Positions 1 to 44,940 of a DNA stretch of 44,940 nt are shown in pieces. Position numbers and translations under genes: made by a program. The DNA is taken from positions 1 through 44,940 of the forward strand of contig DYSB01000006.1 of NCBI GenBank assembly GCA_020726405.1, read 5' to 3'. The notes below the pieces were generated by a model that had not been told where the DNA came from, made no database searches, and saw only the letters and a list, made by a program, of their open reading frames with translations. The DNA is from Acetofilamentum sp. (GTDB taxonomy: Bacteria; CAIWAD01). Every line of letters begins with the position of its first letter. Positions within the stretch are counted from its first letter, which is position 1.

Positions 1-1
1 G

Positions 2-127
2 AGAGTGGCCCGCCACTTCGAGATTCGCGCGCTGCGCATCCAGCCCGAGGACTACGCCGCCTTCCGTGAGATGATTCACGCGGCCTGGAAGGCGGAGAAC
101 GAGCGACTGGTACTGCAGATGCCCTGA
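2..127 (+). CDS. C-terminal end of an unidentified protein (partial)
   Basis: An open frame runs from the window edge to a TGA and encodes about 41 residues, ending in a helical, charged segment (PEDYAAFREMIHAAWK, then ENERLVLQMP). This kind of tail, with a Tyr-x2-Phe-Arg helix, resembles the C-terminus of DUF3857/transglutaminase-type secreted proteins, but the fragment is too short for a firm call. It converges on the acyl-CoA dehydrogenase gene, with a GC-rich inverted repeat in the gap. The 5' part lies outside the window. Confidence 0.5.
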   Translation, partial: RVARHFEIRALRIQPEDYAAFREMIHAAWKAENERLVLQMP

Positions 128-146
128 ACGGGCCGCAAGGAGGGAA

Positions 147-175
147 GCGCCGGCGCCCCGGAAGGACGCCGGCGC
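147..175. terminator. GC-rich hairpin between convergent genes
   Basis: A 9-bp perfect inverted repeat (GCGCCGGCG / CGCCGGCGC, 11-nt loop) lies in the 56-bp gap between two convergent genes. It has no U-tract on either side, so it is a candidate bidirectional terminator by position rather than a classical intrinsic one. Confidence 0.45.
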
Positions 176-183
176 GGGGGGTC

Positions 184-1884
184 TCAGGCTTCGACCAACC
201 GCTCCAGATCCAGCGTGCGGTCGCCCATCACGATCTCATGGTTCATGCGCAGGCGCGGCAGGGCGTCGGCCAGGAAACGGCGCACCACCTTGCGCTTGTA
301 ACGCCACTTCTCGGCCTGGGCCAGCAGCAGCCAGCCCACGTAGTGGTCCAGGGCCATGTCCACCACCCGGCGGGCCATCAGGTCGCGATACTCCGGACCG
401 CGCTGCTTGAGGCAGGCCGTGGCCTGGTCCAGCAAGGGGCGCGAGTCGTGCAGGCGCTCGGCCAGTTCGGCCAGCTCAATATCCTCCCAGACGCGCCCGG
501 CGTAGGGTTCCAGGATGGCGGTCAGCTCGCCGCGCACCAGGCGGACCACGGCCCAATCCACCTGGATCTGGCTGGTGCCTTCGTAGATGTTGGTGATGCG
601 CGCGTCGCGGAACAGACGCTCCACCGGGTAGTCCTTCATGAAGCCGTTGCCGCCGTGCACCTGGATGGCCGTGCTCGTGACCATGTTGCACAGCTCGGAC
701 GTGTAGTACTTGACCATCGGCGTCAACAGGTCCGCGGCGCGGCCGTACTTCTTCTCCTCGACGTTGAGACCCAGCTTCTCCGCGCCCTCCTGCAGATCCA
801 CGAACGTGCTGGTGGCGTAGAGCAGGGCGCGCGAGGCCTCCGTGGCCACGCGCATCTCCGCCAGCATCACGGCCACGGCGGGCAATTCGGCGATCTTCTT
901 CCCGAACTGCTCACGGTCGTTGGCGTAAGCTTCCGCCTCGCGCAGGGCCGCCTCGCTGATCCCCACCGACTGGGCGGCCACTCCCAGCCGGGCCGCGGCC
1001 ATCAGCCAGGCCGTGTAGCGGGTGAGTCCGTGTCCGCGTCGTCCGATCAGCCGGGCCGGTGCTTTGTCGAAGTAGATCTCGCAGGTGGGTGAGCCATGGA
1101 TGCCCAGCTTCTCCTCGATGCGCCGGATTTGAACGCGCTCGCCCCGTGTCACAAGGAAGAAGCTCAGCCCACGGCCGCCGCCGTACTTGGCGGGATCCTC
1201 GCTGCGCGCCAGCACCAGCAGCACGTCGCCGCAGCCGTTGGTGATGAAGCGCTTGCTGCCCGTCAGCGTCCAGTCGCCATCGGGGTTCTCTTCGGCCTCG
1301 AGCAGGGACCGCGTGCGCACGGCACTCAAATCACTGCCCGCGTCCGCCTCGGTGAGCACCATCGCGCCACTCAGCAGGCCGGAGGCCATGTCCGGCAGGA
1401 TCTCGTTCTTGATCTCGTCGCTGGCGAACTGCTGGATCGTGTCCGCGATGCCCTGCAACCCGAAGAAGTTCATCAGGCTGGCATCGGCCCGGCTGACGAG
1501 CTCCACGGCCGCTGAGTAGAAGGTCTTGGAGAAACCGATGCCGCCGTATGCCGGATCCATGGTGAGGCCGGTGAGCTGGGCCTCCCTCAGGTCGTCCAGG
1601 TTGCGCTGCAGCGGCTCGGAAAAGATCACCTGGCCGTTCTCCAGCCGGCAGCCCAGCCGGTCCACGTCTTCAGCCCGGGGGGCGATGCGCTGGGCGGCGA
1701 TGGTTCCGATGGGATCCGACAGCATGTCCAGGTTGGCTTCGCGGGCCTCCTCGACGCTGTCAAACGGGGCCTCGGCATGGCCCGTGTCCCCGCGCATGGC
1801 GAAGATGGCGGCCCAGTCCACCATCTGCTCCATCACGAAGCGCAGGTCGGGATTGTCCTGATAGAAATTCTCGCTGGTCACCAT
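184..1884 (-). CDS. Acyl-CoA dehydrogenase, long form
   Basis: FAD-dependent alpha,beta-dehydrogenation of an acyl-CoA thioester, passing electrons to electron-transfer flavoprotein. At 566 residues it is longer than the classical 380-residue enzymes and carries a C-terminal helical extension of about 120 residues, as in the long bacterial family members. Visible signatures are the FAD/substrate segment LTEADAGSDLSAV near residue 177 and the C-terminal signature IYEGTSQIQ near residue 435. The Glu of that signature aligns with the catalytic base of medium-chain acyl-CoA dehydrogenase. It is the last gene of the leftward fixC-fixX-etfB-etfA operon, about 60 bp after etfA, which pairs it with its electron acceptor. 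The ATG is preceded by a purine-rich GAGAGG. Substrate chain length cannot be read from the sequence. Confidence 0.93.
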   Translation of the reverse strand: MVTSENFYQDNPDLRFVMEQMVDWAAIFAMRGDTGHAEAPFDSVEEAREANLDMLSDPIGTIAAQRIAPRAEDVDRLGCRLENGQVIFSEPLQRNLDDLREAQLTGLTMDPAYGGIGFSKTFYSAAVELVSRADASLMNFFGLQGIADTIQQFASDEIKNEILPDMASGLLSGAMVLTEADAGSDLSAVRTRSLLEAEENPDGDWTLTGSKRFITNGCGDVLLVLARSEDPAKYGGGRGLSFFLVTRGERVQIRRIEEKLGIHGSPTCEIYFDKAPARLIGRRGHGLTRYTAWLMAAARLGVAAQSVGISEAALREAEAYANDREQFGKKIAELPAVAVMLAEMRVATEASRALLYATSTFVDLQEGAEKLGLNVEEKKYGRAADLLTPMVKYYTSELCNMVTSTAIQVHGGNGFMKDYPVERLFRDARITNIYEGTSQIQVDWAVVRLVRGELTAILEPYAGRVWEDIELAELAERLHDSRPLLDQATACLKQRGPEYRDLMARRVVDMALDHYVGWLLLAQAEKWRYKRKVVRRFLADALPRLRMNHEIVMGDRTLDLERLVEA

Positions 1885-1944
1885 GTCGGCCTCTCGCTTT
1901 CAGTCGCTTCTCTCATTTCGTGGTCTGCGTGTCCGCCCGCTGGG

Positions 1945-2895
1945 TCAGCCCAGCAATTCGATGAGCTTGGGCACGACGCTGGTCAGGTCGCCCACGATGC
2001 GGTAGTGGGAGACACGGAAGATGGGTGCCGAAGGGTCGCTGTTGATGCCCACCACGGTCCGCGCGTCGCGGATGCCCACCAGGTGCTGGACCGCGCCACT
2101 GATCCCGCAGGCGATGTAAAGATCGGGCTTGACGGTCACGCCCGTCTGGCCGATCTGCCGCTCCGCCGAGACCCAGCCCGCGTCCACGCTGGCCCGGGTG
2201 GCGCCGATTTCGCCGCCCAGCTTCTCCGCCAGGCGCTCCAGCAGGGCGAAGTTCTCCCGGCTGCCCACGCCCGCGCCGCCGCCCACGATCACGCGGGCAT
2301 CCTTCAGGTTCACGGTCTTCTTCACCACCTCGCGGCGCAGCACCTCGCCCGTCGCCCCGCCGGCGGGGGACAGGTCCAGCGGGATCACGTCGCCGCCGCC
2401 GGCCGTGGCCCGCACCTCGGCCACCCCGTCCTTGAGCGTAACCAACACGGGGCCGGTGCCTTCGGGTTGATAGGCCGCCCGCACCCGGGCGTCGAACTCC
2501 GTCCGCAGCAGGCGCCAGGAGTTCCCGGCGCGCTCCACGCCGTCGCAGTCCACCAGACAGGCCGCTTCCAGGCGGCCCGCGGTCAGGGGTGCCAGATCGT
2601 TGCCCACCGTGCTGGCCTGGAAGAGCACCAGCACCGGATCGCGCTCCGTCACCACCGCGGCCACCACGGACGAGACCGGTCCGGCCAGGTAGTTTGCCAG
2701 CGTCGCGTGTTCCACGGTGAGCACTTGCGCGGCGCCGTGGGCCAGCGCGACCTCCACCGCCGCGGCCAGGGACTGTCCGACCAGCAGAGCCTCCACCTCG
2801 CCGCCCAGGCTGCCGGCCAGGGCCAGAGCCTGCAGGGAGAGGTCGGTCACGCCGTTCTCGTCATGTTCCAGAAAAACCAGGATGCGTGTCATCAA
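1945..2895 (-). CDS. etfA: Electron transfer flavoprotein alpha subunit
   Basis: FAD-binding large subunit of ETF (FixB-type), 316 residues, a typical length. The C-terminal FAD domain is clear: QTGVTVKPDLYIACGISGA, then VGINSDPSAPIFRVSHYRIVGD, the conserved alpha-subunit signature with the NSDP-x-APIF core. The ATG follows etfB by only 6 nt and has a strong Shine-Dalgarno (AGGAGG) overlapping the etfB stop region, so the two are translationally linked. The partner acyl-CoA dehydrogenase lies just downstream. Whether this ETF is a simple carrier or part of a bifurcating FixABCX complex is not decided by the sequence seen here, although the neighbours fixC and fixX allow both. Confidence 0.95.
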   Translation of the reverse strand: MMTRILVFLEHDENGVTDLSLQALALAGSLGGEVEALLVGQSLAAAVEVALAHGAAQVLTVEHATLANYLAGPVSSVVAAVVTERDPVLVLFQASTVGNDLAPLTAGRLEAACLVDCDGVERAGNSWRLLRTEFDARVRAAYQPEGTGPVLVTLKDGVAEVRATAGGGDVIPLDLSPAGGATGEVLRREVVKKTVNLKDARVIVGGGAGVGSRENFALLERLAEKLGGEIGATRASVDAGWVSAERQIGQTGVTVKPDLYIACGISGAVQHLVGIRDARTVVGINSDPSAPIFRVSHYRIVGDLTSVVPKLIELLG

Positions 2896-2901
2896 TTCCT
2901 C

Positions 2902-3675
2902 CTAGCGGATGTCCCGCAGCAGGGCGGCCAAGGCCGCCTCGCTGCCCGCGTCCACGTCGTGTGTCTCCACGTTGCGCTGGGGCAGGGCCGTCAGCCCCGC
3001 CAGCCGCATGCGGCGTGGCTCTCCGGCGAGGCCCAGCTCGGCGGCGCTCCACTCGGGAATGGGCGCCTTCTTGAGCTTGAGCTTGAGCATGGCCTTGGCT
3101 GCGCGCGGCGTGCGCGGATCATCCTTGAGCAGGTAGACGCCCAGGGCCAGCACGGCGGGTAGGGGCAGGCGCACGAACTCGCTGCCCATCTCGATCTCGC
3201 GCCGGCAGGTGACCTGGCCGGGGACCAGCTCCGTCAGGCTGTCCACGTAGGTGAGCTGGGCGTGACCCAGCCGGCCTGCCAGTTCGCCCGCCAGCAGGGA
3301 ATTCTCGCCCTCGGGGACGCTGACGCCCAGCAGCACCAGATCGTGGGCGCCGATGCGCCGGATGGCCGCCGCCAGCAGGGCCGCGCGCGCGCCCGTGTCC
3401 AGGTCCTCGTCCGTCGTCACGCGGAAGGCCTCGTCGGCGCCGCGGTACAGGCACTCGCGCAGCACGTCCACCTCGCCGGGCTGCCCCACGGAGAGCACGG
3501 TGACGCTGCCGCCCTCGCGGTCCTTGATCTGCAGGGCCTGTTCCAGGCTGTTCAGGTCCTCGGGATCGAAGCGCCGGGGCAGCGGCTTCAGGACGCCATC
3601 CAGTCCCAGCGGCTCGCCCACGAGGTCCCGCGTGTCCCAGACCTCGCGCACGACGACGATGATGTGATACGACAA
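2902..3675 (-). CDS. etfB: Electron transfer flavoprotein beta subunit
   Basis: Small ETF subunit (FixA-type) of 257 residues that binds AMP in simple ETFs or a second FAD in bifurcating ones. Signatures include the LSVGQPGEVDVLRECLYRGA segment, GVSVPEGENSLLAGELAGRLG and the EMGSEFVRLPLPAVLALG segment near the C-terminal third. The start is a TTG, chosen because no ATG is available before the conserved VVVREVWDTRDL start of the domain and an AAGGAAG Shine-Dalgarno sits just upstream. It follows fixX by 57 bp and precedes etfA by 6 bp on the same strand. Confidence 0.93.
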   Translation of the reverse strand: MSYHIIVVVREVWDTRDLVGEPLGLDGVLKPLPRRFDPEDLNSLEQALQIKDREGGSVTVLSVGQPGEVDVLRECLYRGADEAFRVTTDEDLDTGARAALLAAAIRRIGAHDLVLLGVSVPEGENSLLAGELAGRLGHAQLTYVDSLTELVPGQVTCRREIEMGSEFVRLPLPAVLALGVYLLKDDPRTPRAAKAMLKLKLKKAPIPEWSAAELGLAGEPRRMRLAGLTALPQRNVETHDVDAGSEAALAALLRDIR

Positions 3676-3732
3676 GGTTCTTCCTTTCCCCTTCTGTGTT
3701 CCAATGGCCCAGCGGCGCGCCTGCGCCGCGGC

Positions 3733-4029
3733 TCAGTAGCGGTACTTGACCCCCATGCCGCCGTCTGGGAAGCGCCAGTCCAGCGAGTCCGTCGGACAGA
3801 CCTGCACGCAGGTGCCGCACTCCAGGCAGTTGTCGTGGGACACCAGCACCACGGCCGTGTCGTTGGGGTTGCGCTTGTAGACGTGCGCCGGGCAGAGCAG
3901 CACGCAGGGCTTGCCCGCGCAGTCGCGGCAGAGCGCGGGCTGCACCGTGATGTGTGGATGGTCGCTGTCGGGCTCGTAGCGCGTGCGGTAGAGCTTGTCC
4001 TCCAGCGTCAGGCTGAACAGGTCGGCCAT
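3733..4029 (-). CDS. fixX: Ferredoxin-like protein FixX
   Basis: Small iron-sulfur protein (98 residues) that partners FixC in moving electrons from reduced ETF to quinone. One complete 4Fe-4S motif is visible, CLECGTCVQVCP, in the C-terminal half, preceded by a second, degenerate cysteine group, CRDCAGKPCVLLCPAHVY, as is usual for FixX. It lies 18 bp after fixC. The ATG has GGGAGAGG upstream. In mitochondrial ETF-quinone oxidoreductase this domain is fused to the flavoprotein; here it is separate, the bacterial FixC/FixX arrangement. Confidence 0.93.
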   Translation of the reverse strand: MADLFSLTLEDKLYRTRYEPDSDHPHITVQPALCRDCAGKPCVLLCPAHVYKRNPNDTAVVLVSHDNCLECGTCVQVCPTDSLDWRFPDGGMGVKYRY

Positions 4030-4047
4030 GGCCTCTCCCGCTTTCCG

Positions 4048-5370
4048 TTACAACAGTTTGCGGGCGCGCAGCAGGTCGCGCACCAGCTTGAGCTTGGACA
4101 GACCCTGGAAGAACTCGCGCAGGGCGCGCTTCTGCACGTCCGCCTTGCTGTCCTCCGTCACGGTGAAGTAGTCCACCAGCAGGCGACTCACGCGGTCCGG
4201 ATAGAGCCCCAGCAGCTCGGGCGTGGACTCCAGGATCTGCGGCAGTTCGCGGTACTTGCGCAGGTCGGCCAGCGCCGCGCTGCCGGCCATCCGGCGTTCG
4301 TAGGAGGCCAGCCCGGCCCGGCTGAAATCCCCGCGCTCCCGGGCCTCCAGCACGGCCTCGGCGGCCTGCGTACCGGAGAACATGGCGTGGTTGGTGCCTT
4401 CCTTGTAGAGCGACATGTTCACCAGGCCCGCCGCGTCGCCCAGCACCAGGGCGCCGTTGCCCGCGAACTGCGGCAGGCAGTCGATCCCGCCCTCGGGAAT
4501 CATGTGCGCGCTGTACTCCAGCAGTTCGCCGCCGCGCAGGTAGCGCCGCACCTCCGGGTGCTGTTTGAAGCGCTCCAGCACGTCGCCCGGCTCCAGTCCG
4601 GCCTTCTGCAGGCTCTCCAGCCGTCCGGCAAAACCCAGGCTCACCGTCTCCTGCTGGGTGTAGATGAAGCCGCCGCCGATCAGGTTCTCGAAGGGCGCGC
4701 CGATGAAGTCGATGGCCGCGCCCTGGCCGGGCTCCAGTCCGAAGCGGTCCTCGATGACGCCGGCGGGCAGCCCGATGGTCTCCTTCACGCCCAGCGCGAA
4801 GTGCTGGGGCTTGGGACCGGCCATGCCCAGTTCGCGGCAGGCCGCCTGGCTCACCAGGCCGTGGGCGCCGTCGGCCAGCAGCACCACGTCGGCGCGGAAC
4901 TGCTCCTCGCCGCGCAGCTGCACGCCCACCGCGCGCCGGGCCGCGCCCTCGCCCTCCAATAGCACGCGCTCCACCACCGTGCCTTCCACCAGGCCCGCTC
5001 CGGCGGCCTCGGCCTGGCCGGCGAACCAGCGATCGAAGGCCGGACGATGCACGGTCCAGGTGTGGTTGAAGGGCGCCCGCCCCCAGGCCTCGCTGCCGAA
5101 ATCCAGCGCCAGCTGGCGCTCGGGCCCCAGGAAGACGATCCGGCGCCGGGTGACGGCCCGCTCCACCGGGGCCTGCTCGTGGAAGTTGGGGATGAGCTGG
5201 TTCAGCACGGTGCCGTAAAGCAGGCCGCCCATGTTCTTGGCGCCCGCGCTCTCGCCGCGCTCCACCACCACCACTTCCAACCCGCGTCGGGCCAGGCAGA
5301 GAGCGGCGCTGATCCCGGCCGGGCCGGCACCCACCACCAGGACATCCACCTTGACCTGTTCGTCGCTCAT
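4048..5370 (-). CDS. fixC: FixC-type ETF-quinone oxidoreductase flavoprotein
   Basis: FAD flavoprotein that accepts electrons from ETF and reduces membrane quinone. The N-terminal dinucleotide fold is explicit (VDVLVVGAGPAGISAAL, residues 8-24), followed by the GESAGAKNMGG segment and the second FAD motif GALVLGDAAGLVNMSLYKEGTNHAM, both typical of FixC/ETF-QO. I start at the ATG giving MSDEQVKVD because it has GAGG 8 nt upstream and sits directly before the Rossmann fold; an upstream in-frame start would add 16 unconserved residues. At 440 residues it is of FixC length, without the fused ferredoxin domain, which is encoded next door as fixX. It is the first gene of the operon. Confidence 0.93.
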   Translation of the reverse strand: MSDEQVKVDVLVVGAGPAGISAALCLARRGLEVVVVERGESAGAKNMGGLLYGTVLNQLIPNFHEQAPVERAVTRRRIVFLGPERQLALDFGSEAWGRAPFNHTWTVHRPAFDRWFAGQAEAAGAGLVEGTVVERVLLEGEGAARRAVGVQLRGEEQFRADVVLLADGAHGLVSQAACRELGMAGPKPQHFALGVKETIGLPAGVIEDRFGLEPGQGAAIDFIGAPFENLIGGGFIYTQQETVSLGFAGRLESLQKAGLEPGDVLERFKQHPEVRRYLRGGELLEYSAHMIPEGGIDCLPQFAGNGALVLGDAAGLVNMSLYKEGTNHAMFSGTQAAEAVLEARERGDFSRAGLASYERRMAGSAALADLRKYRELPQILESTPELLGLYPDRVSRLLVDYFTVTEDSKADVQKRALREFFQGLSKLKLVRDLLRARKLL

Positions 5371-5656
5371 GCGGGGCCTCATGACTTGTCCGGGTCCGAG
5401 CTGCGGCCGGGCGAACACCAGTCCAGACGCCAGGGTCCGGACACTTTCCTGTTAAAAAGTAGAAAAGCCCACAGGGGGGAGCAATGAAGGGAACGGAATT
5501 CCCCTGTAACAGGCTGCTTTCGCGAACGACCGCAGTGGCCCTGGGCCCGCTACAGCACAATGTTCGCCCATCCGAACCCCGGTCCACTTCCTATATTGGA
5601 CGCGCATCAACCTAAGGAAGGGCCGTCAGGCCCTTTCGTCTGTCAGCAGGAGAATC
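5371..5656. promoter_or_regulatory. Divergent control region between fixC and the enoyl reductase
   Basis: This gap between two divergent genes has no credible gene. It holds a perfect odd palindrome CCTGT-A-ACAGG (5503-5513), a possible operator. A weak leftward promoter for fixC, TTGCTC-N16-TACTTT, lies between the palindrome and fixC. A TATATT hexamer at 5592-5597 could serve the rightward gene, but no good -35 was seen. A short hairpin (AAGGGCC-GTCA-GGCCCTT, 5618-5635) lies in the presumed leader of the enoyl reductase, just before its ribosome-binding site. Confidence 0.35.
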
Positions 5657-6865
5657 ATGAACCCGCATCACCATCACCACAAGATCCACCTCACGCCGCG
5701 CACCTTCGGTTTCATCAGCACCGTGGCTCATCCGGTGGGGCTGGAGCGGGAAGTGGCTCGGCAGATTCGCGTGGCCTGCACCATCCGCCACCGCGAACTG
5801 GGCGGCAACATGCTGGTGCTGGGCTGTTCCATGGGCTACGGCCTGGCGGCGCGGGTCATCGCCACCTTCGGCTACGGCATGAAGACCCTGGGCGTCTCCC
5901 ACGCCCGTCCCCACCGCGGCAGCCGCACGGCCACGGCCGGTTGGTACAACACGGCCCACTTCCATCGCCTGGCCCGGATGGAGGGCCTCTACGCCGACAC
6001 AGTGATCGCCGACGCTTTCTCCCGCGAAGCCCTGGAGGAAAGTCTGGAGCGCGTGGCCCGCGAACTGGGGCCGCTGGACTATCTGGTCTACAGCTTGGCC
6101 GCGCCGCGCCGCACGGATCCCGAAACCGGCGAGACCTTCCAAAGCGTGCTCAAGGCCGTGGGCCGGCCGCACCACACCAAGCTCATCGACACAGCCACTT
6201 GGGAGATCTCCGAGGGCGTCTTCGAGGCCGCCACGGAGGATGAGATCCGCCAGACGGTCGGCGTGATGGGCGGACACGACCTGCGCCGCTGGACCCAGGC
6301 CCTGCTGGAGCGCAAACTCCTCAAGCCCGGCGCGCGCGTGCTGGCCTTCAGCTACATCGGCCCGCCGGCCACGCACCCCATCTACCGGGACGGCACCATC
6401 GGCCACGCCAAGGTCCACATGGAGGCCACCTGCCGCAAACTGGACGAGTGCCTGCGGATGGAACTGGGCGGATCGTGTCACACGGTGGTGCCCAAGTCCA
6501 TCGTCACCCAGTCGTCGGCGGCCATCCCGGCCATCGCGCTCTACATCAGCCTCGCCTACCGGATCATGAAGGAGAAGGGCCTGCACGAGACCGCCATCGA
6601 GCAGATGCGCCGTCTGTTCCGCGAGCACATCGCGCCGGGCAAGTCGCCCCGGCTGGACGAGGACGGCCGGATCCGGCTGGATGACTTCGAACTGCGCGAG
6701 GACGTGCAGTCGGAGGTGCAGCGCCGCTGGGAGACCATCACCACGGAGACGGTCCCCGAGCTGTGTGACATCGCGGGCTACAAGGAGGACTTCATGCGCC
6801 TCTTCGGCTTCCAGGTCAAGGACGTGGACTACGAGCTGCCCGTGCGCATCGACATTCCGCTCTGA
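5657..6865 (+). CDS. fabV: FabV/TER-type trans-2-enoyl reductase
   Basis: NAD(P)H-dependent reduction of trans-2-enoyl-ACP or enoyl-CoA. The 402-residue length fits the family. The extended SDR active site Tyr-x8-Lys is present as Y243 and K252 (YRDGTIGHAK), and the cofactor loop is GCSMGYG at 56-62. The segments FGFISTVAHPVG and TAGWYNTAHF are family hallmarks. FabV (fatty-acid synthesis) and TER (fermentative crotonyl-CoA reduction) cannot be separated by inspection. The N-terminus is unusual: five consecutive histidines (MNPHHHHHK) precede the domain. The ATG has GCAGGAG upstream. It is transcribed away from the fix/ETF operon, and the context suggests linked acyl chemistry. Confidence 0.92.
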   Translation: MNPHHHHHKIHLTPRTFGFISTVAHPVGLEREVARQIRVACTIRHRELGGNMLVLGCSMGYGLAARVIATFGYGMKTLGVSHARPHRGSRTATAGWYNTAHFHRLARMEGLYADTVIADAFSREALEESLERVARELGPLDYLVYSLAAPRRTDPETGETFQSVLKAVGRPHHTKLIDTATWEISEGVFEAATEDEIRQTVGVMGGHDLRRWTQALLERKLLKPGARVLAFSYIGPPATHPIYRDGTIGHAKVHMEATCRKLDECLRMELGGSCHTVVPKSIVTQSSAAIPAIALYISLAYRIMKEKGLHETAIEQMRRLFREHIAPGKSPRLDEDGRIRLDDFELREDVQSEVQRRWETITTETVPELCDIAGYKEDFMRLFGFQVKDVDYELPVRIDIPL

Positions 6866-6882
6866 GCGGACCGCCCGGGCGC

Positions 6883-7446
6883 TCAGCGTCGATCGAGCTC
6901 GGAGCGCGCCTTGAGCAGGGCCAATTGGTAGACAATCAACAGCAGGGCCAACAGAACCAGCAGGGCCCCCACCAGGCGCCCGAGCAGGGTCTGATCGAAG
7001 CCCAGCACCCACAGGCCCAGCGCCAGCACCCCCAGACAGAGCAGCAGATTCAGCCAGATCACCACGGGATGCTGCCCGGCGGCTACCAGCCGCAATCGGG
7101 AGCGCAAGTCCGCGTCCACGCTGGACGTTGGCAGATCCCGCGCCAGCCGCGCCACCCCCAGCAGGTAGAGCACGGGCGCCGGCAGCATGCAGGCCAGAGC
7201 CCACCAGAGTTCGGAGCCGGGCAACAGCAGGCGGCTGGTGGCGATCCAGACCAGTACCAGCACGAACTGGCCGGACAGGTACCAGGCCATCAACCGGCGC
7301 ACGCGCGCCTCGGCCTCCGCATCGGGTAGTAGGAAGGTCCGGGTGAAGGGGGTTAGCAAGCTGAACAGCCCCCAAGGCAGGAAATGCAGGCGGCCCTCGT
7401 GGTCACGGACCAGTGTGTGCCCCAGCAGGCGCTCCAGCAGTGCCAT
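6883..7446 (-). CDS. Membrane protein of unknown function
   Basis: A 187-residue protein with four predicted membrane segments: VLVLVWIATSRLLL, then WWALACMLPAPVLYLLGVA, WLNLLLCLGVLALGLWVLGF, and LVGALLVLLALLLIVYQLALL. It has a charged stretch between the second and third. I do not recognise the family. The ATG has a strong AGGAGG. Its 5' end overlaps the 3' end of the upstream cyclic-nucleotide-binding-domain gene by 44 bp, so the pair is probably co-transcribed and translationally coupled. The upstream protein's last 30 residues, which lie mostly in this overlap, look unconserved. Confidence 0.75.
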   Translation of the reverse strand: MALLERLLGHTLVRDHEGRLHFLPWGLFSLLTPFTRTFLLPDAEAEARVRRLMAWYLSGQFVLVLVWIATSRLLLPGSELWWALACMLPAPVLYLLGVARLARDLPTSSVDADLRSRLRLVAAGQHPVVIWLNLLLCLGVLALGLWVLGFDQTLLGRLVGALLVLLALLLIVYQLALLKARSELDRR

Positions 7447-8005
7447 GCGATCCTCCTTGTTCTGCCCGGACCGCAGGGGCTCCGGCGTGTTTATCTACCA
7501 GCCCGAAGACCACGCGGATGCGGCGCAGCATGCGCTCCGCCAGAACGTGGGGATGCGCGGCGGCCTCGGCGCCCAGCCGTTCGATGGTGCGACGGGAGGC
7601 CAACCGACGCCGGGCCAGGATGTCCGACAGCGCGTGGGCCAGCTCCGGTCGCCCGGCCAGCACTGGCTCCAGGTCGCTGCGCTGGACCTCCAGCAGGCGA
7701 CACTCTGTCACCGCGTCCACGGAGGCGGAGCGCGGCTCGCCGGTCAACAGGCTGAATTCACCGAAACAGTCGCCGGCCCGTAGGCTGCCCACCACCGTTT
7801 CCGCTCCGGCGCCGCTTTGCCGCCGCGCCTCGCGCAGTCCCTCCAACACGAGGAAGAGCGAGGTCCCCTCTTCCCCCTGGGTCACCACCCGCCCGCCGGC
7901 GGGCAGCACGACTGGCAGGCTGGCGTCCAGTCGGAACAGCAGCAGCCAGACGCCCAGGACCAGCAGCGCAGCCAGGAATCGTCGCAGGCCGGACAGCAAC
8001 GGCAT
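7403..8005 (-). CDS. Membrane-anchored cyclic-nucleotide-binding-domain protein
   Basis: About 200 residues: one hydrophobic segment (FLAALLVLGVWLLLF, residues 10-24), then a cNMP-binding beta-roll fold. The phosphate-binding cassette region reads GDCFGEFSLLTGEPRSASVDA, and GEEGTSLFLVLEG precedes it. The sequence most resembles the C-terminal domain of MscS-type mechanosensitive channels that carry a cNMP domain, but the channel part is absent and the first strand of the cNMP domain appears to be replaced by the hydrophobic segment. The ATG has a strong GGGGAGG, so the present start is functional-looking. The region immediately upstream is a gene fragment, so this could be a rearrangement product rather than an ancestral small protein. 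Confidence 0.75.
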   Translation of the reverse strand: MPLLSGLRRFLAALLVLGVWLLLFRLDASLPVVLPAGGRVVTQGEEGTSLFLVLEGLREARRQSGAGAETVVGSLRAGDCFGEFSLLTGEPRSASVDAVTECRLLEVQRSDLEPVLAGRPELAHALSDILARRRLASRRTIERLGAEAAAHPHVLAERMLRRIRVVFGLVDKHAGAPAVRAEQGGSHGTAGAPAGAHTGP

Positions 8006-8793
8006 GGGGCCTCCCCGATCCAGTGGTCTCGAAACGCGTGGCAATGTAGGATCGCCCCGGCGCTCCCGGCTTTTTGTTGAAGAAGTGCCGGTCGTCGGCC
8101 TGGTCCCCTTCTCCTCCCACAAACGTGCCCAGCACCAGTCCCAGCCGGGAGTCCTCCAGGGGCAGTCGGCCCGTGTTGTGGATGTCGTAGGTGAGCAGCA
8201 GCAGGTCCTGCAAGGCCGGTTCGGACCACTCGTAGGCGCGGGTGGCGATCTTCAGCCCCAATCCGCCGTGCAGTTCGTCGCCCGGGTGCAGCTGGATGAG
8301 GGCGACATCGGCCCCCGCCGGATTTTCCGGGAAGTAGTGCAACCACACCGCGGGCTCCACCTCCTCGCGTGATACATACTCGGTGGCCAGGAACTCGTGA
8401 TCGCGGTTGTCGTCCTGCCAGAAGTAGGCCTCCTGGGCCGCCGTGCGGGCGCCGTCCGCCAACCCGCTGTTCCAGCCGGCCGCGTCCGTGTCCGGCCAAC
8501 TGGCCGGCCAGCTCCAGGGCTGGGTGCTCAGCGCGACCAGGCCGGTGTCCGCCGCCAGTCCAGGAAGCGGCGCCAGGGTCCAGTACTCCGCGGGATTGGC
8601 CGGGTTGACCTCATCCCGGCCCCGGGCTGGACTCTGGGTGGTCAGCACGCTGATCACTTCGCGCCCCAGCAGTGGATTGTAGACGGTGCTGCCCAGGATC
8701 AGCGAAAATTCTCCCGCGTATTCATCACCGCGGCCTGCCGGCCAATCGAAGCTGTATTCGGGCCCCACGCGGCCCAGCAATCCACTGTTGGAG
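8006..8793 (-). pseudogene. Orphan internal fragment of a secreted FCB-type protein
   Basis: About 260 residues of convincing coding sequence lie in this frame but have neither a start with signal peptide nor a proper C-terminus. It opens LSNSGLLGRVGPEYSFDW and PAGRGDEYAGEFSLILGSTV, the motif (NxG-x-G ... WP-x-G-x3-EY ... G) found just after the signal peptide of large secreted proteins in FCB bacteria. It continues through EAYFWQDDNRDHEFLATEY and LLLLTYDIHNTGRLPLEDSR. At its 5' end the coding signal switches to the opposite strand (anti-sigma-like gene). At its 3' end it runs into the start region of the cNMP-domain gene. Proteins with this N-terminus are normally far longer. It is a gene remnant or an assembly junction. 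Confidence 0.6.
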
Positions 8794-8810
8794 AGCGGGA
8801 GTGGCCGGAT

Positions 8811-9119
8811 GTGGAGGACTTGCTGCGACTCGCGCAGCAAGTCAGTCCGCGACAGCGCGAGGCCTGGCTGCTCTGCGCCCAGGAGATCCCGGCGGAGATC
8901 CAGCGGCGCCTGCGCGGACTGCCGCTGCCCGACGCCGAGCCGACATGGGAGGAATGGAGACATCACCGTCTGGCGCTGCTGGCCCTGGCCAGCGTGCTAC
9001 TCCTGGTTTTCAGCCTGAATGTATTGGAAGAGCCCACGGGCGGGCGGCGCCTGGATCTGCGCTCTGGCAGCGTCCATCTGGTGTGGGTGCGGAACAACGC
9101 AAGCGAGGCCTCCAAATGA
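8811..9119 (+). CDS. Small single-pass membrane protein, anti-sigma-like, possibly 5'-truncated
   Basis: Reads VEDLLRLAQQVSPRQREAW, then a proline-rich linker, one membrane segment (LALLALASVLLLVFSLNVL) and a short polar tail, about 102 residues. A small helical cytoplasmic part followed by one membrane helix resembles anti-sigma factors, and the gene overlaps a TonB-domain lipoprotein by four bases (ATGA). No sigma factor precedes it; instead the upstream sequence belongs to an oppositely oriented gene fragment. The GTG used here is the first plausible start in frame after that junction and has no clear ribosome-binding site, so the true N-terminus may be missing. Assignment as an anti-sigma factor is tentative. 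Confidence 0.5.
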   Translation: MEDLLRLAQQVSPRQREAWLLCAQEIPAEIQRRLRGLPLPDAEPTWEEWRHHRLALLALASVLLLVFSLNVLEEPTGGRRLDLRSGSVHLVWVRNNASEASK

Positions 9120-10006
9120 AGCGCGTTCCCTCCCCCATCCTGCCGGTCCTGCTGCCAGCCTTGTTGCTGGCCCTGATGCTGGCCTGCACGCCGCCCCCCG
9201 CCGGTCACCGCCGACTGGAACTCTACTTGAGTGGACCTGGCGAACCCGGCCTGGAGCTGCCGGAGTTGCTACCCATCTCCCACCCGCTGCTGCTGCGCAG
9301 CACCCTGGCGGACTCCGACAGCTTCCGGCTGGAACTGGCCCGCTGGCTCAGCCAGCCCCGTCTGCGGCTGCTGGACACGCGCCTATTGGAGACTCCCGGC
9401 GGGCGCGAGGAACGCAGCTGGACCAATGGCCGCTTGGGTTCGCTGGTCTGGGACATCGAGACCCGCCGGCGCCAGGGCCACCGCCAAGTCCAGCTGCGTG
9501 TGCAGGAGGACGGTTTAGGCGAGCGACTCAGCGGCTGGACAGACCTGCTGGAGCGCGAGGACCTGGTGCTGGGCATGCCGCTGGCTGACGGCGCGGGCCT
9601 GCTGCTGCGCCTGCCGCCCACGGACACCGAGTCGGGCTCCGGACAACCCGGATCCGCCCTGCCGGACAGCCTGCTTGCCAGTGCCGCATGGCGACCCGTG
9701 GAAACGCTGCCGGCGCTGGTGGACGGCCCCGCGCAACTGGGCCGACTAATCCGCTATCCGCCCGCCGCCCGCCGGGACGGGATCACAGGCACTGTGCTGG
9801 TGGCGCTGCGGGTGGACGAAATGGGTCGGGTGCGGGAGAGCAGCGTGGTGGGTGGCGTGCGCGCCGACCTGGACTCCGCGGCCCGGGCCGCGCTGGAGCA
9901 GGCGGTCTTCACGCCGGGTCGGGATCGTCACGGTCCGGTGGCGGTCTGGGTCACGGTGCCCGTGCACTTCCTGCTGGCCGACAAGCCGGCCGCCGCCCCG
10001 CACTGA
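9116..10006 (+). CDS. Lipoprotein with TonB-type C-terminal domain
   Basis: A 296-residue protein with a lipoprotein signal (LLLALMLAC, Cys24) and a C-terminal TonB-like domain: LIRYPPAARRDGITGTVLVALRVDEMGRV, then SAARAALEQAVFTPGRD. The middle (about residues 40-195) is unrecognised, rich in Leu, Arg and Glu. TonB C-terminal domains in lipoproteins without a TonB membrane anchor are widespread in this kind of genome and are not necessarily involved in TonB-dependent uptake. The ATG overlaps the stop of the preceding small membrane protein, implying translational coupling. It converges with kup. Confidence 0.8.
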   Translation: MKRVPSPILPVLLPALLLALMLACTPPPAGHRRLELYLSGPGEPGLELPELLPISHPLLLRSTLADSDSFRLELARWLSQPRLRLLDTRLLETPGGREERSWTNGRLGSLVWDIETRRRQGHRQVQLRVQEDGLGERLSGWTDLLEREDLVLGMPLADGAGLLLRLPPTDTESGSGQPGSALPDSLLASAAWRPVETLPALVDGPAQLGRLIRYPPAARRDGITGTVLVALRVDEMGRVRESSVVGGVRADLDSAARAALEQAVFTPGRDRHGPVAVWVTVPVHFLLADKPAAAPH

Positions 10007-10055
10007 GCCGGAGGTCCGTCAAGCTGTGGTCAGGCCGGCAAAGACACGATCGCGA

Positions 10056-11936
10056 TCAGATCTCGTCCTGCAGCCCCAGCTCCACCACCCGCCCGGGCGG
10101 AATCCCGAAGAAGGTCCGGGCGCTGCGGGCGTTGCGGGACAGGAAGATGAAGAGCATGCGCTGCCAGCGGGCCAGCTGCGTCCGACCGCTGTCGATCAAC
10201 GTGATGTGCCCCATGTAGTAGCTGACCTGGTTCAGGTTGATGCGTGGCTCGCCCAGTCCCTTGAGGATGGCGGGCACGTAGATGTTCTCCATGTAGCCCT
10301 GGTGCACGTCTACCTGATAGAAACCCTCGCCCAGCGCCCGCGCTGTGACACGGCCCTCGCGCTCCACCACCGGCTGGCGCTCCACCAGCACGGAGAGCAC
10401 GATCACCGTCTCGTGCAGGACCTTGGTGTGCTTCAGGTGATGCAACATGATCCGCGGCACCGTGCCGCTATTCTGCGTCAGGAACACGGCCACGCCGGGC
10501 ACACGCAGCGGCGCGTTCTGGCTGTGGGCGATGTCGCGCACGAAATACTCCAGGGGCATCAAGCTCTGCCGCACCCGGCGGTTCAGCTCCCGGCTGCCCT
10601 TCTTCCACGTGGTCATCACGGCGAAGAGCACGGCGCCCATGGCCAGCGGATACCAGCCGCCGTGGGCGATCTTCACCACGTTGCCCGCGGTGAACACCAG
10701 GTCGATGAGCAGGAAGCCGCCGCAGATCAGCGCAGCGCGCCAGAGCGGCCACTTCCAGACGGTCAGTGTGACGGCGAAGAACAGGCAGGTGGTGATGGTC
10801 ATCGTGCCCATGACGGCGATGCCGTAGGCCGCGGCCAGGTTGGTGCTGGAGCGGAAGAACAGCACGCAGGCCAGGCAGGCGGCCATCAGCAGGTAGTTCA
10901 CCACCGGCACGTAGATCTGGCCGTGGACGCTGTGGGACGTGTGCTGCACCTGCACGCGGGGCAGGTACCCCAGCTGCATGGCCTGCTGGGCCAGGGAGAA
11001 GGAGCCGGTGATCAGCGACTGCGAGGCGATGATGGCCGCGCTGGTGGAGATGAACAGCAGCGGCAACGTGAACCAGGCCGGCGACAGGCTGTAGAAAGGA
11101 TTGGCCACGCCGGACGGGTCCACCAGCACGGACGCGCACTGCCCGAAGTAGCTCAACAGCAGGCAGGGCATCACCAGAAAGGCCCAGGACAGACGGATGG
11201 GCCGCGGGCCGAAGTGGCCCATGTCCGCGTATAGCGCCTCACCGCCCGTGATGCACAGCACCACCGAACCCAGCACCAGCACCCCGTGCCAGCCGTACTG
11301 CCCAAAGAAACGCACCATGTGCAGCGGGTTCACGGCGCCCAGAATCTCCGGGTGGTGCAGGATCCCGCCCAGCCCCAGTGTGCCGATGGTGAAAAACCAG
11401 AGCAGCATGACGGGCCCGAACACCCGACCGATGCGGTCCGTCCCGAACTTCTGCACCAGAAACAGACCCACCAGGATGAGCAGGGAGACGGGCAGCACGG
11501 CCGCGCCCAGGTGGGGCAGGGCCACTTCCAGTCCTTCCACGGCGCTGAGCACGGTGATCGCCGGCGTGATCACGCCGTCGGAGAGCAGCAGCGAGGTCCC
11601 CACGATGGCCAGGGCCGAGACCAGCCCCAGCGCACGGATGCGCTTGCCGTTGTCGGCGGTGAGCACCAGCGCGAGCAGCGACATGATCCCGCCCTCGCCA
11701 TGGTTGTCGGCCCGCAGGATGTAGCCCAGGTACTTCACCACCACGACGATGGTCATGGCCCAGAACACCAGTGACATCACTCCGAAGATCGTCACGGGGT
11801 CGTGACTCAACCGGTAGTGTTCACCCAGTGATTCCTTGATGGTGTAGAGCGGCGAGGTTCCAATGTCGCCGAACACCACGCCTACGGCCGTCAAGCAGAG
11901 GCCGATGAGACCCTTCTGGTGCTGCTGTTTGCTCAA
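10056..11936 (-). CDS. kup: Kup-family potassium uptake protein
   Basis: Low-affinity K+ (probably H+-coupled) importer of the inner membrane. At 626 residues it matches the family length. The N-terminal signature GVVFGDIGTSPLYTIKESL is present at about residues 18-36, followed by SLVFWAMTIVVVVKYL, DGVITPAITVLSAVEG, and about 12 hydrophobic segments up to residue 440. The C-terminal third is the soluble Kup domain (VAVFLTQNSGTVPRIMLHHL). The most likely start is TTG, because the conserved N-terminal helix begins right after it and a purine-rich GGGAAAGG lies upstream. It stands 68 bp after a small membrane protein on the same strand. Confidence 0.95.
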   Translation of the reverse strand: MSKQQHQKGLIGLCLTAVGVVFGDIGTSPLYTIKESLGEHYRLSHDPVTIFGVMSLVFWAMTIVVVVKYLGYILRADNHGEGGIMSLLALVLTADNGKRIRALGLVSALAIVGTSLLLSDGVITPAITVLSAVEGLEVALPHLGAAVLPVSLLILVGLFLVQKFGTDRIGRVFGPVMLLWFFTIGTLGLGGILHHPEILGAVNPLHMVRFFGQYGWHGVLVLGSVVLCITGGEALYADMGHFGPRPIRLSWAFLVMPCLLLSYFGQCASVLVDPSGVANPFYSLSPAWFTLPLLFISTSAAIIASQSLITGSFSLAQQAMQLGYLPRVQVQHTSHSVHGQIYVPVVNYLLMAACLACVLFFRSSTNLAAAYGIAVMGTMTITTCLFFAVTLTVWKWPLWRAALICGGFLLIDLVFTAGNVVKIAHGGWYPLAMGAVLFAVMTTWKKGSRELNRRVRQSLMPLEYFVRDIAHSQNAPLRVPGVAVFLTQNSGTVPRIMLHHLKHTKVLHETVIVLSVLVERQPVVEREGRVTARALGEGFYQVDVHQGYMENIYVPAILKGLGEPRINLNQVSYYMGHITLIDSGRTQLARWQRMLFIFLSRNARSARTFFGIPPGRVVELGLQDEI

Positions 11937-12003
11937 GGCAGGCCTTTCCCGTCACGTATCTTGATCCCGATCCCGGTCCATCCACCAGCCCCGCGGGCGA
12001 CCA

Positions 12004-12531
12004 CTACTCGGCTGGATCCGGGTCCTCCTCCAGGGAGCGGACCGCCCGGACCTGGAGGATCTGGGCCGCGATCAGCAACCAGCACAACAGCATGAGATAG
12101 AGGAAACTGCGCGGACTCATCTGGGCGATCCGCCAGTTGAACAGTACCACGGGCACGGCCAGCAGGGCGGGAACGAACGAGAGGGCCAGCCAGAAGCCCT
12201 CGCGGGGCACGCTCCGCAGGCGGACGCCGCCCTGGCGCAACTCACCCGCGGCGGCCAGTCGTCGCCGCCACTGCCGATCCTCCTGCAGCAGGTGGAGCTG
12301 GGTCAGCAGCAGCGCGCCCCAGGGCAGAGTGTGCCAGTCGGTCAGCCAGTCCAGCAGCCCATTGAGCACGGCCAGCAGCAGCAGGATCAGCAGTCCCTTG
12401 ATCCACCAGCGATGCCGCTCGCGCCGCAGGCTCTGGTGTGTCGCCGGATCCACGACCACCCATTCACGCCGGCGCAGGGATAGCAGCCAGGCGGCGTGTC
12501 CATCGGGGGTGACTCCCTGGATTCCGGTCAT
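12004..12531 (-). CDS. Four-helix membrane protein of unknown function
   Basis: 175 residues. A soluble N-terminus (MTGIQGVTPDGHAAWLLSLR) is followed by a hydrophobic pair (GLLILLLLAVLNGLLDWL and the next segment), an arginine-rich cytoplasmic loop (EDRQWRRRLAAAGELRQ) and a second pair of membrane helices (ALSFVPALLAVPVVLFNW and FLYLMLLCWLLIAAQIL), ending in an acidic tail. I do not recognise the family. I chose the ATG of MTGIQG because the upstream in-frame region encodes only arginine- and threonine-rich shadow sequence overlapping the neighbouring gene. It lies between the zinc-ribbon membrane protein and kup on the same strand. Confidence 0.65.
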   Translation of the reverse strand: MTGIQGVTPDGHAAWLLSLRRREWVVVDPATHQSLRRERHRWWIKGLLILLLLAVLNGLLDWLTDWHTLPWGALLLTQLHLLQEDRQWRRRLAAAGELRQGGVRLRSVPREGFWLALSFVPALLAVPVVLFNWRIAQMSPRSFLYLMLLCWLLIAAQILQVRAVRSLEEDPDPAE

Positions 12532-12562
12532 GCAATCCTCTCCCGGCTCCGTGCCGCAATCC

Positions 12563-13000
12563 TCAGCATCCGGTCTGCCCGCTTTCCCGTCGTGGCGAGT
12601 CCGCGCCGTCGCAGTACCCCGGGGAGTGGATGCGCAGACAGTCCGGACAGATGCCGTGGCTGAACTCCGTCCCCGTGTGGTCCCGCACATAGGCCTCGAT
12701 CTGCCGCCAGGCGCCTTTGTCGTCACGCACGCGGTGACAGTGGCTGCAAACGGGCAACATGCCCTGCAGCGTCATCAGGAGGCGGATCAGCAGACTGGTA
12801 GACATCATGACCACGCTGGCGCACAGCAGCGTCATGCCGGTCTCGATCAACCCCTCCACCCAGTTGAGGGGCGTGGGCTGGAAACCGAACCAAGCATGCG
12901 GCAGATCGAGGATCTCGTCCAACCACAACGCGGCGATCACGGCCAGAAAGCCCGTCGCCTCCATGAGAATCACACGTCGGCGGAGTTGCGCCACCTGCAT
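12563..13000 (-). CDS. Two-helix membrane protein with a C-terminal zinc-ribbon-like motif
   Basis: 145 residues with two membrane segments (TGFLAVIAALWLDEIL and TLLCASVVMMSTSLLIRLL). A compact cysteine module then follows: LPVCSHCHRVRDDKGAW, then the continuation EFSHGICPDCL. This Cys-x2-Cys ... Cys-x2-Cys module with an Arg-Asp-Asp-x-Gly-x-Trp core is familiar as a C-terminal appendage of bacterial PAS or response-regulator sensory proteins; here it stands on a short membrane anchor instead. Metal binding is likely from the cysteines but not shown. The ATG has GGAGG 5 nt upstream. It is the first gene after the terminator of the cytochrome locus. Confidence 0.75.
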   Translation of the reverse strand: MQVAQLRRRVILMEATGFLAVIAALWLDEILDLPHAWFGFQPTPLNWVEGLIETGMTLLCASVVMMSTSLLIRLLMTLQGMLPVCSHCHRVRDDKGAWRQIEAYVRDHTGTEFSHGICPDCLRIHSPGYCDGADSPRRESGQTGC

Positions 13001-13109
13001 GGCAACCTCCAGTCTGGTGTTCCGAGATGGTCCAAGATAGAATGGCCCGCCGAGCCACTCCAGGCGCGGACGCTACGTCCGTCTCCAGACGGACCCGGGG
13101 AACATGAAG

Positions 13110-13131
13110 GACCCCCGCCGGGGCGGGGGTC
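13110..13131 (-). terminator. Predicted terminator of the cytochrome operon
   Basis: A 10-bp perfect inverted repeat, GACCCCCGCC-GG-GGCGGGGGTC, starts 28 bp after the stop codon of the last cytochrome gene. On the transcribed strand it is followed by CTTCATGTT, only modestly T-rich. Its position at the end of a nine-gene run, before an unrelated gene, supports a terminator role. Confidence 0.65.
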
Positions 13132-13158
13132 GGTGGCGTCCTTGGCGCTGCGACGGTC

Positions 13159-14811
13159 TCAATAAGCCGCGCCGTTGTGCGGATGCCCGTGGCAACTCAG
13201 TGTGCAATTGCCCTGCTCCAGGGAGACGCGCTCGACCTTCAGCACGCCGTCCAGGGGCGCGACCCAGGGCTTGTCCAGCCGCAGCAGGCCGGGCTGATCG
13301 GGGGAGCCGTGCGGATCGTGGCAGGCCGCACAGCTGTAGCCACCCTGGTTGATATGCAGACGGTGCCAGCGCCAGCCCTGGCCGCCGTAGAACCAGCTCT
13401 CCTTGTGACACGTGAAGCAGAGGCCGTTCTCGTCCGCCTCGCCGGTCAAGTAGGGCGTGGGGTTGAACGGCGCCTTCAGCAGGTGCTCGATGTTCGAGCC
13501 ATGGGGCCCATGGGGTCCGCCCGGATCGTCGTTGCCGTGGCAGCTGGAACAGGTCAACTGGTCCAGGGGGCTCCACTCGGGTTTCAGGCTGGGCACGTCG
13601 GAGTTCATGCCGGGCCCCATCACCGCGTGCGTCGAGCGGTTGCCCAGGTCGAAATCCCGGGCAATGTCCCGCTGGCCGGGCAGCGTGCTGCTGGAGAAGC
13701 CGTGGCACTTGAGGCAGATCTCGTACTCGTAGTCCGCCGCGTCCTTGACCATGCCCAGGCGGCTGATGCCCGAGACGCCCTCCATGCTCGACGGCAGGTT
13801 GCCGGCCGCCGACTGGGCCGACGCGGCGTGCGGGTTGTGACAGTCCGAGCAGCGCACGGCGCGGTTTTCCCGTGATCCCGTCAGGAACCCGATGAAACCC
13901 GAGGCGTCCGGCTCGATGAACGAGGATCCCGTGTGCAGACTCACTGGGTGCGTGAAGAGCTTGTCGAACTCGCGCTTCAGGTTCTGCGGCGAGGGGACTT
14001 CGCGCGGCCCGTCCAAAGTGGCGTCGTGGCAGCGGAAGCAGAGGCTGTTCTCCTCCGCCAGCAGCAGCCGCGGCTGGGGCGGCGTCGCGTGGATACTGTG
14101 GCACTGGCTGCAAGAGAACTCGCGCATCTCGGCAAACAACGGATCGTCGGGATTGGCATGCACGCTGTGCGACCAGCCCTCCAATTGATGGCAGGTGAGA
14201 CAGATCTCACCCGCTGAGGCACTCACCTTGAGGAAGTTGCCCCGCGTGTTGTCGTGGGGATCGTGGCACGTGGAGCAGCGGATCCGGTCGCCGCGCAGGG
14301 TCATGCCCGTGAGCAGGCTGTCCGGCCGCACCAACTCGCGGTCCTGGTCGTTGAAGGTGAACAAGTGTGTGTTCATGTGGGTGGGGGGCGTCAGCGCCCG
14401 CTCGCCCAGGTCGATCTCGCGGCTGATGTGCGCGCCGGGATCCGTGGGGAAGGCCTGGGCCACGCTGCCATCGTGGCAGGCCAGGCAGATCTGGCTTGCC
14501 GGGTCGGCGGGAAAGCCGGGCTCGTCGTCATCCAGCTGGGCCCCCAGTTCGAAGGGGCCGCGCACCAGGCGGCGGTCCCAGAGCGGCACCAGCTGCTCGT
14601 GCACGCGGGGGCCGTGACACACCCGGCAGAGCTGGCGCTCCAGCGTGCTGTCCGGCTGGCCGTCCCCGCCGTGCCAGTGGGTCAGGTTGTGCGGCGAGGC
14701 CTGCACTCGCGAAGCATCCACCGGCAGGGCGGTCCGGCCGTCGGCGTCCGCCAGCAAGGTCAGTCCCAGCAGGGCCAGGGCTCCGCGCAGGAGGAGTGGG
14801 GATCGTATCAC
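13159..14811 (-). CDS. 12-heme c-type cytochrome (porin-associated)
   Basis: Secreted multiheme cytochrome of 550 residues: signal peptide (LLLRGALALLGLTLLADADG), 11 CxxCH motifs and a final Cys-x3-Cys-His (CTLSCH) ten residues from the C-terminus. Many motifs have the CHDPH or CHNPH form of doubled-CXXCH domains. The start is a GTG overlapping the barrel gene's TGA (GTGA), with GAGGAG upstream; earlier in-frame codons lie inside the barrel gene. As the last gene, right after the beta-barrel, it is the best candidate for the cytochrome plugged into the barrel or docked at one face of it. Extracellular or periplasmic location is undetermined. Confidence 0.92.
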   Translation of the reverse strand: MIRSPLLLRGALALLGLTLLADADGRTALPVDASRVQASPHNLTHWHGGDGQPDSTLERQLCRVCHGPRVHEQLVPLWDRRLVRGPFELGAQLDDDEPGFPADPASQICLACHDGSVAQAFPTDPGAHISREIDLGERALTPPTHMNTHLFTFNDQDRELVRPDSLLTGMTLRGDRIRCSTCHDPHDNTRGNFLKVSASAGEICLTCHQLEGWSHSVHANPDDPLFAEMREFSCSQCHSIHATPPQPRLLLAEENSLCFRCHDATLDGPREVPSPQNLKREFDKLFTHPVSLHTGSSFIEPDASGFIGFLTGSRENRAVRCSDCHNPHAASAQSAAGNLPSSMEGVSGISRLGMVKDAADYEYEICLKCHGFSSSTLPGQRDIARDFDLGNRSTHAVMGPGMNSDVPSLKPEWSPLDQLTCSSCHGNDDPGGPHGPHGSNIEHLLKAPFNPTPYLTGEADENGLCFTCHKESWFYGGQGWRWHRLHINQGGYSCAACHDPHGSPDQPGLLRLDKPWVAPLDGVLKVERVSLEQGNCTLSCHGHPHNGAAY

Positions 14812-16598
14812 CAGAGTCTCCTCAGCACATGGATCCAGGCCTGGGTGTCCGTGTCGCCAAAGTTGGCGGGGTCCCCCACGAAGCGCAGGTCGGCCGTCAG
14901 TTGCAGTTTGTTCATCTCGAAATCCGCGAAGGCGCGGATCCACATGCGTTCCGGCAGTGGATCCCGCCGGGGACGCCAGACGCCCCGCAGATTGAAGGTG
15001 GCCGGACGGACGGGCTGCCAGCGCAGTTGCGCGGCCACGCGGCGCTCCCACTTCACCGGATCCTCGTCCAACAGATGCTGGACGCTCATGCCCGAGAGAC
15101 GGGCCTGGATGCGGTTACGACGCCACTTGATCCACAGCTCGTTGTTGATCGTGTTGCGCAGGGTGTCGTCGCTGAACACCAGGTCCGTGCCCACGTGCCG
15201 GCGCCAGTCCACGTTGTGTCCGATTTGGAAGCTGCCATGTGGCAGCAGGGTGCTGCCCAGGCCCAACAGGTTGTCCGCCTCGCGCTGCAGCGTCCTGGCT
15301 GTGGGCGCGACGATCTCCTGGTCCTGCAGCCGGAACAGTTCGCCGCGGGCCAGCTCGCGCAGGTTCAGGCCCAGCCAGTCCACGGGTTCCACGGGCAGCA
15401 GGAGTTCCAGTTCGCCCCGCCCCGTGATTCCGTTGCCGTACTCGGCGGTCTCGGACCAGCCGCCGCCCAGGTCGCCGCGCAGCACCAGGTCCCGCTTGAG
15501 CCACATGCCGTGCCGGATCGGCTGACTCCAGTCCGTCTGCACGCCCTCCGCCGTCTGGGCTGCGGCCCATGCCGCCAAGGGGTGCCAATCATAGATCGCC
15601 AGAGCCAGGTAGTCCCGCCGATGGCTGCGGTCCACGTCGTCCACCTGGGCCCGGTCGCTGGAGATGCGCAGTTCGCTGCCCAAAACCTGCGTGGGCATCC
15701 AGCGCCAGGACAGGCTGGCCTGGCGGCGATAGATGCTGCGCTCGTCCTGCTTGGTGTAATCGGCGCCCGCGTTGGCCGCGAGGCGATGCGGGCCCTGCTG
15801 CCAGCGCACGCGGTTCTGGCCCAGCAGGCGCCGGACGCCTTCACGCTCCACCAGTCCCGAGTTGCTGTGCACCGCCGCCCTGCCCGGCACCGTGCCCGCC
15901 AGGGTCAAGCCCGCCAGGCTGCGCTGCAGGTCGAAGTCCAGGCTGTCCGCCAGCCCGTACCAGGAACTCTCGCCCCAGCCCCGGATGAGGAACTGGTTCC
16001 AGGCGGGAATGCGCTGCTCCAGCTCTCCGCGCAGGAAGCGGTGGTCGGAGGTCGTCTGCTCATTGAGCACGCGGCGGTTGCCCGCGCTCACGGTGAGTTC
16101 GGTGTGATCCAGTGGCCGCAAGGCCAGCCGCGCGCCAAGGATCAGGTCGCGCAGGCGCAGGCTGTCCACCAGGAAGGCGTTGGGCCGGCGCCAGCCATAG
16201 CGGCTGAACAGGCCCAGCTGCACCTGATGCACGGGTTTCCAGTCCAGGTCGCCTTGCAGTTCCGGCGTGTAGACGCGCTGCTCGTAGAGCGTGTTTTGGG
16301 CCAGTGTGGCCCCCGTGCGCACGAGATAGCGCAGCTCGCCCGGCGCGGGCAGTACGCCGTGCGCCCCGACGATCACCCGCGTGGTGTGCAGGTTGAGGTC
16401 TTCCTGGAAGGCGCCGGCGTAGCTACTGTCGCTGAGCCACGTGCTGGTGTGGTCCAGCCAGCCGTCCAGCGTGAACTGCCGGGTGGGCTGATAGGCGGGC
16501 GTCCGCAGCCACTGGGGCAGGCTCCACTCCCGGGCCTGGGCGCCCGTGCCGGCCAGCAGGCTCAGGCCCAGCAGGACTCCGATTCCGCGGTGGTTCAT
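14808..16598 (-). CDS. Outer-membrane beta-barrel protein of a porin-cytochrome conduit
   Basis: 596 residues with a signal peptide (GIGVLLGLSLLAGTGAQA) followed by alternating polar/hydrophobic strands throughout. It ends in an aromatic residue (HVLRRLW), the usual C-terminal signal of bacterial outer-membrane barrels. It contains no cysteine, so the N-terminal CxxC of Shewanella MtrB is missing. Its place between a propeller lipoprotein and the 12-heme cytochrome, with four-base overlaps on both sides, argues for the insulating porin of a trans-outer-membrane electron conduit comparable in role to MtrB or the Geobacter OmbB and Ext barrels. That equivalence is by architecture; I see no direct sequence motif for it. 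Confidence 0.85.
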   Translation of the reverse strand: MNHRGIGVLLGLSLLAGTGAQAREWSLPQWLRTPAYQPTRQFTLDGWLDHTSTWLSDSSYAGAFQEDLNLHTTRVIVGAHGVLPAPGELRYLVRTGATLAQNTLYEQRVYTPELQGDLDWKPVHQVQLGLFSRYGWRRPNAFLVDSLRLRDLILGARLALRPLDHTELTVSAGNRRVLNEQTTSDHRFLRGELEQRIPAWNQFLIRGWGESSWYGLADSLDFDLQRSLAGLTLAGTVPGRAAVHSNSGLVEREGVRRLLGQNRVRWQQGPHRLAANAGADYTKQDERSIYRRQASLSWRWMPTQVLGSELRISSDRAQVDDVDRSHRRDYLALAIYDWHPLAAWAAAQTAEGVQTDWSQPIRHGMWLKRDLVLRGDLGGGWSETAEYGNGITGRGELELLLPVEPVDWLGLNLRELARGELFRLQDQEIVAPTARTLQREADNLLGLGSTLLPHGSFQIGHNVDWRRHVGTDLVFSDDTLRNTINNELWIKWRRNRIQARLSGMSVQHLLDEDPVKWERRVAAQLRWQPVRPATFNLRGVWRPRRDPLPERMWIRAFADFEMNKLQLTADLRFVGDPANFGDTDTQAWIHVLRRLW

Positions 16599-17611
16599 GG
16601 CGTCACCTCCGCGGAGAGATAGGGCAGATAGCGATAAACCTGCACGCGTCGGTTGTATTGGTCGGCGATGAAGAGGCGATTGCCCTCCGCGCAGATGGCG
16701 CTGGGCAACAGGAAGTCGTTGTTCGTGCGGCCCGTGGATCCGAACCAGTAGAGCAGGGCGCCGCCCTGGCTGAAGACCTGCACGCGATTCACGCCGGCGT
16801 CGCTGACGTAGAGGTTGCCGTCGGTGTCGAAGGCCAGGCCCTTGGGAAACATGAAACCGCCCGGCGCGTGGTCATAGACGCCAAACGCGGCGTCGGGCCG
16901 GCCTTCGCGCGTGAAGGCCTGCACGCGGTGATTGAGCGCGTCCAGCACCCAGAGCCGGCCGTCCGGGCTCGTGCAGACGGCGACGGGATGCAGGAACTCG
17001 CCCGGTCCCGTGCCCTCCGAACCCACCGTGCGCAGCCAGCGGCCCGCGCCGTCGAAGACCTGCACCAGGTGCCGGCCCGCGTCGGCGATGTAGAGGAACT
17101 CGCCGTCCCAGTGCATCTGGCCGGGACGCTTCCAGCCATCCGGCGCCTCCAGCTCTCCCTTCAGCAGGCCGGCGGTTTGCCCCAGCAGGAAGACCTTGGC
17201 GCGGCCGGCGTCGGCCACGGCAATGCCCGCCGGGAAAGACTCCACGCCCGAGGGCGTGGCGAACTCGGGGATCTGGAACACCTCGTAGGGTCGCGGGGAA
17301 CAGCCGTCCACGCTGAGCCGGATCACCTGCGACAGATCGCCATCGCAGACCAGCACGCGGCCCTCGGAGTCCATGTCCAGGTCGGTGGGCCGACCGACGG
17401 CGGCCAAGTCGCAGCCGCCCGTGAGGACGCGCAGGGCCCGGATGCCCGCTCCGCCGTCCCGCCGGATCTGGGTGAGCAGGTCCCCCTCGTGCATGAACAG
17501 CGTGTCTGTGCCGGCGGCCACCAGGGGCCGTTCCGCGCGCTCGCTGAGCGTGGCGCAACCGGCCAGCAGCGCGAGCAGAAGCAAGGGGAAGAGGCGACGG
17601 GTGACGTTCAT
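16595..17611 (-). CDS. NHL-type beta-propeller lipoprotein
   Basis: 338 residues with lipobox LLALLAGC (Cys19) and repeated propeller blades: GEFLYIADAGRHLVQVFDGAG, then GRLWVLDALNHRVQAFTREG, GNLYVSDAGVNRVQVFSQGG, and RLFIADQYNRRVQVYRYL. NHL propellers are protein-interaction scaffolds and occur in porin-cytochrome loci of other bacteria, presumably holding the cytochromes. It overlaps its upstream and downstream genes by four bases each (ATGA), so its synthesis is tied to the 18-heme cytochrome and the barrel. I start at MNVTRRLF because the ATG lies in that overlap and precedes a proper lipoprotein signal. Confidence 0.87.
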   Translation of the reverse strand: MNVTRRLFPLLLLALLAGCATLSERAERPLVAAGTDTLFMHEGDLLTQIRRDGGAGIRALRVLTGGCDLAAVGRPTDLDMDSEGRVLVCDGDLSQVIRLSVDGCSPRPYEVFQIPEFATPSGVESFPAGIAVADAGRAKVFLLGQTAGLLKGELEAPDGWKRPGQMHWDGEFLYIADAGRHLVQVFDGAGRWLRTVGSEGTGPGEFLHPVAVCTSPDGRLWVLDALNHRVQAFTREGRPDAAFGVYDHAPGGFMFPKGLAFDTDGNLYVSDAGVNRVQVFSQGGALLYWFGSTGRTNNDFLLPSAICAEGNRLFIADQYNRRVQVYRYLPYLSAEVTP

Positions 17612-19794
17612 GGCAGAATCCGCTTGTCGCTCAGGTGATAGTACCGGTGCTTCCAGAGGGCTTTGTCGCCGTGGCAATCCGAACACACCGCCTCGCTGGT
17701 CTCCTGCCGGAGGAAGTCCGGCGAGGACTCGCCGCCCGTGGGAGGCTGCGCCACGTGCGGATTGTGGCAGCTGGTGCAGTCCACGTGGCCCACCGGCCCC
17801 AGGGCCCGGGCCTGGTTCTCGAAGAGCGGCATGCTGCGGCCGTCCGGCCGCCAGGGACCGTCCACCGTCAGGTACTTCTGGGGATGTCCCCAGGCCTCGG
17901 GGATGCGCGTGGCCAAGCCCTGCTCTCGATGGCAGGACAGGCAGTGGCGGGCTCCGGGCGACCAGTTCTCCGGGTTCCGCTCCAGGGCGGTCGCGGGGAA
18001 GCCGCGCGTGACGCTGTCCATCTGGGCATTGGTCAGGCTGCTGGCGATGATCGCCCAGTCGGAGACCGCGCGGTGCGTGGTGTGACAGGCCCGGCAGGCG
18101 CTCTGGTTGGGTTGGCGCTCGCCCAGATCATGGCCGGATCCCAGCACGTGGGCCTCCTGCTTGTGACACGCGGTGCAGAGCTGGGCCCCCGTGTTGTCCA
18201 GTCGCAGGAAACTCGAGGCGTCGTCGCCCTGGGCGTCGGGCCCCGTCCAGGAGGGCGCCCCGGCCGGCCGCCAGTGATGCGGCTCATGGCAGGATTCGCA
18301 GCCCACCAGCAGATCGACGCCCGTCGGCGCGTCGGCGCCCGGTTTCCAGGTGCGCAGGTTGTCCGCCCGGTATCCCGGCAGGCCGTCTTCCGCCTTCAGC
18401 TTGACAGACAGCAGGTGGCCATGCTCGCCCAGCGGCGTGGCCCCGTGCCGGCCCTGACCCTCGTGGCAGGAGAGGCAGAGACTGGTGAATTCCGAGACCC
18501 CGCCATTGGCATGGCCATCCGAGAAGGAGGCCTTCTCGTGCGTGTTGTGGCAGGACGTGCACTGGCCCCGGCTGGGCTCCTTCCAGTTGAAGGAGTTGTG
18601 GTCGCTCACCAGGGTTTGGGCCTCCGCCGTGTGGCAGGTTACGCAGAGCCGCCCGTTTTCGTCGTCGGGCAGCCGCAGGAAGCTGCTCAACGCGTCGCCC
18701 TCTTCCCCGCCGGGACCGGGTCGGCCATCCGCTTGCGGACTCCATTGGTGGGGATCGTGGCAGGTGGTGCAACTCATGCGCTGCGCGCTTCGCAAGGGCA
18801 GCAGGTTGCCGGCGTTCTTCACCGTGGCGTCCATGGTGTGCCCGTGGCCCACCCAGGTCTTGGCGGAGGCGGCGCCCTTGTCCTGGTGGCAGCTCAGGCA
18901 GCGCGCATCCACTCCCGCGGACACGGGGTCCGCCGCCCGGCCATTGGGCAGTGGCCAGGCCCACATGGACGCGCCCTTGCCCCCGTGGCTCACGTGGCAG
19001 GCGGCGCAGGCGTCCGCCGTGCCCGCCGTCTTGCCCGTGTTCCCGATGGTCAGGTTCGGATGCGACAACGCCAGATGATGGTCCGATTCCAGGATGGCGA
19101 ATGAGGACTCGTGGCAGCTTCTGCAGAGCGCGGTCCGGTCCCCCTCCACCATCAGCTTGGCGCTCACGGGATCGTGCGGATTGTGACAGCTCAGGCATTC
19201 CACCTTGGTGGCCGAGACGTGGCGGCCGGCCAGCGCCTCGGGCAAGGGGCTCTCCAGACTGGCGTGGATGGGATGGTCGGTGCCGCGCCGAGCGTGGTCG
19301 GAGTGGCACTTCAGGCACAACGCCGAGTTCTCGGTCTCCTCCCTCAGGAAGGGGATGTACATGAACTCGCGTTCCATCTTGTTCATGTGCGGCGTATGGC
19401 AGGTGCCGCAGTACATCTCCCCGTTGAGGTCAAGGGGAAGGCCGCTCCCCTTCGTCCCGTGAGGGTTGCTGGCCTTGCGGGCGTGGGGATTGCCCTGCTT
19501 GAAGTAGGCGCGCGAATCGCCCACATACCCATCGTGACAGGACCAGCACATGTCCTGGGTGGATACGCGGGCCTCCTTGCCATCGATTAGGATGGGATGG
19601 TCCACCGGTGGCAGCAAGGGCGCCATCTTCTCATAGCCGTCGCCCCACTCCACGTGGCAGATGACGCACTCCTTGGAGCGGTCCATCTTCAGCTGGGACA
19701 TGGCGGGCTGCGCCAGCCCCAGGGCCAGCAGTCCGACCACCGCTACCAGGACCACGCACCGCGCAGTGTTTCCAGCGAATCCGCGGGTGCTCAA
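17608..19794 (-). CDS. 18-heme c-type cytochrome
   Basis: Secreted multiheme cytochrome of about 728 residues with 18 canonical CxxCH motifs spread evenly (first at CVICH, last at CSDCH). Most are followed by a second His two or three residues later (CHNPH, CHTPH, CHDPH), suggesting bis-His ligation. The signal peptide is VVLVAVVGLLALGLAQPAMS, without a lipobox. I favour the TTG start because an ideal AAGGAGG lies 8 nt before it; an ATG 24 bp earlier (19818) is the alternative and has only a weak site. Its size and heme number fit an extended electron wire of the extracellular or outer-membrane conduit. It is followed, with a four-base overlap, by the propeller lipoprotein. Confidence 0.9.
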   Translation of the reverse strand: MSTRGFAGNTARCVVLVAVVGLLALGLAQPAMSQLKMDRSKECVICHVEWGDGYEKMAPLLPPVDHPILIDGKEARVSTQDMCWSCHDGYVGDSRAYFKQGNPHARKASNPHGTKGSGLPLDLNGEMYCGTCHTPHMNKMEREFMYIPFLREETENSALCLKCHSDHARRGTDHPIHASLESPLPEALAGRHVSATKVECLSCHNPHDPVSAKLMVEGDRTALCRSCHESSFAILESDHHLALSHPNLTIGNTGKTAGTADACAACHVSHGGKGASMWAWPLPNGRAADPVSAGVDARCLSCHQDKGAASAKTWVGHGHTMDATVKNAGNLLPLRSAQRMSCTTCHDPHQWSPQADGRPGPGGEEGDALSSFLRLPDDENGRLCVTCHTAEAQTLVSDHNSFNWKEPSRGQCTSCHNTHEKASFSDGHANGGVSEFTSLCLSCHEGQGRHGATPLGEHGHLLSVKLKAEDGLPGYRADNLRTWKPGADAPTGVDLLVGCESCHEPHHWRPAGAPSWTGPDAQGDDASSFLRLDNTGAQLCTACHKQEAHVLGSGHDLGERQPNQSACRACHTTHRAVSDWAIIASSLTNAQMDSVTRGFPATALERNPENWSPGARHCLSCHREQGLATRIPEAWGHPQKYLTVDGPWRPDGRSMPLFENQARALGPVGHVDCTSCHNPHVAQPPTGGESSPDFLRQETSEAVCSDCHGDKALWKHRYYHLSDKRILP

Positions 19795-19832
19795 GTCCGG
19801 CTCCTCCTTGTCACACATTCAAGACTCCGCGT

Positions 19833-20780
19833 TCAGGGGATGTCGAAGCGGACGATCCGGCTTGCCTTGCTGTCCACCACCCACCAGGACGACCCGCAGC
19901 ACGCGATGGCCGTGGGACCCTCCAAGCGCCAGGGTTTGCCCTTCAGCATGAGCATTCCCTGGCTTTGGGCATACTCGTCGTAGGCGTGGACCATGCCCAA
20001 GTAGCTGTCGGTGATCAGCAGGCCCTTGCCGTTCCAGCAGGCGCAGGCGCCCTTGGGACGGTAGAGGCGCTCGCCGTCGGTCCCGAAGGAACCCACCATG
20101 CGGTCGAAGTTCCCCAGGCGGGTGTAGGCCTGGATGCGCCCACCCAGCACGTCGATGACCATGAAACCGTTCTGGTGCCGAGCCAGGATGCCCGGGAACT
20201 TGAATTCCTCCACCCTCTCGCCGGGGCGTCCGTCGGGGAGGGTCATCCCCGCCATGCGCCGCATGGGTTTGATCTCGCCGCCGCCGCGCCCGATCACCTG
20301 CAGCAATGCCCCGTCATACGAGACGAAGAGCAGCCGGTGGTTGTCGTTGTCGCTGACCACCAGCTTGTCCTCCAAAGCCAGCACGTCCACCGGGTCGCAG
20401 TTGCCGGGCAGCTGGATAGTCTGCAAGAGCTTGCCTTCCAATCCCATCACAAAGATGGAACCCGCCTCGGGATCGCTGACATAAAGCCGGTCCTTCCAGA
20501 TGTCGTTTCCCAGCGGGTTGACGAAGCCCGGATTGGTGATCTCACGAAGCAGCTGCCCCTGCGGGCTGATCACCACCACTCGTCTGTTCAGCCCATCCAC
20601 CACGTAGGCATTGGACTTGGCGTCCGTGGCCAGGTCCGTGGGAAAGGTGGTCCCGGCCTTCACGTCCTGGAGGATGCGCACCTCCACGGCCCACGCGGCA
20701 CGCGGCACCAGCGACAAGGCAAGCAACAGGCCCAGCCACGCGAGCGGCTTAATAGGCCGGAGGCAGGAAGAAGATTTCAT
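19833..20780 (-). CDS. Secreted NHL-type beta-propeller protein
   Basis: 315 residues with a signal peptide (LAWLGLLLALSLVPRAAWA) and propeller blades such as NAYVVDGLNRRVVVISPQG, then RLYVSDPEAGSIFVMGLEG, KLVVSDNDNHRLLFVSYDG, and GLLITDSYLGMVHAYDEY. Unlike the second propeller in the operon it has no lipobox, so it is probably soluble in the periplasm or exported. The gene begins inside the last codons of the CbcL-like gene (32-bp overlap), which suggests coupled translation. The ATG is preferred; a GTG two codons earlier is possible. The likely role is a scaffold for the neighbouring cytochromes, inferred from fold and context. Confidence 0.85.
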   Translation of the reverse strand: MKSSSCLRPIKPLAWLGLLLALSLVPRAAWAVEVRILQDVKAGTTFPTDLATDAKSNAYVVDGLNRRVVVISPQGQLLREITNPGFVNPLGNDIWKDRLYVSDPEAGSIFVMGLEGKLLQTIQLPGNCDPVDVLALEDKLVVSDNDNHRLLFVSYDGALLQVIGRGGGEIKPMRRMAGMTLPDGRPGERVEEFKFPGILARHQNGFMVIDVLGGRIQAYTRLGNFDRMVGSFGTDGERLYRPKGACACWNGKGLLITDSYLGMVHAYDEYAQSQGMLMLKGKPWRLEGPTAIACCGSSWWVVDSKASRIVRFDIP

Positions 20781-23322
20781 TGTCACTCACACTGGCTGTG
20801 ATGGCGCTGCTGCGCAGGGCGCGCACCCGGTTTTCGTCGAAGCCCACGGCTTGGAAATCCAACAGGCCGCCTTCCGCCACGTGGCACTCCGTACAGGTGG
20901 CTCCCGTGCCGACGCCGGATTGGACGCGATCGTGGAAGGTGTCCTTGGTGTCCTGCATGCGGGCCTGGGTCATGGGGGCGCTGTTGGCCAGGTACTCCTT
21001 GGCCCGCTCGCTGCCCAGGTCGGCGAAGAGCGGCTGGCCTCCCACCTTGATTCCGAGCAGGCTGGTGAAGTTGTCCAGGCCCGTGTCCGCAGGCTCCTCC
21101 AGCAGCTTGTAGGGCATGGCCGGATCCCCTTCCACCTTCACCCGCAGATCCAGCCAAGCGAAGTTCGCCGACACCCGGTCCTCCGGCTTGGCGTGGCAGG
21201 ACTCGCAGGTCATGAAGCGGCTGTGCAGGTTGAGGTAGGCGCGCGTCTTGAGCTCCTTCTGGTGCGGCAGCATGGAATGGCAGAGCAGGCATTCGCTCGG
21301 TCGCAGGTTCTCGTCCACCGTGACCACGGGCACTGAATCGTGGAAGCGGCGATGCCGCCAATCCACGTCCTCATGGGCCACGCGCAGCGGATAGCTCGGA
21401 TCCGCCAGCGCCGCCTCCTTGTCCGCCAGGGGACGCTTGCACCACTGGTCCACGATGGCCTCGGAATCCGGTTTGTTGTCCAGCCCCAGATAGAGGCGGA
21501 AGGACCAGATCATGGCCGCGCAAGTGCCGATGGTGAGCACCAGGAAGGACCAGCCCAGGGTCCGAGCCACCACCGAGCGGGCCGCACGGCGACGCTCCGG
21601 CTTTCCCGTCACCTCATTGAGAAGGATGGCGCCGTGGGTCTCCAGGGCGTCCGGCGCCAACAACGCGCCGTGCTCCTCCTCCATGTCATCCTCGCCCATC
21701 TTGCCGTCGATCCAGATCTCGCTCATGGGCCAGCGGGCGGGCTTCCAATGGACATTCCAGAAGTGCCAGACCACGATGGCCGCCACGGCCAAAATGGCCT
21801 CCAGCGAGTGCACCAGACGCGCCAAATCCACCACGAACTTGGAGCCCAGCTGCTCGAACCACAGGATGATGCCCGTACCCGTCATCACCACGGAGCCCCA
21901 GGCAAAGGCCCAGTACTCCATCTTTTCGCCGTAGTTGAAGAAGCCGAACGCCGGACGGTCCTTGCGGTGCCCCAGCATGAAGGCCAGGTTGTGGGTCACG
22001 AGCTTGATGTCCGCGGGGCCTGGCAGCATGGCCCACATCAGCGCTCGGCCGCGCTTGGTGAACATGGCGTAGCCCACGTGGTACACGGAGACCAGGGTCA
22101 GCATGATGGCCGCCACCCGGTGGCTCCAATCCCGCGCCGGCATGAAGTACTCCCACTGCACCAGCGTGCCGAAGCGGGCGGGCGGAATCCACAGCATCAC
22201 GCCGGTCAGGGCCAGCAGCGTGAAGCTCACGAACATGACCACGTGGCTGATGCGCTCCGCCGGGGTCAGGCGCTTGAACACCCGCCGCACGGCGCTGTCC
22301 TTCTTCTCGTGGGTGGCGAGCTGCTTGCGATGCCGTCTCCAGGCCACGTAGTCCAGCAGGTTGTGGAACAGCATGCCGCCGATGGTGAGCAGGATGATCC
22401 AGATGTAGACCCACTTCACCCAGACCAGGATGCTGGCCTTCGCTCCCTGGTAGAGGTCGTGCATGGAACCGGCGGTGGCGAACTCGATGGTGGCCCCGTC
22501 ATGGCAACCCACCGTGCTGCAAGTCTGCTGAAGGTTGCTGGCGTGGATCATGGACTTGGCATCGTCCTGGCTGCGGATGCCGTGGGTGCCATGGCAGTCC
22601 GCGCACACCGGGCTGCGCTTGTCGCCCAGGTTGAACCCGCGTCCGTGGAAGGACTCGAGGAAGCTCGAGACCATTGTGCCGTCCACGAGCAGGGCCTGCA
22701 GACTGTCCGAGACCAGCTCGTTGTCCGTGTGGCAGCGGATGCAGGCCTCGAAGTTCTGCTGGTGGCGCCAGTACTCGTCCTCGCTCATGTGCAAGGCGAG
22801 ATGTTTGAAATCCTCGTCCAGCTCGTTGTAATTCTCATGGCATTGGCGGCACTTCTCCTCCGCGCCCTTGAGGTTCCCGGGCATTTCCTGGGCGTACACC
22901 GTATTGAAGTGACAGTCCTTGCACTCGGGCTTGAGGTGGTCATTCTTGCCTTCACCGGACTTGCCGTGCACAGAGGCCGCCAATTCCTTGGCATGGGGGA
23001 AGTGGCTGAAATCCCTGCCCGTGTAGGGGTCGATGACATGGCAGGCCACCGCGCAGTTCACCTTCTGCACGGGCGTGCGGTGTGGCACCTGGTCCACGTC
23101 CGTGTGGCATTGGCGACAGGCGAAGCGGCCGTGGACGGACTCCTTGTGGATCCCTTCATCCACGTAGAAATTGCGCACGCCCAGGGAATCCGACACAGCC
23201 ATCCAGGGCTTGCCATGGCAAAACAGGCAGTTCTCAGGATCGAAACGCATGTCTTGGGCCTGGACGGAACCGCTAAGCGCAAGGACCAGCAGGCAGGACA
23301 GCAGGGCCGACAGTCTCAACAT
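20749..23322 (-). CDS. CbcL-like fusion of multiheme cytochrome c and membrane cytochrome b
   Basis: 857 residues. After a signal peptide (LSALLSCLLVLALSGSVQA), the first 280 residues hold eight heme motifs: six CxxCH, one Cys-x3-Cys-His (CAVACH) and one Cys-x4-Cys-His (CSTVGCH). A membrane part of six helices (about 295-605) follows, with His residues in GMLFHNLLDY, ISHVVMFVSF, DWSHRVAA, VYHVGYAMF and LVHSLEAI, as in FdnI/cytochrome b561-type diheme subunits. A C-terminal soluble part (610-857) adds three CxxCH motifs. Geobacter CbcL has the same c-plus-b fusion and oxidises menaquinol for metal reduction, so this is the likely inner-membrane entry point. The C-terminal heme domain appears additional to that plan. 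The ATG has GGAGG. Confidence 0.88.
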   Translation of the reverse strand: MLRLSALLSCLLVLALSGSVQAQDMRFDPENCLFCHGKPWMAVSDSLGVRNFYVDEGIHKESVHGRFACRQCHTDVDQVPHRTPVQKVNCAVACHVIDPYTGRDFSHFPHAKELAASVHGKSGEGKNDHLKPECKDCHFNTVYAQEMPGNLKGAEEKCRQCHENYNELDEDFKHLALHMSEDEYWRHQQNFEACIRCHTDNELVSDSLQALLVDGTMVSSFLESFHGRGFNLGDKRSPVCADCHGTHGIRSQDDAKSMIHASNLQQTCSTVGCHDGATIEFATAGSMHDLYQGAKASILVWVKWVYIWIILLTIGGMLFHNLLDYVAWRRHRKQLATHEKKDSAVRRVFKRLTPAERISHVVMFVSFTLLALTGVMLWIPPARFGTLVQWEYFMPARDWSHRVAAIMLTLVSVYHVGYAMFTKRGRALMWAMLPGPADIKLVTHNLAFMLGHRKDRPAFGFFNYGEKMEYWAFAWGSVVMTGTGIILWFEQLGSKFVVDLARLVHSLEAILAVAAIVVWHFWNVHWKPARWPMSEIWIDGKMGEDDMEEEHGALLAPDALETHGAILLNEVTGKPERRRAARSVVARTLGWSFLVLTIGTCAAMIWSFRLYLGLDNKPDSEAIVDQWCKRPLADKEAALADPSYPLRVAHEDVDWRHRRFHDSVPVVTVDENLRPSECLLCHSMLPHQKELKTRAYLNLHSRFMTCESCHAKPEDRVSANFAWLDLRVKVEGDPAMPYKLLEEPADTGLDNFTSLLGIKVGGQPLFADLGSERAKEYLANSAPMTQARMQDTKDTFHDRVQSGVGTGATCTECHVAEGGLLDFQAVGFDENRVRALRSSAITASVSDNEIFFLPPAY

Positions 23323-23416
23323 GAATCCTCCAGAGCCGGAAACACGAGGCAGGAGTTGTTGGATCCTGGCAGGATAGGTCGACAGCGGAGCACCATGCCT
23401 GGGTCCACGCGTCCGC

Positions 23417-24349
23417 TTACAGGTCATGGCAGGCATAGCAGATCCGCTCCTTGGGCGCCCGCAGCAACATGGCGGCCGGGGACTCCGTTCCTCCGCAGGC
23501 CGGATTGGGCGAGTGGCACGTGGTGCATGTAAGGAACTCGCCCTCCCGCAGGGGGAGGTTGGTTCCGGACGCTTCCTGGAATCGCGCGAGAGCGGATGCC
23601 GTGTCCATCTTCAGTCGGTTGTGTTTCACGGATTTGCCGATGTGCTCGCGCTCGTGCTTGACGTCCTTGTGGCACTTCAGGCACAGTTCGCCGGCGGGCA
23701 GCTGGATGCTCTTGCCCGGCCGGACCGCGTCCTGACCCGGCGTGTGGCAATACCAGCAGAGATTGGCATCCCCCGCGGTGCGATGCGGGTTCTTCTGGGG
23801 ATAGAGGGCGCGCTCGTGGCACTGGTAGCAGAAGTCCGTCTCCCGGGGCCAGGGGCCGCCCACCAGCATGGCGCGGTTCTCCCGGTGCACGCGGAAATTG
23901 CCGTCCCCCTTGCAGCCGATGTTGTGGCAGGTCAGGCACGTGGAGCGGCCGTCCTGCAGGCGCGCGCCTTTGAAGGACGGCGCCTTGGGGTTGTCCCCGG
24001 CGAAGTTGGTGGGATGGATCTCCCGCAGGTGCGCCACGGGGTCGTGGCACTCTGTGCAGGATTCAGCCCGGAACGAGGCGGTGCCGGGCTCGGCGCCGGC
24101 GACGTGACACTCCGCGCAGCGGTTCTCGCGGCCATGCGGGTTTTGCTTGCCCGGCCGGGTCAAGTGGTGGGTCAGCGTGTCACGCGGGGCGGGTGTATTG
24201 CAGGCCGGAGCGCCAGGCGCACACAGTCCGCAGGAGGCGGCCTTGGGGGCCTCGGCCGTGGCGGCAGGGCCCATCAGCAACAGGAACGCGCCGGCGCTGA
24301 GGGCCGCCAGCAGGAACCAAAGGAGGCTGCGGGTTGCAGGTCGTTCCAC
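23417..24349 (-). CDS. 8-heme c-type cytochrome, membrane-anchored or secreted
   Basis: 310 residues from a GTG start. An N-terminal hydrophobic segment (LLWFLLAALSAGAFLLLMG) serves as signal or anchor, followed by a short cysteine-rich stretch (CGLCAPGAPAC) and eight canonical CxxCH motifs; the last (CYACHDL) ends the protein. I chose this GTG because GGAG lies 6 nt upstream and because it follows the hairpin after the rhodanese gene. Two earlier GTGs (24364 and 24457, the latter inside the rhodanese gene) have poorer sites. It lies between the rhodanese lipoprotein and the CbcL-like gene, 94 bp before the latter, so a periplasmic carrier role between membrane quinol oxidation and the outer conduit is plausible. 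Confidence 0.87.
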   Translation of the reverse strand: MERPATRSLLWFLLAALSAGAFLLLMGPAATAEAPKAASCGLCAPGAPACNTPAPRDTLTHHLTRPGKQNPHGRENRCAECHVAGAEPGTASFRAESCTECHDPVAHLREIHPTNFAGDNPKAPSFKGARLQDGRSTCLTCHNIGCKGDGNFRVHRENRAMLVGGPWPRETDFCYQCHERALYPQKNPHRTAGDANLCWYCHTPGQDAVRPGKSIQLPAGELCLKCHKDVKHEREHIGKSVKHNRLKMDTASALARFQEASGTNLPLREGEFLTCTTCHSPNPACGGTESPAAMLLRAPKERICYACHDL

Positions 24350-24378
24350 CGGGGACTCCGCCACTTGGATAGGGGACT

Positions 24379-24402
24379 CCGGAGCCGCCGCAGCGGCTCC
24401 GG
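24379..24402 (-). repeat. Hairpin after the rhodanese gene
   Basis: A perfect 10-bp stem, CCGGAGCCGC-CGCA-GCGGCTCCGG, begins about 12 bp after the rhodanese stop codon and precedes the chosen start of the 8-heme cytochrome. There is no U-tract. It could attenuate transcription or stabilise the upstream mRNA, giving different protein amounts within one operon. Confidence 0.5.
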
Positions 24403-24414
24403 GCTCCAGATTGA

Positions 24415-26253
24415 CTAGTTGGTCACAACAGGATAATCGTAGTTCTGCAGGACCCACTGGCTGGCGACCGGCAGATTGTCATGCATCAGACCGTTGGCAC
24501 CGTATGAGAGGCTCAATACATCGTAGCCCAGAGCGCACAGGTAGAAGCTCGTGAATGCGCTGGTCTGGCCCGTCCAGCAGTACAGCACGTTGGTCTCGGT
24601 GGGATGGAGGCCGCCCAGATCCGTGGAGGTGGTCACCGCGCCGGGGGTCAGTTGATAGGCACCGTCGATGTGTCCGACACTCTCGAAGTCCGTCGCATTC
24701 CAATAGTTGTAGACGTTGTAGGCTGAAGGATCCGCCATCAGGGTGGTATTCGTGATGGTATATGCGCCAAAGCCCTCGGCAAGCATGGCGTCCACCCGAG
24801 CCTCAAGGATGGCTTGGCCGCTGGTCAAGCCGGTGTTCAAGGTGGGCCAGTCGTTGCTGGGCAGGGCCGGGCTGGCCGTGTACACCATGTCCGCCGAGTA
24901 GTCATTGCTGACATTGCTTTCCCAGCGGGTTGCCAGGTCGTTCCTCCAACTGCACATGCCCCACTTCATGCAGAAGGCGTCGTGGCCCAGCATGCGCAGC
25001 GCCATGTTGGCGAAGGCAGCCGTCTGGCCCGTGTAACACACCAGCGCCACCTCATTTTCCAGGGTGTTGTTGGTGGTCACATAGTCCGGCAGGTCGGACA
25101 GTGTCGGCACATTGTGCGCGCCCTCGATGTGCCCAAGTGCATAATCCGCGGCGCTGCGAAGGTCCACGATGAACAGGTCGGCCATGTTGGTATGGACGTA
25201 TTCCGCCGTCTTCACCGGTGTGGTGCTCCACGTGGCGAATTGTGCGTCGGTGACCTCCGTCAGCAGCTCGAACTCGTTGGTCTGCTGGCCGATTGCGTAG
25301 TCGTAATTGGCGTGATAGCCGCCCATCTGCCAAGCGTGGCTGGCGTCCAGCGCGGAGTGGATCATGCCGTTGGCGCCGAACTTCAGCGACAGGGCGTCAT
25401 AGCCCATCACATTCAGATAGAAGGCCGTGAAGGCGCTGGTCTGGCCCGTCCAGCAGTAGATCACGTTGTCGCCGTCGGGATCCAGGGCCGTCAGGTTCTC
25501 ATCGGTGGTCAGGGTGCCCGGAGTCAGCTGGAAGGCGCCGGGAACGTGGCCGAAGGCGGCGTAGTCGGCGGCCGCCCAGTAGTTGTAGGTTTCGTAGTCG
25601 TCCAGGGCGCTGAAGACCTGGGCCGCGGTGACGGTGTTGGCGCCGAAGCCTTCGGTCAGGACGGCCGCGATGCGGGCGTCAAGGATCGCCTCGCCTGTGG
25701 TTTGTCCGGTGTGCAACACGGGCATGGCCGTGTAGACCGGCAGGCTCGGGGCGTTGTCAGCGCTGAACTGGGCCACGTAGTCGCTGGAGGCGCCGCTGTC
25801 CCAGCTGGGGGCGAACGCGTCGTTCCAGGATGCCATGCCGAACTTCATGGCGAAGGCGTCATCAAAGCCCGCCATGCGCAGGGCCATGGTGCACCAGGAG
25901 GCCGTCTGGCCCGTGTAACACACCATGCAGATGGTGCTGGAGCCGGCGCTGGCGGCCGCTTCCACGACATCCGCGGCCGCCACATTGTGGGCGCCTTCGA
26001 TGTGGCCGGCGGCGAAGTCCGTCGCCGAGCGCACGTCCATGACGTACAGGTTGGACAGGTTGGTCTGCACGTAGGAGGCCGGCTGGATCCACGAGGTGGT
26101 CCAAGCGGCGAACTGGCCGTCGGTGATGTCGGACAAGAGCGCGAACTCGTCCGCTGCCGGCGTGGTGGTGTCGTCGTCGTCGTCCGAGCAGCCCGTGAAG
26201 ACGGACAGGGTCAGGGCCACTGACAGAGCCAGGGCGGCTTTCGTGTGCTTCAT
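24415..26253 (-). CDS. Lipoprotein with four rhodanese domains
   Basis: 612 residues with a lipobox (TLSVFTGC, Cys22), an acidic linker and four rhodanese-like domains. Each has an active-site cysteine in a CYTGQT or CWTGQT loop, at residues 112, 267, 406 and 559. The domains alternate as A-B-A'-B': the A type has DVRSATDFAAGHIEGAHN before CYTGQT, the B type has YNYWAAADYAAFGHVPGA before CWTGQT. This shows a duplication of a two-domain unit of about 300 residues. Rhodaneses move sulfane sulfur; all four cysteines are kept, so all could be active. Rhodanese-like lipoproteins are known from some Geobacter outer-membrane conduit loci (ext clusters). The ATG has AAGGAGAG. It follows the 11-heme cytochrome by 108 bp. 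Confidence 0.9.
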   Translation of the reverse strand: MKHTKAALALSVALTLSVFTGCSDDDDDTTTPAADEFALLSDITDGQFAAWTTSWIQPASYVQTNLSNLYVMDVRSATDFAAGHIEGAHNVAAADVVEAAASAGSSTICMVCYTGQTASWCTMALRMAGFDDAFAMKFGMASWNDAFAPSWDSGASSDYVAQFSADNAPSLPVYTAMPVLHTGQTTGEAILDARIAAVLTEGFGANTVTAAQVFSALDDYETYNYWAAADYAAFGHVPGAFQLTPGTLTTDENLTALDPDGDNVIYCWTGQTSAFTAFYLNVMGYDALSLKFGANGMIHSALDASHAWQMGGYHANYDYAIGQQTNEFELLTEVTDAQFATWSTTPVKTAEYVHTNMADLFIVDLRSAADYALGHIEGAHNVPTLSDLPDYVTTNNTLENEVALVCYTGQTAAFANMALRMLGHDAFCMKWGMCSWRNDLATRWESNVSNDYSADMVYTASPALPSNDWPTLNTGLTSGQAILEARVDAMLAEGFGAYTITNTTLMADPSAYNVYNYWNATDFESVGHIDGAYQLTPGAVTTSTDLGGLHPTETNVLYCWTGQTSAFTSFYLCALGYDVLSLSYGANGLMHDNLPVASQWVLQNYDYPVVTN

Positions 26254-26361
26254 GTACTCTCCTTGCGATGATTCTTCTGGGGCTTGGCGATGCCCCGCTC
26301 ACTGATCCATTCGACCCGTCGACCCTCCCAGACCGCCGGGTGCGACCCTTCCCACATCAAT

Positions 26362-27687
26362 TCAATGCCGGTTCCAATACTGACTGATGCTGTCGTCCAC
26401 GGCCACGTGGCGGTTGGCCCGGATGTACTCGTCGGGATCGCTAAGCCCTGTCACGGAGCTCTTCAGGCTGTCCAGGTGGCTCATCCACAGGAAGCGACGG
26501 GCGTTCTCCATTTCGTTGGGTCCCTGCACATGGCAGTTCATCCAGCAGTCGGCCATGCCGTAGGCCGGGTTGGTGAGAGCGATCTCCGTCTGCGGCGTGA
26601 AGCGCTGGATGTTGTGCGGGCTGGCGTATTCCCAGGTCTCGAAGGCCGACCAAGCGGGTTGGGAGGGCAGACCCCACTCGCGGTAGCCGTCTTTGATCAC
26701 CGGCACGTGGCGCACCGTCACCCATTCCTCGCGCTCCACCGGATGATTGGCCCAGGAGCCCGTGTTGCGGCCAATGCGGAAATCCATGTATTCGGTGTAG
26801 CCCTCGGGATCCGCGCTGCTCCACACGCCACCCGAATGGCAATTGAGGCAGTTGGCGTAGGGCTGGCTGTGGCAAACATGGCAGGAAAGACCCTCTTCCT
26901 CGGAGTCACCCGGCCAGTGGTACGCATGGAACAGGTTGTCGTCGGATGCCAGGGAGTGGCAATCCACGCACTGGGGAAGGCCGTCCACCTCGTAGCGCGA
27001 CGTATAGTCCGTGCGCCCGTCCCCGTGCAGGTCCTCCTTGTGGCAGAAGAAGCAGTCGTAACCAAGTTCCTGGTGGACATCCGGACGGTTCCCCTCGTGG
27101 TGGCCGGTGAAGTCATTGCCCACCCGACTGCCGTGGCAGGCCGTGCAATTGTTCTCCATGTCGGGCACGCGCTGGAAGAGGTGGCTGTTGAGGAAACCGC
27201 CGTGCACGCCGTTGGGACGGGAGACGTGGCATTGTCCGCAGGTGGTGTGACACGTGGCGCACTCCGTTGTGTGGCCGTCTTGCAGGGCCTGGGGACACTC
27301 GGCGAAGGATGAAACCCCCGCCCGCAGAGCCACTTTATGCTTCTCGCCCCAGAGCTGCGTGTGCATGGAGGTGGCGTTGAGCGCCACGATCTGGGCATGG
27401 CAGCCGGCGCCGTTGCAATTCGACTCGGCCTGGGACGAGGGGTCGCGCAGGACGCCCTTGACTTCGGGTTTGCGCCGGATCAGCACACCCTGATCGTCAT
27501 ACTCCGCCTCGAATTCGTGGGCCCTGGCCATGGCCACCCACAGGTCGTCGCGGGCCTCGCTGGCCGCCACGACGGGTTCGGTGCCGCCGTGACAGGTCAC
27601 GCAGCCCACGGCCGCGTGGTTGGGGTCGATTTCAGCGTAGGTCGCGGCGTTGATGAAGACCTTCTCGAAGGGTTCCAACGGAACCAC
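26362..27687 (-). CDS. Multiheme c-type cytochrome, main part (10 heme motifs), separated from its signal peptide by TGA
   Basis: 441 residues with eight CxxCH motifs, a Cys-x4-Cys-His (CNGAGCH) and a Cys-x3-Cys-His (CWMNCH). The pair CATCHTTCGQCH places two hemes side by side. The open frame continues upstream, in the same phase, into a short gene that carries the lipoprotein signal and an eleventh motif; a single TGA separates them. This part on its own has only a GTG (with GAGG, partly made by the TGA itself, 7 nt upstream) and no signal peptide, so it could not be exported and loaded with heme unless the stop is bypassed. Either the gene is broken, the sequence has an error, or readthrough occurs. 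It is the first cytochrome of the operon. Confidence 0.82.
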   Translation of the reverse strand: MVPLEPFEKVFINAATYAEIDPNHAAVGCVTCHGGTEPVVAASEARDDLWVAMARAHEFEAEYDDQGVLIRRKPEVKGVLRDPSSQAESNCNGAGCHAQIVALNATSMHTQLWGEKHKVALRAGVSSFAECPQALQDGHTTECATCHTTCGQCHVSRPNGVHGGFLNSHLFQRVPDMENNCTACHGSRVGNDFTGHHEGNRPDVHQELGYDCFFCHKEDLHGDGRTDYTSRYEVDGLPQCVDCHSLASDDNLFHAYHWPGDSEEEGLSCHVCHSQPYANCLNCHSGGVWSSADPEGYTEYMDFRIGRNTGSWANHPVEREEWVTVRHVPVIKDGYREWGLPSQPAWSAFETWEYASPHNIQRFTPQTEIALTNPAYGMADCWMNCHVQGPNEMENARRFLWMSHLDSLKSSVTGLSDPDEYIRANRHVAVDDSISQYWNRH

Positions 27688-27696
27688 GGTGCCGCC

Positions 27697-27924
27697 TCAG
27701 CCACCGCCCCCGCCGCCGCTGCCGCTGCCGTCATCGATGGCCAGGCGCCGCAGATAGGCCCGCGTGGTGTGACAACCTTCACAGGTCAACACCACGGATT
27801 CCGCACCCATCTCCGGGGCCTGGCGCACCGGCTCGATCCTCTCGCAGGAGAGCAGCAGCAGCGCCAGGACGACGAGGCTGAGTCCGCAGCTCCAGGAGGA
27901 AGAAGCAGGATGTGGGTGCACCAT
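27697..27924 (-). CDS. N-terminal piece of the 11-heme lipoprotein cytochrome
   Basis: 75 residues: lipoprotein signal (LSLVVLALLLLSC, Cys27), one heme motif (CEGCHTTRAYLRRL) and a glycine-serine linker ending in six glycines, then TGA. The next three codons (Gly-Gly-Thr) and the following cytochrome sequence are in the same frame, so this is the front of the downstream cytochrome rather than an independent small gene. The ATG has AGGA 8 nt upstream. With the stop removed the protein would be about 519 residues with 11 heme motifs and would be anchored as a lipoprotein. Confidence 0.75.
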   Translation of the reverse strand: MVHPHPASSSWSCGLSLVVLALLLLSCERIEPVRQAPEMGAESVVLTCEGCHTTRAYLRRLAIDDGSGSGGGGGG

Positions 27925-28107
27925 GGCGCGTTCCTAATGTTTCACTGGTTGCGACTTGGTTCGACGGCGCTGCCGGACCCGACCTTCATCGGGAGCCACG
28001 GGGCAGTGCCAGAGGCATTTTTAACAAGTTGGGAAGATTAGACAATTTTCGAACTATCTCCCGACAATTCTGCTGCCGTTCGGCTTTGAAACTGTTAGCA
28101 CTTTGAC

Positions 28108-28156
28108 AATATAGCCGAGAGCGCTTGAGAATCAAGTGATCATTGAGTGATCATTG
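28108..28156 (-). promoter_or_regulatory. Predicted promoter and tandem operator of the cytochrome operon
   Basis: On the leftward strand TTGATT (28135-28130) and TATATT (28113-28108) are separated by 16 bp, a good housekeeping-type promoter about 180 bp before the first cytochrome gene. Immediately upstream of the -35 lie two perfect tandem copies of AGTGATCATTG (28135-28145 and 28146-28156), each containing the palindrome TGATCA. Their 11-bp spacing puts both on one face of the helix, as expected for an activator site. A further palindrome, CTTGA-GAA-TCAAG (28124-28136), covers the -35. The leader between promoter and gene (27925-28107) contains no evident gene. Confidence 0.55.
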
Positions 28157-28173
28157 CTTGTCAGTAGAATGGA

Positions 28174-30393
28174 TCAGCGTCTGGCCGCACGGATTAGAAT
28201 TCGAATTCGGACTACAGACAAGTTGCCCGAACGGTCCCGGACACTCAATTCCAACTCCAGGGGGCCGGCTGGCCACTCTTCCGCGGGACGGAACGTCACC
28301 AAATGGGTGTCGGGCTCATAGCGCGGGTAGTGGGTACGGCCATTCTCCACCAACACCACCACATCGATTCCTGACGGATCTCCGCCGATTTCCCAGCTCA
28401 GGGTGGGACGCGGATCATAGCCCGCCGGCGTTTTGCTCCGCTTGCGGCCCTTGCGACCCTTGGCCTTGACCACGGGGGGGTTGCGCAGGCTGATGGACGG
28501 GGCCCGGGTATCGGCGTGCAGGACATAATGCCCCGTCCGGGCCAGGCTGACCACCAGGCGCCCGTCCTCCACCGTCCCCCCCACGAGGCCGACGGGCAGG
28601 CCGCGTTCGTTGGCCTGGAAGAGCGCCGCTCGGGCGCGCTCCGTTTCCGGCAGCCCGGCCAGGCTAAACTCCAGCAACAACGGCTTCTCGAACTGCAGCT
28701 CGCCGGGCCCCAGGTGAAAGGAGCCCCGTGCCCCGCGCCTCAGCAGCAGGCGGGTAGGTCCTGGCACCGTGCCGGCCTCCGCGTAGAGCACGATGGGAGC
28801 GCCGTCCCGCGTGGCGCGCAGGATCTGGTCGTGGTCCGGATCCAGCCAGAAACCGCTCAGATCCAGCGCGGGGAAGTCCGCCGGCGCGGCCACCCGCAGC
28901 AGACCGTCGGGAACCGTCGCCGGGGGCAGCACCCATTCCCAACCTTTGTCGCGCAGTTGTCCCCAGACCGCGAGCGCGCCGCGCTCGCCCAACAGCACCG
29001 GTACACCCACGACAGCAGCAGAGGGCGGCAGCGGCGCCAGCCGCACGTGCAGGCCGTTGCCCGTGTCCAGCAGAGTCCATTCGGGTACTGGCGGCGGGGG
29101 TGGCGGAGCCGGCTTGGACTTACGCCGGGAGCGGGAACGCTGGCCGGCTTTCTTTCCCTTCTTGACCGGAGGCGGCGGTTTCAGGGCCGCCAGGTCGACG
29201 CTGTCGGGCGGGGCGAAGTGCGGCTCCGTCACGGGAGCCGGCCGCAGTCGCAGCACCACGTGCAGGGATGCCAGATTCTCCGCGGCGTCCCGCACCAGCA
29301 GGTCCAGGCGGCGCAGCGGGCGGGCCGGATCCGGCACCAACAGGCCGGCCGTCGCCCGCCCGTCCCAAACGCCCAGCTCGCCCGCGCCGCCCCAGAGGCG
29401 CAGATAGGGCCGCCCGTACATCTGCTGCAGCCAGCGTTGGAAGAGCCGGCCGCTTTCTCCCTGGGCCGTCAGCGGAAAGGAATCCAGCCGCAGCCGGAAC
29501 AGCGTGTCCCCCTCCTCCACCACCTCCACCTGCCAGGGCAGCAGGCGGGCCGCGTTGCCCGGCAGGTGATCCACGGCGTGGATGGCCAGGCCCGTCAGGC
29601 CCTCGCAGTCCAGCGTGTCCGGCAGGGTCCAGCGGCCGGGGCCCGCGGCCCGCGGCGTGACCCGCACGGGCAGCAGTCCGCCCCCGGCGCGGCTGCCGCA
29701 GGCGGCGGGGACCAGGGCCAGGCTTTCCAGGACCGGCGCTTGGTCGTCGTACACGCGCAGTCCGTGGCGCAGCGGATTGTAGACCCGGTCCTCTGTCGCC
29801 GAGCGCAATTCGTAGTGCAGGTGCGGAGGGCCGTTGCCCGTGTCGCCGCTCTGCCCGATCTCCTCGCCGGCCCGGACGGGAAAGCGCCCGGGTTCCGGGA
29901 AGAGGGCCTGGGAATAGGCGCCACTCGCCTGCCGGGCCCGCTCCAGTTCCTGTTGCAGGTCTTCGCGGAAGGCGGAGAGGTGGGCGAACAGATGGCGGCG
30001 TCCCAGGGAATCCGTCAGCATGAGTTGCAGGCCGTAGCCCGTGTAGTCCGCGGCGATGCGGCTGATCCAGCCGCCTGCCGGAGCCAGCACGGGCATGCCC
30101 TGGCGCCGGTTGGTGGAGAAGTCCACGCCCGCGTGCAAGCGCAGGGAGCGGGGCTCGGCAAAACCGGCGGTGAAGCGCGTTCGCTCAGCCAGCAAGGGTC
30201 CCAGGGGCGCAATGGGCAAAGGGTCGGAAGCGGCGGCGCGAACGGTGGTCCACATGCGCAGGGCCGGCCAGGTGGCAGTGAAAATCAGCAGCAGGGTCAA
30301 CAGGAGGGCCGGTTGGCGGCGCCAGACGCTGCGGCGCCCGTCGCCGGCGGGCCGCCCGCGGGCGTCCGCCCTCATGTGCGAGGGCTCATTCAC
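28174..30393 (-). CDS. Membrane-anchored M23-type peptidase with long C-terminal region
   Basis: 739 residues. One N-terminal membrane segment (PALLLTLLLIFTATWPAL) is followed by an M23 (LytM-like) zinc peptidase domain at about 60-215. The metal and catalytic residues are in place: H87-x3-D91 (HAGVDF), H138 and the H191-x-H193 motif (PHLHYE). M23 enzymes cut peptidoglycan cross-bridges or recruit amidases. The remaining 500 residues look like beta-sandwich repeats (NLASLHVVLRLRPAP; RTGHYVLHADTRAPSISLRN), with a lysine/proline-rich linker near residue 420. The start is a GTG overlapping the TPR gene's stop by 8 bp; the ATG six codons later is an alternative. Its stop lies 18 bp from the tandem operator of the cytochrome operon. 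Confidence 0.85.
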   Translation of the reverse strand: MNEPSHMRADARGRPAGDGRRSVWRRQPALLLTLLLIFTATWPALRMWTTVRAAASDPLPIAPLGPLLAERTRFTAGFAEPRSLRLHAGVDFSTNRRQGMPVLAPAGGWISRIAADYTGYGLQLMLTDSLGRRHLFAHLSAFREDLQQELERARQASGAYSQALFPEPGRFPVRAGEEIGQSGDTGNGPPHLHYELRSATEDRVYNPLRHGLRVYDDQAPVLESLALVPAACGSRAGGGLLPVRVTPRAAGPGRWTLPDTLDCEGLTGLAIHAVDHLPGNAARLLPWQVEVVEEGDTLFRLRLDSFPLTAQGESGRLFQRWLQQMYGRPYLRLWGGAGELGVWDGRATAGLLVPDPARPLRRLDLLVRDAAENLASLHVVLRLRPAPVTEPHFAPPDSVDLAALKPPPPVKKGKKAGQRSRSRRKSKPAPPPPPPVPEWTLLDTGNGLHVRLAPLPPSAAVVGVPVLLGERGALAVWGQLRDKGWEWVLPPATVPDGLLRVAAPADFPALDLSGFWLDPDHDQILRATRDGAPIVLYAEAGTVPGPTRLLLRRGARGSFHLGPGELQFEKPLLLEFSLAGLPETERARAALFQANERGLPVGLVGGTVEDGRLVVSLARTGHYVLHADTRAPSISLRNPPVVKAKGRKGRKRSKTPAGYDPRPTLSWEIGGDPSGIDVVVLVENGRTHYPRYEPDTHLVTFRPAEEWPAGPLELELSVRDRSGNLSVVRIRILIRAARR

Positions 30394-30859
30394 CCGGAGG
30401 ACATCGCTCCAGCAGCCGCCGGGCGCGCGGCGCGGACTCGCCGGTGGGGAAGCGTCCCAGCAGGGTTCGCGCCTCGGTGCAGGCTCGCTCCGGCTCGCCC
30501 AGGTTCTGCCAGCAGAGGGCGATCTTCAACCGTGCGTCTTCCTCCTTGTTGGAGTCGGCCTGCTCCAGGACCTTGAGGAAGCAGGCGAGCGCGTCCAGCC
30601 AGGCCTTCTGGGCGTACCAAGCCTCGCCCAGCCAGTAACTGCAGTTGTCCCGCAGGTCCAGGGGTAGATCGGGGCGGGTGAGCAGGCCTTCGAACTGCGC
30701 GCGCGCGCGCTCCGCCCGGCCCGCGTTGAACGACGCCAGGGCTTGTTCATATTGGGCCAGCAGAGTTCCGCTCTTGACGGGCGCCTCCGCGCCGGATAGC
30801 TCCCGGATGCCGAGGGTCAGACTCAACCAGAAGATGAGGAGAATTCCATGTCGCAGCAT
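30386..30859 (-). CDS. Small secreted TPR-like protein
   Basis: 157 residues: signal peptide or anchor (GILLIFWLSLTLGIRELSGA) and helical TPR-type repeats, AQYEQALASFNAGRAERARA, then NCSYWLGEAWYAQKAWLDAL, and DARLKIALCWQNLGEPERAC, ending at CPPGE. This resembles the C-terminal module of YbgF/CpoB-type periplasmic proteins, although the coiled-coil part is absent. It overlaps the M23 peptidase gene by 8 bp and is probably in the same transcript, so an envelope role is likely. The ATG chosen has GGAG close upstream (3 nt spacing); a TTG four codons earlier is possible. Its first codons overlap the start of the divergent lipoprotein gene. Confidence 0.75.
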   Translation of the reverse strand: MLRHGILLIFWLSLTLGIRELSGAEAPVKSGTLLAQYEQALASFNAGRAERARAQFEGLLTRPDLPLDLRDNCSYWLGEAWYAQKAWLDALACFLKVLEQADSNKEEDARLKIALCWQNLGEPERACTEARTLLGRFPTGESAPRARRLLERCPPGE

Positions 30860-31429
30860 GTCTCCAACCAAAGGAAGACTGGGCGCTTGCGCAAGCTGAA
30901 AGCCGGACTTCTGCCGCTGCTGACCCTGCTGGGGGGCTGCGTCTACTCCCTGCAGCCCTGGTACCCGGAGGGCGCGGGCGGCGCCGATCCCGTCCTGCGG
31001 GGCGTTTGGCGGGAGGCGGGCGGCCAGGATACCTGGGTGTTCATTGCCAACGGGGACTCGCTCCGCCTGCTCTACCAGGAGGACAACCAGTCCGGCGAAT
31101 TCTTCGCGCTGAATTTCCGCGTGGGCGAAAGCGCCTTCCTGGACTTAAGTCCCGTGCCCGGCTCCTACGCCGCGGGACCGGTCAGCTGGTACCTGCTGCC
31201 GCTGCACGGCCTGCATCGCTGGACGCTTGACCAGGACACACTGCGTCTGAGTTCGCTGAATCCGCAGTCCGTGGAGACGCTACTGGAAGGCACGGACCAT
31301 CCCCAATTGGAGAAACTGGACAACCGCTTGCTCTTCCTGGGCAGCCGCGAGGAGATGGCGGCCTTTCTCGAGACCCGCCTGCAGGATCCCACCATCTTTG
31401 ATGAGCCCACAATCCTGGTGAAGGAATAG
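30848..31429 (+). CDS. Lipoprotein of unknown function
   Basis: 193 residues with a positively charged N-terminus (NQRKTGRLRKLKAG), a hydrophobic core and lipobox LTLLGGC (Cys31). The mature part contains beta-rich sequence typical of a lipocalin-like or META-type barrel (GVWREAGGQDTWVFIANGDS, then HRWTLDQDTLRLSSLNPQSV), but I cannot name a family. The ATG has GAGGAGA upstream, which lies inside the coding sequence of the divergent TPR gene; the two starts overlap by 12 bp on opposite strands. It converges with ada, 22 bp away. Confidence 0.75.
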   Translation: MSQHVSNQRKTGRLRKLKAGLLPLLTLLGGCVYSLQPWYPEGAGGADPVLRGVWREAGGQDTWVFIANGDSLRLLYQEDNQSGEFFALNFRVGESAFLDLSPVPGSYAAGPVSWYLLPLHGLHRWTLDQDTLRLSSLNPQSVETLLEGTDHPQLEKLDNRLLFLGSREEMAAFLETRLQDPTIFDEPTILVKE

Positions 31430-31451
31430 CGCGCGCGAGTGGAAGAGCTGA

Positions 31452-32510
31452 TTAGAGCAGGCGCTCCCGGCCCTGTTCCAGCTCCAGCAATCGCTGCTTG
31501 CGCCAGAGGCCGCCCCCGTAGCCGGTCAGGCTGCCGTCGGCGCCGATGACCCGGTGGCAAGGCACCAGGATGGCCACACGGTTGTCGCCGTTGGCCCGCG
31601 CCACGGACCGGCTGGCGCTGGGTTGCCCGATTCGCGCCGCCAATTCGCCGTAGCTGATGGCCGTGCCGGCGGGAATCCGCCGCAGTTCCTCCCACACTTT
31701 CAGTTGGAAGGGCGTCCCTGGCAGCAGCAGGGGCGTCGTGAAGGGCGCGCCCGTCCCCACAAAGTATGACTCCAACTCCCGCTCCACCTGATCCAGCAAG
31801 GGATGGGCGCCCGGCAGCAGCACGGCGTCCAGGCGCCGAGCCAGCGTACCCAGCTGGCGCTCCAGCATGCGGCGCTCGGCGAACTCCAGCAGGCACAGGC
31901 CCTCGTCCACAGCGCCCGCCAACAGGGGGCCCAGGGGGCTCAGCAACCGCCGCAAGTGAATCACGCGCCGCGCGCCCGCCCGCTTGGGAGCATCCCCAGC
32001 CACTTTGTGCAGCGCCTCGCTGAATCCGCTCAGGGATTCATAGCCCGTCTCCCACGCCGTGTCTGTCACTCGTCCTCCCTCCCGGATGGATTGCAGCGCC
32101 CGATTCAGTCGCCGGGCTCGCGCATAGGCCGTGAACGTGATGCCGTGCCGGGCCTGAAACCAGCGCCGCACGCGGTCCGGATGCAGGCCCAGCGCGCGAA
32201 GGTCCGCCGCCCGCCAGCGCCGCTCGGGTTCAGCATCCACGCGTTGCAGCAGGTCATGGATGTCCACGGGCGGCGCGCCGGCCACGTCCAACGGGCGGCA
32301 GCGCAGGCAAGGACGGTAGCCGGAGAACAGAGCGTCGCGGGTGTGGGCGAAGAACTCGCAGTTCTCCGGCAGCGGTGTGCGGGCCGGACAGCCCGGGCGA
32401 CAGAAAATCCCCGTGCTGCGCACGCCCAGAAAGAAGATGCCGTCATAGGAGCGGTCGCGGGCGTTCACGGCCCGGAGCATTTCCACACGGCTGGGCAGTT
32501 GTGGATTCAT
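31452..32510 (-). CDS. ada: Ada-type methylphosphotriester/O6-methylguanine-DNA methyltransferase and regulator
   Basis: 352 residues combining three domains. The N-terminal Zn domain accepts methyl groups from phosphotriesters: Cys37, Cys41, Cys68 and Cys71 (FCRPGC and CLRC) match the zinc ligands of Escherichia coli Ada. An AraC-type helix-turn-helix follows at about 85-180 (LNRALQSIREGGRVTDTAW, ETGYESLSGFSEAL). A C-terminal O6-alkylguanine transferase domain carries the acceptor site PCHRV near residue 320. Self-methylation at the phosphotriester cysteine converts Ada into an activator of alkylation-repair genes; no partner alkylation gene is adjacent here. The ATG start gives MNPQLPSR; it is convergent with the upstream lipoprotein. 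Confidence 0.95.
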   Translation of the reverse strand: MNPQLPSRVEMLRAVNARDRSYDGIFFLGVRSTGIFCRPGCPARTPLPENCEFFAHTRDALFSGYRPCLRCRPLDVAGAPPVDIHDLLQRVDAEPERRWRAADLRALGLHPDRVRRWFQARHGITFTAYARARRLNRALQSIREGGRVTDTAWETGYESLSGFSEALHKVAGDAPKRAGARRVIHLRRLLSPLGPLLAGAVDEGLCLLEFAERRMLERQLGTLARRLDAVLLPGAHPLLDQVERELESYFVGTGAPFTTPLLLPGTPFQLKVWEELRRIPAGTAISYGELAARIGQPSASRSVARANGDNRVAILVPCHRVIGADGSLTGYGGGLWRKQRLLELEQGRERLL

Positions 32511-32579
32511 GACCCAAGATGCAGTGCGGCCGTGGTGCCGCGCCACCGAAAAAGCGGCGTCAATCCGGGAGCATGCGAA

Positions 32580-35500
32580 TCACATGTTGCGCCGGTACTG
32601 TCCGCCCACCTCGAACAGCGCCCGGGTGATCTGCCCCAGGCTGGCCACGCGCACGGTCTGCATCAGCTCCCCAAAGAGGTTGCCCCCCCCCGCGGCCACG
32701 TGCTGCAGGCGGGCCAAGGCCTGCTGCGCCTCCGCGGCGTGGGTCTGCTGGAACTCCCGCAGCCGGGTCACCTGCAGGGTCTTCTCCTCGTCGCTGGCCC
32801 GCGCCAGCTCCACTTGCGCCGAGACCTCGGAGCCGCCGGGACGCAGGAAGGTGTTCACGCCCATGATGGGCAGCTCGCCGGATTGCTTGCGCAGCTCGTA
32901 GACCATCGACTCTTCCTGGATCCGCCCGCGCTGGTATTGGGTCTCCATCGCCCCCAGCACGCCGCCGCGTTCGCTCAGGCGCACGAATTCGCTGAGCACG
33001 GCCTCCTCCACCAGCTCGGTCAACTCGTCCATGATGAACGAACCCTGCAACGGGTTCTCGTTCTTCGTCACCCCGAATTCGTGGTTGACAATGAGCTGGA
33101 CGGCCAGGGCGCGGCGCACGCTCTCTTCGGTGGGCGTGGTCACGGCTTCGTCGTAAGCGTTGGTGTGCAGGCTGTTGCAGTTGTCGTAGATGGCCAGCAG
33201 CGCCTGCAGAGTGGTGCGGATGTCGTTGAAGTCCATCTCCTGGGCGTGCAGGCTGCGGCCGCTGGTCTGGATGTGGTACTTGAGTTTCTGGCTGCGTTCG
33301 TTGCCGTGATACACATCGCGCACGGCCACGGCCCAGATGCGCCGCGCCACGCGGCCGATCACGCTGTACTCGGGATCCAGCCCGTTGCTGAAGAAGAAGG
33401 ACAGGTTGGGTGCGAAGTTGTCAATGGTCATCCCGCGGCTCAGGTAGTACTCCACATAGGTGAAGCCGTTGGCCAGCGTGAAGGCCAGCTGGGTGATGGG
33501 GTTGGCGCCCGCTTCCGCGATGTGGTAGCCGCTGATGGACACGCTGTAGTAGTTGCGCACCTGGTTCTGGATGAACCACTCCTGCATGTCGCCCATCAAC
33601 TTCAGCGCGAACTCCGTCGAGAAGATGCACGTGTTCTGGGCCTGGTCTTCCTTCAGGATGTCCGCCTGGACCGTGCCGCGCACGGTGGAACAGGTGAGGC
33701 GGCGCAACTCCGCCTGCTCCACGGCGTTGGGTGCGCGGCCGTGTTCGGCCTGGAACTTGTCCAGCGCGAAGTCCACGGCCGTGCAGAGGAACATGGCCAG
33801 GATCATCGGCGCGGGTCCGTTGATGGTCATGGACACGCTGGTGTTGGGCGCGGAGAGGTCGAAACCCGCGTAGAGGCGCTTCATGTCCTCCAGCGTGCAG
33901 ATCGAGACGCCGCTCTCGCCCACCTTGCCGAAGATGTCCGGGCGCTCCGCCGGATCCTCGCCGTAGAGCGTGACGCTGTCGAAAGCCGTCGAGAGCCGCT
34001 TGGCCTCGCTGTCCTGGGAGAGGAAGTGGAAGCGCCTGTTCGTGCGCTCCGGCGGCCCCTCGCCGGCGAACTGGCGGGTGGGATCCTCCCCCTGGCGCTT
34101 GAAGGGAAAGACGCCGGCCGTGTAGGGGAAGAATCCCGGCAGGTTTTCGAGCGCCACGAAGCGGTAAAGGTCTCCCTCGTCGCTGAAGCGCGGCAGGGCC
34201 ACGCGCGGCACGTGCGTGCCCGACAGGCTGATGCGGGTCAGCTCCTGACGATGGATCTGGCCGCGCACTGTGTATTCGTAGCTGTCGCCCGTGTAGCACG
34301 CGGCGGTGTCGTGATACGCCTGCAGGGCAGGCAGCGCGGTTGGATGCAGTTGGCGTTCCAGCTCGCCGCGCCGGGCCGTCAGCGAGTCGGCGGGCGCGCC
34401 GGCTCCCAGTTCGGCCACGGCCGTCGCCAGATGCGAGCGCAGCCGCAACCGGCCGGCGTCCGCCACCACCTGGGCCTTGTACTCGCGCATGCAGCGGGCG
34501 ATCTCGGCCAGATAGGTGGTGCGATCCTCGGGGATGAGCTGGCGGCGCAGCACGCGCGCATCCTTGGCCAACGGCTCGTGGTTGTAGCCGCCGCCGAAGC
34601 GGGCTTCCAGCGCGGCCATCAGGTGGTCGAAGAACCAGTTGGTCCCGTTGCAGTCGAAGCGGCTGGCCACGGTGCCGAAGACGGGCAGCGCCTCGTCGGC
34701 CACCTCCCAGGGAATCGAGTGGGCGCGCCGGTACTGCCGACGCACGTCGCGCAGGGCGTCCTCGCTGCCGCGCTTCTCGTACTTGTTCAGCACCACCATG
34801 TCCGCGTAGTCGATCATGTCGATCTTCTCGAGCTGGCTGGCGGCGCCGTACTCGGCGGTCATGGCATAGATGGAGAAGTCCGCCAAGTCCACCACGGCGC
34901 TGCTGCCCTGGCCGATGCCGCTGGTCTCCAGCAGCACCAGGTCGAAGCCCGCCGCCTTGAGCAGGTGGACGGCGTCGCCCGTGGCCGCGGACAGTTCGCT
35001 GCCGCTGCGCCGGGTGGCCAGGCTGCGCAGGAAAGACCTCTCACCGGTCAGGCTGTTGATGCGGATACGGTCCCCCAGCAGGGCGCCGCCGCTTTTGCGC
35101 TTGGTGGGATCCACGCTCACCACGGCCACACTCTTGTCCGGGTAGCAGGTTTGGAAGCGGCGCAGGATCTCGTCCGTCAGGCTGCTCTTGCCCGCGCCGC
35201 CCGTGCCCGTGATTCCGACCACGGGTGTGCTGGCGGTTTTCCCCCGCTCCAGCAGTTGCTCCAGCGCGGGCGGAACGGCCTGTCCGCCCGCCCGCCGCTC
35301 GCAGATGGTAAGGACGCGGCCCAGGGCCAGCTCCTCCCGCCGCAGCACGCGGGCCGCCAAGTCTTCCACGTCCAATCGTGCCGGGTCGAAATCGCTGCGC
35401 TCCAGGGCCAGGTCGATCATCCCCTCCAGGCCCAGCTCCGTGCCGTCCTGTGGACTGAAGATCCGGTCGATGCCCGCCGCGTGCAGTTCCTCGATCTCGG

Positions 35501-35816
35501 CCTTGGCGATCACGCCACCACCACCACCGAAGATCTTCACGTGGCCGGCGCCGCGCTCCAGCAGCAGCTCCTTCATGTATTTGAAGAAGCGCACGTGGCC
35601 GCCCTGGTAGCTGGAGACGGCCACGGCCTGGGCATCCTCCTGCACGGCGGCGCGCACGATGTCCAGCACACTGCGGTTGTGGCCCAGGTGGATGACCTCG
35701 GCTCCGGCGGCCTGGAAGACGCGCCGCATGATGTTGATGGCGGCGTCGTGGCCGTCATAGAGGCTGGCCGCGGTGATCACCCGGACGGGATGCTTGGCTG
35801 TGTAGCGTTGGGACAT
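32580..35816 (-). CDS. icmF: Fused B12-dependent acyl-CoA mutase (IcmF type)
   Basis: 1078 residues carrying all three parts of IcmF in one chain. The B12-binding domain (residues 10-140) has the DGHDAAINIMRR motif with the cobalt-ligating His23. The MeaI-like G-protein chaperone has a Walker A motif, GTGGAGKS, at 204-211 and NKYE as base-recognition loop. The mutase barrel (about 510-1078) includes TSVSMTINGPAPMILAMFLC and FSTEFALKLMGDMQEW. IcmF interconverts isobutyryl-CoA and butyryl-CoA, and some members also isovaleryl/pivalyl-CoA; specificity cannot be read here. This fits the acyl-CoA dehydrogenase, ETF and enoyl reductase genes elsewhere in the window. The protein is full length, with a start right before the B12 domain. 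Confidence 0.95.
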   Translation of the reverse strand: MSQRYTAKHPVRVITAASLYDGHDAAINIMRRVFQAAGAEVIHLGHNRSVLDIVRAAVQEDAQAVAVSSYQGGHVRFFKYMKELLLERGAGHVKIFGGGGGVIAKAEIEELHAAGIDRIFSPQDGTELGLEGMIDLALERSDFDPARLDVEDLAARVLRREELALGRVLTICERRAGGQAVPPALEQLLERGKTASTPVVGITGTGGAGKSSLTDEILRRFQTCYPDKSVAVVSVDPTKRKSGGALLGDRIRINSLTGERSFLRSLATRRSGSELSAATGDAVHLLKAAGFDLVLLETSGIGQGSSAVVDLADFSIYAMTAEYGAASQLEKIDMIDYADMVVLNKYEKRGSEDALRDVRRQYRRAHSIPWEVADEALPVFGTVASRFDCNGTNWFFDHLMAALEARFGGGYNHEPLAKDARVLRRQLIPEDRTTYLAEIARCMREYKAQVVADAGRLRLRSHLATAVAELGAGAPADSLTARRGELERQLHPTALPALQAYHDTAACYTGDSYEYTVRGQIHRQELTRISLSGTHVPRVALPRFSDEGDLYRFVALENLPGFFPYTAGVFPFKRQGEDPTRQFAGEGPPERTNRRFHFLSQDSEAKRLSTAFDSVTLYGEDPAERPDIFGKVGESGVSICTLEDMKRLYAGFDLSAPNTSVSMTINGPAPMILAMFLCTAVDFALDKFQAEHGRAPNAVEQAELRRLTCSTVRGTVQADILKEDQAQNTCIFSTEFALKLMGDMQEWFIQNQVRNYYSVSISGYHIAEAGANPITQLAFTLANGFTYVEYYLSRGMTIDNFAPNLSFFFSNGLDPEYSVIGRVARRIWAVAVRDVYHGNERSQKLKYHIQTSGRSLHAQEMDFNDIRTTLQALLAIYDNCNSLHTNAYDEAVTTPTEESVRRALAVQLIVNHEFGVTKNENPLQGSFIMDELTELVEEAVLSEFVRLSERGGVLGAMETQYQRGRIQEESMVYELRKQSGELPIMGVNTFLRPGGSEVSAQVELARASDEEKTLQVTRLREFQQTHAAEAQQALARLQHVAAGGGNLFGELMQTVRVASLGQITRALFEVGGQYRRNM

Positions 35817-35864
35817 GACGGCTCTCTGAAACTGATTCGTTTGCGGAATCTACCACCTGATCGG

Positions 35865-35887
35865 CTTTCGCCCCGATGGGGCGAAAG
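35865..35887. repeat. REP-like palindrome 1
   Basis: CTTTCGCCCC-GAT-GGGGCGAAAG, a perfect 10-bp stem with a 3-nt loop, about 50 bp upstream of icmF. It shares the CTTTCG...CGAAAG ends and the GAT/ATC loop with a second palindrome 105 bp away, next to a transposase remnant of the family that mobilises REP elements. Confidence 0.55.
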
Positions 35888-35991
35888 TGAAATGTTCGAT
35901 CGGCCTGACAGTGTGGGAAAACGAATCCCCTGCAGCGCAGCGAGAACTTGGTCCGCTGGAGTGGCGATGGCATGCTGTCGCGGAGAGTCCG

Positions 35992-36014
35992 CTTTCGGGG
36001 CATCGCCCCGAAAG
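35992..36014. repeat. REP-like palindrome 2
   Basis: CTTTCGGGGC-ATC-GCCCCGAAAG, a perfect 10-bp stem with a 3-nt loop, 33 bp before the transposase remnant. It is related to, but not identical with, the palindrome at 35865: the outer six bases agree and the inner GC blocks are swapped. The 100 bp between the two palindromes hold no recognisable gene. Confidence 0.55.
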
Positions 36015-36046
36015 CCACAGCACAGTCAAGCGCTAGGAGATCGAAG

Positions 36047-36187
36047 ATGCCCCAATCGCTTGCCCAGATCCTGATACATCTTGTCTTCAGTGCAAGAGAC
36101 AGGGAAGCCTGCCTGGAAGAGCACATCCACGGACGACTGCAAGCCTATCTCGTCGGGATTCTGCGGCACCTGGCTTGTCAACCTCAT
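36047..36187 (+). pseudogene. Remnant of a REP-associated (IS200-like) tyrosine transposase
   Basis: The first 47 codons from an ATG with AGGAG upstream (MPQSLAQILIHLVFSARD, then LQAYLVGILRHLACQ) match the N-terminus typical of Y1-type RAYT transposases. After this the similarity stops: the HUH histidine pair and the catalytic tyrosine region are missing. No stop codon follows. The frame stays open and continues in phase into the secreted protease gene 280 bp further on. The remainder of the gap up to the protease start shows no recognisable gene. Confidence 0.65.
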
Positions 36188-36403
36188 GTTGCCACAATCC
36201 AGCCGCGACACCATGATCCTTCATCAATCAACCCTGAACCTGCCAGAGCGCCGACACGGGCATGGCCCGTTGGTGATTTTGTTCATTTCTTCACAAGCCC
36301 GCCAGCGCTTGTGACAAAGCTCTGGATTCCGGATTCTTTCCATCCGCGATCGGCCCAACCGCTCGCCCACACACAGCACGCACAACGGGATTCGAGATTC
36401 CAA

Positions 36404-36433
36404 CTCCGCACCGCGTCCGTACGCGGTGCGGAG
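36404..36433. repeat. 12-bp hairpin upstream of the protease gene
   Basis: CTCCGCACCGCG and CGCGGTGCGGAG flank a 6-nt loop, 36 bp before the TTG start of the subtilisin-like gene. There is no U-tract downstream. It may be a terminator protecting the gene from upstream transcription, a leader structure or a further mobile palindrome. Confidence 0.5.
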
Positions 36434-36469
36434 CACAATCTGCGAGCCCGGCAACAAGAGGGAGGATTC

Positions 36470-39400
36470 TTGAAATCCACTGTTCGACACTCCAACGCCT
36501 GCCGACTGGCGATCCTTTTGGGAGCAGGCATCCTGTCTTTACCGGCACGATCCTGGGCCGAGGCCCCGGAACGTCCGGCGGATGGGTACTACGCCCAGCC
36601 CCGGGTGGAATTCTCCTTCAACGCCGAGGCGGCCGTGCGCCTGAACGGCGAGGACTTCGCGAGTCACATGAAGTGGGATTACTCCGACGTGGAGACCCTG
36701 CTGCGCGAGACCGGCGCATCCCAGTGGAAACGCCTCTTCAGCGAGCACAGCCCCGAGTATCTCGACCAGCTGCGCAAGACGGGCGAGGCTCGCCGGGGCA
36801 TCAAGCTGGCCAACCTCAACAACTGGTACACGGTGGTGATGCCCAGCGACGAGGCCGCCGAGGACCTCGCCGCCCGGCTGGCCAAGAACCCGCGCATCCG
36901 CTGCGCATCGGTCACGCCGCTGCCGGTGATGTACGCCGCCGATCTCGCTCCGATAACGCCCGGCTGGACGGCCAACCAGGGCTACCAGGCAGCAGCGCCC
37001 GGCGGCGTCGGCATCTCCGCCGCCTGGGCCATGCCCGGCGGCAGGGGACAGGGAGTCCGAATTCTCCATTGCGAGGGCGGCTGGGTGGTGGACCACGAGG
37101 ATTACGACCTGACCTACACGGGCGGCGGCAATTCCGGCGATTCCGGCTGGTGGAACCACGGCACCGCGTGCGTCTCCATCCTGGGCGCGCGGGACAATGG
37201 CTACGGTGTGACGGGCATGACGCCCCTCCTCGACGGACTCCTCAGCCGGGGCATCATGGACGCCGGCGGCCCCGCGGCCTGGATTGCCGCCCTGAGCTAC
37301 CTCAGCGCGGGCGACGTGATCTCCGCCAGCTGGGGTTACAGCGCCACGCCCGCTCCCGGGCAGGTCTGTGTCTGCAACTGCAGCCAGTTCGGCGGCCTGC
37401 CCGCCGAGGCCAACCAGGCCGACTTCGACGCCATCCAGACCGTGACCGTCAACGGCATCATCGTGGTCAACTCGGCCTCCAACGGCTCCATGCCGCTGGA
37501 CGACGCGTACTACAACGGCAACTACAACCTGAACGTGCGTGACAGCGGCGCCCTGCTCATCGGCGCCATCGATCCGGGCGGAAACCCCGCCTGTTGGACC
37601 AACCACGGCAGCCGCGTGGACGCCCACGCCTGGGGCAGCGCGGTCTACAGCGCCGGTTACGGCGACCTGTTCAGCGGTGGCGGTGACACGCGCCAGTACT
37701 ACACCAGCCAATTCGGCGGCACCTCGGCGGCTTGCCCCATCGTCTCAGGTTGCGTGGCCGCCGCCCAGGGCGTGGTCAAGAGCGCCACGGGCTCGGTGCT
37801 GGACGCCTGGCAGTTCCGCTCCCTGCTGCGCACCACCGGCACGCCGCAGACCGGCAGCTTCTCCAAGCTGGTCTCCAACCAGCCCGACATGTCCGAGTTG
37901 ATTGCGGCGGCCCTGGCGCTGGCTCCGGATGCCACTCCGCCGGCCATCGTCCACGCGCCGCTGGGCAACACGGGCGACAGCGTGGGACCCTACGCCGTCA
38001 GCGCCACCTTGTCGGACGAGTCCGGCATCGCGGTGGCGTACGTCTCCCACCGCGTCAATGGCGGTTCCTGGACCAGCAGCCCGCTCAGCCTTTCCGGCCC
38101 CTCCTGGGTGGGTTCCATTCCCGGCCAACCCGCGGGCAGCGTGATCGACTACTACATCACCGCCACGGACAACGCCGCCCTTCCCAACACGGCCACCAGC
38201 GCCACCTGGACCTTCACCGTGCTCACCAGCGCAAACGGCATCGTCCTGCTGACGCCTTCCTCCAGCTCGCTCTCCGGCGGCGCGGAATGGGTGACAGCCC
38301 TGACCACTGCCGGCTACAACGGCACCATCATGAACGTGGACAACCTGGACGGCGTGGTCCTGGGTTCGCAGACCGACGCGCTCATCGTGCTGCTGGGTGT
38401 CTACTCCGGCAATCATACGGTGCCGGCGGGCAGCGCCGAGGCCACAGCCATCGAGGCCTTCGTCAACGCGGGCGGCAAGGTCTACCTCGAGGGTGGCGAC
38501 TGCTGGGCCTACGATCCCACCTGGAGCGGCGGCCACAACTTCAACGCCCTGTTTGGGTTGAACGGCGACAACGACGGCAGCGCCGACCTGTCGTCGGCCA
38601 CGGGCCACGGCCTCCTCCTCGGCACGTGGGCCTACACGGGCGCCAACAACTGGATCGACCGCCTGAGCGCCGCCGGCGCCTACCTGCTCTTCAGCAACGA
38701 TGCCATCGGCTACAATTGCGGCTACTACCAGACCGGCGCCCGCACCACGGTGGGCGTCTCCTTCGAGCTGGCCGGCCTGAGCGGCTTCCAGCCGATCATC
38801 CAGACCCTGTTCGGCGAGGCTCTCTTTGATGTGCTGCCCGGCGTTTTGGTGGTTTCTCCCACGTCGCTGAGCGGCACGGCCCTGGAAGGCGCAACCGACT
38901 CTGACCTCCTGACCTTGACCAACACCGGCCACCGCACGCTGAACTGGACCGCCAATGCAGCAGATCAGGTGTTCGCCGCCAGTGCCCCGGCACAGGTTGC
39001 GCATGAGCAACTGCAGCTGGCCAAGGGCGAGGCCGATCCTCGTCCGGGGTCGGTGATCACGGCTGTCGGCGGCCCGGACTATTTCGGCTACACGTGGATC
39101 GACAGCGACCAGCCCGGTGGGCCCGCGCTGAATTTCCAGGACATCAGCGCCACGGGCACGGCCCTGTCCATGGGCGACGACGACAATCAGGGGCCCTTCG
39201 TGTTGGGCTTCCCCATTTCCTTCTACGCCAACACGTACCACAACGTGCGCATCTGCAGCAACGGCTTCCTCAGTTTTGTCTCCAGCCTGAGCAATTACAG
39301 CAACGAGCCGCTCCCCACCGCCGGTGATCCGGAGGCGATCATCGCCCCCTTCTGGGATGACCTCAACCCCAGCTTGGGCGGAACGGTGCATTACCAGGCT

Positions 39401-40189
39401 TTTGCCGACCGCTTCGTGGTCCAGTGGACGGGCGTGCCGCACTACTCCAGCCCGGGGACCTACACGTTCCAGGCCATCCTCCGAGCCGACAACTCCATCG
39501 AGTACCAGTACGGGGCCATGAGCGACGTCAGCAGCGCCACGGTGGGCATCGAGAACATCGATTCCAACCTGGGCTTGCAGGTGGTGTTCAACGCCGCCTA
39601 CCTGCATAGCGACATGGCCGTCCGCATCGCGCCGTGGACCAGCGTTTCTTCCCACTCCGGCACACTGGCGCCCGGACAGAGCCAAAACCTGGTCGTTACC
39701 ATGGATGCGGCGACGCTCAGCGCCGGCCTGTATCACAGTTCCATCTACCTGACCACGGACGAGTTGCCGGAGTTCATTTATGTGCCGGTGGAATTCACCG
39801 TCACGCCGGGGCCGCGGGCGCCGGCGCAGGTCACGGACCTGCAGCTGATCCCGACGGACATCGATGCGACGGACGGCATTTTCGACTTCCTGCTTGATTT
39901 CGCCGACGTGACGCAAGACGTGAACGGCAACCCGCTGACCGTGGACTACTACTCCTTCTTCTACAGCGACAACGCCTATGCCCCCTTCCCTGGCGGCTGG
40001 CTGTTCGGATGGTCCAGCGCGGCCAGCCAATTCACCTTGGCCGCGTATGCCGATCCGCCCGTGTTCTTCCGCGTGATCGCGTACGACACGAATGGCGTGC
40101 TGGTCGCCTCTCCGCAACCTGAAGGCGCGCTGACGAGCCCCGTCACCTCGTCCGGCTTGCCGATTCTCGTTCCGCAACCGCGAAACTAG
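36470..40189 (+). CDS. Large secreted subtilisin-like (S8) protease with beta-sandwich repeats
   Basis: 1239 residues from a TTG with GGGAGGA upstream; a signal peptide follows at once (LAILLGAGILSLPARSWAEA). The peptidase domain spans about 165-450: His230 in NHGTACVSI and the nucleophile Ser419 in GGTSAACPIV are clear. At the usual Asp position the sequence reads ILHCEGGW, putting Glu202 there, a variant also seen in a subgroup of S8 proteins. Downstream are an Ig-like segment (about 490-580), a ThuA/GATase-like segment (about 585-800), a domain of the ASPM/SPD2 type (LLTLTNTGHRTLNW) and a long beta-rich section. I see no standard T9SS sorting domain at the C-terminus. A strong terminator follows. 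Confidence 0.85.
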   Translation: MKSTVRHSNACRLAILLGAGILSLPARSWAEAPERPADGYYAQPRVEFSFNAEAAVRLNGEDFASHMKWDYSDVETLLRETGASQWKRLFSEHSPEYLDQLRKTGEARRGIKLANLNNWYTVVMPSDEAAEDLAARLAKNPRIRCASVTPLPVMYAADLAPITPGWTANQGYQAAAPGGVGISAAWAMPGGRGQGVRILHCEGGWVVDHEDYDLTYTGGGNSGDSGWWNHGTACVSILGARDNGYGVTGMTPLLDGLLSRGIMDAGGPAAWIAALSYLSAGDVISASWGYSATPAPGQVCVCNCSQFGGLPAEANQADFDAIQTVTVNGIIVVNSASNGSMPLDDAYYNGNYNLNVRDSGALLIGAIDPGGNPACWTNHGSRVDAHAWGSAVYSAGYGDLFSGGGDTRQYYTSQFGGTSAACPIVSGCVAAAQGVVKSATGSVLDAWQFRSLLRTTGTPQTGSFSKLVSNQPDMSELIAAALALAPDATPPAIVHAPLGNTGDSVGPYAVSATLSDESGIAVAYVSHRVNGGSWTSSPLSLSGPSWVGSIPGQPAGSVIDYYITATDNAALPNTATSATWTFTVLTSANGIVLLTPSSSSLSGGAEWVTALTTAGYNGTIMNVDNLDGVVLGSQTDALIVLLGVYSGNHTVPAGSAEATAIEAFVNAGGKVYLEGGDCWAYDPTWSGGHNFNALFGLNGDNDGSADLSSATGHGLLLGTWAYTGANNWIDRLSAAGAYLLFSNDAIGYNCGYYQTGARTTVGVSFELAGLSGFQPIIQTLFGEALFDVLPGVLVVSPTSLSGTALEGATDSDLLTLTNTGHRTLNWTANAADQVFAASAPAQVAHEQLQLAKGEADPRPGSVITAVGGPDYFGYTWIDSDQPGGPALNFQDISATGTALSMGDDDNQGPFVLGFPISFYANTYHNVRICSNGFLSFVSSLSNYSNEPLPTAGDPEAIIAPFWDDLNPSLGGTVHYQAFADRFVVQWTGVPHYSSPGTYTFQAILRADNSIEYQYGAMSDVSSATVGIENIDSNLGLQVVFNAAYLHSDMAVRIAPWTSVSSHSGTLAPGQSQNLVVTMDAATLSAGLYHSSIYLTTDELPEFIYVPVEFTVTPGPRAPAQVTDLQLIPTDIDATDGIFDFLLDFADVTQDVNGNPLTVDYYSFFYSDNAYAPFPGGWLFGWSSAASQFTLAAYADPPVFFRVIAYDTNGVLVASPQPEGALTSPVTSSGLPILVPQPRN

Positions 40190-40229
40190 TCCAGCGCCCC
40201 AGGCGCAGCCTCGACATTCGCATCCACAG

Positions 40230-40260
40230 AACCGGCCCGTCGCGAGACGGGCCGGTTTTT
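40230..40260 (+). terminator. Intrinsic terminator of the protease gene
   Basis: AACCGGCCCGTC-GCGA-GACGGGCCGGTT followed by TTT (five T in a row including the stem end): a 12-bp GC-rich stem with a 4-nt loop and U-tract, 40 bp after the stop codon. Confidence 0.92.
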
Positions 40261-40270
40261 CATGAATCAC

Positions 40271-40368
40271 AACACGGAGACACGGAGCAGATCAAGCGAG
40301 CTGGAACAAATACCAGCCACCCTCTTCCCTTCTCTATTCTTCTCTATTCTTCTCTGTGCCTCTGTGTT
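40271..40368. repeat. Imperfect inverted repeat with a nested 10-bp tandem repeat
   Basis: AACACGGAGACACGGAG (40271-40287) and CTCTGTGCCTCTGTGTT (40352-40368) are inverted copies matching at 14 of 17 positions. Between them TCTCTATTCT occurs twice in tandem plus a partial third copy (40331-40356). The sequence is non-coding and low in GC compared with its surroundings. Short cacaga/tctgtg-type motifs of this kind recur between genes in many environmental genomes, with no known function that I can state. Confidence 0.55.
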
Positions 40369-40399
40369 GAGTTTCCCGCATCGCTCCCGCAGCACGGTC

Positions 40400-40442
40400 A
40401 ATGGTTGAAGAAACGACATCGCATGTCGGAATTTCAACCATT
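40400..40442. repeat. Two-stem hairpin in the intergenic region
   Basis: Outer arms AATGGTTGAA and TTCAACCATT pair over 10 bp. After symmetric 4-nt internal bulges (GAAA and GAAT) an inner stem CGACAT-CGC-ATGTCG forms. The two-part symmetry suggests a folded RNA or a protein-binding site rather than a terminator; no T-tract follows. Confidence 0.5.
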
Positions 40443-40470
40443 ACTCAATTCACCTGGCGGAGATTCAAGA

Positions 40471-40497
40471 AAGGCTCTGGCATCATGCCAGAGCCTT
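40471..40497. terminator. Perfect 13-bp hairpin before the restriction gene
   Basis: AAGGCTCTGGCAT-C-ATGCCAGAGCCTT is a perfect inverted repeat ending in A- and T-rich flanks on both sides (AAGAAAGG and CCTTCT). It could terminate transcription in either direction, isolating the restriction-modification gene that starts 90 bp later. Confidence 0.5.
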
Positions 40498-40586
40498 CTG
40501 CCCATTCCCGGGTGACGGCCCGCAGTCAGCAGGCCGCGATTTCTACTTTCCAGTATCCGAATGAGGCATCAACGCAGAGGCACCCC

Positions 40587-40991
40587 ATGACCCCGCTCGG
40601 CACCTTGTTGCACACCTTTCGCAGCGCCGCCGTCACGGAGCGTGAAAAGGGCAGCTACTTCGAAGAGCTGATTGTCCGCTACCTGAGCCACGAGGCCAGC
40701 TACCGCGACCTCTACAGCCAGGTCTGGCGCTACAGCGACTGGGCGCGCGAGCAGGGCCTGGACGCCCGCGACACGGGCATCGACCTGGTGGCGCAAACCC
40801 GCGGCACGGGGGAGTTCCACGCCATCCAGTGCAAACTCTACGCGGAAACCCACCGCCTGCAGAAGAGCGAGATCGACAGTTTCTTCACGGCCTCCGGCAA
40901 GCGGCCTTCACCCATCGCATCATCGTCAGCAGCACCAACCTGTGGAGCGAGCACGCCGAGGAGGCCCTGCGCGACCAGCAGCCGCCGGTGA
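40587..40991 (+). CDS. Type ISP restriction-modification enzyme, N-terminal nuclease piece (frameshifted)
   Basis: The first 106 codons encode an Mrr-like PD-(D/E)xK nuclease domain: VTEREKGSYFEELIVRYLS, then DTGIDLVAQTRGTGEFHAI and the active-site QCK, then QKSEIDSFFTASGK. After position 40906 the conserved sequence moves to another frame; the rest of this frame is meaningless up to its stop. Restoring one missing base near GCGGCC-TTCACC would join it to the helicase part. The ATG has AGAGG upstream. In the LlaGI class of enzymes a single polypeptide carries nuclease, translocase, methyltransferase and target recognition in this order. Confidence 0.82.
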   Translation: MTPLGTLLHTFRSAAVTEREKGSYFEELIVRYLSHEASYRDLYSQVWRYSDWAREQGLDARDTGIDLVAQTRGTGEFHAIQCKLYAETHRLQKSEIDSFFTASGKRPSPIASSSAAPTCGASTPRRPCATSSRR

Positions 40992-42597
40992 GCAAAATCG
41001 ACCTGCACGCGCTGGAGGAGAGTCAGATCGACTGGAGCCGCTATCAGCCGCGGCTGGAAGTGGTTCTCAAGCCCCGGAAGGAACTGCGCGAGCACCAACG
41101 GACGGCGCTGGCGCATGTCCTGCGCGGCCTGGCCACGGCCGACCGCGGCAAGTTGATCATGGCCTGCGGCACCGGCAAAACGCTGACCAGCCTGAAGATC
41201 GCCGAGGCGCTGGCCGGCGCCGGCGGGCGTGTGTTGTTCCTGGTGCCCAGCCTCGCGCTGTTGTCCCAGACGCTGACCGAATGGACGCAGGAAAGCGAGC
41301 TGCCCCTGCACAGTTTCGCCGTCTGCTCGGATGCCGACGTGGGCAAGAAGCGTCGGCGTGACGACGACGTGGTGACCACCTTCACCCACGAGCTGCGCTA
41401 CCCGGCCACCACCAATGCCGCCAGCCTGGCCCGCGAAATGAGCCAACGTCACACGGCCGACCATGTCAGCGTGGTCTTCAGCACCTACCATTCCATTGAC
41501 GTGCTGCACCGCGCCCAGCGCGACTTCCAGCTGCCCGACTTCGACCTGGTGATCTGCGACGAGGCCCACCGCACCACGGGCGCCACCTTCGAGTCGGAGG
41601 AGGAGAGCGCCTTCGTCCGGGTCCACGACAACGCCTACCTGCGCGCCGCCAAGCGCCTCTACATGACCGCCACGCCGCGCATCTACGGCGACAACGCCAA
41701 GGCCAGCGCCCAGAAGGAAAACGTGGCGCTCTGCTCCATGGACGACGAGGTCCTCTATGGCCAGGAACTCCACGTCATCTGCTTCTCCGAGGCGGTCAAG
41801 CGCGGCCTCTTGGTGGATTACAAAGTGCTCGTGCTGGCCGTGGACGAGGCGCACATCAACCGCCGCCTGCAGGTCCTGCTGCAGGACGAGCACAACCAGC
41901 TCAAGGTGGACGACGCGGCCAAGATCATCGGCTGCTGGAAGGCGCTCTCCAAACAGGGCTTAAGCGCGGATCTGGCGGACGACGGCGCCGCCATGCGCCG
42001 GGCCGTGGCCTTCTGCCGCGTGATCGACGTCGCCACCGGCGGCAAGACCCACAAGGTCAGCTCCCGGCAGATCGCGCTCATGTTCCAGGCCGTGGTGCAG
42101 GCCTACCAGCAGGCCGAGGCCGCCGCCAACCGGGAGGCCGAGGGCGATGCCGCGCGACCGATCCCGGGCCTCAGTTGCGCGGCCGAGCACGTGGACGGCG
42201 GCATGAACGCCAGCCAGAAGGAGGAGAAGCTCGACTGGCTGAAGGCGGAGACGCCGGCGGGCACCTGCCGCATCCTCAGCAACGTGCGCTGTTTGTCCGA
42301 GGGCGTGGACGTGCCGGCCCTGGACGCCGTGCTCTTCCTTTCGCCGCGCAACTCGCAGGTGGACGTGGTGCAGTCCGTGGGCCGCGTGATGCGCAACGCG
42401 CCGGGCAAGACGCGCGGCTACATCATCCTGCCGGTGGTGATTCCGGCGGGCGTGGAAGCCCACGAGGCGCTGAACGACAACAAAACCTACGCCGTGGTCT
42501 GGCAGGTGCTGCAGGCCCTGCGCGCCCACGACGACCGCTTCGATGCGCTGATCAACAAGCTGGATTTGATTGGCAGCGACCCCGCGCGGATGGAGGC
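40907..42597 (+). CDS. Type ISP restriction-modification enzyme, helicase/translocase piece (frameshifted at both ends)
   Basis: About 563 codons of superfamily 2 helicase in a frame shifted from the nuclease part. Motif I is MACGTGKTLTSLKI, motif II ICDEAHRTTG, motif III MTATPRIYG and motif VI VVQSVGRVMR. In the full enzyme this part translocates along DNA after site recognition. The coding signal begins at FTHRIIVSSTNLWSEHAEEA and stops making sense after DPARME, where the next domain continues in a third frame; the present frame ends at a stop at 42919. No convincing ribosome-binding site lies at its beginning, so it is a fragment of the same gene rather than a separate one. Confidence 0.82.
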
Positions 42598-44940
42598 ATC
42601 GCCGTCAGCGACCGCCTGCAGCGCAAGCCAGTGGGCAAGCCCGGCGCCGCCGGCTTCCTGGTGGGCGAGGCCGGCTCGCCCTACGGCCAGCCCGTGCAGT
42701 CCGAGATGCACTTCAACATCGGCGAGATCGAGCGTGCCATGTACGCCAAGCTGGTGCAGAAGTGCGGCAACCGCCATCACTGGGAAGACTGGGCCAACGA
42801 CATCGCCAAGATCGCGCGCACGCACATCGACCGCCTGGGCGCCATCCTGGAGAACCCGGCCCACCAGGAGGAGCGCACGGCCTTCGCCGCCTTCGCCAGC
42901 GAGCTGCGCGACGACTTGAACGACAGCTTGAGCGACGCCGAGATCCTCGAGATGCTGGCCCAGCACCTGATCACCAACCCGGTCTTCGACGCGCTCTTCG
43001 AGGGCTACCAGTTCACGCGGCACAACCCCATGTCGCTGGCCATGCAGAGCGTGCTGGACCTCCTGCAGCGGCACCACCTGGACAAGGAGGCCGACTCGCT
43101 GCAAGCCTTCTACGCCAGCGTGCGGCTGCGCGCGTCGGGCATCGAGAGCGCCGCCGGCAAGCAGAAAATCGTGCTGGAACTCTACGACAAATTCTTCCGC
43201 AACGCCTTCCCCAAACTCACCGAGCGCCTGGGCATTGTCTACACGCCGGTGGAGGTGGTGGACTTCATCATTCACAGCGTGGAGCACCTGCTGCAGACGG
43301 AGTTCGGCCAGGGCCTGGGCAGTCCCGGCGTGCACATCCTGGACCCCTTCACCGGCACGGGCACGTTCATCACGCGGCTCTTGCAGAGCGGGCTGATCCC
43401 GCCCGGGCAGCTGGCCCACAAGTACCGGCACGAAATCCACGCCAACGAAATCGTGCTGCTGGCCTACTACATCGCCGCCATCAACATCGAGGCCGTCTAC
43501 CACAGCCTGGCCGGCGGCGACTACGTGCCCTTCGAGGGCATCTGCCTGGCGGACACCTTCCAGCTCTTCGAGAAGGACGACCTCATCGACCAGCTCCTGG
43601 AGAAGAACAGCGCCCGCCGCACGCGCCAGAAAGCGCTGGACATCCGCGTCATCCTGGGCAACCCGCCCTATTCCGCCGGCCAGGCAAGCGCCAACGACAA
43701 CAACCAGAACGTGGCCTATCCCAACCTGGACGAACGCATTCGCGCCACCTACGCCGCGCGCTCCACGGCCGCCAACAAGAATGCCCTCTACGACAGCTAC
43801 ATCCGCGCCATCCGCTGGGCCAGCGACCGCATCGGTGGCAGCGGCGTCATCGGTTTCGTGACCAATGCCGGCTGGTTGGAAGCGAACTCCGCCGCGGGGC
43901 TGCGGCGCTGCCTGGCCGAGGAGTTCAGCAGCGTCCATGTCTTCCACCTGCGCGGCAACCAGCGCACCCAGGGGGAGCAATCGCGCAAGGAGGGCGGCAA
44001 GATCTTCGGCAGCGGCAGCCGGGCGCCCATCGCCATCTCCTTCTTTGTGAAGAACCCGGACTATGCCGAGCGCGGACGCATCCACTTCCACGACATCGGC
44101 GACTACCTGAGCCGCGATGAGAAGCTGGCGCGCATTGCCGAACTGGGCAGCATCGCCGGCCTTTCCGAGGCCAATGCTTGGCGCGAACTGACCCCCGATG
44201 AGCACGGCGATTGGCTGAAGCAACGAAACGATGGCTTTGCCGATTTCATCAGCATGGGTGACAAAAGGGATTCCAAGTCGATCATTCTGTTCGACAACTA
44301 CTCAAGTGGCGTGAAGACCCAACGGGACGCATGGTGCTACAACGCCTCCCGAGCCCAAGTCGGAACCAACCTTGGCCAGATGATTGACTTCTACAATGGC
44401 GAGGTCGAGCGCATTGGCCAGGCAACTGCGGGACTAAGCAAATCCGCCATGGATGCCCAGGTGGAATCTCTCATCAACAATGATCCGACAAGAGTCAGTT
44501 GGTCAGACAATCTGAAACAAGGACTGCTGCTGAATCGGCGTCTCGATTTGGACGAGTCGTGCCTGACGCACAGTCTCTACCGCCCCTTCACCAAGCAGTG
44601 GCTCTACTATGACCGGCGCCTCAATGAACGCGTCTACCAGATGCCTCGCATTTTCCCGGACTCGGCTGCGGAGAATCGGGTGATCTATCTGAGCGGTTCC
44701 GGCAACAGCGGGAGGGATTTCTCGGTCTTGATAACAGACCGAATTCCCGATCTGAATCTGCAGCACTCCGGCGGCCAAGGATTCCCGCTTTACCTCTACG
44801 ACGTCGCCGCCGCCGCACCGGCAAGCGGCGCGCACACCGCCGACCTCTTCTCTGCGGAAACCGCTGACTCTGCGCCCGCCGGCAGGCAGCGCCGCCACGC
44901 CATCACCGATGCCGGGCTGGCGCACTTCCAGGCCGCCTAT
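42598..44940 (+). CDS. Type ISP restriction-modification enzyme, methyltransferase and target-recognition piece (partial)
   Basis: 781 open codons reach the window edge. The N6-adenine methyltransferase core has motif I DPFTGTGTFITRLL and motif IV NPPYSAGQ, preceded by the helical coupler (FGQGLGSPGV; LGIVYTPVEVVDFIIHSVEH). The C-terminal part is the target recognition domain (SLYRPFTKQWLYYDRRLNER, then FPLYLYDV and HAITDAGLAHFQAAY). It would continue beyond the window. The G+C content falls visibly in the recognition domain (about 42-52% in sampled 60-base lines, against about 63% in the methyltransferase core). The frame joins the helicase part if one base is restored near GGAGGC-ATCGCC. 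Confidence 0.82.
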   Translation, partial: MAVSDRLQRKPVGKPGAAGFLVGEAGSPYGQPVQSEMHFNIGEIERAMYAKLVQKCGNRHHWEDWANDIAKIARTHIDRLGAILENPAHQEERTAFAAFASELRDDLNDSLSDAEILEMLAQHLITNPVFDALFEGYQFTRHNPMSLAMQSVLDLLQRHHLDKEADSLQAFYASVRLRASGIESAAGKQKIVLELYDKFFRNAFPKLTERLGIVYTPVEVVDFIIHSVEHLLQTEFGQGLGSPGVHILDPFTGTGTFITRLLQSGLIPPGQLAHKYRHEIHANEIVLLAYYIAAINIEAVYHSLAGGDYVPFEGICLADTFQLFEKDDLIDQLLEKNSARRTRQKALDIRVILGNPPYSAGQASANDNNQNVAYPNLDERIRATYAARSTAANKNALYDSYIRAIRWASDRIGGSGVIGFVTNAGWLEANSAAGLRRCLAEEFSSVHVFHLRGNQRTQGEQSRKEGGKIFGSGSRAPIAISFFVKNPDYAERGRIHFHDIGDYLSRDEKLARIAELGSIAGLSEANAWRELTPDEHGDWLKQRNDGFADFISMGDKRDSKSIILFDNYSSGVKTQRDAWCYNASRAQVGTNLGQMIDFYNGEVERIGQATAGLSKSAMDAQVESLINNDPTRVSWSDNLKQGLLLNRRLDLDESCLTHSLYRPFTKQWLYYDRRLNERVYQMPRIFPDSAAENRVIYLSGSGNSGRDFSVLITDRIPDLNLQHSGGQGFPLYLYDVAAAAPASGAHTADLFSAETADSAPAGRQRRHAITDAGLAHFQAAY

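Follow-up and report, generated by a model that had tools for sequence, protein, structure and literature searches.

What kind of respiratory system is encoded by a gene cluster that joins 60 heme-c sites with a lipoprotein of four rhodanese domains, and which of its parts define it? The cluster lies in a window of 44,940 nucleotides (the whole stretch of DNA that was analysed), which forms contig C159 in a draft assembly of 3.06 Mb (281 contigs, 92% complete). Nine genes on the minus strand (13159-27924), transcribed in the order I-H-G-F-E-D-C-B-A, leave little space between them, and the pairs D/C and B/A overlap in ATGA/GTGA fashion; all features of the locus described below are on this strand. 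The earlier note on this DNA had listed nine leftward genes, 60 heme-c sites, a four-rhodanese lipoprotein and two NHL propellers, and the open reading frames, motif counts and Pfam matches agree with it, the sites being distributed over genes I (11), G (8), F (11), D (18) and A (12). It had also proposed a single promoter and terminator. A promoter-like match, TTGATT-16-TATATT, upstream of gene I (28108-28135) and a terminator-like hairpin after gene A (13110-13131) do bracket the genes, and promoter-like matches are confined to the region upstream of the locus (28039-28170); both are consensus matches only and weak evidence. Downstream of the operon, at 12563-13000 on the minus strand, lies a gene for a small conserved protein, with CSHCH around the centre, which recurs in both congeners (51-53% identical) and has no Pfam match. 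Elsewhere in the window (32580-35816, minus strand), a fused B12-binding/MeaB/methylmalonyl-CoA mutase of IcmF-like architecture adjoins an Ada-type protein.

We investigated gene I (26362-27924), which encodes a c-type cytochrome lipoprotein with an LLSC lipobox and nine CxxCH, one Cx3CH and one Cx4CH motifs. Its reading frame of 520 codons includes an in-frame TGA (27697-27699) that corresponds to residue 76, between the first and second hemes, in the context GGG-U-GG. Read literally, with a break at the TGA, the gene lacks a signal peptide and one of its heme sites, keeping 10 of 11; the 11-motif cytochrome of the earlier note stands if the TGA is read through, the codon itself having gone unmentioned there. 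The TGA is present at the same place in all four family genomes, as GGC-TGA-GGC inside Gly-Gly-U-Gly-Gly, and of the 44 homologues that could be assessed, which come from many phyla, 38 have UGA in a glycine-rich context (Gly-Gly-U-Gly-Gly or similar), these homologues being loci and not independent species, drawn from two genome collections that may overlap. The site was read by tblastn-anchored alignment in loci L070-L088. The six other homologues carry Cys (L032, L035), Ser (L052), Leu (L037) or Trp (L033), or miss the segment (L082); Sec/Cys exchange among orthologues is thus present. The Trp form, from Anaerolineae (L033:9734-11176), has TGG at the Sec site with the downstream hairpin intact, and its close relative L034 has TGA; either Sec gave way to Trp recently or the sequence is in error.

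A SECIS-like hairpin of eight pairs with the apical loop GUU (27669-27687) occupies the positions 12-30 nt after the U of the UGA. In the gap-free alignment of the 38 UGA sequences, standard pairs fill 82.6% of the cells of this helix, compared with 39-52% when the two sides are slid by 1-3 columns. The covariation is 0.588, against at most 0.262 for slid and 0.205 ± 0.027 for shuffled alignments, and 0 of 500 shuffles reach 0.588. Changes on both sides of the helix are seen in 68 cells, where 22.7 were expected, and the loop GUU is kept in 29 of the 38 sequences. The position just 3' of the UGA and the G/U in the apical loop are those by which a SECIS element is recognised.

Of the selenocysteine machinery, both selA and selB are over cut-off in the window genome, on the same contig (selA at 500.8 bits, cut-off 267.9), while selA was over cut-off in only 1 of the 14 genomes of a control set. 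A tRNA-Sec with the TCA anticodon was found in four relatives; in the window genome itself, a 92%-complete draft, no match exceeded the cut-off. Among the genomes with the UGA form, 27 of 29 contain selA, both exceptions being incomplete drafts, and it occurs in 0 of 4 genomes with the Cys form or without the segment. The three genomes with Trp, Leu or Ser at the Sec site do carry selA, and these forms may therefore be recent Sec losses or sequence errors.

TGA is the normal stop of the window genome, with 1 internal TGA against 157 TGG in 14 genes, and a code in which TGA reads as tryptophan was rejected on these counts. This usual role is what favours a true stop in gene I, whether the gene is broken, misassembled or in fact codes for two separate products, a reading whose probability is practically negligible in view of the UGA in 38 of 44 homologues, the covarying hairpin and the selA correlation (on which a mutation or assembly error was rejected), together with the Cys orthologues and a downstream half that alone has no signal peptide. 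Because the conserved UGA, the covarying hairpin, the presence of selA and selB and the selA correlation concur, gene I almost certainly encodes a selenoprotein, the sequences establishing the UGA as a selenocysteine codon.

Thirty-two relatives of gene I were recovered in a genome-collection scan using the read-through alignment, from carriers that include Calditrichaceae, Melioribacter, Anaerolineae, Acidimicrobiia, Spirochaetales, Clostridia and others. In a broad 386-genome sample, 18 strong matches were obtained, 16 of them with an internal TGA, which places the family in about 4% of the genomes. Most of the proteins have lipoprotein-like N-termini. Anoxynatronum buryatiense (L047) is a cultured carrier, with a protein of about 450 residues. 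As reading stops at the UGA, genes of this family are probably truncated or split by ordinary annotation, with the loss of the signal peptide, the first heme and the Sec of gene I.

A 2026 review lists 119 selenoprotein families or subfamilies, whose cytochrome-type entries are ExtKL, the GSU2204 barrel and the TIGR04315 octaheme protein (PMC13188914). The scanned members of the gene I family do not match the models of any of these three, and the family is absent from NCBIfam and from the 119-family inventory. Homology with ExtKL was rejected: gene I has no match to the ExtKL profile NF040886 at E ≤ 10, nor is there a genome-level match at gene I, and a profile comparison with hhalign aligned 18 columns, that is, one heme motif. 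A true ExtKL, whose genome belongs to one family with a Geobacter MAG, carries its Sec elsewhere: it follows five hemes, in AGHGIPDGUPTPNR, within a C-terminal region unrelated to gene I. That genome (G416:C1) has two ExtKL genes about 20 kb apart (1225369-1226661 and 1246540-1247829), each with one in-frame TGA. In the same way, homology with octaheme sulfite or tetrathionate reductases is unsupported, since gene I has no significant relation to them beyond the heme motifs (MccA, E 0.011; no TIGR04315 match). The structure model of gene I (pLDDT 67, Sec loop disordered) gave no PDB fold match with Foldseek. By these comparisons, gene I appears to represent a cytochrome family that has members in many bacterial phyla and is new to NCBIfam and to the 2026 inventory.

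Gene H (24415-26253), which follows gene I, encodes a lipoprotein with four rhodanese domains (PF00581, 2.5e-39, four stretches) whose active-site loops read CYTGQTA or CWTGQTS, the CYTGQT/CWTGQT part being kept in all four domains. A rhodanese gene was found directly beside gene I in 14 of the 14 genomes checked, although there are only 2-11 rhodanese matches per genome. The pair also recurs in the contig set, in which many negatives are short contigs. Monoderm lineages retain it, and no outer-membrane barrel was seen beside gene I in Clostridia and Anaerolineae. The products of I and H very probably form a functional pair and, judged from gene content, the constant core is the Sec multiheme cytochrome with the rhodanese, not the conduit. 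Additionally, ResB/CcsA cytochrome-maturation genes adjoin gene I in Spirochaetales and Clostridia. A PAS and sigma-54 activator (PF00158, PF13426) is encoded near gene I in four unrelated lineages (L032:8433-9755, L110:6765-8174, L111:11853-13247 and L112:11416-12807); a MerR-type regulator is near gene I instead in L028.

The other seven genes of the window's locus would supply the wiring. Gene G (23417-24457, start uncertain) encodes an 8-heme cytochrome according to motif count, Pfam scan and synteny. Gene F (20749-23322), starting at ATG 23322 with AGGA upstream, encodes a CbcL-like quinol dehydrogenase with eight N-terminal hemes, a cytochrome b561 membrane domain (PF01292, 1e-11, besides cytochrome c families) and three C-terminal hemes, its motifs being nine CxxCH, one Cx3CH and one Cx4CH; in layout it has the multiheme domain fused to a b-type membrane domain that characterises CbcL. 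Gene E (19833-20780) specifies an exported NHL propeller (PF01436, 2e-6), gene D (17608-19818) an exported cytochrome with 18 CxxCH motifs (PF09699/PF14522) and gene C (16595-17611) an NHL propeller lipoprotein with an LAGC lipobox (PF01436, 2.4e-26). Gene A (13159-14811), which overlaps B by GTGA, encodes an exported cytochrome with 11 CxxCH and one Cx3CH motifs, weakly DmsE/MtrA-like (decaheme model TIGR03508, 2.7e-20; 72.9 bits, below the 192.2-bit cut-off).

Gene B (14808-16598) encodes a protein of 596 residues, predicted to be an outer-membrane beta-barrel, with a C-terminal aromatic W and no Cys. Its AlphaFold2 model shows, at low confidence (pLDDT 55), about 26 long strands that may close into a barrel, and every PDB fold match listed (best E 2e-6) is to an outer-membrane or usher barrel. 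The barrel prediction, whose failure had been named in the earlier note as a reason to abandon its reading, did not fail at the low confidence of this model. No Pfam or NCBIfam family was reached by gene B, MtrB-type porin included, and the gene occurs in 4 of the 386 sampled genomes, all four within the window's family.

The two remaining genomes of the genus preserve the locus in synteny, as I-H-G-[extra set]-F-E-D-C-B-A. The extra set (L005, L006), between G and F, encodes an 8-heme protein, a cytochrome b and a triheme protein, which are the parts of F as three genes; the window genome is without this second, split CbcL-like set, and the arrangement suggests that gene F is a fusion of a set of this type. 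The sister genus carries the reduced order I-H-G-NHL-B-A, without F, D and E.

Outside the window's family, a porin-like protein is encoded beside homologous 11-14-heme proteins in seven diderm loci (L028, L030, L032, L109, L111, L113 and L114). These proteins are exported and 396-430 residues long, most have aromatic C-termini, their amphipathic alternation has z values of 2-4.5 compared with about 0 in controls, and some weakly match OmpA, OMP_b-brl, Porin_4 or LptD. A CbcL-like protein is present in five of the seven loci (L028, L030, L032, L111, L113), and the CbcL-like neighbours of gene I overall also include L044 and L045. In Anaerolineae (L033, L037), gene I has beside it a ferredoxin-like (NrfC) protein, NrfD and a 13-heme cytochrome. 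Locus L111 also contains a ferredoxin-like gene, a 7-TM protein and a 13-heme gene (13722-17013), two possibly quinol-linked systems there flanking one selenocytochrome-rhodanese pair. The barrel and cytochromes of the window's family differ from those of the seven diderm loci and the neighbours vary; the conduit is therefore repeatedly attached to the I-H pair, yet does not define it. In the window's genome, the outer-membrane conduit is probably part of the system. The quinol dehydrogenase and conduit of the earlier note are thus supported by gene content and by the independent recurrence of porins with multiheme cytochromes, usually with a CbcL-like protein, beside gene I in several diderm lineages, but not as the constant core.

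Rhodaneses hold sulfane sulfur on an active-site cysteine. The selenolate of gene I seems suited to accept such sulfur and to be reduced through heme, because it is alone, lies in a glycine loop beside heme 1 and has no resolving cysteine. We tentatively propose, at a little less than even likelihood, that the locus encodes a Sec-dependent cytochrome-rhodanese pair wired to menaquinol via an outer-membrane conduit and probably acting on sulfane sulfur. In such a system, F would oxidise menaquinol and pass electrons to the periplasmic cytochromes G and D and on to the 12-heme A coupled to the barrel B, through which they would cross the outer membrane to I, an outer-surface location of I and H being inferred. 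The lone selenolate of I, in its flexible loop between the first two hemes, would take sulfane sulfur from the rhodanese cysteine, and heme electrons would free this sulfur as sulfide. The likely net effect would be that thiosulfate, polysulfide or elemental sulfur is reduced extracellularly, in a system comparable to the rhodanese (Sud)-polysulfide reductase pair but built on heme and selenium. Taken on their own, a sulfur compound as substrate is about as probable as not, and reduction is the likelier direction. As a literature lead for sulfur, besides the rhodanese, growth on thiosulfate raises the expression of a Dethiobacter alkaliphilus multiheme cytochrome whose gene accompanies rhodanese genes (PMC10376724); this protein, DealDRAFT_1917, may belong to the gene I family.

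The earlier note had called the cluster a self-contained 15 kb extracellular electron transfer locus. The gene cluster is confirmed; that reading is partly supported and one of several, and the core is gene I with its rhodanese. General extracellular electron transfer to minerals, humics, electrodes or partner cells, with rhodanese and Sec as accessories, would account for the 60 hemes, the quinol dehydrogenase, the barrel with its overlapping 12-heme gene and the porin-cytochrome neighbours that recur beside gene I. We nevertheless consider it unlikely, since the I-H core lacks a neighbouring barrel in Clostridia and Anaerolineae and the rhodanese is constant where the conduit parts are variable, barrel B being found in so few of the sampled genomes. 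Sulfur oxide respiration without outer-membrane electron transfer had been named in the earlier note among the outcomes that would overturn its reading, and the rhodanese does point to sulfur or selenium chemistry.

A role in reducing selenite or tellurite or in taking up selenium, like the one put forward for Geobacter extHIJKLMNOPQS, would fit the parallel parts of that cluster (rhodanese lipoprotein, porin, Sec-cytochrome, 12-/10-heme cytochromes and cytochrome b), in which deletion of extI impairs selenite and tellurite reduction (PMC5877670, PMC6148476). It is rather improbable here: no scanned window protein passes an Ext family cut-off, the true ExtKL is not homologous to I, and selenite would seldom be abundant enough for so wide a family.

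The chain may also run inward, H and I oxidising extracellular sulfide, thiosulfate, pyrite or Fe(II) and electrons passing via the quinone pool to oxidases. Electron input instead of output is conceivable because heme-copper oxidases are present in all four family genomes. However, F resembles CbcL and FdnI-type b561, which usually oxidise on the quinol side, and many I-H carriers belong to anaerobic lineages (Clostridia, Spirochaetales, Anaerolineae). We regard an inward chain as quite improbable, although loci of the NHL/barrel/multiheme kind, Uet among them, have been connected with electron uptake (PMC10734462). Substrate and direction are given only the moderate odds stated above because the ext cluster is tied to selenite and tellurite and the family has oxidases.

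With reduction of sulfane sulfur as the preferred reading, the cluster resembles a respiratory system that handles sulfur and depends on selenium more than it does one for metal reduction alone. More broadly, and as a possibility that we hold with less confidence, there may be a widespread undescribed class of respiratory enzymes in which a Sec multiheme cytochrome and a dedicated rhodanese reduce extracellular sulfane sulfur, passed from cysteine to a heme-fed selenolate, and to which diderms have repeatedly added unrelated conduits. The locus adds a new selenoprotein family and links selenium, rhodanese sulfur chemistry and multiheme respiration in one module. It offers a testable reason for rhodaneses in porin-cytochrome loci, and its relatives exchange conduit parts around a constant catalytic pair. 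A better description of the locus is a new respiratory module of selenocytochrome and rhodanese, which in the window's genome comes with a probable outer-membrane conduit.

Among known systems, Geobacter extHIJKLMNOPQS, with the ExtKL selenocytochrome, the ExtH rhodanese and the ExtI porin, resembles the window's locus in its rhodanese lipoprotein, barrel, Sec multiheme cytochrome, further multiheme cytochromes and b-type quinol partner. No homology was found by any model tested, I and B missing the Ext models. Likewise, the ExtH, ExtM, ExtN, ExtO and ExtS models are not among the window-protein matches, with distant relatives below cut-off only, and the kinship check against Ext and MtrCAB that the earlier note had suggested ended with no family model of either passed. 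ExtKL has a C-terminal Sec in a 5-heme protein, whereas gene I has an N-terminal Sec in an 11-heme protein. The window's locus is without a Rieske protein and has added NHL propellers, and the similar parts of extHIJKL were linked to selenite and tellurite rather than sulfur (PMC5877670). CbcL, the Geobacter inner-membrane quinol dehydrogenase, is like F in the layout of an N-terminal multiheme domain and a b561 membrane domain; F has an extra C-terminal triheme domain.

The MtrCAB, OmbB-OmaB-OmcB, PCC3/PCC4, Uet and Desulfovibrio ferrophilus DFE_0448-0465 loci share a barrel or NHL protein and multiheme cytochromes with the window, but B has no MtrB or porin family match and A is below the DmsE cut-off; the portions consulted of the literature on these loci do not describe a Sec-cytochrome-rhodanese pair (PMC5566968, PMC10734462, PMC9769857). 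SirA/MccA sulfite reductase and the OTR octaheme cytochromes, which are sulfur-linked, are like gene I only as multiheme cytochromes; gene I has 11 hemes and a Sec loop, and no significant or profile match to them beyond heme motifs. MccA-type operons contain NrfC/NrfD partners, which are also beside gene I in Anaerolineae. In the Wolinella Sud-PsrABC system, an exported rhodanese hands sulfane sulfur to a membrane-linked reductase, as H would to I; that reductase is a molybdenum enzyme and I a heme/Sec cytochrome, and the likeness is one of analogy only.
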